Below, piece by piece: positions 1 to 64,000 of a DNA stretch of 64,000 bases (position 1 is its first letter; every line of letters starts with the position of its first letter). The position numbers and the translations under genes are program-made. Location of the stretch: the NCBI RefSeq assembly GCF_002019695.1, contig NZ_KV917376.1, positions 1,077,293 through 1,141,292 of the forward strand, written 5' to 3'. Origin of the DNA: Evansella clarkii. GTDB lineage: Bacteria > Bacillota > Bacilli > Bacillales > Salisediminibacteriaceae. Below the pieces are notes generated by a model that made no database searches, was not told the DNA's origin, and saw nothing but the letters and a program-made list of their open reading frames with translations.

Positions 1-194
1 TCATCCGGTATTAGCCCCGGTTTCCCGGAGTTATCCCAGTCTGTAAGGCAGGTTGCCCACGTGTTACTCACCCGTCCGCCGCTCATTCCACAGGCATCAC
101 CCCGAAGGGATCAGCCTGTTTCCTGCGCTCGACTTGCATGTATTAGGCACGCCGCCAGCGTTCGTCCTGAGCCAGGATCAAACTCTCCAATAAA
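1..194 (-). rRNA. 16S rRNA, 5' end only (second operon, rrnA position)
   Basis: The reverse complement begins with the bacterial 16S start (TTTATTGGAGAGTTTGATCC) at position 194 and runs off the left edge of the window. As far as it can be read it matches positions 50266-50459 of the complete 16S gene base for base. It lies just downstream of bofA, the place of rrnA in B. subtilis. Only the first ~194 bases are present. Confidence 0.97.
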
Positions 195-274
195 TTGAAA
201 CGAGTTTGATGTCTCTGACATCATTTAATTTGAAAGATTACTCTTTCGATTGACGGGATATTTAAAATATCCCA

Positions 275-306
275 CTTCGCTTGGCTTTTTGTTTAGTTTT
301 CAAAGG
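275..306 (-). other. boxA and 5' half of pre-16S processing stem, left rRNA operon
   Basis: On the transcript this reads CCTTTGAAAACTAAAC followed by an AAGCGAAG segment, typical of the Bacillus rrn boxA antitermination region. The same sequence in the right-hand operon (50540-50571) can pair with the segment just after the 16S 3' end (48826-48857), so it should form the long pre-16S stem cut by RNase III. The partner for this copy lies outside the window. Confidence 0.7.
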
Positions 307-342
307 TCAAAATGTTTCGCTGTCGTTTTTGGCGACTTAACC

Positions 343-371
343 ATCATAACATTTTCGCAAATGAGAGTCAA
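343..371 (-). promoter_or_regulatory. rRNA promoter P2, left operon
   Basis: Minus strand shows TTGACT, a 17-base spacer and TATGAT, a near-consensus sigma-A promoter. It is conserved in the other rRNA operon at 50605-50633. Tandem P1/P2 promoters are the usual rrn arrangement in Bacillus. Confidence 0.85.
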
Positions 372-435
372 TAACTTTTTTTAAAAAATATTTTTGCTCG
401 CTTGCTCAGTCGCTTTCTTTTCGGCGACAAATAAT

Positions 436-464
436 AATATATCATCCTCAAAAATTAAAGTCAA
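436..464 (-). promoter_or_regulatory. rRNA promoter P1, left operon
   Basis: Minus strand shows TTGACT, 17 bases, then TATATT. Similarity to the other rRNA operon stops within the spacer, just past the -10 box, so only this operon has the strong TTGACT -35 box. Confidence 0.8.
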
Positions 465-539
465 CAACTTTTTTAAAAAAAGAAGTTGCCGACAATCTCA
501 ATTAAACTCTGTTATTTTCTGACACGATTAAACAAGCTG

Positions 540-812
540 CTATGGAATTAATAAAATGTCTGCAAATATTAAAACAGCCAATCCAGGAATACCAAGAAAC
601 CCGGTAACTATAGCGGTAAACATATTTATAGGAAGGCTATAATCGAACATGACCCCGAATGTATTAAGAAAGAAAAGCAACAGAGCCCCTATTAAAAGCC
701 TGATCGCTCCCTGGCCCAGGAAATACATTGGTTTCATAGGAGCGCCTAAAATCAAAAGCAGAAAAATTAATGCACCTAATAATGAAAGAACTACTACAGG
801 TTCCACTCTCAC
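540..812 (-). CDS. bofA: BofA-type inhibitor of pro-sigma-K processing
   Basis: This 90-residue integral membrane protein has two to three hydrophobic helices and the conserved C-terminal pattern of BofA (PINMFTA...G.LGIPG.A.L). In B. subtilis BofA holds the SpoIVFA/SpoIVFB complex inactive in the outer forespore membrane until sigma-G signalling, so its presence argues for a spore former. Length matches the family (about 87). It sits between yaaL and the rRNA operon, exactly as in B. subtilis. Identification rests on hydrophobic pattern, the GIPG motif and synteny. Confidence 0.88.
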   Translation of the reverse strand: MRVEPVVVLSLLGALIFLLLILGAPMKPMYFLGQGAIRLLIGALLLFFLNTFGVMFDYSLPINMFTAIVTGFLGIPGLAVLIFADILLIP

Positions 813-944
813 ACCTCCTCAATAATGAGCTTGCCCAGCTATAGTGCTGCTCATGACAGTTTTTGCCTAAGTATGAGCAGACAAAACATTTCTGCCGTAC
901 AAGCTCTTAAGAAAGTTTATGAAGTTTCTCCTCTATTAGAACTG

Positions 945-1163
945 TTATTTTCCCACACGGGCTTTCCGCACTCTCGCTTCTTTTAAAAGGAACAGATATT
1001 TCGCCTTTTCAGCCTTAGCTCTGTAATCTACTGAGTTATGATAGTCAATACTATTGTTCATCAATAGTTCCTGCTGGTTTACCCTGTGTTTTACCGTTTC
1101 CAGGCATTGGAGGAGACTCTCATCCTCTTTTTTACGCATTTTGTTTTTTTTCAAAAAAAACAT
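945..1163 (-). CDS. yaaL: YaaL-family small protein (DUF2508)
   Basis: A 72-residue, highly charged, mostly helical protein with a lysine-rich start (FFLKKNKMRKKEDE) and a C-terminal pattern of A.AKY.FL.KEAR typical of YaaL. No membrane segment or catalytic motif is visible. Function is unknown in the family. It follows recR by 17 bases and precedes bofA, the conserved recR-yaaL-bofA order, so it is probably co-transcribed with recR. Confidence 0.85.
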   Translation of the reverse strand: MFFLKKNKMRKKEDESLLQCLETVKHRVNQQELLMNNSIDYHNSVDYRAKAEKAKYLFLLKEARVRKARVGK

Positions 1164-1180
1164 TCAGCCTCTTCTCCCCT

Positions 1181-1777
1181 CTAAAGCTCTCGTCTTCCTT
1201 CAATTGCTTTTGATAAGGTGACTTCATCTGCATATTCCAGGTCCCCGCCTACAGGAAGTCCATGGGCAATTCTTGTCACTTTCATACCCGTCGGTTTCAC
1301 AAGCCGTGAAATATACATTGCTGTCGCTTCTCCCTCGATATTAGGGTTCGTTGCGATAATGACTTCCTGGATTGTTTCATCCTGCAGCCGCTTTAAAAGA
1401 TCAGGAATATAAATATCCTCAGGTCCAATTCCGTCTACCGGCGAAATAGCCCCATGGAGGACATGGTACAAGCCAGTGTATTCTTTCATTTTTTCCATTG
1501 CTATGACATCTTTTGAATCCTGAACTATACAAATAACTGTCCGGTCCCTGTTTTTGTCTTCACAAATACGACATGGGTCAATGTCTGTTATATGATGGCA
1601 TACTGAACAGTAGGTTAACTGCCTCTTTGCATTCACAAGTGCTTTAGCGAAATCAAGAACATCGTCTTCTTTCATATTAAGGACGTAAAAAGCAAGCCGG
1701 GCGGCCGTTTTCGGTCCGATGCCAGGAAGCCTCATAAAACCTTCTATTAACTTGGATATCGGCTGTGGGTATTGCAT
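1181..1777 (-). CDS. recR: Recombination mediator RecR
   Basis: 198 residues, full length for RecR. Order: helix-hairpin-helix ([10 protein letters not shown], about 16-26), a four-cysteine zinc finger (C57, C60, C69, C72), then a Toprim domain (about 80-175) with IATNP.IEGEATA. RecR works with RecF and RecO to load RecA on gapped single-stranded DNA. The ATG follows a purine-rich ribosome site. A hairpin at 1835-1863 separates it from dnaX-yaaK, so it may have its own promoter in that gap. recF is also in this window. Confidence 0.98.
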
Positions 1778-1834
1778 GGATAACAGCCCCTTTCAATCTT
1801 TCTATTCTTAACTTAACTTTTATACAATTCACAG

Positions 1835-1863
1835 AAAAGACTTGGCTCATAACCAAGTCTTTT
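1835..1863 (-). terminator. Terminator-like hairpin after yaaK
   Basis: AAGACTTGG and CCAAGTCTT form a 9-bp stem with a 7-base loop, followed on the minus strand by TTTTC. It lies between the yaaK stop and the recR start. The T-tract is short, so termination may be partial. Confidence 0.5.
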
Positions 1864-1996
1864 GTCAGGACAGATAATTACTTTTATCTGTTTATTTACC
1901 TTTTCCCGGTATATCCCGCTGCAAACGGAGCTTATAAATAATTTCCTCTCCGTACAACTGGAATTGGTTCTGAACCTGCTCATTAGGCTGAAGGTT

Positions 1997-2308
1997 TTAG
2001 AACATTCCAGGTATATTCATCCCTTTAGTGAACTTGCCCATCTTTTCATTCACGAGTTCATCAACCTTAACAAGTGCCTCGTTTGTGGCAGCTAAGACTA
2101 AATCCTGAAGCATTTCGATGTCGTCAGGATCGACAACTTCCTCGTTGATTTTAATATCAAGAATTTTCTTCTCTCCACTGGCTACTACAGTGACCATTCC
2201 GCCGCCTGCAGTTGCCTCTACAGTTTCCTCTTTTAACTGCTCCTGAGCCTTAGTCATTTCCTTCTGCATTTTTTGCATCTGTTTCATCATATTTCCCATG
2301 TTTTTCAT
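1997..2308 (-). CDS. yaaK: YbaB/EbfC-family nucleoid-associated protein
   Basis: 103 residues. Start set at the ATG preceded seven bases earlier by GAGGAGA; an upstream in-frame ATG would add 14 residues with no ribosome site. N-terminus is methionine- and lysine-rich ([19 protein letters not shown]), followed by the family core [10 protein letters not shown] and a C-terminal helix. Family members form tweezer-shaped dimers that bind DNA. Sits between dnaX and recR, the near-universal arrangement, and is probably co-transcribed with dnaX (50-base gap). Confidence 0.95.
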
Positions 2309-2358
2309 AATAATCTCCTCGCTTCCTCTTTTTTGACGCTGTAATAACATTAATTGAA

Positions 2359-4098
2359 TTATTCCTTTATTTCAACCAGATCGCGGCCCGCCAGCTTCAG
2401 AGCTTCCTGTATAAGCGGATCTTCTTCTTCCTGAGAGTCTTCTGCATCGTCGCCTCCCATTGTTGCTTTTTGTTCTTTCTTAAAAGATTCTTTCGTTTCA
2501 TCCCAGTGCATCGACAGCAAAGCAACTAAAGTTACCTGCCGCTGCAGTACAGCAGAAACCGTCTGTTCCACCAATCCGCGGAACTTACTGTCTATCATGT
2601 CACGATGCATTTCGTTTTTAAAGGAGAGAACAAATACATCTTCGGAACAAGCAACCGGGGATGAATCATTCAGCCAGGCAGAAGCCGGAACACTCTGCTT
2701 TTTCACTTGCTCCATTACCTGGCCCCACTGGCTGTGAAGGGTTTGCAAATGCTGCTTGCTTGCCTGCTTCAGCATCGCTTTTACTCTTGTCATTTGCGCT
2801 CTGCTTTTCCCGCTTGCCTGTGCAGGCCTTGGAGCAGGCCGCTTTCCTCCCTGATCCTGTCCTTCCTCCTGGGCAGGAGCAAGACCTGTTGTATTGCCTG
2901 AGGAAAGTCTTTGAAGGGCAGACTCCAGTTGACTTACTTTTGAAGTCAGCTGCTGGATTGTTTCATTATTACTTCCCGCTTCTCCCTGCATTCCTGTGAG
3001 CTGGCTGCCCTGCCTGGAGGCGTTGCAGGCCTGTACGATAAACATCTCCAGGAACACTTTCGGATGGTTGGAAAATTTCATCTCCTGCTGAAAATGGTTC
3101 AGCTGCTCCATAATAGGGAAGATTTTTTCCTGATCCAGTGTTTCGGCGATTTCTTTAAACTTTTCATCTGTGGCAATTCGTTCTTTGACCTCTTCCATTC
3201 CAGGTGCGGCTTTAAACATTAGTACGTCTCTGTAAAAGTAAATTAAGTCTTCAATGAACCTGTTTGGATCCTTCCCGTCTCTCACGATAGCGTCAACCGC
3301 AGTCAGACCGGCTGCCACATCCCCTTCTTTAATCGCAAGGGCTGTATTATATAAAAATTGCTGCGACACAGCTCCGGTGATTGAAATGACATCTTCCAGA
3401 GTAACCCGGTCTTCGGCATAGGACACAGCCTGATCAAGAAGACTCAGCGCATCACGCATTCCGCCTTCTGATGCCCGGGCAACCATGGCAAGGGCATTGT
3501 CATCGACTCTGATCTCCATTGCCTCAGAAATTTCTTTCATCCGGCTGATAATAGCCTGCGCATTTATACGTTTGAAATCAAATCGCTGGCATCGTGAAAT
3601 GATTGTTAGAGGGATTTTGTGAGGCTCGGTAGTTGCCAGTATAAAAATAACGTGCCGCGGCGGCTCTTCAAGTGTTTTAAGAAGAGCATTAAAAGCACCG
3701 GTAGAAAGCATATGAACCTCATCAATAATATATACTTTATATTTTACAGCACTGGGAGCAAATTTAACTTTATCACGTATATCTCTTATTTCGTCTACAC
3801 CGTTATTACTTGCGGCATCGATCTCCATTACATCAACAATCGTCCCGTCCTGGATACCACGGCAGGCAGCACATTCGTTACACGGTTCATCAACAGGTGC
3901 ATTCTCACAGTTAATCGCTTTAGCAACAATTTTTGCAGCACTTGTTTTACCAGTTCCTCTCGGTCCGGTAAACAAATAAGCGTGGGAGAGTTTCTGTTGG
4001 AGTAATGCATTTTTTAATGTTTTCGTTATATGTTCCTGACCGACGACATCAGACAGGCACTTTGGCCTCCAAACCCGATAAAGCGCTTGATAACTCAT
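2359..4098 (-). CDS. dnaX: DNA polymerase III subunits gamma/tau
   Basis: 579 residues. N-terminal AAA+ clamp-loader module with Walker A GPRGTGKT (45-52), zinc-binding cysteines C64, C73, C76, C79, Walker B IIDEVH (about 124-129) and sensor-1 region [11 protein letters not shown] gamma collar domain follows, then a low-complexity Q/G/P-rich linker (about 395-430) and a C-terminal tau-like domain ending in an acidic tail. It loads the DnaN sliding clamp at the replication fork. It lies downstream of scr, as in B. subtilis. Confidence 0.98.
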
Positions 4099-4365
4099 AT
4101 GTGGCGCACCCTTCCTTTTTTACCATAACAAATAGTCTCTCCCGTTTTTTCTGAAAAAAGCCCGCTCCCTGACCAGTAAGCCGTTATTGAACAGTTCTTT
4201 TCAACAGAGACTCTGGAATAATAACTTAGTTTCATTATACCGATTAGAAAGCACGTTTTCAAAATGATTCTCCTGAAAAAACTATGCAAGTTTTCACACA
4301 GCAAAGAGATTGCCGTGAGATGTAATTTTGTTTGTACCAAAACCGTTTTTTTCTTTTATATAATG

Positions 4366-4395
4366 AAAAAAACTGCCTGGTAAACAGACAGTTTC
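4366..4395 (-). terminator. Terminator of the SRP RNA gene
   Basis: Minus strand AAACTGTCTG, short loop, CCAGGCAGTTT then TTTTTTC: a stable hairpin with a U-run about 20 bases after the mature scr 3' end. The rest of the scr-dnaX gap (4099-4365) shows no gene. Confidence 0.85.
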
Positions 4396-4412
4396 ATAAA
4401 TTGGTTTATTAA

Positions 4413-4687
4413 ATGCCGTGCACCTTCTGTCGGCAATAGCACCCCAGGCGTTACCTAAGCAGTTAGCTCGGCCCAGGCGACTCTGCGGCACACGAGAATG
4501 ACTGCTTACTGCTGCTTCCTTCCGGACCTGACAGGGTTCACAGGTTCCCGTTGCGCAGAACCCGGACGTCAACACCACTTACTTAGGTCAGACCCTGAAG
4601 TGCTAAAGCCTCGAGAAGGGATTCGGTCTCGCTATAGCGGATTGCGAGTACAGGGCACCGCTACCTCCCCACTTAGCACGGCAAAGT
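4413..4687 (-). ncRNA. scr: Signal recognition particle RNA (scRNA, long Bacillus type)
   Basis: About 275 nt, the long form with Alu-type and S domains found in Bacillus. The reverse complement starts TTTGCCGTGCTAAG, contains GGGGAGGTAGCGGTGCCC of the Alu domain, the universal SRP helix-8 tetraloop region TCAGGTCCGGAAGGAAGCAG, and ends AAGGTGCACGGCA, which pairs with the 5' end. It binds Ffh to target membrane proteins co-translationally. Ends are inferred from the terminal pairing. The promoter lies about 45 bases upstream of the mature 5' end, so a precursor is probably trimmed. Small open frames crossing it are not genes. Confidence 0.97.
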
Positions 4688-4729
4688 TTTTAACAATATT
4701 AAGTTGCGCCTTTTTGCGACGCAGTTATT

Positions 4730-4758
4730 ATTATATAGGTTTTATGCATAAATTGCAA
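4730..4758 (-). promoter_or_regulatory. Promoter of scr
   Basis: TTGCAA, 17 bases, TATAAT on the minus strand: strong sigma-A promoter. About 45 bases separate the -10 box from the mature SRP RNA, fitting a processed 5' leader. Confidence 0.8.
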
Positions 4759-4798
4759 GAGGGTCAGAATATGTTTTTCTTTTCGGCATGGAAAGCTT

Positions 4799-4972
4799 TT
4801 ATTCCCCGGAATCCTGTTTCTCTCCGGCTTCTTTCTCTGCTGCCTTTTCCTCTGCCTCTTTTACCTTCGCCATGAGGATATGAGGAGGCGTATGCATAAT
4901 ATGCTCAATTGGCATTTTTAATTTTTCAGATAACATTTTTGCAGTTTCAAGAGATATTTGATTTGGCCGCAC
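4799..4972 (-). CDS. YycC-like small protein
   Basis: 57 residues from a GTG start at 4972, chosen because GAGGTG lies six bases upstream; another GTG three codons earlier overlaps that site. The body (QISLETAKMLSEKL.MPIEHIMHTPPHIL) resembles the YycC family of about 50-residue Bacillus proteins, with an added charged Glu/Lys/Ala-rich tail. No membrane helix or catalytic motif is evident. It lies between tadA and scr. Function unknown; the family name is from memory of the motif. Confidence 0.7.
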   Translation of the reverse strand: MRPNQISLETAKMLSEKLKMPIEHIMHTPPHILMAKVKEAEEKAAEKEAGEKQDSGE

Positions 4973-5091
4973 TTGAATCACCTCTTTATTAAATATTATG
5001 AGTATCCTTATTGCTCTTACTTATCATTATTACTATAAACACAAGGTCTGTTGATGAGCTCTGCACAATCTCGCTTTCCCCGGGCAACGCC

Positions 5092-5760
<669 letters not shown>

Positions 5761-5781
5761 TTAATATGAAGGAATTAAGAA

Positions 5782-5808
5782 AATAAGGCCGCCATCTGGC
5801 AGCCTCTT
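5782..5808 (-). terminator. Terminator of the ccm operon
   Basis: GGCTGCC, AGAT loop, GGCGGCC (with G-U pairs) followed by TTATTTTC on the minus strand, directly after the last ccm gene. Confidence 0.55.
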
Positions 5809-5809
5809 T

Positions 5810-6325
5810 TTATTCCTTATTCAAATCACTTACTCTCTTCGCCAGAAGATCAAATGGCGGAGAACCGATGAAATGATCTGTTATAATCCCTTCTTTATCT
5901 ATTACAATAGTCTCAGGCTGTCCAATAATCCCAAAACTGTTTGATACTGACAGATCAAAATCCATTAAATATGGATTAACATAGCCTGTCCTGTCAATAA
6001 ACCGCGTCAGCGAGTTTTTTGACTCCGCTTTAACAATTGTGAAAAATACCATGTCATCATCATATTTTTCCCGAAACTCTATAAATTTCGGTGCTGCTGA
6101 TTCACAAGGTTTACACCAGGTCGAAAAGAAGCTTAATACTACTACTTCGCCATGGTAATCAGACAGCCTATGGATTTCTCCGTCATAACTTTCAAGCTCG
6201 AAATCCGCTGCTTCATCCCCGATAGCTACCGCTGTCCCTTGTCCGCGAATCCCCATTACCATTACCAGAAGCATGCCTGTAACAAAAATTAAAACCGAGG
6301 CCTTTATAATCTTCCGCTGCTTCAT
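5810..6325 (-). CDS. Membrane-anchored thiol-disulfide oxidoreductase (CcmG/ResA-like)
   Basis: 171 residues: uncleaved signal anchor (about 8-26), then a TlpA/ResA-type thioredoxin fold outside the membrane with active site WCKPC (70-74) and the cis-proline region GIIGQPETIVID. Such proteins reduce the CXXCH cysteines of apocytochrome c before haem attachment. It is the last gene of the ccm operon, 39 bases after ccmD, so the CcmG role is inferred from position. ResA of System II has the same fold, so sequence alone does not tell which subfamily it belongs to. Confidence 0.88.
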   Translation of the reverse strand: MKQRKIIKASVLIFVTGMLLVMVMGIRGQGTAVAIGDEAADFELESYDGEIHRLSDYHGEVVVLSFFSTWCKPCESAAPKFIEFREKYDDDMVFFTIVKAESKNSLTRFIDRTGYVNPYLMDFDLSVSNSFGIIGQPETIVIDKEGIITDHFIGSPPFDLLAKRVSDLNKE

Positions 6326-6364
6326 ACTCTTCCCCTCCCTTACAATCCATTTAAGGGCTTTTAC

Positions 6365-6493
6365 TTAGTTTTTATGAAGTTCCTGCAGGAATTTAACTTC
6401 ATTAACTGCCTGTTTTTGCCTTTTGCCGAGAACCAGAATATATCCTCCGATTAATAGCCAGATGATAGAATACGCTGCAAACAAATAAGTCAT
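6365..6493 (-). CDS. ccmD: CcmD-like small haem-export subunit
   Basis: A 42-codon gene: MTYLFAAYSIIWLLIGGYI, then a basic stretch (GKRQKQ) and a short helical tail. It has one N-terminal membrane helix with a cytoplasmic Arg/Lys-rich C-terminus, the size and topology of CcmD. GGGGAGG lies eight bases before the ATG. It follows ccmC by 18 bases, the standard ccmC-ccmD order. In E. coli CcmD is needed to release haem-loaded CcmE from CcmABC. The call rests on topology and position because CcmD sequences diverge strongly. Confidence 0.82.
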   Translation of the reverse strand: MTYLFAAYSIIWLLIGGYILVLGKRQKQAVNEVKFLQELHKN

Positions 6494-6511
6494 TTTCTTT
6501 TCCTCCCCTTA

Positions 6512-7246
6512 TTATCCTGTCATTTTTTCTTGCTGTTTTGCTTTAAGTTTCTTTGCATGAAGCCTTAGCTTCTCAATATAAACACCACTCTGCATCAGTA
6601 CAATGTAAACAAGTGTTAAAGTAAATACAGTAAACATCAATGTGAAGAACATGCTTGGCTCCATTCCTCCACCTGCTCCGTCTGCACCTTCTCCCATTAC
6701 GACAGGATGCAGGTTGGATTCCCACCAGCGGATCGACATGTATACAATTGGCACATTAAGCGCTCCAACGATACCTAGAACTGCCGACAGCCTTCCTTTC
6801 TTTTGCCATTCCATATCCAGGCTCCTTACCATAATATAAGCAATGTACATAAAGAAGAGGATCAGAGTTGTTGTTAACCGGGGCTCCCATGTCCACCATG
6901 TATTCCATGCTGACCTTGCCCAGATTGGCCCGGTTGTTAGTACGATTGCTGTAAATATTACTCCAATTTCCGCACTCACCCCGGCGATCATATCGTAGAT
7001 CCGCTTTCTTGTAATTAGAAATAAAATACTAAAGACCATTACAACGAAAAAGGCGAGAAATGCATTCCAGGCGGAACCTACGTGGAAATAAAATATCTTT
7101 TGTACTACACCCATCTGTCTCTCAACAGGAGACCAGATAAATACTAAATATAATGAAACAAGGACCATAGGAACAGCTAACAGAAGGAGTGCACGATGGA
7201 GCATACCTGGTTCAGGCAGACTCACTAGTCCATTATCATGTTTCAA
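6512..7246 (-). CDS. ccmC: Haem transporter subunit CcmC
   Basis: 244 residues, six predicted membrane helices. It carries a WWD-type tryptophan-rich periplasmic motif (WARSAW.TWWTWEPR; Glu replaces the usual Asp) and a histidine on the flank (FHVGSAWNA, H55), as in the haem-handling protein family with CcmF. CcmC presents haem to CcmE. It follows ccmB by three bases and precedes ccmD. Full length for the family, with a longer charged C-terminal tail (KLKAKQQEK). Confidence 0.95.
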   Translation of the reverse strand: MKHDNGLVSLPEPGMLHRALLLLAVPMVLVSLYLVFIWSPVERQMGVVQKIFYFHVGSAWNAFLAFFVVMVFSILFLITRKRIYDMIAGVSAEIGVIFTAIVLTTGPIWARSAWNTWWTWEPRLTTTLILFFMYIAYIMVRSLDMEWQKKGRLSAVLGIVGALNVPIVYMSIRWWESNLHPVVMGEGADGAGGGMEPSMFFTLMFTVFTLTLVYIVLMQSGVYIEKLRLHAKKLKAKQQEKMTG

Positions 7247-7249
7247 TTT

Positions 7250-7939
7250 TTACACCTCCAGAATATATTCAAATAATATGATTCCCGCTGCAAAAAAAAT
7301 GAGGTCATAAACCGCCATTAATTGCATCCAGGAGTAAGCACTGCTTAATTTTTCAAGATCCAGCAGCACGATACGCGTCGCCTGAACCGCCGCTATTAAA
7401 ACAGGAGTAGCAAGCGGGAACAGCAATATCGGCAGAAGCATTTCACTGCTCTTTGAATTTGCTGACATAGCTGCAAGAAAAGTGCCTGTAGTGACAAAAC
7501 CAAAAGTGCCCAGTAATATAATTGCTGCCAGATAAAAAATACTTTCTATTGTAATCACCCTGAAATCAAAAAGGAGAAAGAGTAATGGAATGGCAGCAAG
7601 TTGAACCGCTAATACAAAAATAAAGTTAGCAATGAATTTTCCCAGGAATACACTGGACGGATCAATAGGAGCTACAATAAAACCGTGTATATGGTCATTT
7701 CTTTGTTCAGCAGTGAACGAGCGATTTAAACCGAGTATCGCGGCAAACACTGTAATAATCCATATCATCCCCGGTATAAGAGCGCTCACTGCCTGATTGG
7801 ACGGATCAAATGCAAAGCTGAAAACTACTATTACTAAGGCAGAGAAAATGAGCATGGTTGACATGGTCTGCCTCGTTTTCCACTCAGAATATAAATCTTT
7901 GCCTGCTATAACTAACGCAGGCCGGATCAGATGTTTCAC
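7250..7939 (-). CDS. ccmB: Haem exporter permease CcmB
   Basis: 229 residues, six membrane helices. The family signature is visible around LNRSFTAEQRNDHIHGFIVAPID and G.FG.VTTGTFLAAM.A.....ELLLPILLFPL-type segments. Partner of the CcmA ATPase in the CcmABCD complex that frees holo-CcmE. The start codon is GTG and overlaps the ccmA stop codon by four bases (GTGA), implying translational coupling. Confidence 0.95.
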   Translation of the reverse strand: MKHLIRPALVIAGKDLYSEWKTRQTMSTMLIFSALVIVVFSFAFDPSNQAVSALIPGMIWIITVFAAILGLNRSFTAEQRNDHIHGFIVAPIDPSSVFLGKFIANFIFVLAVQLAAIPLLFLLFDFRVITIESIFYLAAIILLGTFGFVTTGTFLAAMSANSKSSEMLLPILLFPLATPVLIAAVQATRIVLLDLEKLSSAYSWMQLMAVYDLIFFAAGIILFEYILEV

Positions 7940-8637
7940 TGTGCCATCACCTGCCTCTCATACCGCTCCCGAAGCCAGCTTGTACTGTTGCCTTTAATCC
8001 TTACATCATCACAAACTCTACCGTTTTTAAAGGTAATCACCCGTTCACACGTTTTTACTACTTGGGGGAAATCATGTGTAACCATGATAATAGTCACCCC
8101 GTTTGCCTTTGAGCGGAGAATAACTTCATTTAAAATCTGCGAAGCTTCCTGATCAAGGCCCGTATGAGGTTCATCAAGAAGTAAAATTTCAGGCTCATGG
8201 AGGATTGCTCTGGCGATTGCAAGACGCTGTATCATCCCCCGGGAAAAGGAACGCACAGGCTCGTTTTTAAAAAAGGTGAGCCCCACCTTTTCCAGCAAGT
8301 CAGATATCTTCTTATCAGCGTCCTTTACTCTGTACAAATTCGCGAAAAAGCGAAGGTTCTCGGCAGGTGTAAGATGATCGTACAGGAAACTTTGATGGCC
8401 GAGGTAACCTATTTTCTGCTGTCTCTGATAGTGGTCCCGTTTCAGCTGCTTTCCTTCTAAAGACACTTGTCCCTCTGTAGGTTTAATCAATCCTGCCGCT
8501 ATTTTCAGCCACGTACTTTTTCCAGCACCATTCGGTCCGATAATTGCCGTCGCTTCTCCCTGTACAATATTAAGGGTTATATTTTTCAGAATCATTTTTT
8601 CCCCGATGACCTTAATGATGCTTTCTGTCTGAATCAT
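7936..8637 (-). CDS. ccmA: Haem exporter ATP-binding protein CcmA
   Basis: 233 residues, one ABC ATPase domain: Walker A GPNGAGKST (34-42), Q-loop near GYLGHQSF, signature SFSRGMIQR (a CcmA-like variant of LSGGQ), Walker B ILLLDEP, and switch His in VTHDF. It powers release of haem-loaded CcmE from CcmC. Operon context (ccmB overlapping its end, ccmC and ccmD following) picks CcmA over a generic ABC ATPase. Confidence 0.93.
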   Translation of the reverse strand: MIQTESIIKVIGEKMILKNITLNIVQGEATAIIGPNGAGKSTWLKIAAGLIKPTEGQVSLEGKQLKRDHYQRQQKIGYLGHQSFLYDHLTPAENLRFFANLYRVKDADKKISDLLEKVGLTFFKNEPVRSFSRGMIQRLAIARAILHEPEILLLDEPHTGLDQEASQILNEVILRSKANGVTIIMVTHDFPQVVKTCERVITFKNGRVCDDVRIKGNSTSWLRERYERQVMAQ

Positions 8638-8663
8638 GGCAGTACCTCCTGAGGGTTAATCGG

Positions 8664-9062
8664 TTAATCTAAATATTGGTTTAACTCTGTTTTTACTTTA
8701 TACAAATAGCTTTTATAACCGGAAACTCTTTCTTCAAGCTCAACTTCTGTAATCAGGCCTGCGTTATATTCCTCCTCGGCCTGAAGGATTTTGTTAAGCA
8801 GGATGTTCTTTTTAGCTGCAAGCTCCTGAAACTTTTTCTCATCAGCATCTGATGCAGCAGCAGCTTCTTTTTTCCGCTCTTTTATCGTAAAATGTATGAA
8901 ACACCATACTCCTGCAACTACTATAAGAATCAGCAAAGCTGTCACTAAATGAGGGTCGAAGTTTCTGAGTGGCGTTTCGTTCCACAATCTCACATGCCCT
9001 GGATTATGGAACCCAGGAGAAGGTATAGTTACATTGGCTCCGGCTAATATCCAGGTAAACAT
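8664..9062 (-). CDS. CcmI-like membrane protein with C-terminal helical hairpin (a)
   Basis: 132 residues, not firmly recognised. An extracytoplasmic N-terminus (about 1-40) is followed by one membrane helix (LVTALLILIVVAGVWCFIHF) and a charged coiled-coil region. The C-terminus contains LQAEEEYNAGLITEVELEERV, the same E-Y-x-x-G-x-I-x-E pattern found in the two related operon genes at 9066 and 12462 and in CcmI-type proteins. It lies between ccmA and the next CcmI-like gene, so a role in haem ligation or apocytochrome handling is inferred only. Confidence 0.6.
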   Translation of the reverse strand: MFTWILAGANVTIPSPGFHNPGHVRLWNETPLRNFDPHLVTALLILIVVAGVWCFIHFTIKERKKEAAAASDADEKKFQELAAKKNILLNKILQAEEEYNAGLITEVELEERVSGYKSYLYKVKTELNQYLD

Positions 9063-9065
9063 TTT

Positions 9066-9464
9066 TTATCCCTTCTCCTTTCGCCTTTTTTTAAGCTCCC
9101 TTAATTCCTTATTAATTTCATATTCAAGTTCTTCGTCAAAGACTTGTCCTTCAACGGAATGACCTTCTACCCTTTTTTCTGTTTTTTCTTCCTGCGAGAT
9201 TGCCTCTTCTTTAATTTTTTTAGCGGCCAGATTCTCATAAAAGCCTTTTAGCCTGCCATAGTCCGCCTCTGGCAATTTGCCCATGTTATATTCCATTTCA
9301 AGCTCATTCAGCGTGGCAAAAATATGCTCTTTTGAAAGTTCATCCAGATCGTCTTTAATTTCGGTTGTACGCCACTTTTTTTCCTTTTGAAAAAACGGCT
9401 GAACGACTAAATACAGGCATAACCCAATTATTAGCAAAGCTGCTACATACGCCATTTGCTTCAC
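9066..9464 (-). CDS. CcmI-like membrane protein (b)
   Basis: 132 residues: one N-terminal membrane helix (about 5-23), then a soluble charged region with LNELEMEYNMGKLPEADYGRL, close to the N-terminal pattern of CcmI (LE.EY..GKL.E.DY..L), and a lysine/glutamate-rich coiled tail. CcmI chaperones apocytochrome c to CcmFH in proteobacteria; the TPR part of proteobacterial CcmI is absent. Three bases separate it from ccmH and four from the downstream gene, so it is tightly coupled. Confidence 0.62.
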   Translation of the reverse strand: MKQMAYVAALLIIGLCLYLVVQPFFQKEKKWRTTEIKDDLDELSKEHIFATLNELEMEYNMGKLPEADYGRLKGFYENLAAKKIKEEAISQEEKTEKRVEGHSVEGQVFDEELEYEINKELRELKKRRKEKG

Positions 9465-9467
9465 ATC

Positions 9468-9971
9468 CTAGTAATACTTTTTACGTTCTTCATCCACCAT
9501 CGCCTTTAGAATCTCCTCTTCAAGCTCTGATTCTTTGTCTTTTGGCTCGCTGTCTTCAAAATGGTCCGTGTTTAAGCGGGATTTATTTACCCAGCGCCTG
9601 ACCAGGAGTGTAACGCCTGCCCCTGCAGCACCCAAAGCTGCAAATGGCGTTATCCAGGCTGTTAAACTGAAGCCTTTTTTCTCAGGAGCTGTCAAAATGA
9701 CCTCCCCATACATCCCTGTATAATGATTTTTAATCTCATCCTGTGTCATCCCGTCATTCATCATTTCTAAGATTTCTGTTTTAAATGAATCATTTAAGCC
9801 ACAGCCATCCATATTACATTCAAAATGATCCTGCCCGCAGCCGCACATACACATAAACTGAGAGGCATTGTCCTTGAATTCAGCGGAGTTATAATCGTAC
9901 ATTTCCGCTGCAAAAGCAGGCATTCCTGCAAGAACTGCTAACAGCATGATTGCAAAGATTTTTTTAACCAT
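9468..9971 (-). CDS. ccmH: CcmH-type cytochrome c biogenesis protein
   Basis: 167 residues from the ATG at 9971 (GGAAGG nine bases upstream; an in-frame start ten codons earlier lies inside ccmF). Order: signal peptide (about 1-22), Cys-rich domain, membrane helix (about 106-124), acidic cytoplasmic tail. The cysteine motif is CMCGC...C....CG (C41, C43, C45, C52, C57), not the proteobacterial LRCxxC; I recall similar CxCGCG forms from other non-proteobacterial CcmH proteins. Its expected role is thiol reduction of apocytochrome c beside CcmF. Confidence 0.85.
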   Translation of the reverse strand: MVKKIFAIMLLAVLAGMPAFAAEMYDYNSAEFKDNASQFMCMCGCGQDHFECNMDGCGLNDSFKTEILEMMNDGMTQDEIKNHYTGMYGEVILTAPEKKGFSLTAWITPFAALGAAGAGVTLLVRRWVNKSRLNTDHFEDSEPKDKESELEEEILKAMVDEERKKYY

Positions 9972-9972
9972 A

Positions 9973-11961
9973 TCAATATACCTTCCTTTGCGGTCCGGCA
10001 TAACGAGGAGTCACATTCCCATACCGTCCTTTCCATACTGCGAAGACTGCGCCGATTACAAGGACATATGTGCCAATCCATACCCACTTAACGAGAGGGT
10101 TGACTTTAAACTGGAAGGTGGCCCGCTGGTCTTCTTCCCAGGCACTTAGCACGATGTATAAGTCATCTCTTAACGTACTTCTGACCGCTACATTTGTAGA
10201 TGGTTCTTCCCAGTTTAGATAAAACATCCTTTCTGGCTGCATAATTCCTAAGTCTCTGCCGTCTCTTTCTACTCGCATATTCGCATAAACAATGTCGTTA
10301 ACCCCTTCACTGCGCTGGGCAAGATTTTCATAAGTGACTGTATATCCGCCAATTTCCACACTGTCACCTATCTCCATCGTTTCCAGCCTCTCCAGGTCGA
10401 AATTGGCCCCTACAATACCTACCGCCATAATGGCAATCCCCAGGTGGACAATATATCCTCCGTACCTTCTTCTGCTTCTTATAATTAAGTTATAAAAAGC
10501 TACAGGGACCGGTTCTTTCGTTACTTTTCTTCTAGCGGAAGTACCGCGGATAAATTCTGTTATGTGGGTCAGTACCATAAAGGCAATAATTGACCAGGCT
10601 ATTACGGGATAAGCGTCCCTGATGCCCATAAACACCAGAAGTCCTGCTATAACCAGGCTGATAATAGCTGGAATTAAGAAATTATCCCGTATATTTTTCA
10701 TACTGGACCGCTGCCATGCGATCAGCGGGCAGACTGCCATTATAAACAGAAGAGCAAGCAGGATAGGTGACATTACTGTGTTGAAAAATGGAATCCCTAC
10801 CGTCACCTTTGTGCCTCTGACTGCTTCGCTTACTAACGGGAAAACAGTTCCCCAGAATACAGCGAAAGTTCCGCCGAGAAGTATAAGGTTATTAATCAGA
10901 AACGAGCTTTCTTTCGATAAAAAAGACTCGAACTGGCCTGTATCTTTCTTAATAAGGTGATAACGGCTCATCAGCACATACATTGCAAGAATGACCATAA
11001 ATGCCATAAATATCAGGAAGTAAGCACCTAAATTAGATTCTCCAAAAGCATGAACTGAAGTTAGTACCCCGCTTCGTACGAGAAATGTTCCAAATAGCGT
11101 CAGCGCGTATGACAGTATAATCAAGCTGAGGTTCCATATCTTCAGCATGTTTTTTCGTTCCTGAATCATTACAGAATGGAGATAAGCTGTTACCGTAAGC
11201 CACGGCATAAAGCTTGCATTTTCTACCGGGTCCCATGCCCAGTATCCGCCCCAGCCTAATTCTGTATAGGCCCAGTATCCGCCAATGACATTACCAAGGG
11301 TCAGAAACACCCAGGCTATAATTGTCCACCGCCTTGTCATCTTGACCCAGAAGGAATCCATGTTCTTAAGGATTAAAGAGGCAATAGCAAAGGCGAAAGG
11401 AACAACGAGTCCAACATAACCGAGGTATATGGCCACCGGGTGAAGTATCATTCCCGGATCCTGAAGCATCGGGTTTAATCCCCGGCCCTCAGGCGGCACC
11501 CCGTCCAGCAGCATGAACGGTTTCGTCACAAACGCGAGAATCAGATAAAAGAAAATAGTGTTCAATGTCATTATTGCAATAATGTATGGAGTCATCGGGT
11601 TGCGGACCATTTTCTTTGAGTAGCCTACCATTGCAGCATACATGGTTAAAAAGAATGTCCAGAGCAGTAATGACCCGGCATTTCCGGCCCATAATGCTGA
11701 AAGCTTATAAAGAAGTGGCAAATCCGAACTTGTGTACTGGTAGACATACTCGAATTGAAACTGGCTTGTCCCAAGAAGAATAAACATTAACAGCATGGAA
11801 ATGGATGCCAGTATAAAAATTGCAAGTGTAGCCCCCCGCCCGCTGTCTATTAATCTTTGATCCTGTTTTTTGATCCCCAGGAATAAGGATGCAAAAGCGT
11901 AAACCGATAATATTAACGCTAAATATATTGATAAATTACCTATTATATACAAAGGGTCCAC
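9973..11961 (-). CDS. ccmF: Cytochrome c haem lyase subunit CcmF
   Basis: 662 residues, about 14-15 membrane helices, full length. The WWD haem-binding motif is intact (WGGYWAWDPVENASFMPW), along with family histidines around ILHPVAIYLGYVG and LRSGVLTSVHAF-type loops. CcmF takes haem from CcmE and attaches it to reduced CXXCH sites. The C-terminal extracytoplasmic domain (about 500-620) is the usual beta-rich region. The start lies 31 bases after ccmE. Confidence 0.97.
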   Translation of the reverse strand: MDPLYIIGNLSIYLALILSVYAFASLFLGIKKQDQRLIDSGRGATLAIFILASISMLLMFILLGTSQFQFEYVYQYTSSDLPLLYKLSALWAGNAGSLLLWTFFLTMYAAMVGYSKKMVRNPMTPYIIAIMTLNTIFFYLILAFVTKPFMLLDGVPPEGRGLNPMLQDPGMILHPVAIYLGYVGLVVPFAFAIASLILKNMDSFWVKMTRRWTIIAWVFLTLGNVIGGYWAYTELGWGGYWAWDPVENASFMPWLTVTAYLHSVMIQERKNMLKIWNLSLIILSYALTLFGTFLVRSGVLTSVHAFGESNLGAYFLIFMAFMVILAMYVLMSRYHLIKKDTGQFESFLSKESSFLINNLILLGGTFAVFWGTVFPLVSEAVRGTKVTVGIPFFNTVMSPILLALLFIMAVCPLIAWQRSSMKNIRDNFLIPAIISLVIAGLLVFMGIRDAYPVIAWSIIAFMVLTHITEFIRGTSARRKVTKEPVPVAFYNLIIRSRRRYGGYIVHLGIAIMAVGIVGANFDLERLETMEIGDSVEIGGYTVTYENLAQRSEGVNDIVYANMRVERDGRDLGIMQPERMFYLNWEEPSTNVAVRSTLRDDLYIVLSAWEEDQRATFQFKVNPLVKWVWIGTYVLVIGAVFAVWKGRYGNVTPRYAGPQRKVY

Positions 11962-11992
11962 CTACTTTGATGAATTAATATTACTGGAGGTT

Positions 11993-12445
11993 TTAACTGC
12001 CATCCTCCTTATCGTCTCTCAGAAGCTCACGGTGAAAGTCAGGATCATAATTGTCAGGATCTTCTCCTTCATACGCTGACGGGCATCGTGTCTGAACCTT
12101 CTCAGCTTCCAGAATGCCGTCATTCAGGAAACCATGTACAATCACTATTACGTCATCAGAGAAGTTGTCCGGGCGCACGCCATGATGATAGACGTCCAGT
12201 TCGTTCCCATCCTCATCTTCTAATGTAAACCGCAGTTCGATAGTGTCTGGCTCCCAGTCTACAGAGCCATTAACGAGGAAACCTTCCGTTGTGATATATC
12301 TTCCTTCGTACTGGGATTCATTAATTTTCGCTTCAAGAATTGAAATTTCAGAACCGCTGGAAGCAGGTGTCGCTGTAATAAGCAGAATCATAATACTGAG
12401 AAAAACTGCACAGCCGCCTAAAATAACTTTTGTATTTTTCGTCAC
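11993..12445 (-). CDS. ccmE: Haem chaperone CcmE, CxxxY variant
   Basis: 150 residues: N-terminal membrane anchor (about 7-25), OB-fold beta-barrel (about 35-118) with the family pattern YEGRYITTEGFLVNGS and a flexible acidic tail. The haem-binding site is C121-P-S-A-Y125, i.e. CxxxY, where most CcmE proteins have HxxxY. CxxxY forms are known from archaea and some sulfate reducers, notably with System I sets lacking CcmG/CcmH; here CcmH- and CcmG-like genes are present. It is the second gene of the operon, 16 bases after the 12462 gene. Confidence 0.93.
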   Translation of the reverse strand: MTKNTKVILGGCAVFLSIMILLITATPASSGSEISILEAKINESQYEGRYITTEGFLVNGSVDWEPDTIELRFTLEDEDGNELDVYHHGVRPDNFSDDVIVIVHGFLNDGILEAEKVQTRCPSAYEGEDPDNYDPDFHRELLRDDKEDGS

Positions 12446-12461
12446 TTTTCTCTCCCCTTTA

Positions 12462-13475
12462 CTAAGAAAGTTTTGATAGTTTCAGCCGGTATGTTTTTTC
12501 ATCTATTTCTCCATTCAGGAACTGCTTTCTTAATGTTTTTTTGTCGATATAATCTGATGGTCCCCTTTTTATGTCTTCTGCTGTATTTTCAGTTTCTGAT
12601 GACTTCTTGTTTTGTGAGCCTCTTAAACCGAAGAAAACGAAGATGCCTGCTATGATTATAGAAATACTTATCATTACCGAATTTTCAGTGCTGATAATCG
12701 GGTTGTTCCCTCCTTCTCCATTGCTTGTTCCACCTCCGTCCATGAATCCGGCATGGATATCGTCATCCGGAGGGCTTCTGTCTTCCAGAGCTTCAAGTGT
12801 AGTTACAATGCTGTCTTTTACATAAGTCACCGACAGATCAAACACTTCCCCGGCACTTACTTGTTCAAAATCATATGCATGTACCGGAACACCAAACATA
12901 TCTGTAACCCTGTCCGGCTCATGGCTGAGTTTTGTATCTTCTGCTCCCAGGGGTTCAAAATAAAGGACATTCATAAGTTCTGTTTCTCTGTCTGATGTAA
13001 TTGTGAATTCCATCTCTTTAGCCGTACCGCCGTTAAAAAGAGAGTAATAGTATTCAACGACATATCTGTATTCTTCTCCCGGTTCTACAGGCTCTTCCGG
13101 TATCCAGGTAAGAATGCCTGCTTCCTCGTCAACTGAATAATCCAGTTCCTCAAGCTCGCCATTGTTATCGAACTTTCCTGCGAGGGATACATACAAATCA
13201 GGCTGATCCGCCGGGATACTTACTGTAAATGGACCTTCATAGCTATCGCTGTTATAGTTTATAAAAGTCCCGTGCTGCCCTATTAAAAGAACAGGCACAT
13301 CACTTTCCCATCCAGCTGGTGTAACATATTCAGGCATTATTTGTATAACTAACTCTTTGTAAGGGAGTTCTTCCTTAGCCTCACTTTGAGCATTAACGAC
13401 ATTCCAGTTCTGAAAAGCAAGTATGAGTAAAACAGCAAAAGAAACCGCCAGCAGTCTGAATAAAGTCTTTTTCAT
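12462..13475 (-). CDS. Secreted, C-terminally anchored protein heading the ccm operon
   Basis: 337 residues, not recognised. Signal peptide (cleavage about 28-30), a large extracytoplasmic beta-rich domain rich in Glu/Asp (about 35-250), a Gly/Asn linker, one membrane helix (about 272-290) and a cytoplasmic tail ending LRKQFLNGEIDEKTYRLKLSKL. This tail repeats the short helical-hairpin motif of the two CcmI-like proteins downstream. It contains no CXXCH site, so it is not a cytochrome. As first gene of the Fnr-controlled ccm operon it may help bind apocytochromes or haem; this is inference from context. Confidence 0.55.
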   Translation of the reverse strand: MKKTLFRLLAVSFAVLLILAFQNWNVVNAQSEAKEELPYKELVIQIMPEYVTPAGWESDVPVLLIGQHGTFINYNSDSYEGPFTVSIPADQPDLYVSLAGKFDNNGELEELDYSVDEEAGILTWIPEEPVEPGEEYRYVVEYYYSLFNGGTAKEMEFTITSDRETELMNVLYFEPLGAEDTKLSHEPDRVTDMFGVPVHAYDFEQVSAGEVFDLSVTYVKDSIVTTLEALEDRSPPDDDIHAGFMDGGGTSNGEGGNNPIISTENSVMISISIIIAGIFVFFGLRGSQNKKSSETENTAEDIKRGPSDYIDKKTLRKQFLNGEIDEKTYRLKLSKLS

Positions 13476-13512
13476 GGTTTTCTCCCTTTCTTAATTTCAT
13501 CTCTAATATGAC

Positions 13513-13553
13513 TTTATACCGCAAAGGAACGACCCTCTGTGATATTTTTCACA
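13513..13553 (-). promoter_or_regulatory. Fnr box and promoter of the ccm operon
   Basis: TGTGATATTTTTCACA at 13538-13553 is a perfect TGTGA-N6-TCACA Fnr site. TATAAA (minus strand) at 13513-13518 fits a -10 box, placing the Fnr centre about 41 bases before the predicted start, the activating position. No good -35 box is visible, as expected for an activator-dependent promoter. Confidence 0.8.
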
Positions 13554-13622
13554 TATGCACGTGTCGGCTTTGTGAAGGTTATTTGGCAGAATTGTGTACA
13601 TTGCTATAAAACGAAGTAAACC

Positions 13623-13654
13623 AAAAAAAACTCCCGGTTAGTGGGAGTTTTTTA
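13623..13654 (-). terminator. Terminator of nrfHA
   Basis: ACTCCC/GGGAGT stem with a short loop, then a T-run (TTTTTTTT) on the minus strand, 12 bases after the nrfA stop. It separates nrfHA from the ccm promoter. Confidence 0.85.
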
Positions 13655-13665
13655 GTCTGAATATA

Positions 13666-15117
13666 TTAGTCTAATTCCAGTACATTAGGGAAATACTCAT
13701 TAACAGCATGCTCATGTTTCTTAAATGGATCCTCCTCATTATGAACATCAGCGACTACTTTCTCTATTTCCCGCTCCAGTTCTTCCAGATCAACCTCAAG
13801 CTTTGTAAGCTCAGCAATTGCTATCTGGATAGCCTGGTTGGAAGCATCCGAAGATGTACGCATAGCATCCATCCCCCCCTGAGGATTATGAAAACCATCA
13901 GAGTTCTCTGCTGCGATAATATCCCAGAACCATTGTCCTTTTCGCACATAATACTGCGCTTCTTCAATCTTATCCTCCGGTGCCCCCGCCGTAATCATAC
14001 GGTTTACATAGTAGTGGGACTTAACAGAGTGATCCTGTGTTTCATGCATTGCTTCAAGGTGGGCTTCCTGGATATTTTCCACCCGGTTAACTAGTTCAGC
14101 TTCTGATTTGTCTCCATGGCAGGAACGGCAGGACTGCTCAACTGTTTCCATTGGCGATCCCCAGTGGTGGGAAGAAATTTTCTTTTTGCCATCTGTACGC
14201 TCATAAGGCATGTGACAATCTGAGCAAGATACTCCAGCTTCACCATGCGTTCCATAACTCCACAGTTCAAATTCAGGGTGCTGTGCTTTCAGCATTGGTG
14301 CGCCTGATATAGAACTGATCCAGTCATAATCAAAGTCCTGGTCCTTAGCTTGATCCTCGTAGTATTCAAACATGTCTTCCGGCTTTAAGCCATTATCCCA
14401 CGGGAATGTTACTTTACCATTGTCTGCGCCAAAATAATATTCAACGTGGCATTGGGCGCATACATAAGTACGCATATCATTTTTACTGGCTTCTGATACA
14501 TCCACACCCATTCTGTCCATTGCGTTCGTAAAAGAAGGGCGGGTAATTCTCAAATCCATTGTCACGGGATCGTGGCAGTCAGAACATCCAATGGATAAAT
14601 GTCCATACTCCCCAAGCTCTTCCAGTTCTCCGCCTTCTCCATATGCAACTGTTCTTGGAACGATATCTTCTTTAAAGCTTGCTCCCCAGTACTCATCACC
14701 CATATCGTCAAGAAGCTGAGGAACAGCAGTACTTTTACAGGTCATACATGATCCAATAGAGTTATCATTTATTCTTGCTACATTAATAACATCTTCTACT
14801 GCGTAGGTGTGCCCTCTCGTTTTATTGTATTCGAGCATAAACCCATAGTTATGGAACAAAATAGGTAAATTCGGCTCGATTTCAGTAATAAACTTAGAGG
14901 TATGTTCACTTGGAGAGTCCATATTTTTTAAATAACTCTCATATTGAAGCGGGAATTCTTCCTTAAATGCAGAATTTAAAATTTCATCCGGAGACAAATC
15001 AGTCGTTTCCTGTTTATCTTCCATAGCTTCTGAACTATTGCTGCAGCCTGCCAGGACAGCTGTCAGAAGCAATACTGCCAATAGCAGCAGGAGGTTTTTT
15101 CCCTGAAATACTTTCAT
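13666..15117 (-). CDS. nrfA: Ammonia-forming cytochrome c nitrite reductase NrfA (lipoprotein)
   Basis: 483 residues. Pentahaem enzyme reducing nitrite to ammonium with six electrons. Haem sites: the catalytic CMTCK (124-128, lysine ligand), then CSDCH (178-182), CAQCH (220-224), CSDCH (298-302) and CRSCH (330-334); the KAQHPE calcium/active-site segment is at 277-282. The N-terminus is a lipoprotein signal with lipobox LAGC (Cys25), so the enzyme is held on the outer face of the membrane. It follows nrfH by 25 bases. All catalytic features are intact. Confidence 0.98.
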   Translation of the reverse strand: MKVFQGKNLLLLLAVLLLTAVLAGCSNSSEAMEDKQETTDLSPDEILNSAFKEEFPLQYESYLKNMDSPSEHTSKFITEIEPNLPILFHNYGFMLEYNKTRGHTYAVEDVINVARINDNSIGSCMTCKSTAVPQLLDDMGDEYWGASFKEDIVPRTVAYGEGGELEELGEYGHLSIGCSDCHDPVTMDLRITRPSFTNAMDRMGVDVSEASKNDMRTYVCAQCHVEYYFGADNGKVTFPWDNGLKPEDMFEYYEDQAKDQDFDYDWISSISGAPMLKAQHPEFELWSYGTHGEAGVSCSDCHMPYERTDGKKKISSHHWGSPMETVEQSCRSCHGDKSEAELVNRVENIQEAHLEAMHETQDHSVKSHYYVNRMITAGAPEDKIEEAQYYVRKGQWFWDIIAAENSDGFHNPQGGMDAMRTSSDASNQAIQIAIAELTKLEVDLEELEREIEKVVADVHNEEDPFKKHEHAVNEYFPNVLELD

Positions 15118-15142
15118 TACTTTTCACCCTTTCATTTCTTAC

Positions 15143-15649
15143 TTAACTTCTAACATCAACTTCCCCAGGCTCAAACCAGTCAGCCGGCTTATACTTTCCA
15201 TTTCCGTGAGGAACCTGGCGGTGGCAATCTATGCAGCTGTCTTTTACATCATGAAAGTCAACATTCTCCAGCCCTGCCGCATGGCAGCTAATACAATTTT
15301 CGTTTACTACTTCAGCTGATGTTGCCTTTGCATGAATTACATCTTCAATACCGTCCGAGCCGATTGTATTCATATACATATGACTCATCCCAGCTTTTCC
15401 TTTGAACACATACTTAGAAACAAGATTATCCTGCGGTATATGGCAATCATTACAGGTAAGAGTGGCATGGTTAGAATCTATAAATGTCGCATGTGCTTCA
15501 TCCATTACATGGCATGAGGAGCAAAAATCTGCCGTGTCAGTTGCCTTCAACCCAGTAGCCGTTCCGGCAAATAAGACAACTCCAATGAATACTCCTCCCA
15601 GCAGAATTAATAAGAATCGTTTATTTAACCAACCCCGAAGGAATTTCAT
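15143..15649 (-). CDS. nrfH: NrfH, membrane tetrahaem quinol dehydrogenase
   Basis: 168 residues: one N-terminal membrane helix (about 12-31) then a NapC/NirT-family domain with four haem sites, CSSCH (43-47), CNDCH (66-70), CISCH (119-123) and CIDCH (139-143). NrfH takes electrons from menaquinol and passes them to NrfA. It is first in a two-gene operon, the standard nrfHA order. Both proteins need the haem-attachment machinery encoded next door. Confidence 0.97.
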   Translation of the reverse strand: MKFLRGWLNKRFLLILLGGVFIGVVLFAGTATGLKATDTADFCSSCHVMDEAHATFIDSNHATLTCNDCHIPQDNLVSKYVFKGKAGMSHMYMNTIGSDGIEDVIHAKATSAEVVNENCISCHAAGLENVDFHDVKDSCIDCHRQVPHGNGKYKPADWFEPGEVDVRS

Positions 15650-15689
15650 CTAATCATCTCCTTTCTTTCTTAATTTAACCTGTGACCTT

Positions 15690-15732
15690 ATTTTACGGCT
15701 CATCCTGAAACTTCCATGTGATTTTTCTCACA
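15690..15732 (-). promoter_or_regulatory. Fnr box and promoter of nrfHA
   Basis: Minus strand TGTGAGAAAAATCACA (15717-15732) is a perfect TGTGA-N6-TCACA site. A -10 box TAAAAT at 15690-15695 puts the site centre about 42 bases upstream of the start. A second overlapping palindrome, TCACA-AATAT-TGTGA, lies on its upstream side. No -35 box is seen. Confidence 0.82.
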
Positions 15733-15937
15733 ATATTTGTGAAAGAAAATTGACTAAAGTAAGCAGAAAATATGTTTTTTTCTAAACTCAGGAACCCCAT
15801 CTCAAGTAAAATCAATTTTTCATTGTTAACACGCTGATATAGGTAAAAAGCATTTGTGAATAAATCATGAACTGAATATGGTAAAGTGTGAAAAATATTG
15901 GGGTATGTAAAAAATCCAATTTGAAAACTTGCATAAA

Positions 15938-15983
15938 ACAAAGAAAGAGGGTGCCGCAAAAGTTAAACTTTTGTGACACCCTC
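15938..15983 (-). terminator. Terminator after binding-protein gene oppA-1
   Basis: GAGGGTGTC.CAAAAGT/ACTTTTGCGGCACCCTC forms a 17-bp stem followed by CTTTCTTTGTTTT on the minus strand. A near-identical hairpin follows the paralogous gene at 21714-21757. Confidence 0.8.
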
Positions 15984-16060
15984 ACACCGCTCTCCTCAAC
16001 AACTCTTGTATAACATGAAATTATTTAATCATTCTGAGCTAACGACATACTCATGAAATT

Positions 16061-17887
16061 TTATTCTGCAATTTCAGCTTCTTCCGCAGTTACCGCAATT
16101 TCATGCCTGTAGACACCTGTACCGTCACCAATAGCAAAGTTTTTGACACGGTTGTTAACGGGCACTAATTCGGGAAGATAAAGCGTTGGAAAAACAGGGA
16201 CCTGGTCCACCATATATTCCTGCCACTCTTTATAAACGTCCTGCCTGTAATCTAAATCAAAAGCTTCTTCAGAAACGCCTTCTGTAAGCAGTCGGTCATT
16301 TTCATCACTTGCATAGCGGGAGAAATTATAAATCGCATTCCGGCCATATAACCCTCTGGGATCTACATCTATACCAACAGTCCAGGCACCAAGGAATAGA
16401 TCAATCTCAGGGTCATCTTCTCCCCTTTGCCCTAAACGATCGTAAAAAGTATTGAACTCCATCATCTCCAGTTCAACATTCAAACCGATTTCTTCCCATG
16501 CCTGTACATAATATTGAGCTAATGGCTCCGCCACATCGCTGCCTGTCATAGAAGCAAATGTAAGCACCAGCTCTTCACCGTCAGGAGTCTCCCGGAAACC
16601 ATCATTATTAATATCTTCAAATCCCGCTTCCTCGAGAATCTCCTCTGCTAACTCCGGATCATACTCCCGGCCAGGATTCGTTTCATCATGAAAATCAGGA
16701 TGAGATGGCGGAATTAATGTTGTTGCATTCCAGCGAAGCCCATGATAGAACTGTTCTCCAACAGCTGTGTTATCCACAGCGTGCCACATGGCTCTGCGAA
16801 GGGCCGCATCAGATACAGGCTTATCAGGGTTTGGTGCTGCCTCTTCATTTTCTTCATCCCAGACACCAAGTTTAAAACCAATATAAGAGTAAGCTCTGTC
16901 TGTCGTTCCAAGCCATTCAACATTAGACATGTCTGCATTGTCATGGAATTGATTATCAGGGAAATAACTGACGAGGTCTACTCCGCCTGTACGCAGTTCC
17001 TGTACAACTGTATTTGGGTTGATTACCTTAAGAACTACCTCATCAAGGTTAGGCTCTCCCCTCCAGTAATCTTCATTTTTAGTGAAGACGACAGACTCAC
17101 CTGGTACAATGCTTTCTGCTTTAAAAGGACCAAACCCTATTGGATTTTGGCGTACTTCAGAGGAAGAAGACATATCTGCTGTTTCCATATCTTCAAAAAT
17201 ATGCTTTGCTAAAGGATAGGCCCAGATACTTCCCGTAAGTAATGAAGGTGACACCTCAATAAATGTAATACTTAATGTCTTTTCATCAATTACTTCTATT
17301 CCTGAGATAGAATCTGCTTCCCCCTGGTGATACTCTTCCATCCCTTCAATATTCGCAAAGTCAGCTGTATAACGTGGCCCGTCATACTCTGCGTGACCAA
17401 TTACTTCATGAGCAAATGCCCAGTCTTCTGCAGTAACCGGCTCGCCGTCATGCCAGTTTACGTTGTCGCGAATAGTAAAAGTAAAGGTGCGTCCGTCCTC
17501 GGATACTTCATATGTTGCAGCGCCATCGTTTGTGTAAACGTAATTTTCATCCCAGGTTAACAGAGGCTCATCAAACCAGCTGAGAACTTCTCCGTCCAGT
17601 GCTCCGGAATAAAAGTTCCAGTTAAGCGTTCCTTCAAACGGCGTATCGGAAACTAAACCATAGGTGATAGATCCACCTTCTATAGCTTCCTCATCATTTG
17701 AAGTATGATTATTAAAATCTTCTATAGAATATAATCCGTCCCTCTCATTATCAGCAAGACTATTATTTTCATTAGCATCATCCATATTTTCTTCCGGTCC
17801 GTCGCCATTATCTGCACAGGCAGTTAAAGTCAATAAAGAAGCAAGTGCCCCCATTACAAAGAAACTCGTCATTTTTGTTTTTCTCAT
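16061..17887 (-). CDS. Oligopeptide ABC transporter substrate-binding lipoprotein (copy 1)
   Basis: 608 residues from the ATG at 17887 (the first in-frame GTG lies inside the GGGGTGGG ribosome site). Lipoprotein signal with LTAC, a short acidic linker, then a family-5 extracellular solute-binding domain (W.DGEPVTAEDW, GFGPFKAESIVPGESV). Clearly a paralogue of the product at 21766-23634, with long shared stretches. It captures peptides for an Opp/App permease. It is separated from the transporter operon by two insertion sequences and has its own likely promoter. It is a complete frame, so probably functional. Confidence 0.92.
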   Translation of the reverse strand: MRKTKMTSFFVMGALASLLTLTACADNGDGPEENMDDANENNSLADNERDGLYSIEDFNNHTSNDEEAIEGGSITYGLVSDTPFEGTLNWNFYSGALDGEVLSWFDEPLLTWDENYVYTNDGAATYEVSEDGRTFTFTIRDNVNWHDGEPVTAEDWAFAHEVIGHAEYDGPRYTADFANIEGMEEYHQGEADSISGIEVIDEKTLSITFIEVSPSLLTGSIWAYPLAKHIFEDMETADMSSSSEVRQNPIGFGPFKAESIVPGESVVFTKNEDYWRGEPNLDEVVLKVINPNTVVQELRTGGVDLVSYFPDNQFHDNADMSNVEWLGTTDRAYSYIGFKLGVWDEENEEAAPNPDKPVSDAALRRAMWHAVDNTAVGEQFYHGLRWNATTLIPPSHPDFHDETNPGREYDPELAEEILEEAGFEDINNDGFRETPDGEELVLTFASMTGSDVAEPLAQYYVQAWEEIGLNVELEMMEFNTFYDRLGQRGEDDPEIDLFLGAWTVGIDVDPRGLYGRNAIYNFSRYASDENDRLLTEGVSEEAFDLDYRQDVYKEWQEYMVDQVPVFPTLYLPELVPVNNRVKNFAIGDGTGVYRHEIAVTAEEAEIAE

Positions 17888-18008
17888 TAAACCCACCCCT
17901 TTATCTTATAGCACTTAGCCGTACCTGCCTGTTCTGTATAAATCTGTGCTTCTGCCAACAATAGGCAGACAAACTTTTGCAGATAACCGGCCATTTATAC
18001 CCCTTGGA

Positions 18009-18037
18009 ATTATAAGTTAACTTGTAAGGAATAGCAA
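18009..18037 (-). promoter_or_regulatory. Likely promoter of oppA-1
   Basis: TTGCTA, 17 bases, TATAAT on the minus strand, 122 bases upstream of the start codon. A small inverted repeat (ACATC/GATGT, about 18038-18054) lies immediately upstream. Confidence 0.6.
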
Positions 18038-18149
18038 CATCTTTTATAGATGTAACAGGCAGATAGCTCCGGGGCAGGTTTTTTTATAATAAAATGCACC
18101 ACGGACACTCATCAGCAAAACTAAATAAAAGAAAAAACATACTAACATT

Positions 18150-18193
18150 AGTAGCACAGACCAAGGCCATGGTCTGTGCTACTATTTTTTTAT
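18150..18193 (+). terminator. 13-bp hairpin with T-run beside the IS110 element
   Basis: GTAGCACAGACCA and its exact complement (18151-18163 with 18170-18182) enclose a 6-base loop, followed on the plus strand by TATTTTTTTAT. It looks like a rightward terminator, yet no plus-strand gene precedes it. It may shield the transposase from outside transcription, be part of the element's left end, or be the insertion target. Confidence 0.6.
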
Positions 18194-18195
18194 AG

Positions 18196-18381
18196 TAGAA
18201 GTGAAGAAAGGCCGAACAGCCTCTGGGACCAAGATAAGAGTCCGTATCAAAAAACCGGCCAACTTCACACCCTTGTTTGAATCAGTTTAGTATGTTGGGT
18301 CCAAGAGATCGTGTATAAGAAAATGGAATCAATAAGGCGCTGTGAAGACTTCTATGATTGGCTAAAAAGGAGAAGGTTCGT
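18196..18381 (+). ncRNA. Candidate bridge RNA region of the IS110 element
   Basis: This 186-base non-coding stretch directly upstream of the transposase can fold: GTGAAG (18201) with CTTCAC (18263), GGCCG (18210) with CGGCC (18256), enclosing GGAC (18226) with GTCC (18240) and internal loops. In IS110-group elements the left-end non-coding sequence encodes a bridge RNA whose loops pair with donor and target DNA. The loops have not been matched to any target here, so the assignment is inference from position, size and pairing. Confidence 0.4.
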
Positions 18382-19605
18382 TTGAAGCATGTCATCGCAC
18401 TTGATGTCAGTAAAGGAAAAAGTACTTTTGCTATTTATGACCGGTATAAACAATGTGAATTGGAAGGGGAATTAACTCATACTCGGATTGATTTTGAACG
18501 GCTTCATCACAGAATTGAAGAAATGACGGTTTTGGATAAACAAGCCCCCGAAATTGTGTTTGAAGCAACAGGTATTTACTCAAAACCACTGGAAAAGTTC
18601 CTGGCGACTAAAGGCCATACATACTGCCGTATGAATCCATTGGAAGCGAATTTACAAATGGCTAAGATGCGTCGTCATAAAACAGATATTAGCGATGCCC
18701 ACGAGCTTGCGAAAACACACTTTAGTATGGCTCGCGAAGCGACATACCAACAAGATGACTACTTTGAACAAATGCGGGCGATTACACGTTACTATGATGA
18801 AATTGATGAAGAGATGATCCTCTTACGCAGTAGAATGCATGCGATTTTACATCTATCATTTCCGGAATTGGAACAGCTCATTACACCAAGTTCCGCGTTA
18901 TTTTTAAATCTCGTACAGCTCTATCCCCATTCGGCACAATTACGAGCACTTTCAAAAACGATTATTAAAAACCGTTTGAAAGAGAACACCCGAAAGAATT
19001 TATCTTTAAAACGCGCAGAGGAGAAAGCCATTGTATTATTGAAAGCTGCCGAAAATTCGTATCCAGCTATTGATCCGTCGGACATTCGTTGTGATCAAGC
19101 AAGGGATTATGCTCGACGTATTGCGGATTTGATGGAGAAAAAGGTTCAGCTCGTCAAACAAATGGTAACTATCTCAGAAGGGAGAAAAGAATATAAGGTC
19201 TTGCGTTCATTTCCAGGAATCGGAGATTCAACAGCGTGTCGACTGATTGGCGAACTAGGGGATATCCGCCGTTTTAAAAACGCCAAACAGTTAAACGCTT
19301 ACGCGGGCATTGATATCATGCGCTATCAATCCGGTAATATGCAATATCGTGATCGAATAAATAAAAGAGGTAATAAGAAGCTGCGGAAAATTTTATTTTT
19401 TATGATTTGTTCAATGCTTATGGCAAAAGGAAAACCTAATCACTTCGTGGACTATTATTACAAATTAAAAAAGCAACCTCAGAGTAAGCCTCATAAGGTC
19501 GCTGTTGTGGCGTGTATGAATAAGTTCCTGAAAGTGACGTTTCAACTTATCACACACGGCATATTGTACGATTATGAGTCCGCACTACCAGCTCAAAGAT
19601 CGTAA
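18382..19605 (+). CDS. IS110-family transposase (DEDD recombinase)
   Basis: 407 residues from the TTG at 18382 (GGAG eight bases upstream); an in-frame TTG eight codons earlier has no clear ribosome site. The N-terminal RuvC-like domain has D8 (ALDVSK), E61 (FEATG), D102 and D105 (TDISDA). A coiled middle is followed by the C-terminal Transposase_20 domain (SFPGIGDSTACRLIGELGD) with the catalytic serine S317 in RYQSGN. All catalytic residues are present, so the enzyme may be active. It is one of the few plus-strand genes here. Confidence 0.93.
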   Translation: MKHVIALDVSKGKSTFAIYDRYKQCELEGELTHTRIDFERLHHRIEEMTVLDKQAPEIVFEATGIYSKPLEKFLATKGHTYCRMNPLEANLQMAKMRRHKTDISDAHELAKTHFSMAREATYQQDDYFEQMRAITRYYDEIDEEMILLRSRMHAILHLSFPELEQLITPSSALFLNLVQLYPHSAQLRALSKTIIKNRLKENTRKNLSLKRAEEKAIVLLKAAENSYPAIDPSDIRCDQARDYARRIADLMEKKVQLVKQMVTISEGRKEYKVLRSFPGIGDSTACRLIGELGDIRRFKNAKQLNAYAGIDIMRYQSGNMQYRDRINKRGNKKLRKILFFMICSMLMAKGKPNHFVDYYYKLKKQPQSKPHKVAVVACMNKFLKVTFQLITHGILYDYESALPAQRS

Positions 19606-19681
19606 CGAAGTTTGATTCAACTATAGCACATTGACCTTTCGAAAAACAGGAAAGCGTAAGGTCTTTTTGTGATACAAAAAC

Positions 19682-19723
19682 TTGGGTGTAGGAGGAAGGG
19701 GTCCCCCTTCCTCCTACACTCAA
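19682..19723. repeat. Near-perfect 42-base palindrome
   Basis: TTGGGTGTAGGAGGAAGGGG and its complement meet with almost no loop, with one G-T mismatch over about 19 pairs. It lies between the two insertion sequences. It could be the right end of the IS110 element, a target site, or a remnant of another element. Confidence 0.6.
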
Positions 19724-19767
19724 AAATGAAATGTAAAAGAAATTAACAAAAATGCGTTGACTAAAGG

Positions 19768-19828
19768 TAAGAAAGAGGCTGTCCCAAAAGGTCGCTAAAT
19801 TGCGATCTTCAAAGGACAGCCTCTTTTT
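19768..19828 (-). terminator. Terminator-like hairpin after the IS1182-type transposase
   Basis: AAAGAGGCTGTCC and GGACAGCCTCTTT enclose a loop with a further small AT-rich pairing. The outer motif resembles the stems at 15938 and 21714 (AAGAAAGAGG.TGTC). It may also mark one end of the IS element. Confidence 0.6.
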
Positions 19829-19869
19829 GTAAGCTTTTTTTAGTTAATTTTTCGAGAGTCGAAGGCCTC

Positions 19870-21465
19870 TTACCCTGCCTTTGGCTCTCTTTTTATTTCT
19901 TTTTGTTCCTTCAACCTCAGATGTGTTTCCCATTTTAGAAAGTTATGGGCAATACAAAGAAGACCCCATTCCAGCGTCGTTTTGGAAAGGCCTCTCAGAT
20001 GGAACCGATTAAAGCCTCGGTTATATTTAATTTGTCCAAAAACCGGCTCTACGTCACACTTTCTCCGCCGGTAAAGCTGACTTCCTGTTTCTGTCTGAAG
20101 CCGTTCCCGAACCTGCCTTCGCTGTTCCTGATTCTTCATAGACACACTAATCGTTTTCGTATCTTTTCCTTTAGCGCATACTTCCTGGAAAGGACAGCCG
20201 TGGCAATCCACGCACCGGTAAACACGTTTGATCGTCGTATAACCGTTTTCTGTTTTTCGATTAGAATTATACTGAAACGTAAGACGCTTATTATTAGCGC
20301 AATTCCACTCGTCTTCCTCTTCATCATATTGGAGGTTCTCCACCCGACCGATCTGATCTTTAAACTTTTTGGTCTGTTCCTTATCCAGTGTACTGTATTT
20401 CACATAGGCTTCTATCTTCTTCTCTTTACAAAAGGAGTAGTTTTCCTCACTTCCATAGCCTGAATCGGCGATCAGGTTGTTGGGAAGTCGGCGACCGTAT
20501 TTTTCCAGTAAATCGAAGTGTGGTTTCAGGCAGCCTGGATCTCCAGCTCGCTGATGAAGGCTAAATCCGGTGATAAACTGGTTTTCTGTCCCTGTCTGTA
20601 CATTGTAGCCTGGCTTAAGCTGGCCGTTACGCATGTGGTCATCCTTCATTCTCATGAAACTCGCATCAGTGTCGGTTTTAGAGTAACTGTTTCGGCCGTT
20701 CAGAATCTCTTTTTGCGTCTCATATTTTTCTTTTCGTGGAAGGAGATCCTTTTCAAGAAGGCGCTTCGCCTTTTTAACCTCACGGTTTTGTGGTGCCTCA
20801 TCCAGTTTCTCTTCGAGTTCAGTAATGGACTGTTTGATGTCAGCTGAAGTGATTGGGTCAGCCGCTAGTTTCTCTTGTTCGTCCAACTCTCCTGCGTGAT
20901 CCTCGTCTTGCCGGATCACCTTCTCTATACCCTGCATAATCTTATGGTACTTTTCGTTGAGCTGGCTGTCGTAGCGCTCGGTGGCTTTTCGCCAGACGAA
21001 CGTATATTTATTGGCGTTAGCTTCAACCTTGGTGCCATCAAGGAAGTAGTCTTCTAACTTTACGAGACCATGATTCCGAAGGAGATCCACGATAGAAAAG
21101 AAAATCTCATAGATAATTTCTTTCATTTTCTCGGAGCGAAAACGGTTAATGGTGCGGAAGTCCGGCTGTTGGTGGCGAGCCAGCCACATAAAATAAATAT
21201 TTTCCTTAAGCTGTTTTGCGATTTGTCTGGAGGAGTAGATTTTCTGTGTATAGGCATAGAGGATAATTTTTAACATCATTTTCGGATGATAAGGAGGACG
21301 TCCGCCCCCGTCATAACACCGATAGAGAATATTCTTATCGAGTTCTTCCACGGCTCGATTGACAATGCGACAAACGTGATGGGTTGGGATTTCTACTTCA
21401 AGATCCATTGGTAAATACAGCTGATCCATGTTATAATCTTGGAAAGAAATATGATCATGTTTCAT
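19870..21465 (-). CDS. IS1182-family DDE transposase
   Basis: 531 residues, apparently complete. N-terminal DUF772-type domain (YHPKMMLKIILYAY...SSRQIAKQL), the first catalytic aspartate in FLDGTKVEA, the second in LIADSGYGSE, a four-cysteine cluster (RCVDCHGCPFQEVCAKG) typical of the group, and the glutamate in EPVFGQIK near the C-terminus. GGAGG eight bases before the ATG lies within a hairpin (21466-21532). No frameshift is seen, so it may be active. Confidence 0.93.
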   Translation of the reverse strand: MKHDHISFQDYNMDQLYLPMDLEVEIPTHHVCRIVNRAVEELDKNILYRCYDGGGRPPYHPKMMLKIILYAYTQKIYSSRQIAKQLKENIYFMWLARHQQPDFRTINRFRSEKMKEIIYEIFFSIVDLLRNHGLVKLEDYFLDGTKVEANANKYTFVWRKATERYDSQLNEKYHKIMQGIEKVIRQDEDHAGELDEQEKLAADPITSADIKQSITELEEKLDEAPQNREVKKAKRLLEKDLLPRKEKYETQKEILNGRNSYSKTDTDASFMRMKDDHMRNGQLKPGYNVQTGTENQFITGFSLHQRAGDPGCLKPHFDLLEKYGRRLPNNLIADSGYGSEENYSFCKEKKIEAYVKYSTLDKEQTKKFKDQIGRVENLQYDEEEDEWNCANNKRLTFQYNSNRKTENGYTTIKRVYRCVDCHGCPFQEVCAKGKDTKTISVSMKNQEQRRQVRERLQTETGSQLYRRRKCDVEPVFGQIKYNRGFNRFHLRGLSKTTLEWGLLCIAHNFLKWETHLRLKEQKEIKREPKAG

Positions 21466-21532
21466 AAAGAAATCGCCTCCTGGTATGGTTTTGGTGTGGT
21501 GCTTTAATTATACCAAATGGGGCGATTTCTTT
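21466..21532 (-). promoter_or_regulatory. Hairpin enclosing the transposase ribosome site
   Basis: AAAGAAATCGCC (21466-21477) pairs with GGCGATTTCTTT (21521-21532), and TGGTAT with ATACCA inside. The GGAGG of the transposase sits at the edge of this stem. RNA entering from outside could fold and hide the ribosome site, a known way for IS elements to avoid accidental expression. Confidence 0.6.
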
Positions 21533-21568
21533 ATTTTTCAATTTTATTAAAATAGCTCGAAAGAGCGG

Positions 21569-21665
21569 CAGGCGGCGACTCCCGCGGGAAAAGCAACGGC
21601 TGAAGACCCCGCAGGGCGTTTTTCCCGAGGAGGCTGAAGCGTTGCCCGGGGAACGCGTCCGCCGA
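21569..21665. repeat. Bacillaceae-type interspersed GC-rich repeat
   Basis: GC-rich block beginning GGCGGCGACTCCCGCGGGAA, with internal GAAGACCCCGCAGG and GAGGAGGCTGAAGCGTTGCC, ending in a partial inverted copy of its start. I recognise this layout from short interspersed repeats common in Bacillus-like genomes. No coding capacity. It lies between the IS element and oppA-2. Confidence 0.7.
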
Positions 21666-21713
21666 GAGCGATGCGAGCGAACTAATTACATTTACTTCAA
21701 TTAATTGGTAAAG

Positions 21714-21757
21714 AAAGAGGGTGTCACCAAAAGCTAGGCTTTTGGGACACCCTCTTT
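21714..21757 (-). terminator. Terminator of the oppDFBCA-2 operon
   Basis: AAAGAGGGTGTCcCAAAAGCC and its complement form a stem of about 19 pairs, followed by TTTCTTT on the minus strand, nine bases after the oppA-2 stop. Confidence 0.8.
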
Positions 21758-21765
21758 GAGTACTA

Positions 21766-23634
21766 TTATTCGGCAGATTCTGCTTCTTCAGCAGTAACTG
21801 CAAGTTCGTTCAGATATACTCCATGGCCGTCACCTATCGCATAGTTTAATACACGGTTGTTAACAGGTACCAGGTTAGCACGGTAAAGTGTCGGGAATGC
21901 CGGGATTTCCTCTACCATGAATTCCTGCCATTCATTGTACACTTCAGCACGGTAGTCTAGATCAAATGCATCCTCAGAAACACCTTCTGCAAGCAGACGG
22001 TCGTTTTCTTCGTTAGTGTAACGAGTATAGTTAAATGGTGCAGTACGTCCCCAAAGGCCAGTCGGGTCAACGTCGATACCTACACCCCATGCGCCTTGGT
22101 AAATGTCGATTCCTTCATCATCTTCCTCAACAAGGTCGTAGAATGTGTTGAATTCAAGCATTTGAAGGTCAACATTCAGGCCAATTTGCTCCCAGGACTG
22201 TACATAGTAGCGTGCCAATGGCTCAGCAATGTCTCCACCAGTCATGGATGCAAAGTTAATTACTAACTCTTCTCCGTCCGGTGTTTCACGGAAACCGTCG
22301 CCTGTTACATCTTCATAACCTGCTTCATCAAGGATCTGGTTAGCAAGTTCAGGATCGTACTCTCTGCCTTCGTTCGTTTCATCATGGAATTCAGGGTGGG
22401 ATGGCGGGATCAGAGTAGTACCATTCCAGCGAAGACCATTATAGAATCGCTCACCGACTGTAGTATTATCAACGGCATGCCACATTGCTTTACGAAGTTC
22501 TACGTCTGCCATTTTCATATCAGGATCAGAAACGTTTTCTCCAGCTTCAGCATCCCAGTGGCCAAGCTTAAATCCAATATAAGTGTATGCACGGTCAACA
22601 ATTCCTAACCATTCAACATTAGACATTTCTGCGTTCTCAGGGAACTGGTCAACCGGGAAAGAACTCACAAGGTCCACTCCGCCTGACTGAAGTTCCTGTA
22701 CTACTGTTGACGGGTTGACTACACGTAATACAACTTCGTCTAAGTTAGGTTCGCCTCTCCAGTAATCTTCGTTTTTAGTGAAAACTACAGACTCACCTGG
22801 TACGATGCTGTCTACTTCAAATGGCCCAAAGCCAATCGGATTCTGGCGAACTGCGTCAGAAGAAGACATATCTGCTACTTCCATATCACCAAAAATATGT
22901 TTAGCTAAAGGATAGGTCCAGACACTTCCTGTTACTAAAGATGGTGAAACATTAAGATATGTTATTTCTAAAGTTTTCTCATCGATAACTTCAATACCGG
23001 AGATTGTGTCAGCTTCACCGTTGTGGTACTCTTCCATACCTTCAATGTTAGTGAAATCTGCTCCGTATCGAGGACCATCATAGTCCGGGTGTCCAATTAC
23101 TTCATGAGCGAAAAGCCAGTCCTCTGCTGTAACTGGTTCTCCATCATGCCAGTTAACATTGTCACGAATTGTGAATGTGAATACAGATCCGTCTTCAGAT
23201 GTCTCATAAGTGGCAGCGCCGTCGTTTGTGTAAACATAGTTTTCATCCCATGTTAAAAGCGGCTCGTCAAACCATTGAATAACCTGAACATCAGGGTTAC
23301 CTGAATAGAAGTTATAGTTTAAAGTTCCTTCGAAAGCAGTGTCAGATACAAGACCAAAAGTTATAGATCCCCCGTCAATTGCTTCTCCTTCGTTTGAGGT
23401 TACGTTATCGAAGTCGTCAATGGAATACAAGCCATCTTCCCCCGCGGCTTCCTCACCGTTGTCCTCAGCATTGTTGTCGCCGTTATCAGCGACATCTTCA
23501 TTGTTGTCGCCCCCGTTATTTGCACCGTTATTATTATCAGCGCCCCCATTGTCGTTGCCGCCGCATGCAGTTAGTGCAAGTAATGAAGCTAGTGTACCTG
23601 TAACTAAGATACTAGAAAGTTTTGACCTTCTCAT
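21766..23634 (-). CDS. Oligopeptide ABC transporter substrate-binding lipoprotein (copy 2)
   Basis: 622 residues. Lipoprotein signal with LTAC, a long Gly/Asn/Asp/Glu linker (about 27-70), then a family-5 solute-binding domain. Very similar to the product at 16061-17887, differing mainly in the longer linker. It is the last gene of the DFBC-A operon, 19 bases after the permease, and GGGAGGG precedes the ATG. The acidic linker suggests adaptation to salty or alkaline surroundings. Substrate not deducible. Confidence 0.93.
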   Translation of the reverse strand: MRRSKLSSILVTGTLASLLALTACGGNDNGGADNNNGANNGGDNNEDVADNGDNNAEDNGEEAAGEDGLYSIDDFDNVTSNEGEAIDGGSITFGLVSDTAFEGTLNYNFYSGNPDVQVIQWFDEPLLTWDENYVYTNDGAATYETSEDGSVFTFTIRDNVNWHDGEPVTAEDWLFAHEVIGHPDYDGPRYGADFTNIEGMEEYHNGEADTISGIEVIDEKTLEITYLNVSPSLVTGSVWTYPLAKHIFGDMEVADMSSSDAVRQNPIGFGPFEVDSIVPGESVVFTKNEDYWRGEPNLDEVVLRVVNPSTVVQELQSGGVDLVSSFPVDQFPENAEMSNVEWLGIVDRAYTYIGFKLGHWDAEAGENVSDPDMKMADVELRKAMWHAVDNTTVGERFYNGLRWNGTTLIPPSHPEFHDETNEGREYDPELANQILDEAGYEDVTGDGFRETPDGEELVINFASMTGGDIAEPLARYYVQSWEQIGLNVDLQMLEFNTFYDLVEEDDEGIDIYQGAWGVGIDVDPTGLWGRTAPFNYTRYTNEENDRLLAEGVSEDAFDLDYRAEVYNEWQEFMVEEIPAFPTLYRANLVPVNNRVLNYAIGDGHGVYLNELAVTAEEAESAE

Positions 23635-23653
23635 TAATAATTCCCTCCCTTTA

Positions 23654-24559
23654 TTATCCTCTTCGTTGTCTTGCGTCGGTTGCGCGCTTCAGCGCCTGGC
23701 CGACATTATTTATACTCAACATCAATACCAGAATAAGTATTGACGCAGGTAACCAGATCCACCATCTTAATTCTAAAGTCTGAGGATTTCTCGCATAACT
23801 GATCAATGTTCCTAAACTTGGAGTATCCTCAGGGAAACCAAATCCAAGGAAAGACAATCCTGACTCAATACCAATGTTCGCCGCAAGGTTCAATGTCATC
23901 GTTACGATGATAATTGAGCTTAAGTTGGGCAGAACCTGGGTAAACATAATTTTAAAATCAGAAGAGCCAAGGGTTTTAGAAGCTTGGACGTACTCAAGTT
24001 CTCTTTCCTGGAGCGCTTTTGAACGGATTAAACGGGCAATCCCCATCCATAAAAAGGCGGTCATGATAAATGAAAAAGAATAGATACTGTAATCAGGTAC
24101 AGCAGTTACAAATACAATAACAATCATTAAAGTAGGCAAAATCATAAAGAAATCAACAAAGCGCATAAAAATATTATCGATTGTGCCGCCGAAATACCCT
24201 GATATCAGACCAATAAGAATTCCTATAGTTCCTGACATCAATGTAACAAGAAGTCCAATTGCAAGAGAGTTCCTTGTTCCGATTATCAGCTGGCCGAAGA
24301 TATCTCTTCCACCGTAATCAGTACCAAGCCAGAACTCCGAAGAGGGACGCTCGTACAGGGCAAATAAATCTACTTTTACTATTTCATTAAGATCCAGTAA
24401 TAGCGAGGCAATAAATACACCTGCTGTTGTAGCCACAAAAAATATTAAGGAAATGAGGGCCAATTTGTCTCTGACAATTTCCCGCCACAGAATCGTAAGC
24501 CCAGAGGGACTTCGTTCTATTTCTTTTGGCGGCTCTATATTTGGATTGTTTGTCTCCAT
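23654..24559 (-). CDS. Peptide ABC transporter permease, OppC/DppC type
   Basis: 301 residues, six membrane helices, with the OppC_N region at the start (SGLTILWREIVRDKLALISL) and the BPD permease loop (EAA-type, ALQERELEYVQASKTLGSSD...LPN). It carries the WLGTDYGGRDIFGQLI segment typical of the OppC branch. Forms the membrane channel with the OppB-type protein encoded just upstream. Confidence 0.93.
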   Translation of the reverse strand: METNNPNIEPPKEIERSPSGLTILWREIVRDKLALISLIFFVATTAGVFIASLLLDLNEIVKVDLFALYERPSSEFWLGTDYGGRDIFGQLIIGTRNSLAIGLLVTLMSGTIGILIGLISGYFGGTIDNIFMRFVDFFMILPTLMIVIVFVTAVPDYSIYSFSFIMTAFLWMGIARLIRSKALQERELEYVQASKTLGSSDFKIMFTQVLPNLSSIIIVTMTLNLAANIGIESGLSFLGFGFPEDTPSLGTLISYARNPQTLELRWWIWLPASILILVLMLSINNVGQALKRATDARQRRG

Positions 24560-24585
24560 TTTTTCACCTCAAAGTCTTCGAGTCT

Positions 24586-25557
24586 TTACTTAATTCTGAT
24601 ACGCGGGTCAACCAGGCTCAAAATAATATCAGATATAAGCGCGCCTATAATTGCGGCTATTCCAAACAACAGGACACAAGCTGTCATAACACTGAAGTCA
24701 CGTCTTGTAATTGACTGGAGGAATAACTGCCCCATTCCCGGATAGTTAAATATATTTTCAATAAAGATTGTTCCCCCGATCAGACCGGTTATTTCGTAAC
24801 CGAAGAATGCTGCTATCGGCAACAAGGAGTTTCTTAAAATATGACGGTTATAAACACGGGACTCTGAAGCGCCTTTTGCCCGTGCTGTAATAATAAATTC
24901 TTTTTGTTTTGTATCAATGATTTCGCTTCTCAGATATTGAACAGTTGATACGGTTGTAATGACTGCCATGGAAAAGGCAGGCAGTATCAAGTGATAAGCT
25001 TTACTCAGAATATAATCCCATGTGCCTGCTGCAGAGCCAGGAGAAACACTGCCTCCTGTAGGAAACCATCCAAGCTGGAAACCAAACACAAATAACATTA
25101 ATAGTGCTGTGATAAATAATGGTGCAGCGAACCCGACATATGTATAACCGGTAATAGCACGGTCAAGAAATGTGTCGTTGTAACGTCCGCTTGTAATTCC
25201 TAAAGGAATTGCAATCATGTAAGTAAAGATAAGAGTGGCAAGTGAAAGCCAGAATGTATTCACAAGCCGCTGGCCAATTAATTCAGTAACAGGCATTTTG
25301 AAATGGAAAGACTGCCCCAGGTCCCCTTGCATAGCTCTCGTAACCCAGTCCCAGTACTGTACATACCACGGATTATTCAGACCCAGCCTTTCCCGCATCG
25401 CTTCAATTGCCGCAGGATCGATATTAGGATCTATTAAGCCTGTGAGTGCATCCCCGGGCATGGCTTTTGCCATTATAAAAACCAGGAGGCTTAATACAAA
25501 AATTTGCGGTATCATTATTAAAATTCGTCGTACGATTAATTTCCACATATTATTCAA
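24586..25557 (-). CDS. Peptide ABC transporter permease, OppB/DppB type
   Basis: 323 residues, six membrane helices. N-terminal MWKLIVRRILIMIPQI and MPGD(A)L segments, and the EAA loop ITARAKGASESRVYNRHILRNSLLP, are typical of OppB. It overlaps the end of the ATPase gene upstream by four bases, suggesting coupled translation. Confidence 0.93.
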   Translation of the reverse strand: MNNMWKLIVRRILIMIPQIFVLSLLVFIMAKAMPGDALTGLIDPNIDPAAIEAMRERLGLNNPWYVQYWDWVTRAMQGDLGQSFHFKMPVTELIGQRLVNTFWLSLATLIFTYMIAIPLGITSGRYNDTFLDRAITGYTYVGFAAPLFITALLMLFVFGFQLGWFPTGGSVSPGSAAGTWDYILSKAYHLILPAFSMAVITTVSTVQYLRSEIIDTKQKEFIITARAKGASESRVYNRHILRNSLLPIAAFFGYEITGLIGGTIFIENIFNYPGMGQLFLQSITRRDFSVMTACVLLFGIAAIIGALISDIILSLVDPRIRIK

Positions 25558-26489
25558 CCTTTCTCAGGCAAAGCCACTAAATGCGAATCGGAAATGGGCT
25601 TTAATGGATAAGGTAAACCTTCCTCGTCGAAAAACTTGTCTGAAAGCTCATCGAAGTCCTTTTTCGCCTGCTGCCGTTTTACAGTTAAACTTTCCCGACG
25701 GTTAGGGTCCAGATCAGGAATAGCTGATACAAGTCTCTTTGTATATATGTGCTGAGGGTTAGTAAAGATATCTTCTGATGCTCCCTGTTCTACATATCTG
25801 CCCTTGTACATAATACCGATATGGTCACATATATGCCTTACAATCCCTAGGTCATGGCTGATAAATAAATAGGTAAGTCCAAGTTCTTTCTGAATTTCCT
25901 GCATAAAATTCAGTACCTGGGCCTGTACAGAAACATCCAGCGCGGAAACAGGCTCATCAGCAATAATAAGTTTTGGCTTCAATGCAATCGCACGCGCAAT
26001 CCCAATACGCTGACGCTGGCCCCCGGAAAACTCGTGAGGGTATTTAAATATAGCTTCTGTACTCAAACCTACCAATTCCATAAGCTCTTCTACGCGGACT
26101 CGTTCTTCCTTTTTCGTCAGTTTTTCAAAGTTTCTCAGCGGCTCTGCGACGATATCGGCTACACGTTTTTTTGGATTGAGAGAGGAGTACGGATCCTGAA
26201 AAATCATCTGGATATCTTTTCGGACATTCAGGTGGGATTTTCTTCCTCCCTTTGCGAGGTTGTGGCCTTCAAACAAGACGTCTCCGGAAGTGATTTTATT
26301 GAGTCCGATAACTGCCCGTCCTGTTGTGGTTTTTCCAGAGCCAGATTCACCAACAAGCCCGTATGTCTGGCCTGGCTCAATAGAAAAATTCACACCATCT
26401 ACGGCTTTTACCTGGTCTACCACAGTATTGAAAATTCCCCCACGTATGGGGAAGTGCACTTTTAAATCTTTAACTTCAAGTAGCGCCAT
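25554..26489 (-). CDS. Peptide ABC transporter ATPase, OppF type
   Basis: 311 residues from the ATG at 26489, chosen because AAGGAGG lies nine bases upstream; an in-frame start further up would overlap oppD by 77 bases. Walker A GESGSGKTT, Q-loop MIFQDPYSSLNP, signature FSGGQRQRIGIARA, Walker B LIIADEP. The C-terminus lacks the usual cysteine-rich oligo_HPY end (GC.F..RC) and instead has a charged tail. Pairs with the OppD-type ATPase. Confidence 0.92.
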   Translation of the reverse strand: MALLEVKDLKVHFPIRGGIFNTVVDQVKAVDGVNFSIEPGQTYGLVGESGSGKTTTGRAVIGLNKITSGDVLFEGHNLAKGGRKSHLNVRKDIQMIFQDPYSSLNPKKRVADIVAEPLRNFEKLTKKEERVRVEELMELVGLSTEAIFKYPHEFSGGQRQRIGIARAIALKPKLIIADEPVSALDVSVQAQVLNFMQEIQKELGLTYLFISHDLGIVRHICDHIGIMYKGRYVEQGASEDIFTNPQHIYTKRLVSAIPDLDPNRRESLTVKRQQAKKDFDELSDKFFDEEGLPYPLKPISDSHLVALPEKG

Positions 26490-27501
26490 TTCCGCTAGCC
26501 TCCTTGTGCTTATCCGGGAAGTAAAAATCTTTGTAGCATGTACAGCGGACAAAGTGCCCGGGCTTTATTTCATGTAATTCAGGATTTTCCTCATGAGATG
26601 ATTCGTCAATCCATGGTATACGGTGCCTGAAACGGCAGCCCTCACGAGGCATTTTGTGTAATGGTGGTACAACACCCTGAATAACATGCAGTTTTGTTTT
26701 AGTTTCTGCTGAATTGGGTAAAGAATTTAACAGGGACCGTGTATATGGATGCTGTGGTGATGAAAAAAGAGAGTATACATCTGCGATCTCCACAATTTGT
26801 CCGGCATACATAACTGCCACCCGGTCAGCCATCTCTGCCACCACTCCTAAATCATGGGTGATTAAGATAATTCCTGCACGCATGTCATCTTTTAAATCTT
26901 TAATTAAGTCAAGAATCTGAGCCTGTATAGTTACATCAAGGGCAGTTGTCGGCTCATCCGCGATGAGAAGTTCAGGCTGATTTGCAATAGCCATAGCAAT
27001 TACTACCCTTTGTCTCATCCCCCCTGATAATTCATGGGGATATTGTTCATATGTCTTTTCCGGCCGTGGAATACCAACCTTTGACAAAAAGTCAATGACT
27101 CTGACTTTTCTGTCTTTTTTAGACATAGATGAATTATGAAGCAGCAGGGCTTCATCAATTTGCGCTCCTACTATCATCAAAGGATTCAATGCTGATAAGG
27201 AATCCTGGAATATCATGGCCATTTCTTTGCCTCTTAATTTATTTAATTTTCCTTGCGAATACTTGGCGATATTCTGACCTTTAAAATCGAGGGTTCCTTC
27301 AATTTTTGCCCTGTTATGCAATCCCATTATAGAAAAGGCGAGAGCACTCTTACCAGAACCTGATTCTCCTACTATCGCTAATACTTCATTTTTATTTACA
27401 GTCAGTGTTACGTTATCTACTGCCGCATAATAATCATCCAGCACCCGGAAGGATGTAGTTAGATTTTTAATTTTCAATAATTCCTCGCTCACAATGCTCA
27501 C
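26476..27501 (-). CDS. Peptide ABC transporter ATPase, OppD type
   Basis: 341 residues. Walker A GESGSGKSA, Q-loop MIFQDSLSALNP, signature LSGGMRQRVVIAMA (OppD-like), Walker B LLIADEP and a C-terminal oligo_HPY region (PREGCRFRHR). First gene of a five-gene operon ordered D-F-B-C-A. A TATAAT-like box on the minus strand near 27583 may belong to its promoter. Confidence 0.93.
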   Translation of the reverse strand: MSIVSEELLKIKNLTTSFRVLDDYYAAVDNVTLTVNKNEVLAIVGESGSGKSALAFSIMGLHNRAKIEGTLDFKGQNIAKYSQGKLNKLRGKEMAMIFQDSLSALNPLMIVGAQIDEALLLHNSSMSKKDRKVRVIDFLSKVGIPRPEKTYEQYPHELSGGMRQRVVIAMAIANQPELLIADEPTTALDVTIQAQILDLIKDLKDDMRAGIILITHDLGVVAEMADRVAVMYAGQIVEIADVYSLFSSPQHPYTRSLLNSLPNSAETKTKLHVIQGVVPPLHKMPREGCRFRHRIPWIDESSHEENPELHEIKPGHFVRCTCYKDFYFPDKHKEASGNGAT

Positions 27502-28002
27502 CCTTTAAATGATCTTTTGTGTTCAAAATTATCTGAATTTTAAGGACGTATTTTTAAAATTTGCGTCTCTCTTTTTTCAACAATTATACGATATGGTATA
27601 TGCCTGTTTAAGACTATACTTAAGAAGTATAAGACAACTTTTGTAAAAAGACAATATAGAATTTGAAGAATAATTATTAATATAGGAAAATTCTAAACTC
27701 TATTTGTAAAATTGATTAGAACAGTAAATTAAAACCCTTTATTATATAGCAGGTTTTTAGGATATTCTCTGAGTTTTTCTAAACGGACATTCCATTACCA
27801 CGCTAAAAAATTATTTCAAAATATCTTATCGTTATCATATTATAACTAAGATCTTATACTCACATTTGAATAACTATTCATTGCTCTCTCACCCTGTTTT
27901 ATAGGTAAGTCTATCTACAGAAAGTACCAGAATATATGTAAAATTTGTAATTCACCATATTAAATAACGTTCTCAAATTCCTCTCCTGTTCTCGCAAAAA
28001 AC
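27502..28002. other. AT-rich gap between the two peptide-transporter operons
   Basis: About 500 bases with no open frame that looks coding. It should hold the promoter of the D-F-B-C-A operon (TATAAT on the minus strand about 27583-27588, no clear -35). No repeat or RNA gene was recognised. Confidence 0.5.
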
Positions 28003-28036
28003 ACAAAAAAAAGAACCTTGTAAAAAAGGTTCTCTC
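28003..28036 (-). terminator. Terminator of the second peptide-transporter operon
   Basis: AGAACCTT, loop, AAGGTTCT followed by eight T on the minus strand, downstream of the permease gene at 28123. Confidence 0.85.
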
Positions 28037-28122
28037 TTTGATTGATTATTAGTTGCCGGAAGCCACTCATGAGGATTTAGTCATTAATGAAGATATCTCC
28101 TGCTCACGACAGACAAATCGAT

Positions 28123-29034
28123 TTAGCTTCTGGAATCGAATGCATCCCTTAATCCATCACCAATAAAGTTGATCGCTAACACGGTCAGCAAGATTGCCAG
28201 ACCAGGCGGGAGCCATGCTTCCCAGTGCCCTTCAAGCATCCGGAGACTGTTTGCTTCAGTAATCATATTCCCCCAGGTTGGTGTAGGCTGCGGAATTCCA
28301 AAACCGATAAAACTTAGAGCAGATTCAATAATTATTAAATTTGCCATCATTAAAGTGGCGTTTACAATAATTGGGCCAACTGCATTTGGCAGAAAGTGCC
28401 TGAAGATTATTCTTGCATCTGAAGCTCCTATTGAGCGGGCTCCTAATATAAATTCTTTCTCCCTTAAGGACAGGAACGTTGCACGTATTATTCTTGTGAT
28501 TTGCGGCCAGGTAGTAAATGCAATTATAACAATGAAAATTCCTATATTTATGCGTTCTAAGATTGCAATTATTGTAAGAACCAGAAGCAGGAAAGGCAGA
28601 ATCAGCATCAGGTCTGTCGCCCTCATAATCACACTATCTACTTTTCCACCATAGTAACCTGCTAAAGATCCCAGGGTTACTCCAATTAAAATAGTAAACA
28701 TCATTGCGAAAAATCCGATAGTTAAGGAGATACGGGAACCATGGATAAGCCGGGAAAAGTTATCCCTGCCGGAACTGTCTGTACCAAGCCAGTGTTCTGA
28801 CGAAGCTTTTGCTTCAATATTGTACATATCATAAGCAGTCGGATCGTGCGGCGCTATTACATCTGCAAAAATTGCAATTATAACAAAGAACCCAAGAATA
28901 CCAATCCCTGCTATTGCCAGTTTATTTTTCAGGAAACGGCGCATAGCAAGCTGGAACGGACTGAGGCTTTTAGGCGCCTTTTCTTCTATTATGTCTGGTT
29001 TGGGAACCATTTCAGGCTGTACTCTTGTTTCCAT
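28123..29034 (-). CDS. Peptide ABC transporter permease, OppC type (second system)
   Basis: 303 residues. OppC_N segment (SPFQLAMRRFLKNKLAIAG), HWLGTDSSGRDNFSRLI, six helices, and EAA loop LREKEFILGARSIGASDARIIFRHFLPN. Last gene of the second operon, 11 bases after its OppB partner, followed by a strong terminator. Confidence 0.93.
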   Translation of the reverse strand: METRVQPEMVPKPDIIEEKAPKSLSPFQLAMRRFLKNKLAIAGIGILGFFVIIAIFADVIAPHDPTAYDMYNIEAKASSEHWLGTDSSGRDNFSRLIHGSRISLTIGFFAMMFTILIGVTLGSLAGYYGGKVDSVIMRATDLMLILPFLLLVLTIIAILERINIGIFIVIIAFTTWPQITRIIRATFLSLREKEFILGARSIGASDARIIFRHFLPNAVGPIIVNATLMMANLIIIESALSFIGFGIPQPTPTWGNMITEANSLRMLEGHWEAWLPPGLAILLTVLAINFIGDGLRDAFDSRS

Positions 29035-29045
29035 TACTACTCACC

Positions 29046-30011
29046 TCAATCGTAACGTATTCTTGGGTCAACTATGGCATAAAAAATATCTGCTAATAAG
29101 TTGCCGACCAGGATGGTAACAGCGAGTATCAGATTTATTGCCATGATAACCGGATAATCCCGGTTTGTAATAGAAGTTAAAAATAACTGTCCTAATCCAG
29201 GATAATTAAATACCCGTTCAGTAATGATCGCTCCACTTAGCAATGTGCCAAATTCAAGGCCTAATAGTGTAATAATCGGTATAAGAGCATTTCTTAAAGT
29301 GTGCTTGTACAATACAGAATTATTGCTTAACCCCTTAGCTTGGGCAGTTCTTATAAAGTCACTACCTTTAACTTCTAACATTTCTGTCCGCATATATCTC
29401 ATATACATTGCTGTACTGGCTAACCCCAACGTAAAACCAGGCAACACCAGGTGTCTTAATTTATCAAGAAAAAGCTCTATACCGCTCAGCCCTGGCGCTG
29501 ACACAGATCCTTGTGAAGGGAACCACCCTAATATAAAAGCGAAAATATAGATAGCTAACAACCCTGCAAAGAAGTTGGGTGTTGCCAGACCTAAAAAGGC
29601 AAAGGTCGTAGCTCCATAATCAAACAGTGAATACTTTCTGCTGGCAGAATAAATACCAATCGGTATTGCAATAGCCAGAGTAACTCCAAGAGCAAATAGC
29701 GACAGATATACAGTATTCATGATTCTCGATGCTATTAAATCTGCTACTGGACGTCCCGAATACTGCATAGATGTTCCAAAGTCGCCGCTTGCTACCGTAG
29801 TGACCCAATTCCAGTACTGGATATGTATAGGATCATTCAATCCAAGCGCTTCTCTGCGCATCTCATAAACTTCTGCCGGGATATTCGGATCCAGTCTTTC
29901 CCCTGACAGCACATCCCCGGGAGCTGCTTTAGCAAGCCCGAAAACTACTATAGTGACAAGGATAAGCATGGGAATAAACTGTAATATACGTCGAATAATA
30001 TACTTATGCAT
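29046..30011 (-). CDS. Peptide ABC transporter permease, OppB type (second system)
   Basis: 321 residues, six helices. N-terminal MHKYIIRRILQFIPMLI, APGD segment, and EAA loop IRTAQAKGLSNNSVLYKHTLRNALIP. Lies between the binding protein and the OppC-type gene. Related to but distinct from the 24586 permease. Confidence 0.93.
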   Translation of the reverse strand: MHKYIIRRILQFIPMLILVTIVVFGLAKAAPGDVLSGERLDPNIPAEVYEMRREALGLNDPIHIQYWNWVTTVASGDFGTSMQYSGRPVADLIASRIMNTVYLSLFALGVTLAIAIPIGIYSASRKYSLFDYGATTFAFLGLATPNFFAGLLAIYIFAFILGWFPSQGSVSAPGLSGIELFLDKLRHLVLPGFTLGLASTAMYMRYMRTEMLEVKGSDFIRTAQAKGLSNNSVLYKHTLRNALIPIITLLGLEFGTLLSGAIITERVFNYPGLGQLFLTSITNRDYPVIMAINLILAVTILVGNLLADIFYAIVDPRIRYD

Positions 30012-30130
30012 TCAGCATTCCTCCTACGTAAGAAAAACACAAGCATTCAACAGAACTCGACAGTACAGGGTAATAAACGAGTGCACGACCGAGGGCCGCG
30101 CACTGTTTTCCCCCTCAACTGCATATCAGA

Positions 30131-31993
30131 TTATTCTGCTAACCACCATTCATGTGATCTAAAGTAAATGCCAGTTGGACGTTCATGAACATTCTGAAGT
30201 GCAGCATTATAAGCATAGATATTATCAGAAGAGTAAAGGAATACCATTGGTACCTGCTCAGTTACATACGCTGTCCATTCGTTATAAACTTCTGCACGGT
30301 AATCAAGCTCAAATGCTTCCGGAGCCTTTACTGCCTGTTCAATCAGCTCATCACTGTGCGGGTCATTCCAGCGAAGGTAGTTAAATGGATTATCGGATTT
30401 CCAGATTCCTGCAGGATCTGGATCACCAGTAGCTAAGCTCCATCCAGCTAAATAAAGATCCCAGTCAGTGTTATCATCTTCCACAACTTCAAAGTGTGTA
30501 GCTGCTTCACGCGGGTTGCGGACATCAACTTTGATACCTACTTCTCCAAGTTCAGCTGCAATAATTGGAGCTGTACGCTCACGAATTTCGTTACCGGTTG
30601 GATAGTCAAGGTTTAATACCCACTCGTTTCCATCCGGGTCTTCACGGAAGCCGTCGCCAGTTACATCAACATATCCGGCTTCATCAAGAAGCTCATTCGC
30701 TTTTTCTACGTTTTGCTCATAAACTGTGAATGCACTTTCATCATATGCCCATGAGGCTTCAGGGAATGGAGCATGAAGCACAGAACCAAGGCCGTTCATC
30801 AGACCATCTACCATAGCCTGGCGGTTTAAAGCATATACGATAGCCTGACGCACACGTACGTCTGCGACTTTTTCATTAGGAACCCAGTTATCAGGGTTTA
30901 TTACACCTGCTTCTACGTCTTCGGCAGTACGGTGGTGGTGTTTAAAGCCCATGTACTGGTATCCGAAGTCCTGAGTTGTAAATGTCTTAACGTTATCAAG
31001 CCCGTCTACACGGTCGAAGTCTGCTGCAGGAACGCCATTTGGTTCTGCAACCATATCAAGCTCACCATTTTCAAGCATACCTGGCATAATTGACTGCTCA
31101 ATTACACGCCATGTAATTCCATCAAGATGAGGTGTACCTTGCCAGTAATCTTCAAATGCAGTAAGGATATACTGCTCTCCTTCAATCATGTCAGTTAACT
31201 GGAAAGGACCTGTACCAATAACTTCTCCAGGGTTACGGGAAGCTGGATGATCAACCATATCTGCTACACTCACACCTTCAAATACGTGAGCAGGGATGAT
31301 TGGGAAGCTCGTACGGAACTCAGGAGTTACGTTTGGCTCTGCAAAGTGGAAAATAACAGTATGGTCATCTACTACTTCGACACCTGCAAACTCATCTGTT
31401 TCCCCATCCCGGTACTCTTCATAGCCTTCAAGGAAGCGTACATAGTCAATACGCACCCCGCCAGCTGCTACATATTCGCCTGAAGCGATAGAAGAATAAG
31501 TGAAATATACGTCTTCAGCAGTGAACGGCTCGCCGTCATGCCATTTTACATCTTCCTCAAGATAATAAGTTAATTCCGTCTGATCTTCATTTAATTCCCA
31601 GTCTTTAGCGAGAAGCGGGATATATTCAAGGTTCTCGTCCTGTGTGACAAGTGCCTCATGAGTAAAATCTAAAATATTAGCTTCGTATGCATCACCATAA
31701 AATATTGGGTTGAACTGCTGTCCAGGAGCGGAATACATTCCTGCATTGATCGTTCCGCCAGAGACAGGTTCCCCGTCTGCAGCATCGTTATTTCCATCGT
31801 TATCATTATTTTCGGCATTATCATCGCCATTGTTGTCATTGCCGTCATTAGCGTCGTTGCTATTGTTGTCGTTATTCTCTGCACTACTATTGTCTTCCTG
31901 AGCGTCTGCATTTTCATCTCCGCCGCAGGCAGCCAAAACTAAAACGAACGATAAAGCAAGAATAAGTGTAAGCCAAGATTTTTTTAGCTTCAA
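30131..31993 (-). CDS. Oligopeptide ABC transporter substrate-binding lipoprotein (third)
   Basis: 620 residues. Lipoprotein signal with LAAC (Cys22 or so), an extreme Asn/Asp/Glu/Gly linker of about 50 residues, then a family-5 solute-binding domain (KWHDGEPFTAEDVYFTYSSI, GTGPFQLTDMIEGEQY). Only moderately similar to the two copies at 16-24 kb, so probably of different specificity. It lies in the middle of its operon, after the ATPases and before the permeases. Confidence 0.93.
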   Translation of the reverse strand: MKLKKSWLTLILALSFVLVLAACGGDENADAQEDNSSAENNDNNSNDANDGNDNNGDDNAENNDNDGNNDAADGEPVSGGTINAGMYSAPGQQFNPIFYGDAYEANILDFTHEALVTQDENLEYIPLLAKDWELNEDQTELTYYLEEDVKWHDGEPFTAEDVYFTYSSIASGEYVAAGGVRIDYVRFLEGYEEYRDGETDEFAGVEVVDDHTVIFHFAEPNVTPEFRTSFPIIPAHVFEGVSVADMVDHPASRNPGEVIGTGPFQLTDMIEGEQYILTAFEDYWQGTPHLDGITWRVIEQSIMPGMLENGELDMVAEPNGVPAADFDRVDGLDNVKTFTTQDFGYQYMGFKHHHRTAEDVEAGVINPDNWVPNEKVADVRVRQAIVYALNRQAMVDGLMNGLGSVLHAPFPEASWAYDESAFTVYEQNVEKANELLDEAGYVDVTGDGFREDPDGNEWVLNLDYPTGNEIRERTAPIIAAELGEVGIKVDVRNPREAATHFEVVEDDNTDWDLYLAGWSLATGDPDPAGIWKSDNPFNYLRWNDPHSDELIEQAVKAPEAFELDYRAEVYNEWTAYVTEQVPMVFLYSSDNIYAYNAALQNVHERPTGIYFRSHEWWLAE

Positions 31994-32095
31994 AACTATT
32001 TACCCCCTTCTAATTTAGAAAATTCAAAAAACTATGGTCATGCTTTCCCATATTCCTCTCTCCTGAACTTCACCTCCTTCAAAGGATAAACATTG

Positions 32096-33088
32096 TTACT
32101 TTACCGCTGCCGGAGTATAAAGATGGCAGGCTACATACTGCCCTTCTCCCTGATGCACCATTTCAGGCTTCTCCAGCCTGCAGCGTTCATGGGCTTCAGG
32201 ACACCTCGTATGAAAAGTGCATCCAGCAGGAGGGTTAGACGGACTCGGCAGTTCCCCTTTTAAATATATTTTTTCCCTTTTCGTTTCTACATTAGGGACA
32301 GGAACCGCTGATAACAGCGCCTGTGTATACGGGTGAAGAGGATTACTGTATATTTTTTCTTTTGGTCCTATCTCAGCTAATCTCCCTAAATACATAACGC
32401 CGACACGATCGCTAATATGTTTAACCACACTCAAATCGTGGGCGATAAATAAATAGGTAAGATCAAACTCATCCTGTAAATCTTCCATAAGATTTAACAC
32501 CTGGGACTGGACTGATACATCCAGCGCTGAAACAGGTTCATCGCCAATAATAAATTTAGGATTAATAGACAAGGCTCTGGCAATTCCAATCCTCTGTCTC
32601 TGTCCTCCGGAAAATTCATGGGGATATTTTTCCCTTGCTTCCTCAGGCAGACCAACCTTTCTCAGCAAATCTACAACTTTATCTTTTCTTTCCTGTTTGC
32701 TCATTGATTGCTGGACTACCATAGGCTCTTCAATCAATTCTCCTATACTCATCCTCGGGTTCAATGAGGCAAAAGGATCCTGGAAAACCATTTGCATGTT
32801 CTGCCGGTATGGCCTCATTTTTCTGTGGCTAAGTTTGGCCAGTTCATTTCCTTCAAAAAGGATACTTCCTTCAGTAGGGTCAAGCAGTTTCAATATCGTT
32901 CGTCCCAGAGTGGACTTACCGGATCCTGATTCTCCTACAATGCCAAGAGTCTCACCCTTAAAAATATCAAAACTGACATCATCAACTGCCTTCACATGGC
33001 CTATCGTTCTTTGAAGCACTCCCCCTTTAACAGGAAAGTACTTTTTTAAGTTTTTTATCTCAAGAAGTTTTTCTTTTTCAGCCAACTT
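32096..33088 (-). CDS. Peptide ABC transporter ATPase, OppF type (second system)
   Basis: 330 residues from the TTG at 33088, which has GGAGG eight bases upstream; an ATG at 33109 is the alternative, with a weak site. Walker A GESGSGKST, MVFQDPFASLNP, signature FSGGQRQRIGIARA, Walker B FIIGDEP, and the C-terminal oligo_HPY cysteines (GCTFHTRCP...C). It overlaps the OppD gene by 11 bases. Confidence 0.92.
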   Translation of the reverse strand, partial: KLAEKEKLLEIKNLKKYFPVKGGVLQRTIGHVKAVDDVSFDIFKGETLGIVGESGSGKSTLGRTILKLLDPTEGSILFEGNELAKLSHRKMRPYRQNMQMVFQDPFASLNPRMSIGELIEEPMVVQQSMSKQERKDKVVDLLRKVGLPEEAREKYPHEFSGGQRQRIGIARALSINPKFIIGDEPVSALDVSVQSQVLNLMEDLQDEFDLTYLFIAHDLSVVKHISDRVGVMYLGRLAEIGPKEKIYSNPLHPYTQALLSAVPVPNVETKREKIYLKGELPSPSNPPAGCTFHTRCPEAHERCRLEKPEMVHQGEGQYVACHLYTPAAVK

Positions 33089-34082
33089 TCTCTCCTCCCT
33101 GCTCCTCATATAGATAACATCTCACTTTATGGTGTGCGTCTGTTTCCCTGAGTTCCGGATTTTCCTCCAGGCATTCAGGCATGGCATGTTTACACCGTGG
33201 AGCAAACCTGCATCCATGAGGGAACCTGTGGGCAGGAGGCACTGTGCCTGGGATAGAATCCAGTCTGTCAACTTCTTCATCCAGACTTGGAATACTGTTC
33301 AGAAGACCAACAGTGTACGGATGCTTAGGATTTGTAAATAGCTCATATACGGTTGCTTCTTCAACAATCTGCCCCCCGTACATAACAAGAACCCTGTCTG
33401 CCACTTCTGCCACCACACCGAGATCATGAGTTATAAGCAGCACAGATGAGTCAAACTTTTGTTTCATTTCAACCATTAAATCAAGAATTTGTGCCTGTAT
33501 AGTTACATCAAGTGCTGTTGTAGGTTCATCTGCAATCAGCAGTTTTGGATCACACGACATCGCGATCGCAATCATTGCTCTTTGCCGCATACCTCCTGAA
33601 AGCTGATGGGGGTACTCATTCACAATTTCCTCAGCCCTTGCGAAACCTACTAGTTTTAATAAATCCACCGCTCTTTTATACGCTTCTTTTTTCCTCATTT
33701 TTTTATGTTTCATTAATGTTTCTGCAATCTGGTTTCCGATTGTATATACCGGATTCAGAGAGGTCATTGGTTCCTGGAAAATCATTCCTATGTCATTTCC
33801 CCGGACTCTTCTCATATCCCGGTCCGAAAGTGTTAATAGTTCCTTCCCTTCAAGCTTCACGGATCCTTCCACTATTTTTCCCGGAGGGGAAGGTATAAGC
33901 CTCATAATTGATAAGGAAGTAATACTTTTTCCGCTCCCGGATTCTCCAACTAAAGCCAGTGTTTCACCTTTTTTCAGGGTGAAACTCACATCGTCTACAG
34001 CTTTTGCTACTCTGTCCTGTTCCATATAAAAGTATGTTTTTAACCCCTTTACTTCCAGAAGAGGCTGATTTTGATTCTGCAT
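33078..34082 (-). CDS. Peptide ABC transporter ATPase, OppD type (second system)
   Basis: 334 residues. Walker A GESGSGKSI, MIFQEPMTSLNP, signature LSGGMRQRAMIAIA, Walker B LLIADEP, and oligo_HPY end GCRFAPRCKHAMPEC. First gene of the second operon (D-F-A-B-C order, different from the D-F-B-C-A order of the first). Confidence 0.93.
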   Translation of the reverse strand: MQNQNQPLLEVKGLKTYFYMEQDRVAKAVDDVSFTLKKGETLALVGESGSGKSITSLSIMRLIPSPPGKIVEGSVKLEGKELLTLSDRDMRRVRGNDIGMIFQEPMTSLNPVYTIGNQIAETLMKHKKMRKKEAYKRAVDLLKLVGFARAEEIVNEYPHQLSGGMRQRAMIAIAMSCDPKLLIADEPTTALDVTIQAQILDLMVEMKQKFDSSVLLITHDLGVVAEVADRVLVMYGGQIVEEATVYELFTNPKHPYTVGLLNSIPSLDEEVDRLDSIPGTVPPAHRFPHGCRFAPRCKHAMPECLEENPELRETDAHHKVRCYLYEEQGGEKVG

Positions 34083-34593
34083 TACTCCACCCCGCTTGAA
34101 TATGTATTAAACTCTGACTCTATACTACTAAAATATCTTTAGTTTTATATGAAAATTTATTCATAATAAAGTATATAATTTTAACGCTATATTTCTTCTA
34201 TGAAATAGTCTGTTAATTCCTACTATTTTATAGACAATAATTTATCACAGAAATTATGGGATGTATATAGTTTTCTGAAATTTATTTATTTTCAAATATT
34301 TAGATAACCGAAAGTTTTAGTATAAAAAATACATTACTTATATTGCATTTTTATAATATTCTTATATTTTTAGTTGGTATTATGATTTATTATTTATTTT
34401 GTTGTATTTAAATACAAAAGTGAATTCTGGAATATACTGTTCTCTATAATTTTTTTGTATGTCTTTTTATTTTAGAACTCTCTTTTCCTAAAAGCTGAAA
34501 GATGTCTTTTCCTGTCGTAACCTACGGGAATTCGATTTATATTTTTTATTGTTTTTCTTATACTCTGGTCTGTTAATCGTTATTCGTTTTTCA
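34083..34593. other. AT-rich gap upstream of the second peptide operon
   Basis: About 510 bases of very AT-rich DNA without a plausible gene. It should contain the promoter of the second peptide-transporter operon, but many AT-rich matches prevent a single confident call. Confidence 0.5.
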
Positions 34594-34629
34594 TAATAAA
34601 AGAAGATCCTGCCATTTTCGGCAGGATCT
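34594..34629 (-). terminator. Terminator of serS
   Basis: GATCCTGCC, AAAAT loop, GGCAGGATC followed by TTCTTTTATT on the minus strand, 14 bases after the serS stop. Confidence 0.85.
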
Positions 34630-34643
34630 GAAATCATGTATAT

Positions 34644-35921
34644 TTATTTGCTGAGTGTCGTTTTTCCACCCATATATGGCTGCAGTACTTCTGGTACTTT
34701 AATCGTACCGTCTTCCTGCTGGTAGTTCTCCAGTATAGCTGCTACAGTTCGTCCTACCGCAAGACCGGAACCATTAAGTGTGTGTACAAATTCTGCTTTA
34801 CCTTTAGCGTTTCTTTTAAACTTAATATTAGCCCGTCTCGCCTGGAAGTCTTCAAAGTTACTGCAGGAAGAGATTTCTCTGTACGTATCGTAACTGGGAA
34901 TCCATACTTCCAGGTCGTATTTCTTAGCCGCAGTAAAGCCCAGGTCTCCGGTACACATGCTCATCACCCTGTATGGAAGCTCCAGAAGCTGAAGGACCTT
35001 TTCTGCGTGGGACGTTAAAAGTTCCAGTTCTTCGTAAGACTCCTCAGGTTTTACAAATCTGACAAGTTCTACTTTATTAAACTGATGCTGCCGGATGAGG
35101 CCCCGTGTATCTCTGCCTGCTGAACCAGCTTCTGAGCGGAAGCAGGCACTGTAAGCTGTATACCCTTTGGGAAGCTCTGCTCCCTCCATAATTTCATCTC
35201 TGTGTAAGTTTGTTACAGGTACCTCTGCTGTTGGGATGAGAAAGTAGTCTTCCTCCCTGATCTTAAATGCATCTTCTTCAAATTTCGGCAGCTGCCCTGT
35301 TCCAGTCATGCTGTCCCGGTTTACCATATATGGCGGCAATATCTCCTCATAACCATGCTCATCCTGATGGAGGTCCATCATAAAGTTAATCAGCGCCCGT
35401 TCAAGACGCGCACCGGCACCTTTATAAAATACAAACCGGCTTCCTGTAACTTTAGAAGCTCGTTCAAAATCCAATATCCCAAGATTAACAGCCAGATCCC
35501 AATGGGGTTTTGCCTCGAAAGAAAATTCAGGGAGCTCTCCCCACTTTCTTACCTCTTCATTTTCTTCCTCCGTTGAACCAACAGGTACACTTTCATGAGG
35601 AATGTTTGGTATGGTCAGCAGCAGGCTGGAAAGTTCTTCATCTGTCTGCCTCAGCTGATCATCAAGCTCTTTTACTCTGGAAGAAACATCCTTCATTTCT
35701 TTTATGAGCGAATCTGCATCCTTCTTTTCTCTTTTAAGCTGGGAGATTTCCTGAGAGACTGTGTTTCTTCGATTTTTAAGCTCTTCTACTTCCTGAATCA
35801 GCTTCCTTCTTTTGTCATCCAGATCTTCAAAACGATCCAGGTCAGAAATGTCTTCATTACGTTGAGAAAGCTTCTGTTTTACTTCCTGAAAATTGTTTCT
35901 TAGCAGCTTTACATCAAGCAT
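34644..35921 (-). CDS. serS: Seryl-tRNA synthetase
   Basis: 425 residues, full length. N-terminal antiparallel coiled-coil arm (about 30-105) that holds the tRNA-Ser long arm, then a class II core: motif 2 [20 protein letters not shown] and motif 3 [15 protein letters not shown]. Charges tRNA-Ser (and tRNA-Sec where present). The leader contains a T-box, so expression should rise when uncharged tRNA-Ser accumulates. Position near pdxST and dacA matches B. subtilis. Confidence 0.98.
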
Positions 35922-36011
35922 TGCAATTCCTCCTAAACATTTTTAAATTTTTTGGTGATATATGCGGAAAAAAGAAAACTTTTGTTTCACGTGTAACATA
36001 TTTTTCTATAC

Positions 36012-36232
36012 AAAAAAATCCCCGTCCCATAAAACAGGGACGGGGATTACCCGCGTTGCCACCCTGGTTGAAGCAAACATATGCCTCCACCTTAATCCGG
36101 TTAACGGCCGGTATCCGGAGCAGCTTACTCTTCTTTCAACTGCTCAGCTCCAGGATGGATTCATTATACCTCCACACCGGTTCGCAGCACCCACCGGCTC
36201 TCTGAAGTGTCAGTAATAATTACTATTTCCCT
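36012..36232 (-). promoter_or_regulatory. T-box riboswitch controlling serS
   Basis: Minus-strand leader with the conserved T-box bulge AGGGTGGCAACGCGG (plus 36051-36065), a stem I region beginning AGAGAGCCGGTGGGTGC, and a terminator hairpin ATCCCCGTCCC/GGGACGGGGAT with a T-run (36014-36048). A likely specifier is TCC (Ser) in ATGAATCCATCC. Binding of uncharged tRNA-Ser would favour the antiterminator. Bases 35922-36011 are the rest of the leader. Confidence 0.92.
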
Positions 36233-36308
36233 TCTTCGCATTAGTTTTTATAATATAACACTTGCCTGAATAGTTAGTACCTATTTTAACCTATAATGAT
36301 AATTTTAA

Positions 36309-36896
36309 TCAAGCAGGGACTTCCATACTTTCTCTTACCATCTTAACAAAGTACTGATGCATGCGAAAATCATCTGTGAGTTCAGGATGGTATGAGCATG
36401 CGAGGAATGGTCCTTGTCTTGCAGCCACGATCTCTCCATCGTATTCAGCAAGGACATCAACACCTTCTCCTGCTTGACGGATAATAGGAGCTCTGATGAA
36501 AATTCCCTCCACATCTTCCCCAATGCCTTTGACCTTAAGCAAGGTCTCAAAGCTCTCACGCTGCCGGCCAAAAGCGTTTCTTTCCACAGTTATATCCATT
36601 ACCGCTATATGGGGTTCCTTATGGCCTACCAATTCTTTAGCCATAAGTATAGCCCCTGCGCACGTGCCAAATACAGGCTTTCCTTTTTCAGCAAAATGCT
36701 TTAACGGCTCATAGAAACCGTACTTATTAATCAGACGGCGCATAGTAGTGCTTTCTCCCCCGGGAAAAACGAGTCCGTCTATTTGATCAAGCTGTTCTGA
36801 CTTTTTTACGACTACCACATTAACATCAGGAGCCTGCAAAGCTTTGACATGCTCTCTGACTGCTCCCTGAAGCGCTAATACACCTATGTTAATCAT
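36309..36896 (-). CDS. pdxT: Pyridoxal 5'-phosphate synthase, glutaminase subunit PdxT
   Basis: 195 residues, class I glutaminase. Motifs: [10 protein letters not shown] near residue 45-54, nucleophile in GTCAGAIL (about 78-85), and His-Glu of the triad in CSYHPELT near the end. It delivers ammonia from glutamine to PdxS for vitamin B6 synthesis. It follows pdxS by 37 bases, the usual pdxST operon. Confidence 0.98.
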
Positions 36897-36933
36897 GCTG
36901 CATGACTCCTTTCGCTATCCGCTGTATCTTTTA

Positions 36934-37821
36934 TTACCAGCCGCGGTCCTGCATGCGGTCTTTCTTTTCTAATGTAGAAATTTCAATACCCTTCATAGCC
37001 GTTCCAAGGTCTTTTGAAAGTTCAGCGATTAATTTATAATCTTCGTAATGAGTAGTTGCTTCAACAATTGCTCTTGCAAACTTCTCAGGGTTGTCTGATT
37101 TAAAGATGCCTGATCCTACGAAGACACCATCTGCTCCAAGCTGCATCATAAGTGCTGCGTCAGCAGGCGTAGCTACTCCGCCTGCTGCAAAGTTAACTAC
37201 AGGGAATTTTCCAGTCTCTTTAATCTCAAGAAGGATATTAAATGGCGCACCAATATTTTTTGCTTCAGTCATTAATTCATCTTCAGACATACCGATAACT
37301 TTTTTGATTTGAGATTGCATCATACGCATATGGCGTACAGCTTCTACGATGTTACCTGTTCCAGGCTCACCCTTTGTACGGATCATGGAAGCACCTTCAC
37401 CAATGCGTCGTGCTGCTTCTCCCAGGTCGCGGGCTCCGCAAACGAAAGGTACTGTGAAGTCACGCTTGTTTAAGTGGTAAACTTCATCAGCAGGAGTCAG
37501 AACTTCACTCTCATCAATATAATCTACTCCCATAGCTTCAAGTAAACGCGCTTCTACAATATGTCCGATACGTGCTTTTGCCATAACCGGAATAGATACC
37601 GCGTTCTGAACATCTTCTACAATAGTTGGATCTGCCATACGGGCAACTCCGCCTGCTGCACGAATATCTGAAGGGACACGTTCCAGTGCCATTACTGCCA
37701 CTGCTCCCGCTTCCTCAGCAATTTTAGCCTGCTCTGCATTTACAACGTCCATAATTACTCCGCCTTTTTGCATTTCGGCCATACCTCGTTTTACCAAGTC
37801 TGTTCCTGTTCTTTTCTCCAT
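36934..37821 (-). CDS. pdxS: Pyridoxal 5'-phosphate synthase, lyase subunit PdxS
   Basis: 295 residues, highly conserved TIM barrel ([46 protein letters not shown]). Makes PLP from ribose 5-phosphate, glyceraldehyde 3-phosphate and ammonia supplied by PdxT. Both catalytic lysines appear in their conserved settings ([15 protein letters not shown]). GGAGG precedes the ATG. Confidence 0.99.
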
Positions 37822-38101
37822 TTATTTAATCCTCCTTAGGTAATATAGCTTAGTGATTTAAAAACACTATATAACGTTCCTATATTATTATAACGAAAAA
37901 TAAGAGCATTTCTATAAAATTAATCAATTATTTCACTTTTTCTTTATATTCATGAAGATTAATGATTGTTCTGCAGTTATATTCTTTGTCTGAAAAGGTG
38001 GTTTTATAAAGAAAACTTGACGAAGTCAGCAGCATAGCAGCACAAATACCGGAACTGAATTATTTACTGCTTCACCCTCTGAGTTTTTATTCTCCTATGT
38101 G
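37822..38101. other. Intergenic region upstream of pdxST
   Basis: About 280 bases with no gene. AT-rich TATAAT-like boxes near 37870-37890 on the minus strand probably belong to the pdxS promoter. Nothing else recognised. Confidence 0.45.
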
Positions 38102-38136
38102 TAAAAAAAGTGGGGGAAGCTCCCCCACTTTTTTAT
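38102..38136. terminator. Terminator of dacA
   Basis: AAGTGGGGGA, GC loop, TCCCCCACTT with T-runs on both sides, so it can work in either direction. Lies 49 bases after the dacA stop. Confidence 0.88.
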
Positions 38137-38185
38137 TTTCCAGAAAATATTGAGATGTTGACAATGCTTTATACGAAAGGATGAA

Positions 38186-39586
38186 TTAGAACCAGCCTCT
38201 GACAGTATCAGCTACTGTAATCCATATACCGGAAAAGAACCCTCCGATACCTCTCATCATTAAAGCAAACCAGCCTGCTTTTTCGACACTCTCGTTTGCA
38301 ACAAGATCCACAGAACGCTGATCAGCCCCGTCACCTTGCAGATAACTTTCTCCGCCTGTATATTCTACGGTAACAGTTCCAATAACCTGACCTTCTTCAA
38401 TCGGGGCTAAAAGCCTGCCCTCTTCGTCAAGCAATTCTCCATCCAGCTCCACAGAATAGGAGTATTCTTCTTCTCCACCGTTAGGAAGGACACTTGAAAC
38501 AGAATCAGCAGTTGACACTGACACTTCGTCTTCTTTTCCTCTAACTACTTCTATTGTTTCGTAGCCTTCAATATCAGTATTTGCAGAAATAATTTCCTGT
38601 TTGGAAAAACTGTTAAAACCATACTCCATTAATCTTTCAGTTTCCGTAAAGCGTTCATGCTCAGAATCTGCTTTCATTACAACGGTAATCAAACGCTGCC
38701 CGTCTTTTTCAGCAGTACCTGTAAAACAATATCCTGCTGCATTTGTAAATCCGGTTTTCAGCCCATCAACAGGTGCGTAGTCCAGGTCACCGTACATAGT
38801 CCCTTCCAGCATCCAGTTCCAGTTCTGCATATTAATAGCATCAGAAGTACCTTCCTGGAAGACTTTTTCCGGAATACTTGCTGTATCAAGGACCTCTGGG
38901 AAGTCATTTACAAGATGAAAGGCAAGGGTAGCGGCCGCTCTTGCTGACATATAGTTATCATCGTCAGCACCAGTGCCTTCAGGGTGATTACCATTAAGCA
39001 ATGAATTAGGCAGCCCTGTGGAATTTACAAATTGAAAATCACCAAGGTCTTCAGCGGCAATTTCTTCGAGATTATCTATGCCGTATTGTTCTCCTTCTTC
39101 ACGAAGCAGTTTTCCTAACCCGAGCTCTTTCCCTTTTTCATTCATTCTCTCAACAAACTGTCCTGTTGAGCCGGCGATTAATTCAGCTAAGGCCATCGTT
39201 GATGCATTAGCTGAATATATAGCAACAGATTCATAAAGTTCTTTAACTGTATAATCTCTGTCAGTACGAAGCATTACATTGGAAAGACCTTGGTTATGAG
39301 ACATTTCAGCCAGATAATCACTAATCGGCACTGTCTGATCCCAGGAGATTTCCCCATTATGAACTGCTTCAAGAATCAAGTATTCACTCATCATTTTTGT
39401 CATACTAGCAGGAGGCAGAGGCTGATCTACATTTTTTTCGTATAATATCTTTCCAGTGTCAGCATCCACTAAAATCGCTGTATCTGCATTTGGCTCAAAG
39501 CTTGCTTCAGCATGGCTCCCGACAGAAAACACACTCATGAAACTAAAAACAACCAATAAACTAAAAATCCCCATTCTCTTAATCAT
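38186..39586 (-). CDS. dacA: D-alanyl-D-alanine carboxypeptidase (PBP5 type)
   Basis: 466 residues from the ATG at 39586 (GGAGAGG nine bases upstream; an earlier ATG six codons up has its ribosome site too close). Signal peptide (about 1-28), then a class A low-molecular-weight PBP: S-M-T-K active site (PASMTKMM), S-A-N (IYSANAS), K-T-G (GLKTGFT). C-terminal PBP5 domain and a final amphipathic membrane anchor (MRGIGGFFSGIW...). Trims the last D-Ala of peptidoglycan. Same position as in B. subtilis. Confidence 0.96.
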   Translation of the reverse strand: MIKRMGIFSLLVVFSFMSVFSVGSHAEASFEPNADTAILVDADTGKILYEKNVDQPLPPASMTKMMSEYLILEAVHNGEISWDQTVPISDYLAEMSHNQGLSNVMLRTDRDYTVKELYESVAIYSANASTMALAELIAGSTGQFVERMNEKGKELGLGKLLREEGEQYGIDNLEEIAAEDLGDFQFVNSTGLPNSLLNGNHPEGTGADDDNYMSARAAATLAFHLVNDFPEVLDTASIPEKVFQEGTSDAINMQNWNWMLEGTMYGDLDYAPVDGLKTGFTNAAGYCFTGTAEKDGQRLITVVMKADSEHERFTETERLMEYGFNSFSKQEIISANTDIEGYETIEVVRGKEDEVSVSTADSVSSVLPNGGEEEYSYSVELDGELLDEEGRLLAPIEEGQVIGTVTVEYTGGESYLQGDGADQRSVDLVANESVEKAGWFALMMRGIGGFFSGIWITVADTVRGWF

Positions 39587-39690
39587 CTTGCTTACCCTCT
39601 CCATTCTCTCCCATTAATCTATATTGAATATAATTTTTTCTCCAAGTTATTACAAAATACTCGCAGACAAACGTCATTTTATCATATAAA

Positions 39691-39725
39691 CAAAAAAAAG
39701 AATAGATAGAGGAGACCTCTATCTA
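39691..39725 (-). terminator. Terminator of guaB
   Basis: TAGATAGAGG, TCT loop, CCTCTATCTA followed by TTCTTTTTTTTG on the minus strand. Confidence 0.88.
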
Positions 39726-39753
39726 CCATTACATTTGGCTTATTTTTTTACCA

Positions 39754-41285
<1,532 letters not shown>

Positions 41286-41354
41286 GATAACATTCATAAC
41301 ACAGTACATTTATTTAATTTATTTAACCTATAAAATAGCAGAGGTGGGAAATGC

Positions 41355-42308
41355 ATGGATGGAAAAAATAACTTTATAACGTTTTTCCAGTCAGCAGAAT
41401 ATGTAAAAAAGCATTTAGAATCCCGCTATAAAGAAAATAATATTCCAAATGCAACTGAACTGGCATATAAAAATGGTTTTTCACTTGTATATTATATTAA
41501 AATGGGCGAAAGTTTTTTTATGCAGGGCAAAGAAGTTCCAGTATCCATTAAACCTGTCCTTTATTATTACGGATTAAGCAACTGGCTGAAAGGAGTCCTT
41601 CTCACTCACGACCCTTTTTATCCTTCTACGACTCAAGTGCTTGCACATGGAGTTTCTGCAAGAAAGAGAAAAAAACAAGGATACTGTTTCTTAAACGATG
41701 AAATAAAAGTGCAGAAAGACGGTTTTTTTCCATGTATTTCAGAAAAGATCTTTAACATTAAACAGGTGACCGGTGAGAAATATAAAATGAGGCACTTACT
41801 AATGAGGATACCAGAACTCAATCCATTGTTTACAGAACTGGAAACAGAAAAACCGCTTGTTCCTGCTGTCCTGGATTCTGACGGTTCCGTTGTTGTTCCT
41901 TTAAAGCTGCTGGAGAGACTTAATTTAACCATTTCAAAGTATGAAAAAATTCTTAGCGATCATACGGGGTCAGATGTACACTGTATAGCTGATAAAGGAG
42001 AAGTAAAAATTCTGAATGGAAAAGTAGATCTTCATCAACTCCCTGTATATAAAAGCCTTGACCAGTTACTATATATACCTGCATTGCTTCCGCTCTACAA
42101 TAAACTGCCTGAAGTCCTTTCACACTTCCTGGTACTTTTTAATTTAAGTATGATCTGCAGATATGAAACAGAATGGTGGGGAGAAGTGCTTTACTCTTTT
42201 TCATCTAACGATAAACCCTTTATCGAGTACTTTCTGGATATCACTGCACAAAAAGCACCAAGACTATTAGAAACCATGTTTTTTCCTGATAAAGAACATA
42301 ATCGTTAA
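41355..42308 (+). CDS. yaaC: YaaC-family protein
   Basis: 317 residues, reading opposite to its neighbours, as yaaC does next to guaB in B. subtilis. GAGGTGG seven bases before the ATG. It begins FITFFQSAEYVKKHLESRYK; the motif HGVSARKRKKQGY and an end region with YETEWWGEVLY match the YaaC-like family pattern as I know it. No membrane helices or clear catalytic motif. Function unknown. Ends at a bidirectional terminator shared with megL. Confidence 0.9.
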   Translation: MDGKNNFITFFQSAEYVKKHLESRYKENNIPNATELAYKNGFSLVYYIKMGESFFMQGKEVPVSIKPVLYYYGLSNWLKGVLLTHDPFYPSTTQVLAHGVSARKRKKQGYCFLNDEIKVQKDGFFPCISEKIFNIKQVTGEKYKMRHLLMRIPELNPLFTELETEKPLVPAVLDSDGSVVVPLKLLERLNLTISKYEKILSDHTGSDVHCIADKGEVKILNGKVDLHQLPVYKSLDQLLYIPALLPLYNKLPEVLSHFLVLFNLSMICRYETEWWGEVLYSFSSNDKPFIEYFLDITAQKAPRLLETMFFPDKEHNR

Positions 42309-42361
42309 AAAAAAGGCTGTATAATTATCTGTTTTGAACAGATAAGTAAAAACAGCCTTTC
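42309..42361. terminator. Bidirectional terminator between yaaC and megL
   Basis: AAAGGCTGT and ACAGCCTTT enclose a second inner hairpin (TTATCTGTT/AACAGATAA). A/T-runs on both sides serve the converging genes. Confidence 0.8.
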
Positions 42362-42369
42362 CCGTTACT

Positions 42370-43560
42370 CTAAAGAGTATATAACGCCTGCTCTAAATCG
42401 TTCCAAATATCACCCGCATTTTCAAGTCCCACAGATAATCTGAGTAATGAATCGGTAATCCCCATCTTTTCCCTTTCCTTTTCTGGCACAACTGCATGAG
42501 TCATTGTTGCTGGATGCTGAATTAGTGTTTCCGCATCCCCTAAACTCACCGCTACTTTGATTAAGGAAAGCTCGTTCATTAATTTCTGGGCAGCTTTTTT
42601 TCCGCCAAGCACTTCAAAACTAATCAGGCCTCCGTAATTTCTCATTTGTTTCCTTGCAAGATTATACTGAGGAAATTCAGGATCCCCCGGATAAACTATT
42701 TCCTTTACTTTTGGATGCTCCTTAAGCTTCTTAAAAATGCTGAATGTGTTATCGCAATGCCGGTCCATCCTCACAGCAAGAGTTTTTAAACCTCGGATTA
42801 ACAGCCAGGCATCAAAAGGAGACAGTACTCCCCCTATATCTTTTTGAGTTGTCATCCTCAATTCCTGCATAAATTCTGACTTGCCCACCGCCAGACCTGC
42901 AATCACGTCTCCATGGCCGCCAATATACTTTGTTGCACTGTGTATTACTACGTCTGCACCCATTTGCAGGGGCTGCTGAAGGTAAGGAGAACAGAAGGTA
43001 TTATCCACTACTACTTTCAGATTGTGCTCCTTTGCAGTATCTACTGCCATTTTTATATCAACAAGTCTCATTGTAGGATTAATAGGTGTTTCAATATATA
43101 AAAGTTTTGTGTTATTTTTTACTTTGTTTAAAATAGCGTCTTTATTATTCATATCTATTAAATCGTATTCTATATTGAACTTCTCATTTATCATTTGCAG
43201 AAATCCAAATGTACACCCATATACTCCTTCAGATACGATCAGGTGGTCTCCAGCTTTCAGTAAGCCAATCAGGACAGCTGAAACAGCTGCCATTCCTGAT
43301 CCAAAGGCAACTCCTTCTTCCCCTCCTTCTAAATTAGCAATTTTCCGTTCAAGTTCATTCACTGTCGGGTTACCAAGTCTCGAATAAATGTAACCGCTTT
43401 CATTTCCGGAAAAACGAGCCTCCCCTTGTTCTGCACTCTCAAACGCAAATGTTGAGGTTTGATACAGAGGTGTACTTAAGCTCCCATAATCATTACCTTT
43501 ATCAGGATTGAAAGACCCATGGATTAACCTTGTTTCAAGTTCTCTTTTATCTTCAGCCAT
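42370..43560 (-). CDS. megL: Methionine gamma-lyase (Cys/Met metabolism PLP enzyme)
   Basis: 396 residues from the ATG at 43560 (GGAGG eight bases upstream). Fold-type I PLP enzyme: YSRLGNPT, phosphate-cup SGMAAVSA, EGVYGCTFGF with the cysteine characteristic of methionine gamma-lyases, and PLP lysine in SATKYIGGHGD. It would split methionine to methanethiol, 2-oxobutyrate and ammonia. Cystathionine gamma-synthase/lyase are related alternatives; the YGCTF cysteine favours MegL. Not part of the B. subtilis order here. Confidence 0.85.
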   Translation of the reverse strand: MAEDKRELETRLIHGSFNPDKGNDYGSLSTPLYQTSTFAFESAEQGEARFSGNESGYIYSRLGNPTVNELERKIANLEGGEEGVAFGSGMAAVSAVLIGLLKAGDHLIVSEGVYGCTFGFLQMINEKFNIEYDLIDMNNKDAILNKVKNNTKLLYIETPINPTMRLVDIKMAVDTAKEHNLKVVVDNTFCSPYLQQPLQMGADVVIHSATKYIGGHGDVIAGLAVGKSEFMQELRMTTQKDIGGVLSPFDAWLLIRGLKTLAVRMDRHCDNTFSIFKKLKEHPKVKEIVYPGDPEFPQYNLARKQMRNYGGLISFEVLGGKKAAQKLMNELSLIKVAVSLGDAETLIQHPATMTHAVVPEKEREKMGITDSLLRLSVGLENAGDIWNDLEQALYTL

Positions 43561-43861
43561 ACTCTCACCCTCCATATATTTACTTCTCAATTATATTATA
43601 CAGAAGCGAGACTGTTGCCGGGAACATTTTCATAAATTTGCTTATTAAACCAGGGTTTCGCACTAACAGAAACGCTCTGCTTCTTCCTAAGAAAGCCTTC
43701 AATAACTGAGGTACATAGATGTCGCGACAAGCGGTGAATAACTTTCCTTTAAGGATCTATTCATATCGCTTTGCGATACAGGAGATATTTTTGTTGGCTG
43801 TTCTTCCTTGTGAGCAGACTTTAAATTGTAACTATAAGAGGCGTTGTTTTTCTCCTGTTTC
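43561..43861. other. Intergenic region upstream of megL
   Basis: About 300 bases carrying the promoter side of megL. No S-box or T-box motifs were found, although the enzyme acts on methionine. No gene recognised. Confidence 0.45.
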
Positions 43862-44440
43862 CTCACTCATACTTCTTCTCTTAACCTGGCACCGGCGGAC
43901 CGGGTTCACTCGAACCAGGTTCAGCGATGCCAACTTGGGTTGGGCGCTTTTTCTTCCGTTTCCTCACTCATACTCCTTCTCTTAACCTGACACCGGCGGA
44001 CCGGGTTCACTCGGACCGGGTTCAGCGGTGCCACCTTGAGTTGATCCCTTTTTCTCCCGTATCCTCACTCATACTTCTTCCCACAACCTGGCACCGGCGG
44101 ACCGGGTTCAGCGGTGCCACCTTGAGTTGATCCCTTTTTCTCCCGTATTCTCACTCATACTCCTTCCCACAACCTGGCACTGGTGGACCGGGTTCACTCG
44201 AACCGGGTTCAGCGGTGCCACCTTGAGTTGATCCCTTTTTCTCCCGTATTCTCACTCATACTCCTTCCCACAACCTGGCACTGGTGGACCGGGTTCACTC
44301 GAACCGGGTTCATCGGTGCCACCTTGAGTTGATCCCTTTTTCTCCCGTATTCTTACTCATACTCCTTCCCACAACCTGGCACTGGTGGACCGGGTTCACT
44401 CGAACCGGGTTCATCGGTGCCACCTTGAGTTGGAACCTCT
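43862..44440. repeat. Six tandem ~101-bp units, each with a long imperfect palindrome
   Basis: Units begin (CTCACTCATACT) at 43862, 43963, 44064, 44150, 44251 and 44352, a 101-base period. Each holds GGCACCGG...GGACCGGGTTCA, a CTCG loop and GAACCGGGTTCAGCGGTGCC, an imperfect hairpin of about 45 bases. The third unit is 86 bases: a 15-base segment between two CCGGGTTCA copies has been lost. Units 4-6 share changes (GGCACTGGTGG), showing local duplication. No coding frame is conserved across units. Confidence 0.9.
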
Positions 44441-44555
44441 TTTTCCTCCCGGTTTAGCCTCACAATACAGCACGCCGTTTAATTTTATCTTTAGCATTTT
44501 ACTAATGTAAAAATTGCTCCGACTATATAAATAACCCTTTTATCTGCCTCTGGAC

Positions 44556-44652
44556 TTTTCGCGCCTAACAGAGGATTTATCACGCGTAACTTATACTTTA
44601 TCGCGCCGAATTATCACATATACGCGCCAAAGTCTCTTCTTATTGCGCCAAC
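44556..44652. repeat. GCGC-type motifs spaced about 21 bases apart
   Basis: GCGCC occurs at 44561, 44603, 44624 and 44645, with a related GCGTA at 44584; spacings are 23, 19, 21 and 21 bases in AT-rich DNA. The period is about two helical turns. It may be a degenerate tandem repeat or a protein-binding array. Confidence 0.5.
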
Positions 44653-44682
44653 TTCATAAATCTGTTGCTTACGCAGTGTAAA

Positions 44683-44948
44683 AGAACACAAAAAAAGACA
44701 CCCTCAATAGAGAATGTCTTTTTATCTGCCCAGCGGCGTCCTACTCTCACAGGGGCGAGCCCCAACTACCATCGGCTTACTCGATTCCCGATGAACGGCG
44801 AATCTCTTCGTCAGCTGCACTCCTTCGATTCTCATGGGCAGAGCCCACTCCGAGTCTCTTTCGCTTGCTTCCTCGACCTTCTTGTTCCTCTGGCCTCTCG
44901 TACTTCCTTAACTAATTATAGATAAAACCACATCCACCTTATGGGGGA
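44683..44948 (-). pseudogene. Truncated 5S rRNA unit A with its own terminator
   Basis: 266-base unit. In minus-strand sense it holds about 50 bases of the 5S 3' part (44726-44776, with small changes from the intact gene) followed by the AAAGACATTCTC terminator. Upstream of the 5S fragment is spacer-like DNA (CTTCGTCAGCTGC, TTGCTTCCTCGACC) resembling the 16S-23S spacer at 48538-48635. Cannot make 5S rRNA. Confidence 0.85.
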
Positions 44949-45214
44949 AGAACACAAAAAAAAGACACCCTCAAAAGAGAATGTCTTTTTATCTGCCCAG
45001 CGGCGTCCTACTCTCACAGGGGCGAGCCCCAACTACCAGCGGCTTACTCGATTCCCGATGAACGGCGAATCTCTTCGTCAGCTGCACTCCTTCGATTCTC
45101 ATGGGCAGAGCCCACTCCGAGTCTCTTTCGCTTGCTTCCTCGACCTTCTTGTTCCTCTGGCCTCTCGTACTTCCTTAACTAATTATAGATAAACCACATC
45201 CACCTTATGGGGGA
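44949..45214 (-). pseudogene. Truncated 5S rRNA unit B, tandem copy of unit A
   Basis: Second 266-base copy directly adjoining unit A and almost identical (few differences, such as CAGC for CATC), so the duplication followed the truncation and is recent. Contains the same 5S fragment and terminator. Confidence 0.85.
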
Positions 45215-45221
45215 AGAACAC

Positions 45222-45255
45222 AAAAAAAGACACCCTCAAAAGAGAATGTCTTTTT
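45222..45255 (-). terminator. Terminator of the rRNA operon
   Basis: Minus strand GACATTCTC, TTTT loop, GAGGGTGTC then TTTTTTTG, directly after the 5S gene. The same hairpin is repeated in units A and B, giving three terminators in a row. Confidence 0.88.
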
Positions 45256-45259
45256 ATCT

Positions 45260-45376
<117 letters not shown>

Positions 45377-45390
45377 CTATGTAATTGAAA

Positions 45391-45515
45391 GGTGTCTAGC
45401 TTCAGCGCCTACTCGTTCGAGGTCACTTCGGTCCGTCAATCGAAGCTTAAATACTTGCTTTTTCTTGCCGGTCCTCCAGTGCTTGTCGCTCGTGTACGAG
45501 GCGCTTACGCTTTTC
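45391..45515. repeat. Bacillaceae-type interspersed repeat in the 23S-5S spacer
   Basis: About 125 bases with inverted ends: GTGTCTAGCTTCAGCGCCT on one side and AGGCGCTTACGCTTTTC on the other, with inner GTCACTTCGGTCCG and CTCCAGTGCTTGTCG. This layout is familiar from short interspersed repeats found in many copies in Bacillus-like genomes. Here it lies inside the rRNA transcript. Confidence 0.75.
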
Positions 45516-45562
45516 GTGTTGCCCTCTCAAAACTGGATAACTTTTTTCTGATTGATAATCTT
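45516..45562 (-). other. 3' half of the pre-23S processing stem
   Basis: On the transcript this reads GATTATCAATCAG then GTTATCCAGTTTTGAGAGG. It is complementary to the boxA-containing segment before 23S (about 48755-48795: CTTTGAAAACTGGATAAC and ACTGATTGATGATC). The two should pair to bring the 23S ends together for RNase processing. Confidence 0.75.
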
Positions 45563-45580
45563 GCTTAGTAAGACTTAATT

Positions 45581-48512
<2,932 letters not shown>

Positions 48513-48888
48513 CGTTTTTGCGGCAGATAACCGTCGGATATCTTCGTCAACTGCGCCTTCTCGTTCCTGTCGCGTATTGGTATACGCTCAGTCATTCGAA
48601 AGCTTGTTTCCTCGATCTCCTTGGTTCTCCTTGCAAAAACCTTAATAAAAGGTTTTTTACGCAATTATGGCGTCTACATTTAGCCTTATCTAAGACACTC
48701 GGTTGTACTCGTTAAAAGTTTGCACTTTTAATTAAAACAACCGGTGATCATCAATCAGTTAATCGTTATCCAGTTTTCAAAGGGCAATAATGAGACAAGT
48801 ATGTCTCTAAATTGAAGGATTTATTCCTTCAAAACTGAACAAAAGCTCAAGCGAAGCTTTAAAAAGGTATGAGCCTTTTAAGCTCCTT
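48513..48888 (-). other. 16S-23S spacer without tRNA genes
   Basis: 376 bases. Holds the 3' half of the pre-16S stem (48826-48857), a boxA (CTTTGAAAACTGGATAAC, about 48763-48785) and the 5' half of the pre-23S stem. No tRNA-Ile or tRNA-Ala cloverleaf is present, unlike the rrnO and rrnA operons of B. subtilis. Confidence 0.8.
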
Positions 48889-50459
<1,571 letters not shown>

Positions 50460-50539
50460 TTGAAACGAGTTTGATGTCTCTGACATCATTTAATTTGAAA
50501 GATTACTCTTTCGATTGACGGGATATTTAAAATATCCCA

Positions 50540-50571
50540 CTTCGCTTGGCTTTTTGTTTAGTTTTCAAAGG
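50540..50571 (-). other. boxA and 5' half of the pre-16S stem, right operon
   Basis: Transcript CCTTTGAAAACTAAAC and following AAGCGAAG can pair with the segment after 16S at 48826-48857 over about 30 bases with few mismatches. This is the pre-16S processing stem and includes the antitermination boxA. Confidence 0.75.
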
Positions 50572-50604
50572 TCAAAATGTTTTGTCGTTTTTGGCGACTT
50601 AACT

Positions 50605-50633
50605 ATCATAACATTTTCGCAAATGAGAGTCAA
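50605..50633 (-). promoter_or_regulatory. rRNA promoter P2, right operon
   Basis: TTGACT, 17 bases, TATGAT on the minus strand, matching the left operon's P2. Confidence 0.85.
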
Positions 50634-50697
50634 TAACTTTTTTAAAAAAATATTTTTGCTCGCTTGCTCAGTCGCTTTCTTTTCGGCGACAAGTAAT

Positions 50698-50726
50698 AAT
50701 ATATCACAGATGAATTATCATAGCAA
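50698..50726 (-). promoter_or_regulatory. Weak rRNA promoter P1, right operon
   Basis: The -10 TATATT is kept, but the -35 is TTGCTA rather than TTGACT (17-base spacer). Similarity to the left operon ends at 50706, inside this promoter, so P1 strength probably differs between the operons. Confidence 0.55.
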
Positions 50727-50753
50727 GCATAAATTATATTAAAATATTAAATC

Positions 50754-51869
50754 TTACACTTTGGGGCTTAAATTACTTTCCTCTTCTCCCAATTGTTGTT
50801 CGATGTACAGATCAGAATAATTCAAAAGGTTAATCATTTCATTATTCTCCACTTGTAATAGAGGTCTCATGGGTACTGATTCATCAATATAGATTATCGT
50901 ACCAATCCACCCGTTGTTTAAACGCACCTTTACTCCAATAGATAAATTTGATATAAGCTGGATAAACTGCTGTAAACAATAGTGGTCTATTTTACCGAAG
51001 TTATCTTTACTAATAGATTCCAGTACTCTGTATGGTGACTGCTTTGCACGGTAACATCTTTCCGAAGTCATAGCATGATACATATCACATACCATGATTA
51101 TCTTCGCATACAAATGAATTTTCTTCCCTTTTGTTTTTAAAGGATAACCGCTGCCATCTTCTCTCTCCTGGTGCTGAAGAACACCGAGAAGTGCTGCTTT
51201 GGTAAGGCCAGGTATTCCTTCAAGCATCTTATAACCTAAAAGGGGGTGCTTTCTTACTTCATTATATTCTTCGGATGTTAAAGGACCTTGCTGCCCATAT
51301 ACATTGTATGGAAGTCTTGCCATACCGCAGTCTGCCAAAAGAGCAGAGAGGCCCAACTGAATTAGTTCCCCTTCTGACAAGTTATATTTCCTGCCAAGTG
51401 AAACACTAAGAACTGCTACGGCCACTGCATGATAATAATGATAATCATTTTTTGAACCATAGTGATGAAGGTCCAGCATCTCTTCTTTGGAGGGAGATAG
51501 TCTTAAGAGTGGTATGAATTCTTTTCTGATAACATTCAGATCTACTTTTGAACCAGACTGCCAGTTTAAAAATAGTTTTTTGTATTTTTGAACCGCTTGT
51601 AAAAACACACTAATAAACCTGCTTTCTTCCTTTATGACAGGTTCTTCAGGAATCAACACGTCCTCCTCTATTACTTCCTCTGGCTTGTAAAAGCTGCCGT
51701 CAACTAATTTATTTTCCACGTTAACTGTCCGTATCAGGAAAATATGGAGAATACTGATTAATTTATCTGTAAGTATAGTTTTTTTCTTTAATAATGGGAT
51801 GTTAGTACTTTTATAAACATCTTCGTTTAAAATGCAGCCTGGAATCAAATATTCGGTCTTCACCTTCAT
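50754..51869 (-). CDS. HD-GYP-like protein with altered metal site
   Basis: 371 residues. N-terminal region of unknown fold (about 1-130), then an HD-GYP domain (about 140-320): H147 in YYHAVAVA, H208 in KHPLLGYKML, DGSGYP (238-243) and D262 in VCDMYHAMTS, then a C-terminal beta-rich end. The HD pair itself reads A179-D180 (LLADCGMARLP), and the HHE motif reads HQE (233-235). HD-GYP enzymes cleave cyclic di-GMP; with two metal ligands lost this one may only bind the nucleotide. It lies between gyrA and the rRNA operon. Confidence 0.85.
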   Translation of the reverse strand: MKVKTEYLIPGCILNEDVYKSTNIPLLKKKTILTDKLISILHIFLIRTVNVENKLVDGSFYKPEEVIEEDVLIPEEPVIKEESRFISVFLQAVQKYKKLFLNWQSGSKVDLNVIRKEFIPLLRLSPSKEEMLDLHHYGSKNDYHYYHAVAVAVLSVSLGRKYNLSEGELIQLGLSALLADCGMARLPYNVYGQQGPLTSEEYNEVRKHPLLGYKMLEGIPGLTKAALLGVLQHQEREDGSGYPLKTKGKKIHLYAKIIMVCDMYHAMTSERCYRAKQSPYRVLESISKDNFGKIDHYCLQQFIQLISNLSIGVKVRLNNGWIGTIIYIDESVPMRPLLQVENNEMINLLNYSDLYIEQQLGEEESNLSPKV

Positions 51870-52072
51870 AACTATTTCGCTCCTTTAAACCATTCTCATG
51901 CAAAGATTTAAAAGTAAAAAAGAATTTGAAGAGTTGGTTAATTTTGAGAATATCTCTATTTTACCATGTTATTGATGATATTTTAATATTTTAGAAAATA
52001 TTGGATGGTTTATGGGAACTTAGCCGCTTTTTACCTGTGTTTAAATGGCTTTTTCTTTGTTTTGATAAATGA

Positions 52073-52108
52073 AAAAACCAGGCTTATGCTGTTATAAGCC
52101 TGGTTTTG
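52073..52108. terminator. Terminator of gyrA
   Basis: AAACCAGGCTTAT and ATAAGCCTGGTTT form a strong hairpin with flanking A/T-runs; effective for gyrA on the minus strand. Confidence 0.85.
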
Positions 52109-52133
52109 CTGAATTCCTATTTACTTCACAAAA

Positions 52134-54668
52134 TTATTCTGTTTCGTCACTATCCGACTCTGTCGTTTCCTCTGCCGAAACTTCTAATTCCTCTTCAAGT
52201 TCTTCCGTAACATTTTCAATGATCTCATCTTCTTCGCCATCTTCATCGAGAATATTGACTCTTGCAACTGTGGAGACATGCTCCTCTTCTCCTACACGGA
52301 TTAATCTAACCCCTTGGGTTATCCGCCCAGTAGTAGAAATTTCGTCAACATGCATCCGTATGATGACACCATTTGTCGTTATTATCATCAGGTCATGATC
52401 ATTTGCCACCACTTGCAGAGAAACTAAATCTCCGTTCTTATCGGTAATGTTGCAAGTTTTAATACCTTTACCGCCTCTGGTCTGGACACGATAATCTTCA
52501 ACTGGAGTACGTTTGCCGAACCCTTTGTCAGTAACAATGAGGACATCCTGATCCGTCTCAATAATATCCATACCAACCACTTCGTCATCTTCCTGGAGGG
52601 AAATTCCTTTAACCCCAGTTGCCGTTCGGCCCATAAGCCTTACATCTGATTCGTGGAAACGGATCGACATACCTTTTTTAGTACCGGCAATCATTTCTCT
52701 GTCTCCATCTGTCAGTCGAACACCATGTAAAGCATCGCCTTCGCGAATATTAATAGCGAACAGACCTCCGCGGCGAATGTTTGCAAACGCCTGTAATGAT
52801 GTACGTTTAGTGATTCCGTACTTTGTCATAAAGAATAAATACTGATCTTCATTAAATTCCTTAATTGGAATAACTGTACTTATATATTCATCCTTCTCAA
52901 TCTGAAGCAAATTAATAATAGGTATACCTTTAGCTGTTCTTCCAAGTTCAGGTATTTCATACCCTTTCAGACGATACACTTTTCCCTTGTTTGAGAAGAA
53001 GAGGAGATGGTCATGGGAATTCGTAATAAATAAATGCTGCACAAAATCATCTTCATGTGTTCCCATCCCCTGGATACCCCGCCCTCCACGTTTTTGACTA
53101 CGATATGTGGAAAGCGGGAGTCTTTTTATATAGCCATTATGTGAAAGGGTAATAACGACGTTCTGGCGGGGAATGAGGTCCTCATCTTCCATGCTGTCTT
53201 CTCCGACAGAAATAGTTGTTAAACGCCCGTCACTGTATCTCTCTTTAATATCAAGGAGTTCTTCCCGGATAATTTCAAGGACTTTTTCATCATCAGCAAG
53301 GATGGCTTTTAGTTCTTTAATACGTTCCACCAGTTCCTTGTATTCTGCTTCAATTTTGTCCCTCTCAAGTCCTGTCAGCCTCTGCAGCCTCATATCCAGA
53401 ATGGCCTGAGCCTGGTCATGGCTTAATTCGAACCGCTCGATGAGGCCCTGGCGTGCAATATCAGTCGTTTCTGAACCTCTTATCAGAGCTATGATTTCAT
53501 CGATATGATCGAGAGCAATACGCAGACCTTCCAGGATGTGCGCTCTTGCTTCAGCTTTCTTTAATTCAAATTCTGTTCTCCGGCGGATTACCTCCCGCTG
53601 GTGATTAAGGTAATGGTACAGAACTTCTTTTAATGTTAAAACTTTTGGATGGCCGTTTACGAGAGCCAGCATATTAATGCCAAAGCTTGTCTGCAAGGCT
53701 GTCTGCTTATACAAGTTATTTAACAGCACATTTGCATTGACGTCTCTGCGAAGTTCAATTACAATCCGCATTCCTGTACGGTCAGATTCATCACGGAGAT
53801 CAGTAATTCCATCAATTTTTTTGTCTCTCACAAGCTCAGCTATTTTCTCAATCAACCGGGCTTTATTCACCTGGTATGGTATTTCGTTTACAATAATGCG
53901 GGGTTTACCGTTCTTTTCCTCTATTATCGCATTAGCGCGTATAAGAATGGAGCCTTTGCCTGTTTCATATGCCCGGCGTATTCCTGAAATACCGACAATT
54001 TCTGCGCCAGTAGGGAAGTCAGGGCCAGGAATATACTCCATTAATTCACTGATTGTAATATCAGGATTGCGGCTGAGGGCAAGCACTCCGTCGATTACTT
54101 CTCCAAGGTGGTGCGGAGGAATATTAGTGGCCATTCCTACAGCTATTCCGGATGTACCATTTACGAGAAGGTTAGGGAAGCGGGCAGGAAGAACAACAGG
54201 CTCTGACTCAGAACCATCATAGTTTTCCTGATAATTTATCGTATCTTTATTTATGTCCCTTACGAGTTCCATAGAGATTTTTGACATCTTGGCTTCCGTG
54301 TAACGCATAGCTGCAGCCGCATCCCCATCAACAGAACCAAAGTTTCCGTGCCCATTAACAAGCATATATCTGTAACTGAAATCCTGCGCCATACGAACCA
54401 TTGTTTCGTATACAGCTGAGTCACCATGAGGGTGGTATTTACCGATTACTTCACCGACGATACGTGCTGATTTCTTAAATGACTTGTCAGCAGTTATACC
54501 CAGTTCATTCATCGCGTACAAAATACGGCGGTGAACCGGTTTTAGCCCGTCACGCACATCAGGAAGTGCCCGGCTTACGATTACGCTCATAGCATAATCC
54601 ATAAATGAGGTTTTCATTTCCTGGCTTATATTTATTTCTTTCACTCTCGGATTATCTTGTTCAGGCAT
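52134..54668 (-). CDS. gyrA: DNA gyrase subunit A
   Basis: 844 residues. Winged-helix/tower breakage domain with catalytic tyrosine in [31 protein letters not shown] near the start, and a C-terminal beta-pinwheel with the GyrA box (QKRGGRGIQ) that wraps DNA. Ends in a strongly acidic tail ([13 protein letters not shown]...), seen in many GyrA proteins as a wrapping regulator. Works with GyrB to introduce negative supercoils. Confidence 0.99.
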
Positions 54669-54897
54669 TCTGTGTACCTCCGTTTACAAATTCCTTACCT
54701 ATATTGCAAATCCATCCTTTTTTCTTCTTATTCAAATAAAGAATGAATATTGTTTTAAAAAAAGTAAAACACTGTCGAAAGAAGGAAATAAATCTAAAAC
54801 TAGTTGCTGTTTCAATTATCCGGAAACTAGCAGTAAAAGCACATCAACCATGCAGTTCATGCTGCATGGTCTGGATGTACCCCTGCATTTTTAATGC

Positions 54898-56838
<1,941 letters not shown>

Positions 56839-56996
56839 TCATGCAATGGTTTAAATTCTGTTTTTCGGCCTTGTCGATTAAATTTAAATCAGCAATACCT
56901 TAAAAACCATTTATATTAAACTCCCGCCTGAACAGCTGCGATGTTGTAACTTTGGAATAGTTATTACCGCTTCCTGTTTTCTCCACGGGGATATAT

Positions 56997-57260
56997 TTAT
57001 TTTTCCTCTTCCAGGAGTATGGTGGTTGTCTCACCTCTGCGTTTTAATGTCTGGGACGAAATAGGGGAGAGGTAAATAGTATCTTTAGTAATTATATAAG
57101 ATTTTGGCTGATCTTCAGATATTTGCACAGTTTCTTTCTCTTTTTTCTGTTTCGTTAAAAAAGACTGGTTTTCTTTTGATAATCCTGTGCTTTGATGATC
57201 CAGAATAGCAATAATTTTATCAGCCCTGATCACCATGTCTCCGCCTAGGTGAATAAACAT
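56997..57260 (-). CDS. remB: RemB, extracellular-matrix regulator (DUF370)
   Basis: 87 residues from the ATG at 57260 (GAGGTG six bases upstream; a GTG three codons earlier is inside that site). Starts MFIHLGGDMVIRADKIIAILD, a RemA/RemB family start, followed by a linker rich in Lys/Gln and a C-terminal strand region (YLSPISSQTLKRRG). RemB affects biofilm matrix genes in B. subtilis. Lies between recF and gyrB as in B. subtilis (yaaB). Confidence 0.92.
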   Translation of the reverse strand: MFIHLGGDMVIRADKIIAILDHQSTGLSKENQSFLTKQKKEKETVQISEDQPKSYIITKDTIYLSPISSQTLKRRGETTTILLEEEK

Positions 57261-57345
57261 ATCTGCCACCTCGCTTTATTATTTAGCACTTAATTGAATC
57301 AGCCATTAATTGGGGCGTAGTTATAATTTCTTCAGTGGAAATCAA

Positions 57346-58467
57346 CTAATCTTTGTCAATTATATTACCATCTTCTACATGATACATCTGAGCTTCCCGG
57401 AGGGTCTGATGATCAATTCCTTCCACACTGGTAGTGGTTACGAAGGTCTGCACTTTGCCCTGGATGGTGTTCAGCAAGTGGGATTGACGATGATCATCAA
57501 GTTCAGAGAGTACATCATCCAGCAGAAGTATAGGATATTCGCCAGTTTTTTCATGAATTAGTTCAATTTCAGCCAGCTTCAGAGACAAAGCTGTAGTTCT
57601 TTGCTGCCCCTGGGAGCCAAATGTCTGAATATCCCGTGTATTAACAAGGAACTGCAAGTCATCCCGATGAGGGCCTGCCAGAGTAGTCCCTCTTTGCAGT
57701 TCTCTTTCTTGTAATCGTTGAAACTCTTCTCCAATCACTGTTATCAGTGTCGACAAATCCATCTCGTCTGATACCTTCATAGATGGGAGATACTTAACTT
57801 CCAACGCTTCTGTACCGCGGCTGATTTCTTTGTGTATTGGCTCAGCCCAGGACTGAAGTTTATCTATGAACTCAAACCGTCTTTCTATGACATGTGCTGC
57901 TGAATTTATGAGCTGTTCTGTCATAACTTCAAGCATAGTAATATTCATCGGTATTTTCCTGGACTGTACATCTTTTAACCATTGGTTTCTTTGTTTTAAA
58001 ACTTTATGATACTGGGACAAATGGTAAAGGTATAAAGAATGTATCTGGCCCATTTCCATATCAAGGAAACGACGTCGGACTTGCGGACTTCCTTTTACTA
58101 AATTGAGATCTTCGGGTGCGAACATTACTATATTGCAAGTTCCGATATAGTCACTCAATCTTTTTTTCTCAAGATGATTCAGTTTTACTTTTTTTCCTTT
58201 ACCAGAAAATACCACTTCCATTTGAAGTGGTCCATTCCTGTTGTGAAGATGACCTTCAACCCTGGCGAAAGGCTGATCCCAGCGAATAAGTTCTTTATCC
58301 CGCGGTGTACGATGTGATTTTGCCATAGCGAGAACATATATAGCTTCCATCAGATTGGTTTTCCCTTGAGCATTCTCGCCAATAATTACATTGACCTTGT
58401 TCTCAAAGGACAGCTCAAGACTGTCATAGTTACGGTAGTCTTTTAAGGTTATTTGTTCAATATGCAA
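57346..58467 (-). CDS. recF: Recombination protein RecF
   Basis: 373 residues, SMC-like ATPase. Walker [10 protein letters not shown] (about 30-38), ABC signature in [18 protein letters not shown], and Walker [12 protein letters not shown]. Loads RecA at gaps with RecO and RecR. It sits nine bases after yaaA, in the conserved dnaN-yaaA-recF order. Confidence 0.98.
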
Positions 58468-58476
58468 GGAGATCCC

Positions 58477-58689
58477 TCAATTTAATTCGGCCTTCTTAAT
58501 AACCACAGTACCAAATTCGTCAATTTTCACCTGATCTCCTGGATATAGCTTCCTTCCTCTGCGGTTTTCGTCTTCTCCATTTACTACGACAGGTGTCTCC
58601 TGTAAAAACCATTTTGCCGCTCCTCCGGTCTGAATTACACCAACCTCTTTTAAAGCCTGACCAAGCGTTATATATTCTTCGCTAATCAT
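58477..58689 (-). CDS. yaaA: YaaA, S4-domain RNA-binding protein
   Basis: 70 residues from the ATG at 58689; a TTG five codons earlier is an alternative. S4-like domain: YITLGQALKEVGVIQTGGAAKWFL...VVVNGE..NRRGRKLYPGD. Family members are linked to ribosome assembly; the residues point to RNA binding. It is coupled to recF and separated from dnaN by a terminator. Confidence 0.93.
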   Translation of the reverse strand: MISEEYITLGQALKEVGVIQTGGAAKWFLQETPVVVNGEDENRRGRKLYPGDQVKIDEFGTVVIKKAELN

Positions 58690-58905
58690 TACCGTTTCTT
58701 CCAAAGCTGGTCACTCACTTTCTATTGTTTATCCCTGAATTGTTCCAAACAGGGTTATCACGCCATTATGCCTCACCTTATATTGTACTAAATTATTTAA
58801 GTTTACGCCAATTGTTATAAAATGCGTTAATTACACTGGTTTTTCTAAGGTATCATTCAGATTTCGTGGATTTATGCTTTGATGGACTTTTTCTTCAGAC
58901 GTATG

Positions 58906-58946
58906 AAAAAGAACTGCCGGAAAGCAAAATATTACTTCCGGCAGTC
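58906..58946 (-). terminator. Terminator after dnaN
   Basis: ACTGCCGGAA and TTCCGGCAGT form a 10-bp stem followed by TCTTTTTC on the minus strand, between dnaN and yaaA. yaaA-recF therefore likely has its own promoter (gap 58690-58905). Confidence 0.85.
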
Positions 58947-58992
58947 GTATAAATTCCTCAATCTTTTTCTGTTAATAATAATCCGCTGCTGC

Positions 58993-60135
58993 TTAATAAG
59001 TGCGGACCGGTGAGAACAGGTGCAGCATATTGTCGTGTTCTGTCGGTTTCATCACAAAAGGACTCATTGCGCCTGTAAAATCAATTTTCACATCTGTTGA
59101 ATCAATTACCTTCAGTGCATCAATGATATTTTTCCCATTGAAAGAAATCCGCAGTTCTTCTCCGGAAAATTCAAGAGGGGCAATATCCTCTGTTACTTTT
59201 CCTACTTCAGGAGTTACGGAAGTTATCTCCAGCTGTCCATTTCCGATGGTTTTTAAGTTGACGACATTATTTTTGCCATCTCTTGATAATAACAAGGCAC
59301 GTTCAATAGCCTGAAGGAACTTTTTAGTATCTAACGTAACACTTGTTTTGGACTGAGTAGGAATCATATTTTTGGTAGCAGGATAGTTCCCGTCTAACAG
59401 TCTTGAGAAAAAGAGAATATTCTTTGCTTTAAAAAGAATTTGGTTTTCTGTGACGATAATATCAGTTAGTTCGTTATTATCATCAAGAATTTTATTTAAT
59501 TCATTTAAGCTTTTCCCTGGAATAACAACGTTTGAAAAAGAGACTTCGTTAGTATTTGTTTCCATACTGACATTCCGCATTGCCAGACGATGACTATCGG
59601 TAGCAGTGCACATCAGCTGGCCATCCTCTGTCGCCCAGTTAACGCCTGTAAGAATTGGCCTTGTTTCTACAGTGGATACTGCAAACACAGTTTGCCGGAT
59701 AATATTTTTAAGAAGATCTGCAGGCAGTTTAAAAACATTGTCTTCTTCTATTTCCGGCAGGCGAGGATATTCATCCGGGTCGAGTCCGTTCAGGTTGAAA
59801 ACAGATGAACCAGATTTCAGGGTAGTTGCAAACTGGTCTGAAACAGTTAGTTCAATCGTCTCCTCAGGTAATTTTTTTACAATTTCCGCGAAGAACCTGG
59901 CCTGGAGTACGATACTTCCTGGCTCTTCAATCTCAACAAGCTGTAAATCTTCTTCTTCTTTTGGAATAAAAGACTCAATCGAAATATCAGAATCACTGCC
60001 TGTTAATGTTACCCCGTCTTCAGATGCCACTATTTTAATACCTGTTAATACAGGGATAGTCGTTCTTGGTGAGATAGCTTTGGATACGTGCTGGACACTT
60101 TGAACAAAATGATCCCGGTTAATTGTAAATTTCAT
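58993..60135 (-). CDS. dnaN: DNA polymerase III beta (sliding clamp)
   Basis: 380 residues, three clamp repeats. Begins MKFTINRDHFVQSVQHVSKAI and contains TRPILTGV and the C-terminal PTEHDNMLHLFSPVRTY end. Forms a ring dimer around DNA, loaded by the DnaX complex. Lies after dnaA with an origin element between. Confidence 0.99.
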   Translation of the reverse strand: MKFTINRDHFVQSVQHVSKAISPRTTIPVLTGIKIVASEDGVTLTGSDSDISIESFIPKEEEDLQLVEIEEPGSIVLQARFFAEIVKKLPEETIELTVSDQFATTLKSGSSVFNLNGLDPDEYPRLPEIEEDNVFKLPADLLKNIIRQTVFAVSTVETRPILTGVNWATEDGQLMCTATDSHRLAMRNVSMETNTNEVSFSNVVIPGKSLNELNKILDDNNELTDIIVTENQILFKAKNILFFSRLLDGNYPATKNMIPTQSKTSVTLDTKKFLQAIERALLLSRDGKNNVVNLKTIGNGQLEITSVTPEVGKVTEDIAPLEFSGEELRISFNGKNIIDALKVIDSTDVKIDFTGAMSPFVMKPTEHDNMLHLFSPVRTY

Positions 60136-60189
60136 TCTGCCTTTTCCTCACTTTCTTCCTCTTTTCTGCTTTTATTTTAACAGAAATTA

Positions 60190-60350
60190 TTCCTGAATTA
60201 TTTAGTTAAATAGATTATATATTTTTTAATAATTTACAGAAGTAATAGTAGTATAGCTTGTTAACATGTGGATAACTATAAAAATCCCTTGCCAGGTAAG
60301 GTTATCCACCTGTGGATACATTGTTGATAAACTTGTTCCGTTTATTCACA
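60190..60350. other. oriC, downstream part: unwinding region, trio-like tract and DnaA boxes
   Basis: Between dnaA and dnaN: an AT-rich stretch (60190-60240), a TAATAGTAGTATAG tract (60243-60256) resembling DnaA-trio repeats, then DnaA boxes at 60267-60275 (TGTGGATAA), 60302-60310 (TTATCCACC), 60311-60319 (TGTGGATAC), 60322-60330 (TGTTGATAA) and 60342-60350 (TTATTCACA). This matches the B. subtilis layout where unwinding starts downstream of dnaA. Confidence 0.85.
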
Positions 60351-60363
60351 GTGTGCACAACGG

Positions 60364-61725
60364 TCAGGATTTCAGCTGATCCTTTATTTCCTGGATCTGC
60401 TTCTGCAGTTCAGTGTCGGAAGCAAATAACCGGGAAATTTTTTCGTGCGCATGGATAACAGTAGTGTGGTCACGGCCGCCAAACTCGCTGCCTATCTTCG
60501 GAAGTGAGTTATCGGTCAGTTCTCTGGAAAGATACATGGCAATCTGCCTTGGGTAAGCCACATTCTTCGTACGCTTCTTAGCCTTTAATTCGTCTACTCT
60601 GATTTGAAAAGTTTCTGCCACTGTTTTTTGTACATCCTTGATTGTAATCGTTCTTGGTTTTGCATTTGGGATGATATCCTTCAGCGCCACCGCAGCCAGA
60701 TCAGCATTCATATCCTGGTTTACAAGGGATGAATAGGCGACAACACGAATAAGGGCCCCTTCAAGCTCCCTTATATTAGTATCTATTTGATTAGCGATAT
60801 AGAGCATCACTTCATTTGGAATGTCCAGATTTTCAGCTTTTGCTTTTTTCCTGAGAATAGCGATTCTTGTTTCCAGATCAGGAGGAGTAATATCAGTAAT
60901 AAGCCCCCATTCGAAACGGGACCGCAGTCTGTCTTCCAGGGTTGGTATTTCTTTAGGCGGCCTGTCACTTGAAATTACAATTTGTTTTCTGTCATCGTGT
61001 AACGCATTAAAAGTATGGAAAAATTCTTCCTGAGTTTGTTCTTTTCCAGCCAAAAACTGAATATCATCAATTAGTAAAACATCGACGTTCCGGTATTTGT
61101 TCCGGAAATTTACGGCCTTGTTATCCCTGATCGAGTTTATGAATTCATTCGTGAATTTTTCGGACGACAAATAAACAACTTTAGCTCCTGAATTGTGGTC
61201 CATGACATAATGGCCGATAGCATGCATCAAATGTGTTTTACCGAGTCCCACTCCTCCATAAATAAACAGAGGATTATAAGCTTTAGCAGGAGCTTCGGCC
61301 ACAGCAAGTGAAGCAGCATGAGCAAATCGGTTGCCGCTTCCTATAACAAATGTATCAAATGTATATTTTGGATTTAACATATGTTTTGGAATTTCTTCCT
61401 GAGTTTCAGCTGAAGGTTTTTCCGGCTTTTTCTTCACTTTTTCTATAACATCGAGATCTTCACTTTTCTCATCCTTGGGCAGAATAAAGCGTGCTTCCAG
61501 CTCTGCTCCTGTAAGTTCATGAAGGGTTTCAGTAATAATTCCAAAATACCTGTTTTCAAGCCAGTCTCTTGCAAACTCATTGGGTGCGATAATAATAATG
61601 CTGTTTGTACTCTGGTCAATCGAATCAGCTTTCGTAAATTTAAACCATGTATCGAAACTTGGTTTACTTACTTTATCTTCGATAAGTTTTAAGGCCCGAT
61701 CCCAAAGGTCATTTAAATTTTCCAA
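60364..61725 (-). CDS. dnaA: Chromosomal replication initiator DnaA
   Basis: 453 residues, starting with TTG (GGGAGGGG about nine bases upstream). Domain I (about 1-80), a charged linker domain II (about 85-112), AAA+ domain III with Walker [10 protein letters not shown] (about 157-165) and Walker B LLIDDIQF, and C-terminal helix-turn-helix with [11 protein letters not shown] that reads DnaA boxes. Origin elements lie on both sides. The TTG start may keep levels low. Confidence 0.99.
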
Positions 61726-61791
61726 CCAATTTCCCCTCCCTTGCTATTATCTGTTCCATAACAGCCGAACAACTGCATGGCGAATTTATAC

Positions 61792-61820
61792 ATTGTACAA
61801 TAAAAAGAACAGTAAGTGAA
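61792..61820 (-). promoter_or_regulatory. Candidate dnaA promoter
   Basis: TTCACT, 17 bases, TACAAT on the minus strand, about 65 bases before the dnaA start and beside a DnaA box (61851-61859), which would allow autoregulation. Confidence 0.55.
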
Positions 61821-61850
61821 TACAAATGAATAAAAATACTCAGAGAAAAA

Positions 61851-62167
61851 TGTGGATAAATATATAATAATGAAGAAAAATTACGATTCACGTTATCAAC
61901 AGTCCGGGGGATAAAGTTATCCCAAAGACTGAATAACTATCCACAAAACTATTCACAGATGTGGATAGTTTTTATTTTACCACAGGTTATCCACTTTAAA
62001 AAACAAGAATATGATATCAAAATAACTCAATGAAGACAACGCTTTGTGTGAGTTATCCACAAAACTCTACCTATTGTGCTTTATTTTTGTCCACAGCACA
62101 ATATACTGTGTAAAAATTGTCGAAACGTGCGTGGATAATTTGAAAAGTGTGTAGAAAGTTGTCCACA
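61851..62167. other. oriC, upstream DnaA-box cluster
   Basis: Between rpmH and dnaA. Perfect boxes at 61851-61859 (minus) and 62053-62061 (TTATCCACA, plus). Near-perfect ones at 61893 (TTATCAACA), 61937 (CTATCCACA), 61960 (minus), 61987 (TTATCCACT), 62087 and 62159 (TTGTCCACA) and 62130 (minus). A 7/9 match lies at 61917. This is the bipartite-origin counterpart of incA/incB in B. subtilis. Bases 62170-62530 hold nothing else recognised. Confidence 0.9.
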
Positions 62168-62534
62168 ACTGAAATGGGCGGAAGTTCTAACTGAGTCAGC
62201 CGGGGAGACGGAAAGATAAAAATTATTTCTTCCAGGGAAGAGCAAAATAATGTGCAGAAGAAAAAAGAATAGTGAAACTTAAAGTAATGAGGGAGACAGC
62301 AGAAGTAAAAGACCTCCTGGAGAAAAATATAATCAAGAAAACCATTCAATAACTTTTCAAATTTACAGTAGTAACGCTGCTGCACCGCTTTCTCAGTTGA
62401 AGACGTATGAGAGGTAAGATTTAAGATTGCTATACAATAATGTAAGTAAGGAGATCCTCCTACAGATAAAGAGTTACTTATAGAAGAGAAAAAGAAGTAA
62501 AAACAAAATACACAGTGAAAAACACATTAAAAAC

Positions 62535-62563
62535 TTGACAATAAAGTGTGACTCTCATATAAT
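62535..62563 (+). promoter_or_regulatory. Promoter of rpmH
   Basis: TTGACA, 17 bases, TATAAT: perfect sigma-A consensus, 53 bases upstream of rpmH. Confidence 0.92.
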
Positions 62564-62615
62564 TTACAAGACTGTCAAAAATGTATAGCGTAATTTCCTG
62601 CAGGAGGTGTTATAG

Positions 62616-62753
62616 ATGGGTAAACCAACATTTAATCCAAATAACCGTAAGCGTAAAAAAGTTCACGGTTTCCGTGCGCGTATGAGCACTAAAAACGGAC
62701 GTAGAGTTCTAGCAAACCGTCGCCGTAAAGGAAGAAAAGTATTATCAGCTTAA
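62616..62753 (+). CDS. rpmH: Ribosomal protein L34
   Basis: 45 residues: [20 protein letters not shown], then [22 protein letters not shown]. Basic, full length. CAGGAGGTG precedes the ATG. The N-terminus ([10 protein letters not shown]) differs from the usual MKRTFQPN and is one residue longer. Reads away from dnaA, as in all Bacilli. Confidence 0.98.
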
Positions 62754-62757
62754 TTTT

Positions 62758-62787
62758 AAACCACTGACTTTTCAGTGGTTTTTTTTC
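62758..62787 (+). terminator. Terminator between rpmH and rnpA
   Basis: AACCACTGA, CTTT loop, TCAGTGGTT followed by eight T: strong plus-strand terminator five bases after rpmH. It limits co-transcription with rnpA. Confidence 0.88.
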
Positions 62788-63117
62788 TGTGCCGGGAACC
62801 AGCAGAGCAGCATGAAATTTGGGAATTGGTGGAACTTTTTGCCGAAATCGTGCATGAAGGAGAGGATCCCGGCCAGCTAAATAAGCTACCAGGGCAATCG
62901 AACGCTTTTGAGTGAAAAATAACAGCTATATTCAACAAAGCTTAAAAAAAATGGAGAAACTGTGTAAAAAAGGTGCCTTTTTGGAAATCATTTAAGGAAA
63001 TAGCCGTTAACATGTAGCAGTTTTCTATTATTTTATTTATAATGTAACTTGGGTTCTAATCTATGGAAATAAACCGGAAACTGTTCTCAAGTGGAAAAGG
63101 TAATGAGGTGTTTTTAT
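62788..63117. other. Region between rpmH terminator and rnpA
   Basis: About 330 bases. A TATAAT box at 63038-63043 may serve rnpA, though its -35 is poor. An open frame of about 40 codons (ending TGA near 62914; ...WELVELFAEIVHEGEDPGQ...) has coding-like, acidic composition but no start or ribosome site; it may be a gene remnant. Confidence 0.4.
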
Positions 63118-63474
63118 ATGAAGAAAACAAACCGCTTGAAGAAAAATGAAGAATTTCAGAAAGTCTTTCAGCAAGGCACCTCTGTTGCTAACAGGCAATT
63201 TGTGGTTTATTTCTTAGGTAAAGAAGAACAAACAAATATCAGAATCGGTTTATCTGTAAGTAAAAAACTGGGGAACGCAGTAAAAAGAAATAAAATTAAA
63301 CGCCTTTTGAGGGAAGGGTTAAGAGAGTTCCTGCCGGAAATGAACAGCAATTTAGACCTGATAATAATTGCCAGAAAGCCGGCTGCTGAAATGGAACTTG
63401 AAGAGATAAGAAAATCTCTGCGCCACGTCCTTCATAAAGGCAGGCTGCTTCAGAAGTACAACAGGAGACGTTAG
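63118..63474 (+). CDS. rnpA: Ribonuclease P protein component
   Basis: 118 residues from the ATG at 63118 (GAGGTG seven bases upstream; an earlier ATG has none). Contains [16 protein letters not shown] and the RNR signature region [18 protein letters not shown] that binds the RNA subunit. Needed to mature tRNA 5' ends. Conserved rpmH-rnpA-yidD-yidC order. Confidence 0.97.
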
Positions 63475-63491
63475 AAGTTGAGGTGCTGATA

Positions 63492-63722
63492 TTGAAATGG
63501 TTCTTATTAAAAGCAATTCGGTTTTATCAGCGTTTCATTTCGAGATATACGCCGCCTTCCTGCCGGTTTTATCCTACCTGTTCTCATTACGGGATGGAAG
63601 CGGTACAGCGGTTCGGAGCAGCTAAAGGCGGATGGCTGACAATAAAGAGAATCCTTAAATGTCATCCATTTCATCCTGGAGGCTTTGATCCTGTTCCGGA
63701 GAAAACAGAAAAGAAACGATAA
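63492..63722 (+). CDS. yidD: YidD, membrane protein insertion efficiency factor
   Basis: 76 residues from the TTG at 63492 (GAGGTG six bases upstream); a GTG three codons earlier overlaps the site. Family motif: [30 protein letters not shown], three cysteines, then [18 protein letters not shown]. Helps YidC-dependent insertion of membrane proteins. Lies between rnpA and yidC. Confidence 0.95.
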
Positions 63723-63919
63723 GTAAGATGATATTTGTTTATCATTCTGTGAAGGAAGTTCAAAAGTTAACAGCTATATTCGGATATTTTTTCTTCTTTC
63801 TGCATCTTGCTGTACAGCAGAGGGGAAAACAGTCATATTTTAACTTAGTTTTTGGACAAATTCTTTTTGAATGAGGATATATAATTTTTTTGCAGGTGGA
63901 AAGGTTAGGAGGACCGCAA

Positions 63920-64000
63920 GTGGCAAGAAAAATAAGTTTACTAATACTATTAGCAGGTTCAGTTCTGCTTTTGACGGGATGTTTTAATATAAATGAGCCG
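63920..64000 (+). CDS. yidC: YidC/SpoIIIJ membrane insertase, start only
   Basis: GTG start at 63920 with AGGAGG seven bases upstream. The first 27 codons give a lipoprotein signal (KISLLILLAGSVLLLTGC) as in Gram-positive YidC1/SpoIIIJ; the gene continues past the window edge. The 197-base gap before it (63723-63919) shows no gene. Confidence 0.92.
   Translation, partial: MARKISLLILLAGSVLLLTGCFNINEP

Follow-up and report, generated by a model that had tools for sequence, protein, structure and literature searches.

A System I* cytochrome c maturation operon adjoining nrfHA in Evansella clarkii, probably kept for the maturation of NrfHA

The window, which is the whole 64 kb stretch of Evansella clarkii DNA analysed here, carries an eleven-gene ccm operon on its minus strand (5810-13475), of the System I (Ccm) type and more specifically of the System I* kind, and this is adjoined by a separate gene pair, nrfHA (13666-15649; Table 1). 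The System I core (CcmA, B, C, D, E and F) is present in full. The initial annotation described the named ccm genes as a single leftward operon, and they do lie at the expected coordinates and strand, but the operon has eleven genes and not ten, with orfZ, the third gene without an assignment, at its head. Most of the loci fetched from the order share this gene content and arrangement, which is more than chance. From the hairpin after nrfA (13653-13625), nrfHA looks like a transcription unit apart from the ccm operon, although terminator-like hairpins are weak evidence on their own (9 found in the window; 8.7 expected in shuffles), and sigma-70-like promoter sites are no commoner in the window than in shuffles. 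The window contains only two perfect TGTGA-N6-TCACA boxes (0.08 expected), located before nrfH and orfZ.

Table 1. Features of the ccm and nrfHA region (positions are those of the window).
Feature	Position	Strand	Basis or remark
Terminator-like hairpin, 3' end of ccm operon	5785..5806	-	Pattern scan; position fits
CcmG/ResA-like thioredoxin, CKPC active site, N-terminal anchor by eye	5810..6325	-	AhpC-TSA 81 bits
CcmD, 42 aa, single hydrophobic stretch by eye	6365..6493	-	ORF location and size
CcmC, haem handling, tryptophan-rich WTWEP motif	6512..7246	-	Cytochrom_C_asm 93 bits
CcmB, ABC membrane subunit	7250..7939	-	CcmB 100 bits
CcmA, ABC ATPase	7936..8637	-	ccmA equivalog 153 bits
orfX, 132 aa, no family	8664..9062	-	Nothing above cut-off
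orfY, 132 aa, CcmI N-terminus-like	9066..9464	-	CcmI domain 14.5 bits, sub-threshold
CcmH/NrfF-like, Cys-rich CMCGCGQ form, without CXXC	9468..9971	-	CcmH 69 bits
CcmF/NrfE haem lyase, tryptophan-rich domain	9973..11961	-	CcmF_C 203, Cytochrom_C_asm 135 bits
CcmE, System I* form, CPSAY replaces HXXXY	11993..12445	-	CcmE 66 bits; motif read
orfZ, 337 aa, undescribed family, operon head	12462..13475	-	37/37 NrfA genomes; structure model
Perfect TGTGA-N6-TCACA (Fnr-like) box	13538..13553	.	Starts 78 bases upstream of orfZ start
Terminator-like hairpin between nrfA and ccm operon	13625..13653	-	Pattern scan
NrfA, pentahaem nitrite reductase	13666..15117	-	Cytochrom_C552 393.5 bits
NrfH, tetrahaem quinol oxidase	15143..15649	-	NrfH 124.8 bits, cut-off 134.2
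Perfect TGTGA-N6-TCACA (Fnr-like) box	15717..15732	.	Starts 83 bases upstream of nrfH start

Gene assignments first made from motifs held in profile searches: the Pfam scores listed for CcmC, CcmF, CcmB, CcmH, CcmE and the TlpA-like thioredoxin are all above the families' own cut-offs, as is that of CcmA with ABC_tran (127 bits). For the NCBIfam models, CcmA exceeds the ccmA cut-off (131.6 bits), but matches to ccmC (129 bits, cut-off 186), ccmB (66, cut-off 156) and nrfE/CcmF (468, cut-off 569) are clear and fall short, and so the set as a whole is divergent. The thioredoxin, taken as CcmG, scores 94 bits with the ResA subfamily (cut-off 170). CcmD, whose ORF is so short that the first ORF list omitted it, is assigned by place and size only; a related ORF adjoins ccmC in most fetched loci. 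Of the two genes originally called CcmI-like, both are small ORFs resembling the CcmI N-terminus, but the orfY match lies below the domain cut-off of 29.3 bits and orfX has no CcmI match. The orfX product contains a single hydrophobic segment, and its tail looks, by eye, like the N-terminus of CcmI; the gene occupies the equivalent place in most fetched loci of the order. No TPR (NrfG-like) match was found among the ten proteins scanned, and the operon codes for no ResB-family protein, with only a 14-bit, sub-cut-off stretch in CcmF.

In CcmF, which has the tryptophan-rich (WWD) domain of System I, His174, His262, His304 and His506, which we take to be the haem ligands, are invariant together with WGGYW.WDP in all 16 aligned sequences. 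CcmE has CP.XY in 33/33 of the listed loci of the order, and the CPSAY of the window is of the CXXXY rather than the HXXXY type. The CcmH of System I has a CXXC, as LRCXXCQ. Here (with the start of CcmH taken to be the ATG that follows the stop codon of ccmF), members were typed first by CXXC, for which all were negative within the first 110 residues, and then by C.C.C; by reading, the Cys-rich form occurs in 11 of the 33 order genomes, the other 22 having a Cys-poor form only. Two loci, L095 and L223, were scored as Cys-rich by C.C.C, and the L095 ORF extends upstream and is Cys-poor by reading. NrfA has the CMTCK site claimed for it, as its first motif and followed by four CXXCH (read in L058, the same gene). 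CXXCK likewise comes first in all 34 full-length NrfA of the order's fetched loci (an additional, fragmentary one lacks this part) and in 13 class NrfA loci (L186-L198).

The product of orfZ has an N-terminal signal or anchor, a later hydrophobic stretch (both by eye) and a SHOCT-like tail. No Pfam family matched the window member, and a sequence search of the PDB gave one match (E 0.67), which we took as nothing. A structure model has two predicted beta-sandwich domains (mean pLDDT 59, with core blocks mostly at 65-89) and no TPR fold, so that homology to NrfG or the CcmI C-terminal part is not indicated; orfZ may nonetheless act like these proteins despite its different fold. Foldseek against the PDB returned many all-beta matches, the best being a translocon-OST entry followed by M1 aminopeptidases, but these were too weak for a fold-based family to be named (best E 4e-5, TM 0.35). 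An orfZ profile run over 78 loci (L108-L185, one labelled Sulfobacillus and some short) gave no ORF for which orfZ was the best match at E 1e-3.

The distribution of these genes was surveyed in an order sample, consisting of 397 genomes of the window genome's order, and in a class sample of other Bacilli. CcmE occurs in 33 and NrfA in 30 of the 397, and all 30 NrfA genomes have CcmE, as do all six further NrfA genomes of the class sample outside the order. A DnaX tree of 80 genomes yielded 10 independent pairs differing in NrfA, among which CcmE differed along with NrfA in an average of 8.9, in the opposite direction in 0 and not at all in 1.1 (median p ~0.004 by sign test). orfZ is present in 37 of 37 NrfA genomes versus 2 of 24 CcmE genomes without NrfA, and across the sampled genomes its association with NrfA is tighter than that of CcmE. 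It was not retained as a statistically independent marker of NrfA, because the CcmF tree gave only 3 independent pairs, which is not significant, and operon lineage confounds the tie. Universal presence of the operon in close relatives, which by the terms of the initial annotation would have refuted its reading, was not observed: CcmE was found in 5 of 16 genomes listed for the window genome's family and in 1 of the 2 of its genus.

Linkage might be thought to account for all of this, with nrfHA and ccm moving or being inherited as one block while ResBC does the work. In the order, nrfA does lie within the same fetched locus as ccm in 28 of the 30 NrfA genomes, and genomes from two families have the cluster in an identical place next to tadA-dnaX, as a passenger would. 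The Nitriliruptoraceae locus L177, from Actinomycetota, likewise places nrfHA next to ccm. The co-occurrence persists, however, where the genes are apart: NrfA and CcmE matches are on separate contigs in 5 of the 6 class NrfA genomes, and linkage alone is therefore not the explanation. It persists too in one order genome, G168, which has NrfA and whose sole CcmF belongs to a type-2 operon without linkage to nrf and without a box, from which it also follows that the nrf-linked operon type is not indispensable. Given in addition the partial gene set of strain DNRA2 described below, which keeps ccmF, ccmH and ccmG, lacks ccmABCDE and is unexpected for a passenger, we regard mere linkage as very improbable.

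The reverse relation is looser. CcmE occurs without NrfA in 3 of 33 CcmE genomes of the order (G016, G120 and G273) and in 20 of 30 of the class sample, and Neobacillus cucumis has System I without NrfA, so that System I in Bacilli cannot be equated with NrfA and the machinery can serve other cytochromes. These genomes, and particularly G016, in which a five-CXXCH cytochrome is coded just upstream of the ccm genes, are what one would expect of a general second machine that adds capacity for anaerobic multihaem cytochromes (among them NrfH and NrfA) without being specialised for CXXCK attachment. That CcmE and NrfA differ together in the DnaX pairs within the order runs against such a machine, as does Bacillus sp. 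DNRA2, which retains a lyase half by nrfHA (orfZ-ccmF-ccmH-orfY-orfX-ccmG-nrfH-nrfA, without ccmABCDE there) despite an entire second System I; we consider it rather unlikely. The DNRA2 nrf-linked set has one perfect box, ahead of orfZ, and its arrangement and orfZ are candidate specificity parts. CcmF/CcmH paralogues by nrfA with a general Ccm set elsewhere, as in NrfEFG, are found in G670 and in L325 with L107, and not in the window genome, which has a single CcmF and its whole ccm set adjoining nrfHA.

Allowing one mismatch at most and 400 bases upstream, an Fnr-like box precedes orfZ in 27 of 34 cases, and ccmE, ccmG and ccmA in only 1 of 36, 1 of 35 and 1 of 39, respectively. Ahead of the ccm operons of class genomes from other orders none was found, several nrf genes there having one, and in the f17 and f25 genomes, where nrfH is first, none was found within 400 bases before it; co-regulation is therefore not general. 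The proposal of the initial annotation that ccm serves NrfA is supported in part, by the presence of CcmE in all NrfA genomes of the two samples, the DnaX-tree tie and the box shared by both units of the window, but the relation does not run both ways.

A search of the window genome for resBC and resA, which lay beyond the view of the initial annotation, found one ordinary resABC set, coded outside the ccm operon. ResB and ResC are each present once, and the third protein with a Cytochrom_C_asm domain is HemX by its place between hemA and hemC, so that a second or dedicated System II lyase was rejected. A second ResB was also rejected as a marker of NrfA, since G002 has ResB matches at two places and no NrfA; multiple ResB matches in other genomes are often fragments of one gene.

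The data do not favour a recent acquisition of the operon by the window genome, since a position beside tadA-dnaX is common to genomes of two families: the cluster lies there in the window genome, G276, G377 and G338 (family f1) and in six f28 genomes. The genus-mate G396 has tadA-dnaX-ybaB-recR without the cluster, and G297 (f1) has the cluster elsewhere. In the CcmF tree, all rows of the order except G273 and G120 form one clade together with L106 and L107 (SH-aLRT 100). The proposed check by such a tree found the order's sequences grouping together, but the tree has no Desulfobacterota-labelled row against which to place them; it uses 77 of 80 named loci (3 were too short) and omits four near-copies of genus g66, and only 3 of the 80 records listed in the named-genome scan are labelled Bacillota. 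The nearest outsiders among its rows, all on long branches, are ANME/Methanoperedens archaea and a Dehalococcoidales bin, and a far older transfer of the operon into Bacilli may have occurred. Because G273 and G120 carry another CcmF lineage, the type-2 operons of f47 lie apart from its type-1 operons, and rows of other orders (G404, G406 and G427) group with type 2 when class loci are added, some transfer of ccm within Bacilli is likely.

Based on the genes, their co-occurrence, the common boxes and the DNRA2 set, we conclude that the System I* operon is probably kept for NrfHA, with ResABC providing the usual System II route in parallel. In the absence of oxygen, expression of nrfHA and of the ccm operon would be induced jointly by a regulator of the Fnr type. 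Haem would be put on the Cys-type CcmE by CcmABCD and passed on to CcmF, the lyase, with the assistance of CcmH, CcmG (the thioredoxin) and the CcmI-N-like orfX and orfY; CcmF would then attach it to apo-NrfA, chiefly at the CXXCK active site, which ResBC is expected not to serve, with orfZ holding or presenting apo-NrfA to CcmF. The haem flow, the CXXCK preference and the role of orfZ are inferred by analogy with known System I and with work on NrfEFG and NrfI, and the genomic data would fit service to the CXXCK haem only or to all NrfHA haems. More tentatively, and with somewhat less than even confidence, we suggest that Bacilli fit the active-site haem of NrfHA by a purpose-kept System I* lyase module and not by System II, with orfZ, as a new family of membrane-anchored, two-domain beta-sandwich proteins, presenting apo-NrfA to CcmF and so filling, with a different fold, the role of NrfG in E. 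coli.

The finding suggests how Bacilli fit haem to the unusual active site of NrfA, the ammonia-forming nitrite reductase. Nitrate ammonification matters for soil nitrogen retention (PMC10716430), and orfZ-ccmF could be used in nrfA surveys as a sign of maturable NrfA. In the passages considered here, a 2025 review (PMC12285233) has NrfHA matured by System II and, Wolinella NrfI aside, gives haem attachment to CXXCK in NrfHA organisms as unknown; contrary to this, the Bacilli genomes point to System I* for NrfHA, in parallel with ResABC. The same review has Bacillus subtilis using ResABC and lacking an nrf operon. The linkage of nrf and ccm was itself published in 2012 for one species, in one sentence on the nrfAH-ccmEFHABC cluster of one Bacillus azotoformans genome (PMC3475470, as excerpted); the present analysis adds to it ccmD, ccmG, the three genes orfX-Z, the survey, the box and the split set of DNRA2.

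As far as the cited sections go, System I* is described from Desulfovibrio, archaea and some Firmicutes (PMC3601427), and the window operon resembles it in the CPSXY cysteine of CcmE, which is reported to bind haem covalently in Desulfovibrio and Methanosarcina (PMC3601427, PMC9084895), in the CcmABCDEF core and in CcmH not being a fixed part. It differs in coexisting with resABC, in adjoining nrfHA, and in having orfZ, two small CcmI-N-like genes, and CcmG-like and CcmH-like genes. The NrfEFG system of Escherichia coli (excerpts of PMC3601427 and PMC12285233) is alike in having CcmF and CcmH relatives by nrfA, and DNRA2 has an NrfEFG-like layout, with a lyase half by nrfHA and ccmABCDE elsewhere. 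The window operon, in contrast, lacks a TPR protein, lies at a locus with NrfH instead of NrfBCD, has orfZ, CcmG and a Cys-type CcmE and, as in most relatives in the order, is a whole ccm operon. With NrfI of Wolinella succinogenes (relevant part of PMC12285233) it would share the keeping of a lyase for the CXXCK of NrfHA, shown there and inferred here, but NrfI is a fused System II protein of the CcsBA type, whereas the lyase of the window belongs to System I.

The ccm genes of the window form a run of closely spaced genes headed by orfZ (337 aa, of an undescribed family) and containing two small CcmI-N-like ORFs, orfX and orfY (132 aa each). The initial annotation described a ccm set in one leftward operon, and Pfam backs this for CcmA, B, C, E, F and H and for the thioredoxin among the window's proteins. 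The window's CcmE carries CPSAY in place of the HXXXY of classical CcmE, which identifies the system as the System I* form, and CcmF retains its tryptophan-rich domain, along with four histidines conserved without exception in 16 aligned members. System I* is described in passages of two papers for Desulfovibrio and archaea (PMC3601427, PMC9084895), and the former, a 2011 review, also mentions some Firmicutes. The first haem motif of NrfA is CMTCK (read in the fetched locus that holds the window's nrfA), and a terminator-like hairpin lies between nrfHA and the ccm genes. This System I* operon is genuine, ordered and conserved.

Features of the window, in window positions
Feature	Position	Strand	Remark
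System I* operon, 11 genes	5810-13475	-	orfZ, ccmE, ccmF, ccmH, orfY, orfX, ccmA, ccmB, ccmC, ccmD, ccmG
nrfHA	13666-15649		immediately upstream of the ccm operon
Perfect box			starts 83 bases upstream of nrfH
Perfect box			starts 78 bases upstream of orfZ
Oligopeptide-binding-protein-like genes, three	16061-17896, 21766-23634, 30131-31993	-	by look
IS110-like gene	18358-19605	+	by look
IS1182-like gene	19870-21465	-	by look
Origin-proximal block	34644-61725		by look; serS, pdxT, pdxS, dacA, guaB, gyrA, gyrB, recF, dnaN, dnaA

A search for resBC elsewhere in the genome (5.48 Mb), as the initial annotation had proposed, found one resABC set, with one ResB, one ResC and ResA in a single block flanked on one side by a pseudouridine-synthase-like gene and on the other by a ResD-like response regulator (neighbours named by eye). 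HemX lies between hemA and hemC, and no second ResBC was found in this genome; thus both systems are present, with no second ResBC as a possible NrfI. Of 40 genomes tested, 39 have ResB; the exception is a genome that is 90% complete and 6% contaminated.

Among the sampled Bacilli, NrfA was not seen without System I, whereas System I often occurs without NrfA. In the sample of 397 genomes from the window's order, 33 have CcmE, 30 have NrfA and 364 have neither, and comparison of the two lists places all 30 NrfA genomes among the 33. The same holds for all 10 NrfA genomes within the 30 CcmE genomes of the class sample (n=299, overlapping the order sample); of these 10, six come from outside the order and were checked directly as well. 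Counting Bacillus sp. DNRA2, CcmE accompanies NrfA in 37 of 37 genomes of Bacilli that have NrfA. A DnaX tree was built for 80 genomes, namely the order's full set of 33 with CcmE plus 47 of the 364 with neither gene, picked by handle, non-randomly. It shows no fewer than 10 changes of NrfA. Among 10 independent pairs, CcmE differs in the same direction as NrfA in an average of 8.9, in the opposite direction in 0 and not at all in 1.1 (median p 0.004, sign test). Two same-genus pairs (the window's genome with G396, and G297 with G358) each differ in both genes together. Within the order, nrfA lies in the fetched ccm locus in 28 of 30 NrfA genomes; in G276 the link is broken by contig ends, a pattern consistent with its near relative G377, and in G168 nrfHA and the ccm operon are on separate contigs. 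Outside the order linkage is seen in one of six genomes (G427), the other five having their matches on different contigs. Linkage by itself therefore does not account for the co-occurrence.

CcmE without an NrfA match is found in G016, G120 and G273 of the order and in 20 of the 30 CcmE genomes of the class sample, and also in Neobacillus cucumis. G120 and G273 belong to a separate CcmF lineage; their loci represent a second, NrfA-less ccm lineage of the order, with an unassigned gene of 310 aa where orfX would be and, in G120, a CopC-like gene (by look) near ccm. The CcmF of G016 falls within the NrfA-type clade, and its locus is shortened to ccmE, F, H, orfY, C and D: orfZ, orfX and ccmA, B and G were not found in it. 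One gene upstream (L092, 7818-9272) a cytochrome of 484 aa is encoded that has five CXXCH motifs. One reading of this gene content is that the locus may reflect decay or changed use following NrfA loss. The proposal that the operon was kept to serve NrfA is partly supported, by the presence of CcmE in every NrfA genome sampled, and qualified by the many CcmE genomes that do not have NrfA; NrfA maturation is most likely the operon's purpose.

The window's orfZ has no Pfam family; among 21 relatives, 8 match SHOCT weakly, with E values from 0.0027 to at most 0.1. A profile built from 21 members matches 37 of 37 NrfA genomes, two of 24 NrfA-less CcmE genomes (G418 and N. cucumis) and, in 19 genomes lacking both genes, nothing but a tail-only match in G254. 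On the CcmF tree the tie to NrfA yields three independent pairs and is not significant; with so few events, it partly reflects operon lineage. In G409, orfZ is on its own contig, away from ccm and nrfHA. An AlphaFold model built from three sequences only (mean pLDDT 59) predicts two beta-sandwich-like domains in its better-modelled part, residues 40-220; fold-search matches were generic.

Exactly two perfect TGTGA-N6-TCACA sites, which we take to be the box of Bacillus Fnr, occur in the 64-kb window (0.08 expected; two in 0 of 100 shuffles). Allowing at most one mismatch within 400 bases upstream of the gene, a box precedes orfZ in 27 of 34 cases across the loci (15 perfect) and nrfH in 15 of 34 (4 perfect), but ccmE in only 1/36, ccmG in 1/35 and ccmA in 1/39, where upstream stretches are mostly coding. 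The seven box-less orfZ are four of type 2 and those of L096, L098 and L104. In f47 and f18 genomes nrfH is downstream of ccmG and co-directional, and its own box may be dispensable; in f17 and f25 genomes nrfH is first and still box-less. No box was seen before ccm in the class loci, several of whose nrf genes carry one (L322, L327, L328). The resABC locus has two one-mismatch sites, both intragenic and near chance. For a B. subtilis FNR relative, passages of PMC1274295 describe a CRP-like motif.

No CXXC was found within the first 110 residues of any typed CcmH. By reading sequences, a Cys-rich, CMCGCG-like CcmH was assigned to 11 of the order's 33 CcmE genomes, the window among them, with a second, Cys-poor copy in five of the 11; the remaining 22 have the Cys-poor form alone. 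These counts agree with PMC3601427, according to which CcmH is limited to about one third of these systems.

A CcmF tree with 107 rows places the order's rows, except G273 and G120, in one fully supported clade with L106 and L107, the latter from DNRA2; the script had omitted 3 of 80 named loci and four near-copies from genus g66. When class loci are added, rows of other orders intermingle with them near type 2, so transfer within Bacilli is likely. The cluster adjoins tadA-dnaX in the window, in three further genomes of its family and in six f28 genomes. The initial annotation suggested that the machinery was "acquired or kept" for NrfA; for the window's lineage this shared position argues against recent import, and old presence with joint losses fits the data better.

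On its other side the cluster faces the origin-proximal block. The binding-protein-like genes, with Opp-like transporter genes, occupy the interval that separates serS from nrfHA; the first two resemble each other and flank the transposase-like genes, which lie past the cluster's nrfH side. In another genome, the dnaX match is split in two (G132:C1:46782-48454; two frames or a break).

Rearranged sets occur in three genomes. DNRA2 has two CcmF, one in a complete, box-less type-2 operon and the other within orfZ-ccmF-ccmH-orfY-orfX-ccmG-nrfH-nrfA, where 95 bases separate orfZ from ccmF and no ccmE or ccmABCD was found; a single CcmE match occurs across the genome. This nrf-linked CcmF shares 71-72% identity with its NrfA-linked counterparts in f47 genomes. 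A second nrfHA (L326) has no ccm genes nearby and adjoins genes resembling a molybdopterin oxidoreductase cluster. G168 carries a single, type-2 CcmF; a second orfZ copy stands alone next to nrfHA and has a perfect box. G220 has a complete nrf-linked set and also another one, where neither ccmABCD nor ccmH was found.

Further afield, a Nitriliruptoraceae (Actinomycetota) bin has CXXCK nrfHA a few kb from ccm genes (L177); its CcmF is distant from that of Bacilli, and this is perhaps an independent pairing. Locus L199 holds several NrfA and an octahaem nitrite reductase-like cytochrome whose fourth of eight haem motifs is CXXCK.

Linkage of nrf and ccm is not in itself new: part of a 2012 paper reports nrfAH linked to ccmEFHABC in B. 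azotoformans (PMC3475470). Passages of a 2025 review (PMC12285233) place NrfHA with System II and term the CXXCK route outside Wolinella unknown, and the wider NrfA-CcmE pattern is stated in no title or abstract opening that we found in the open-licence literature. What appears new is the one-way rule from NrfA to System I, together with orfZ, the paired boxes and the DNRA2 half-set. The last of these is, in a different lineage, the E. coli arrangement of ccm plus nrfEFG: in DNRA2 the lyase half adjoins nrfHA and the haem-export half does not.
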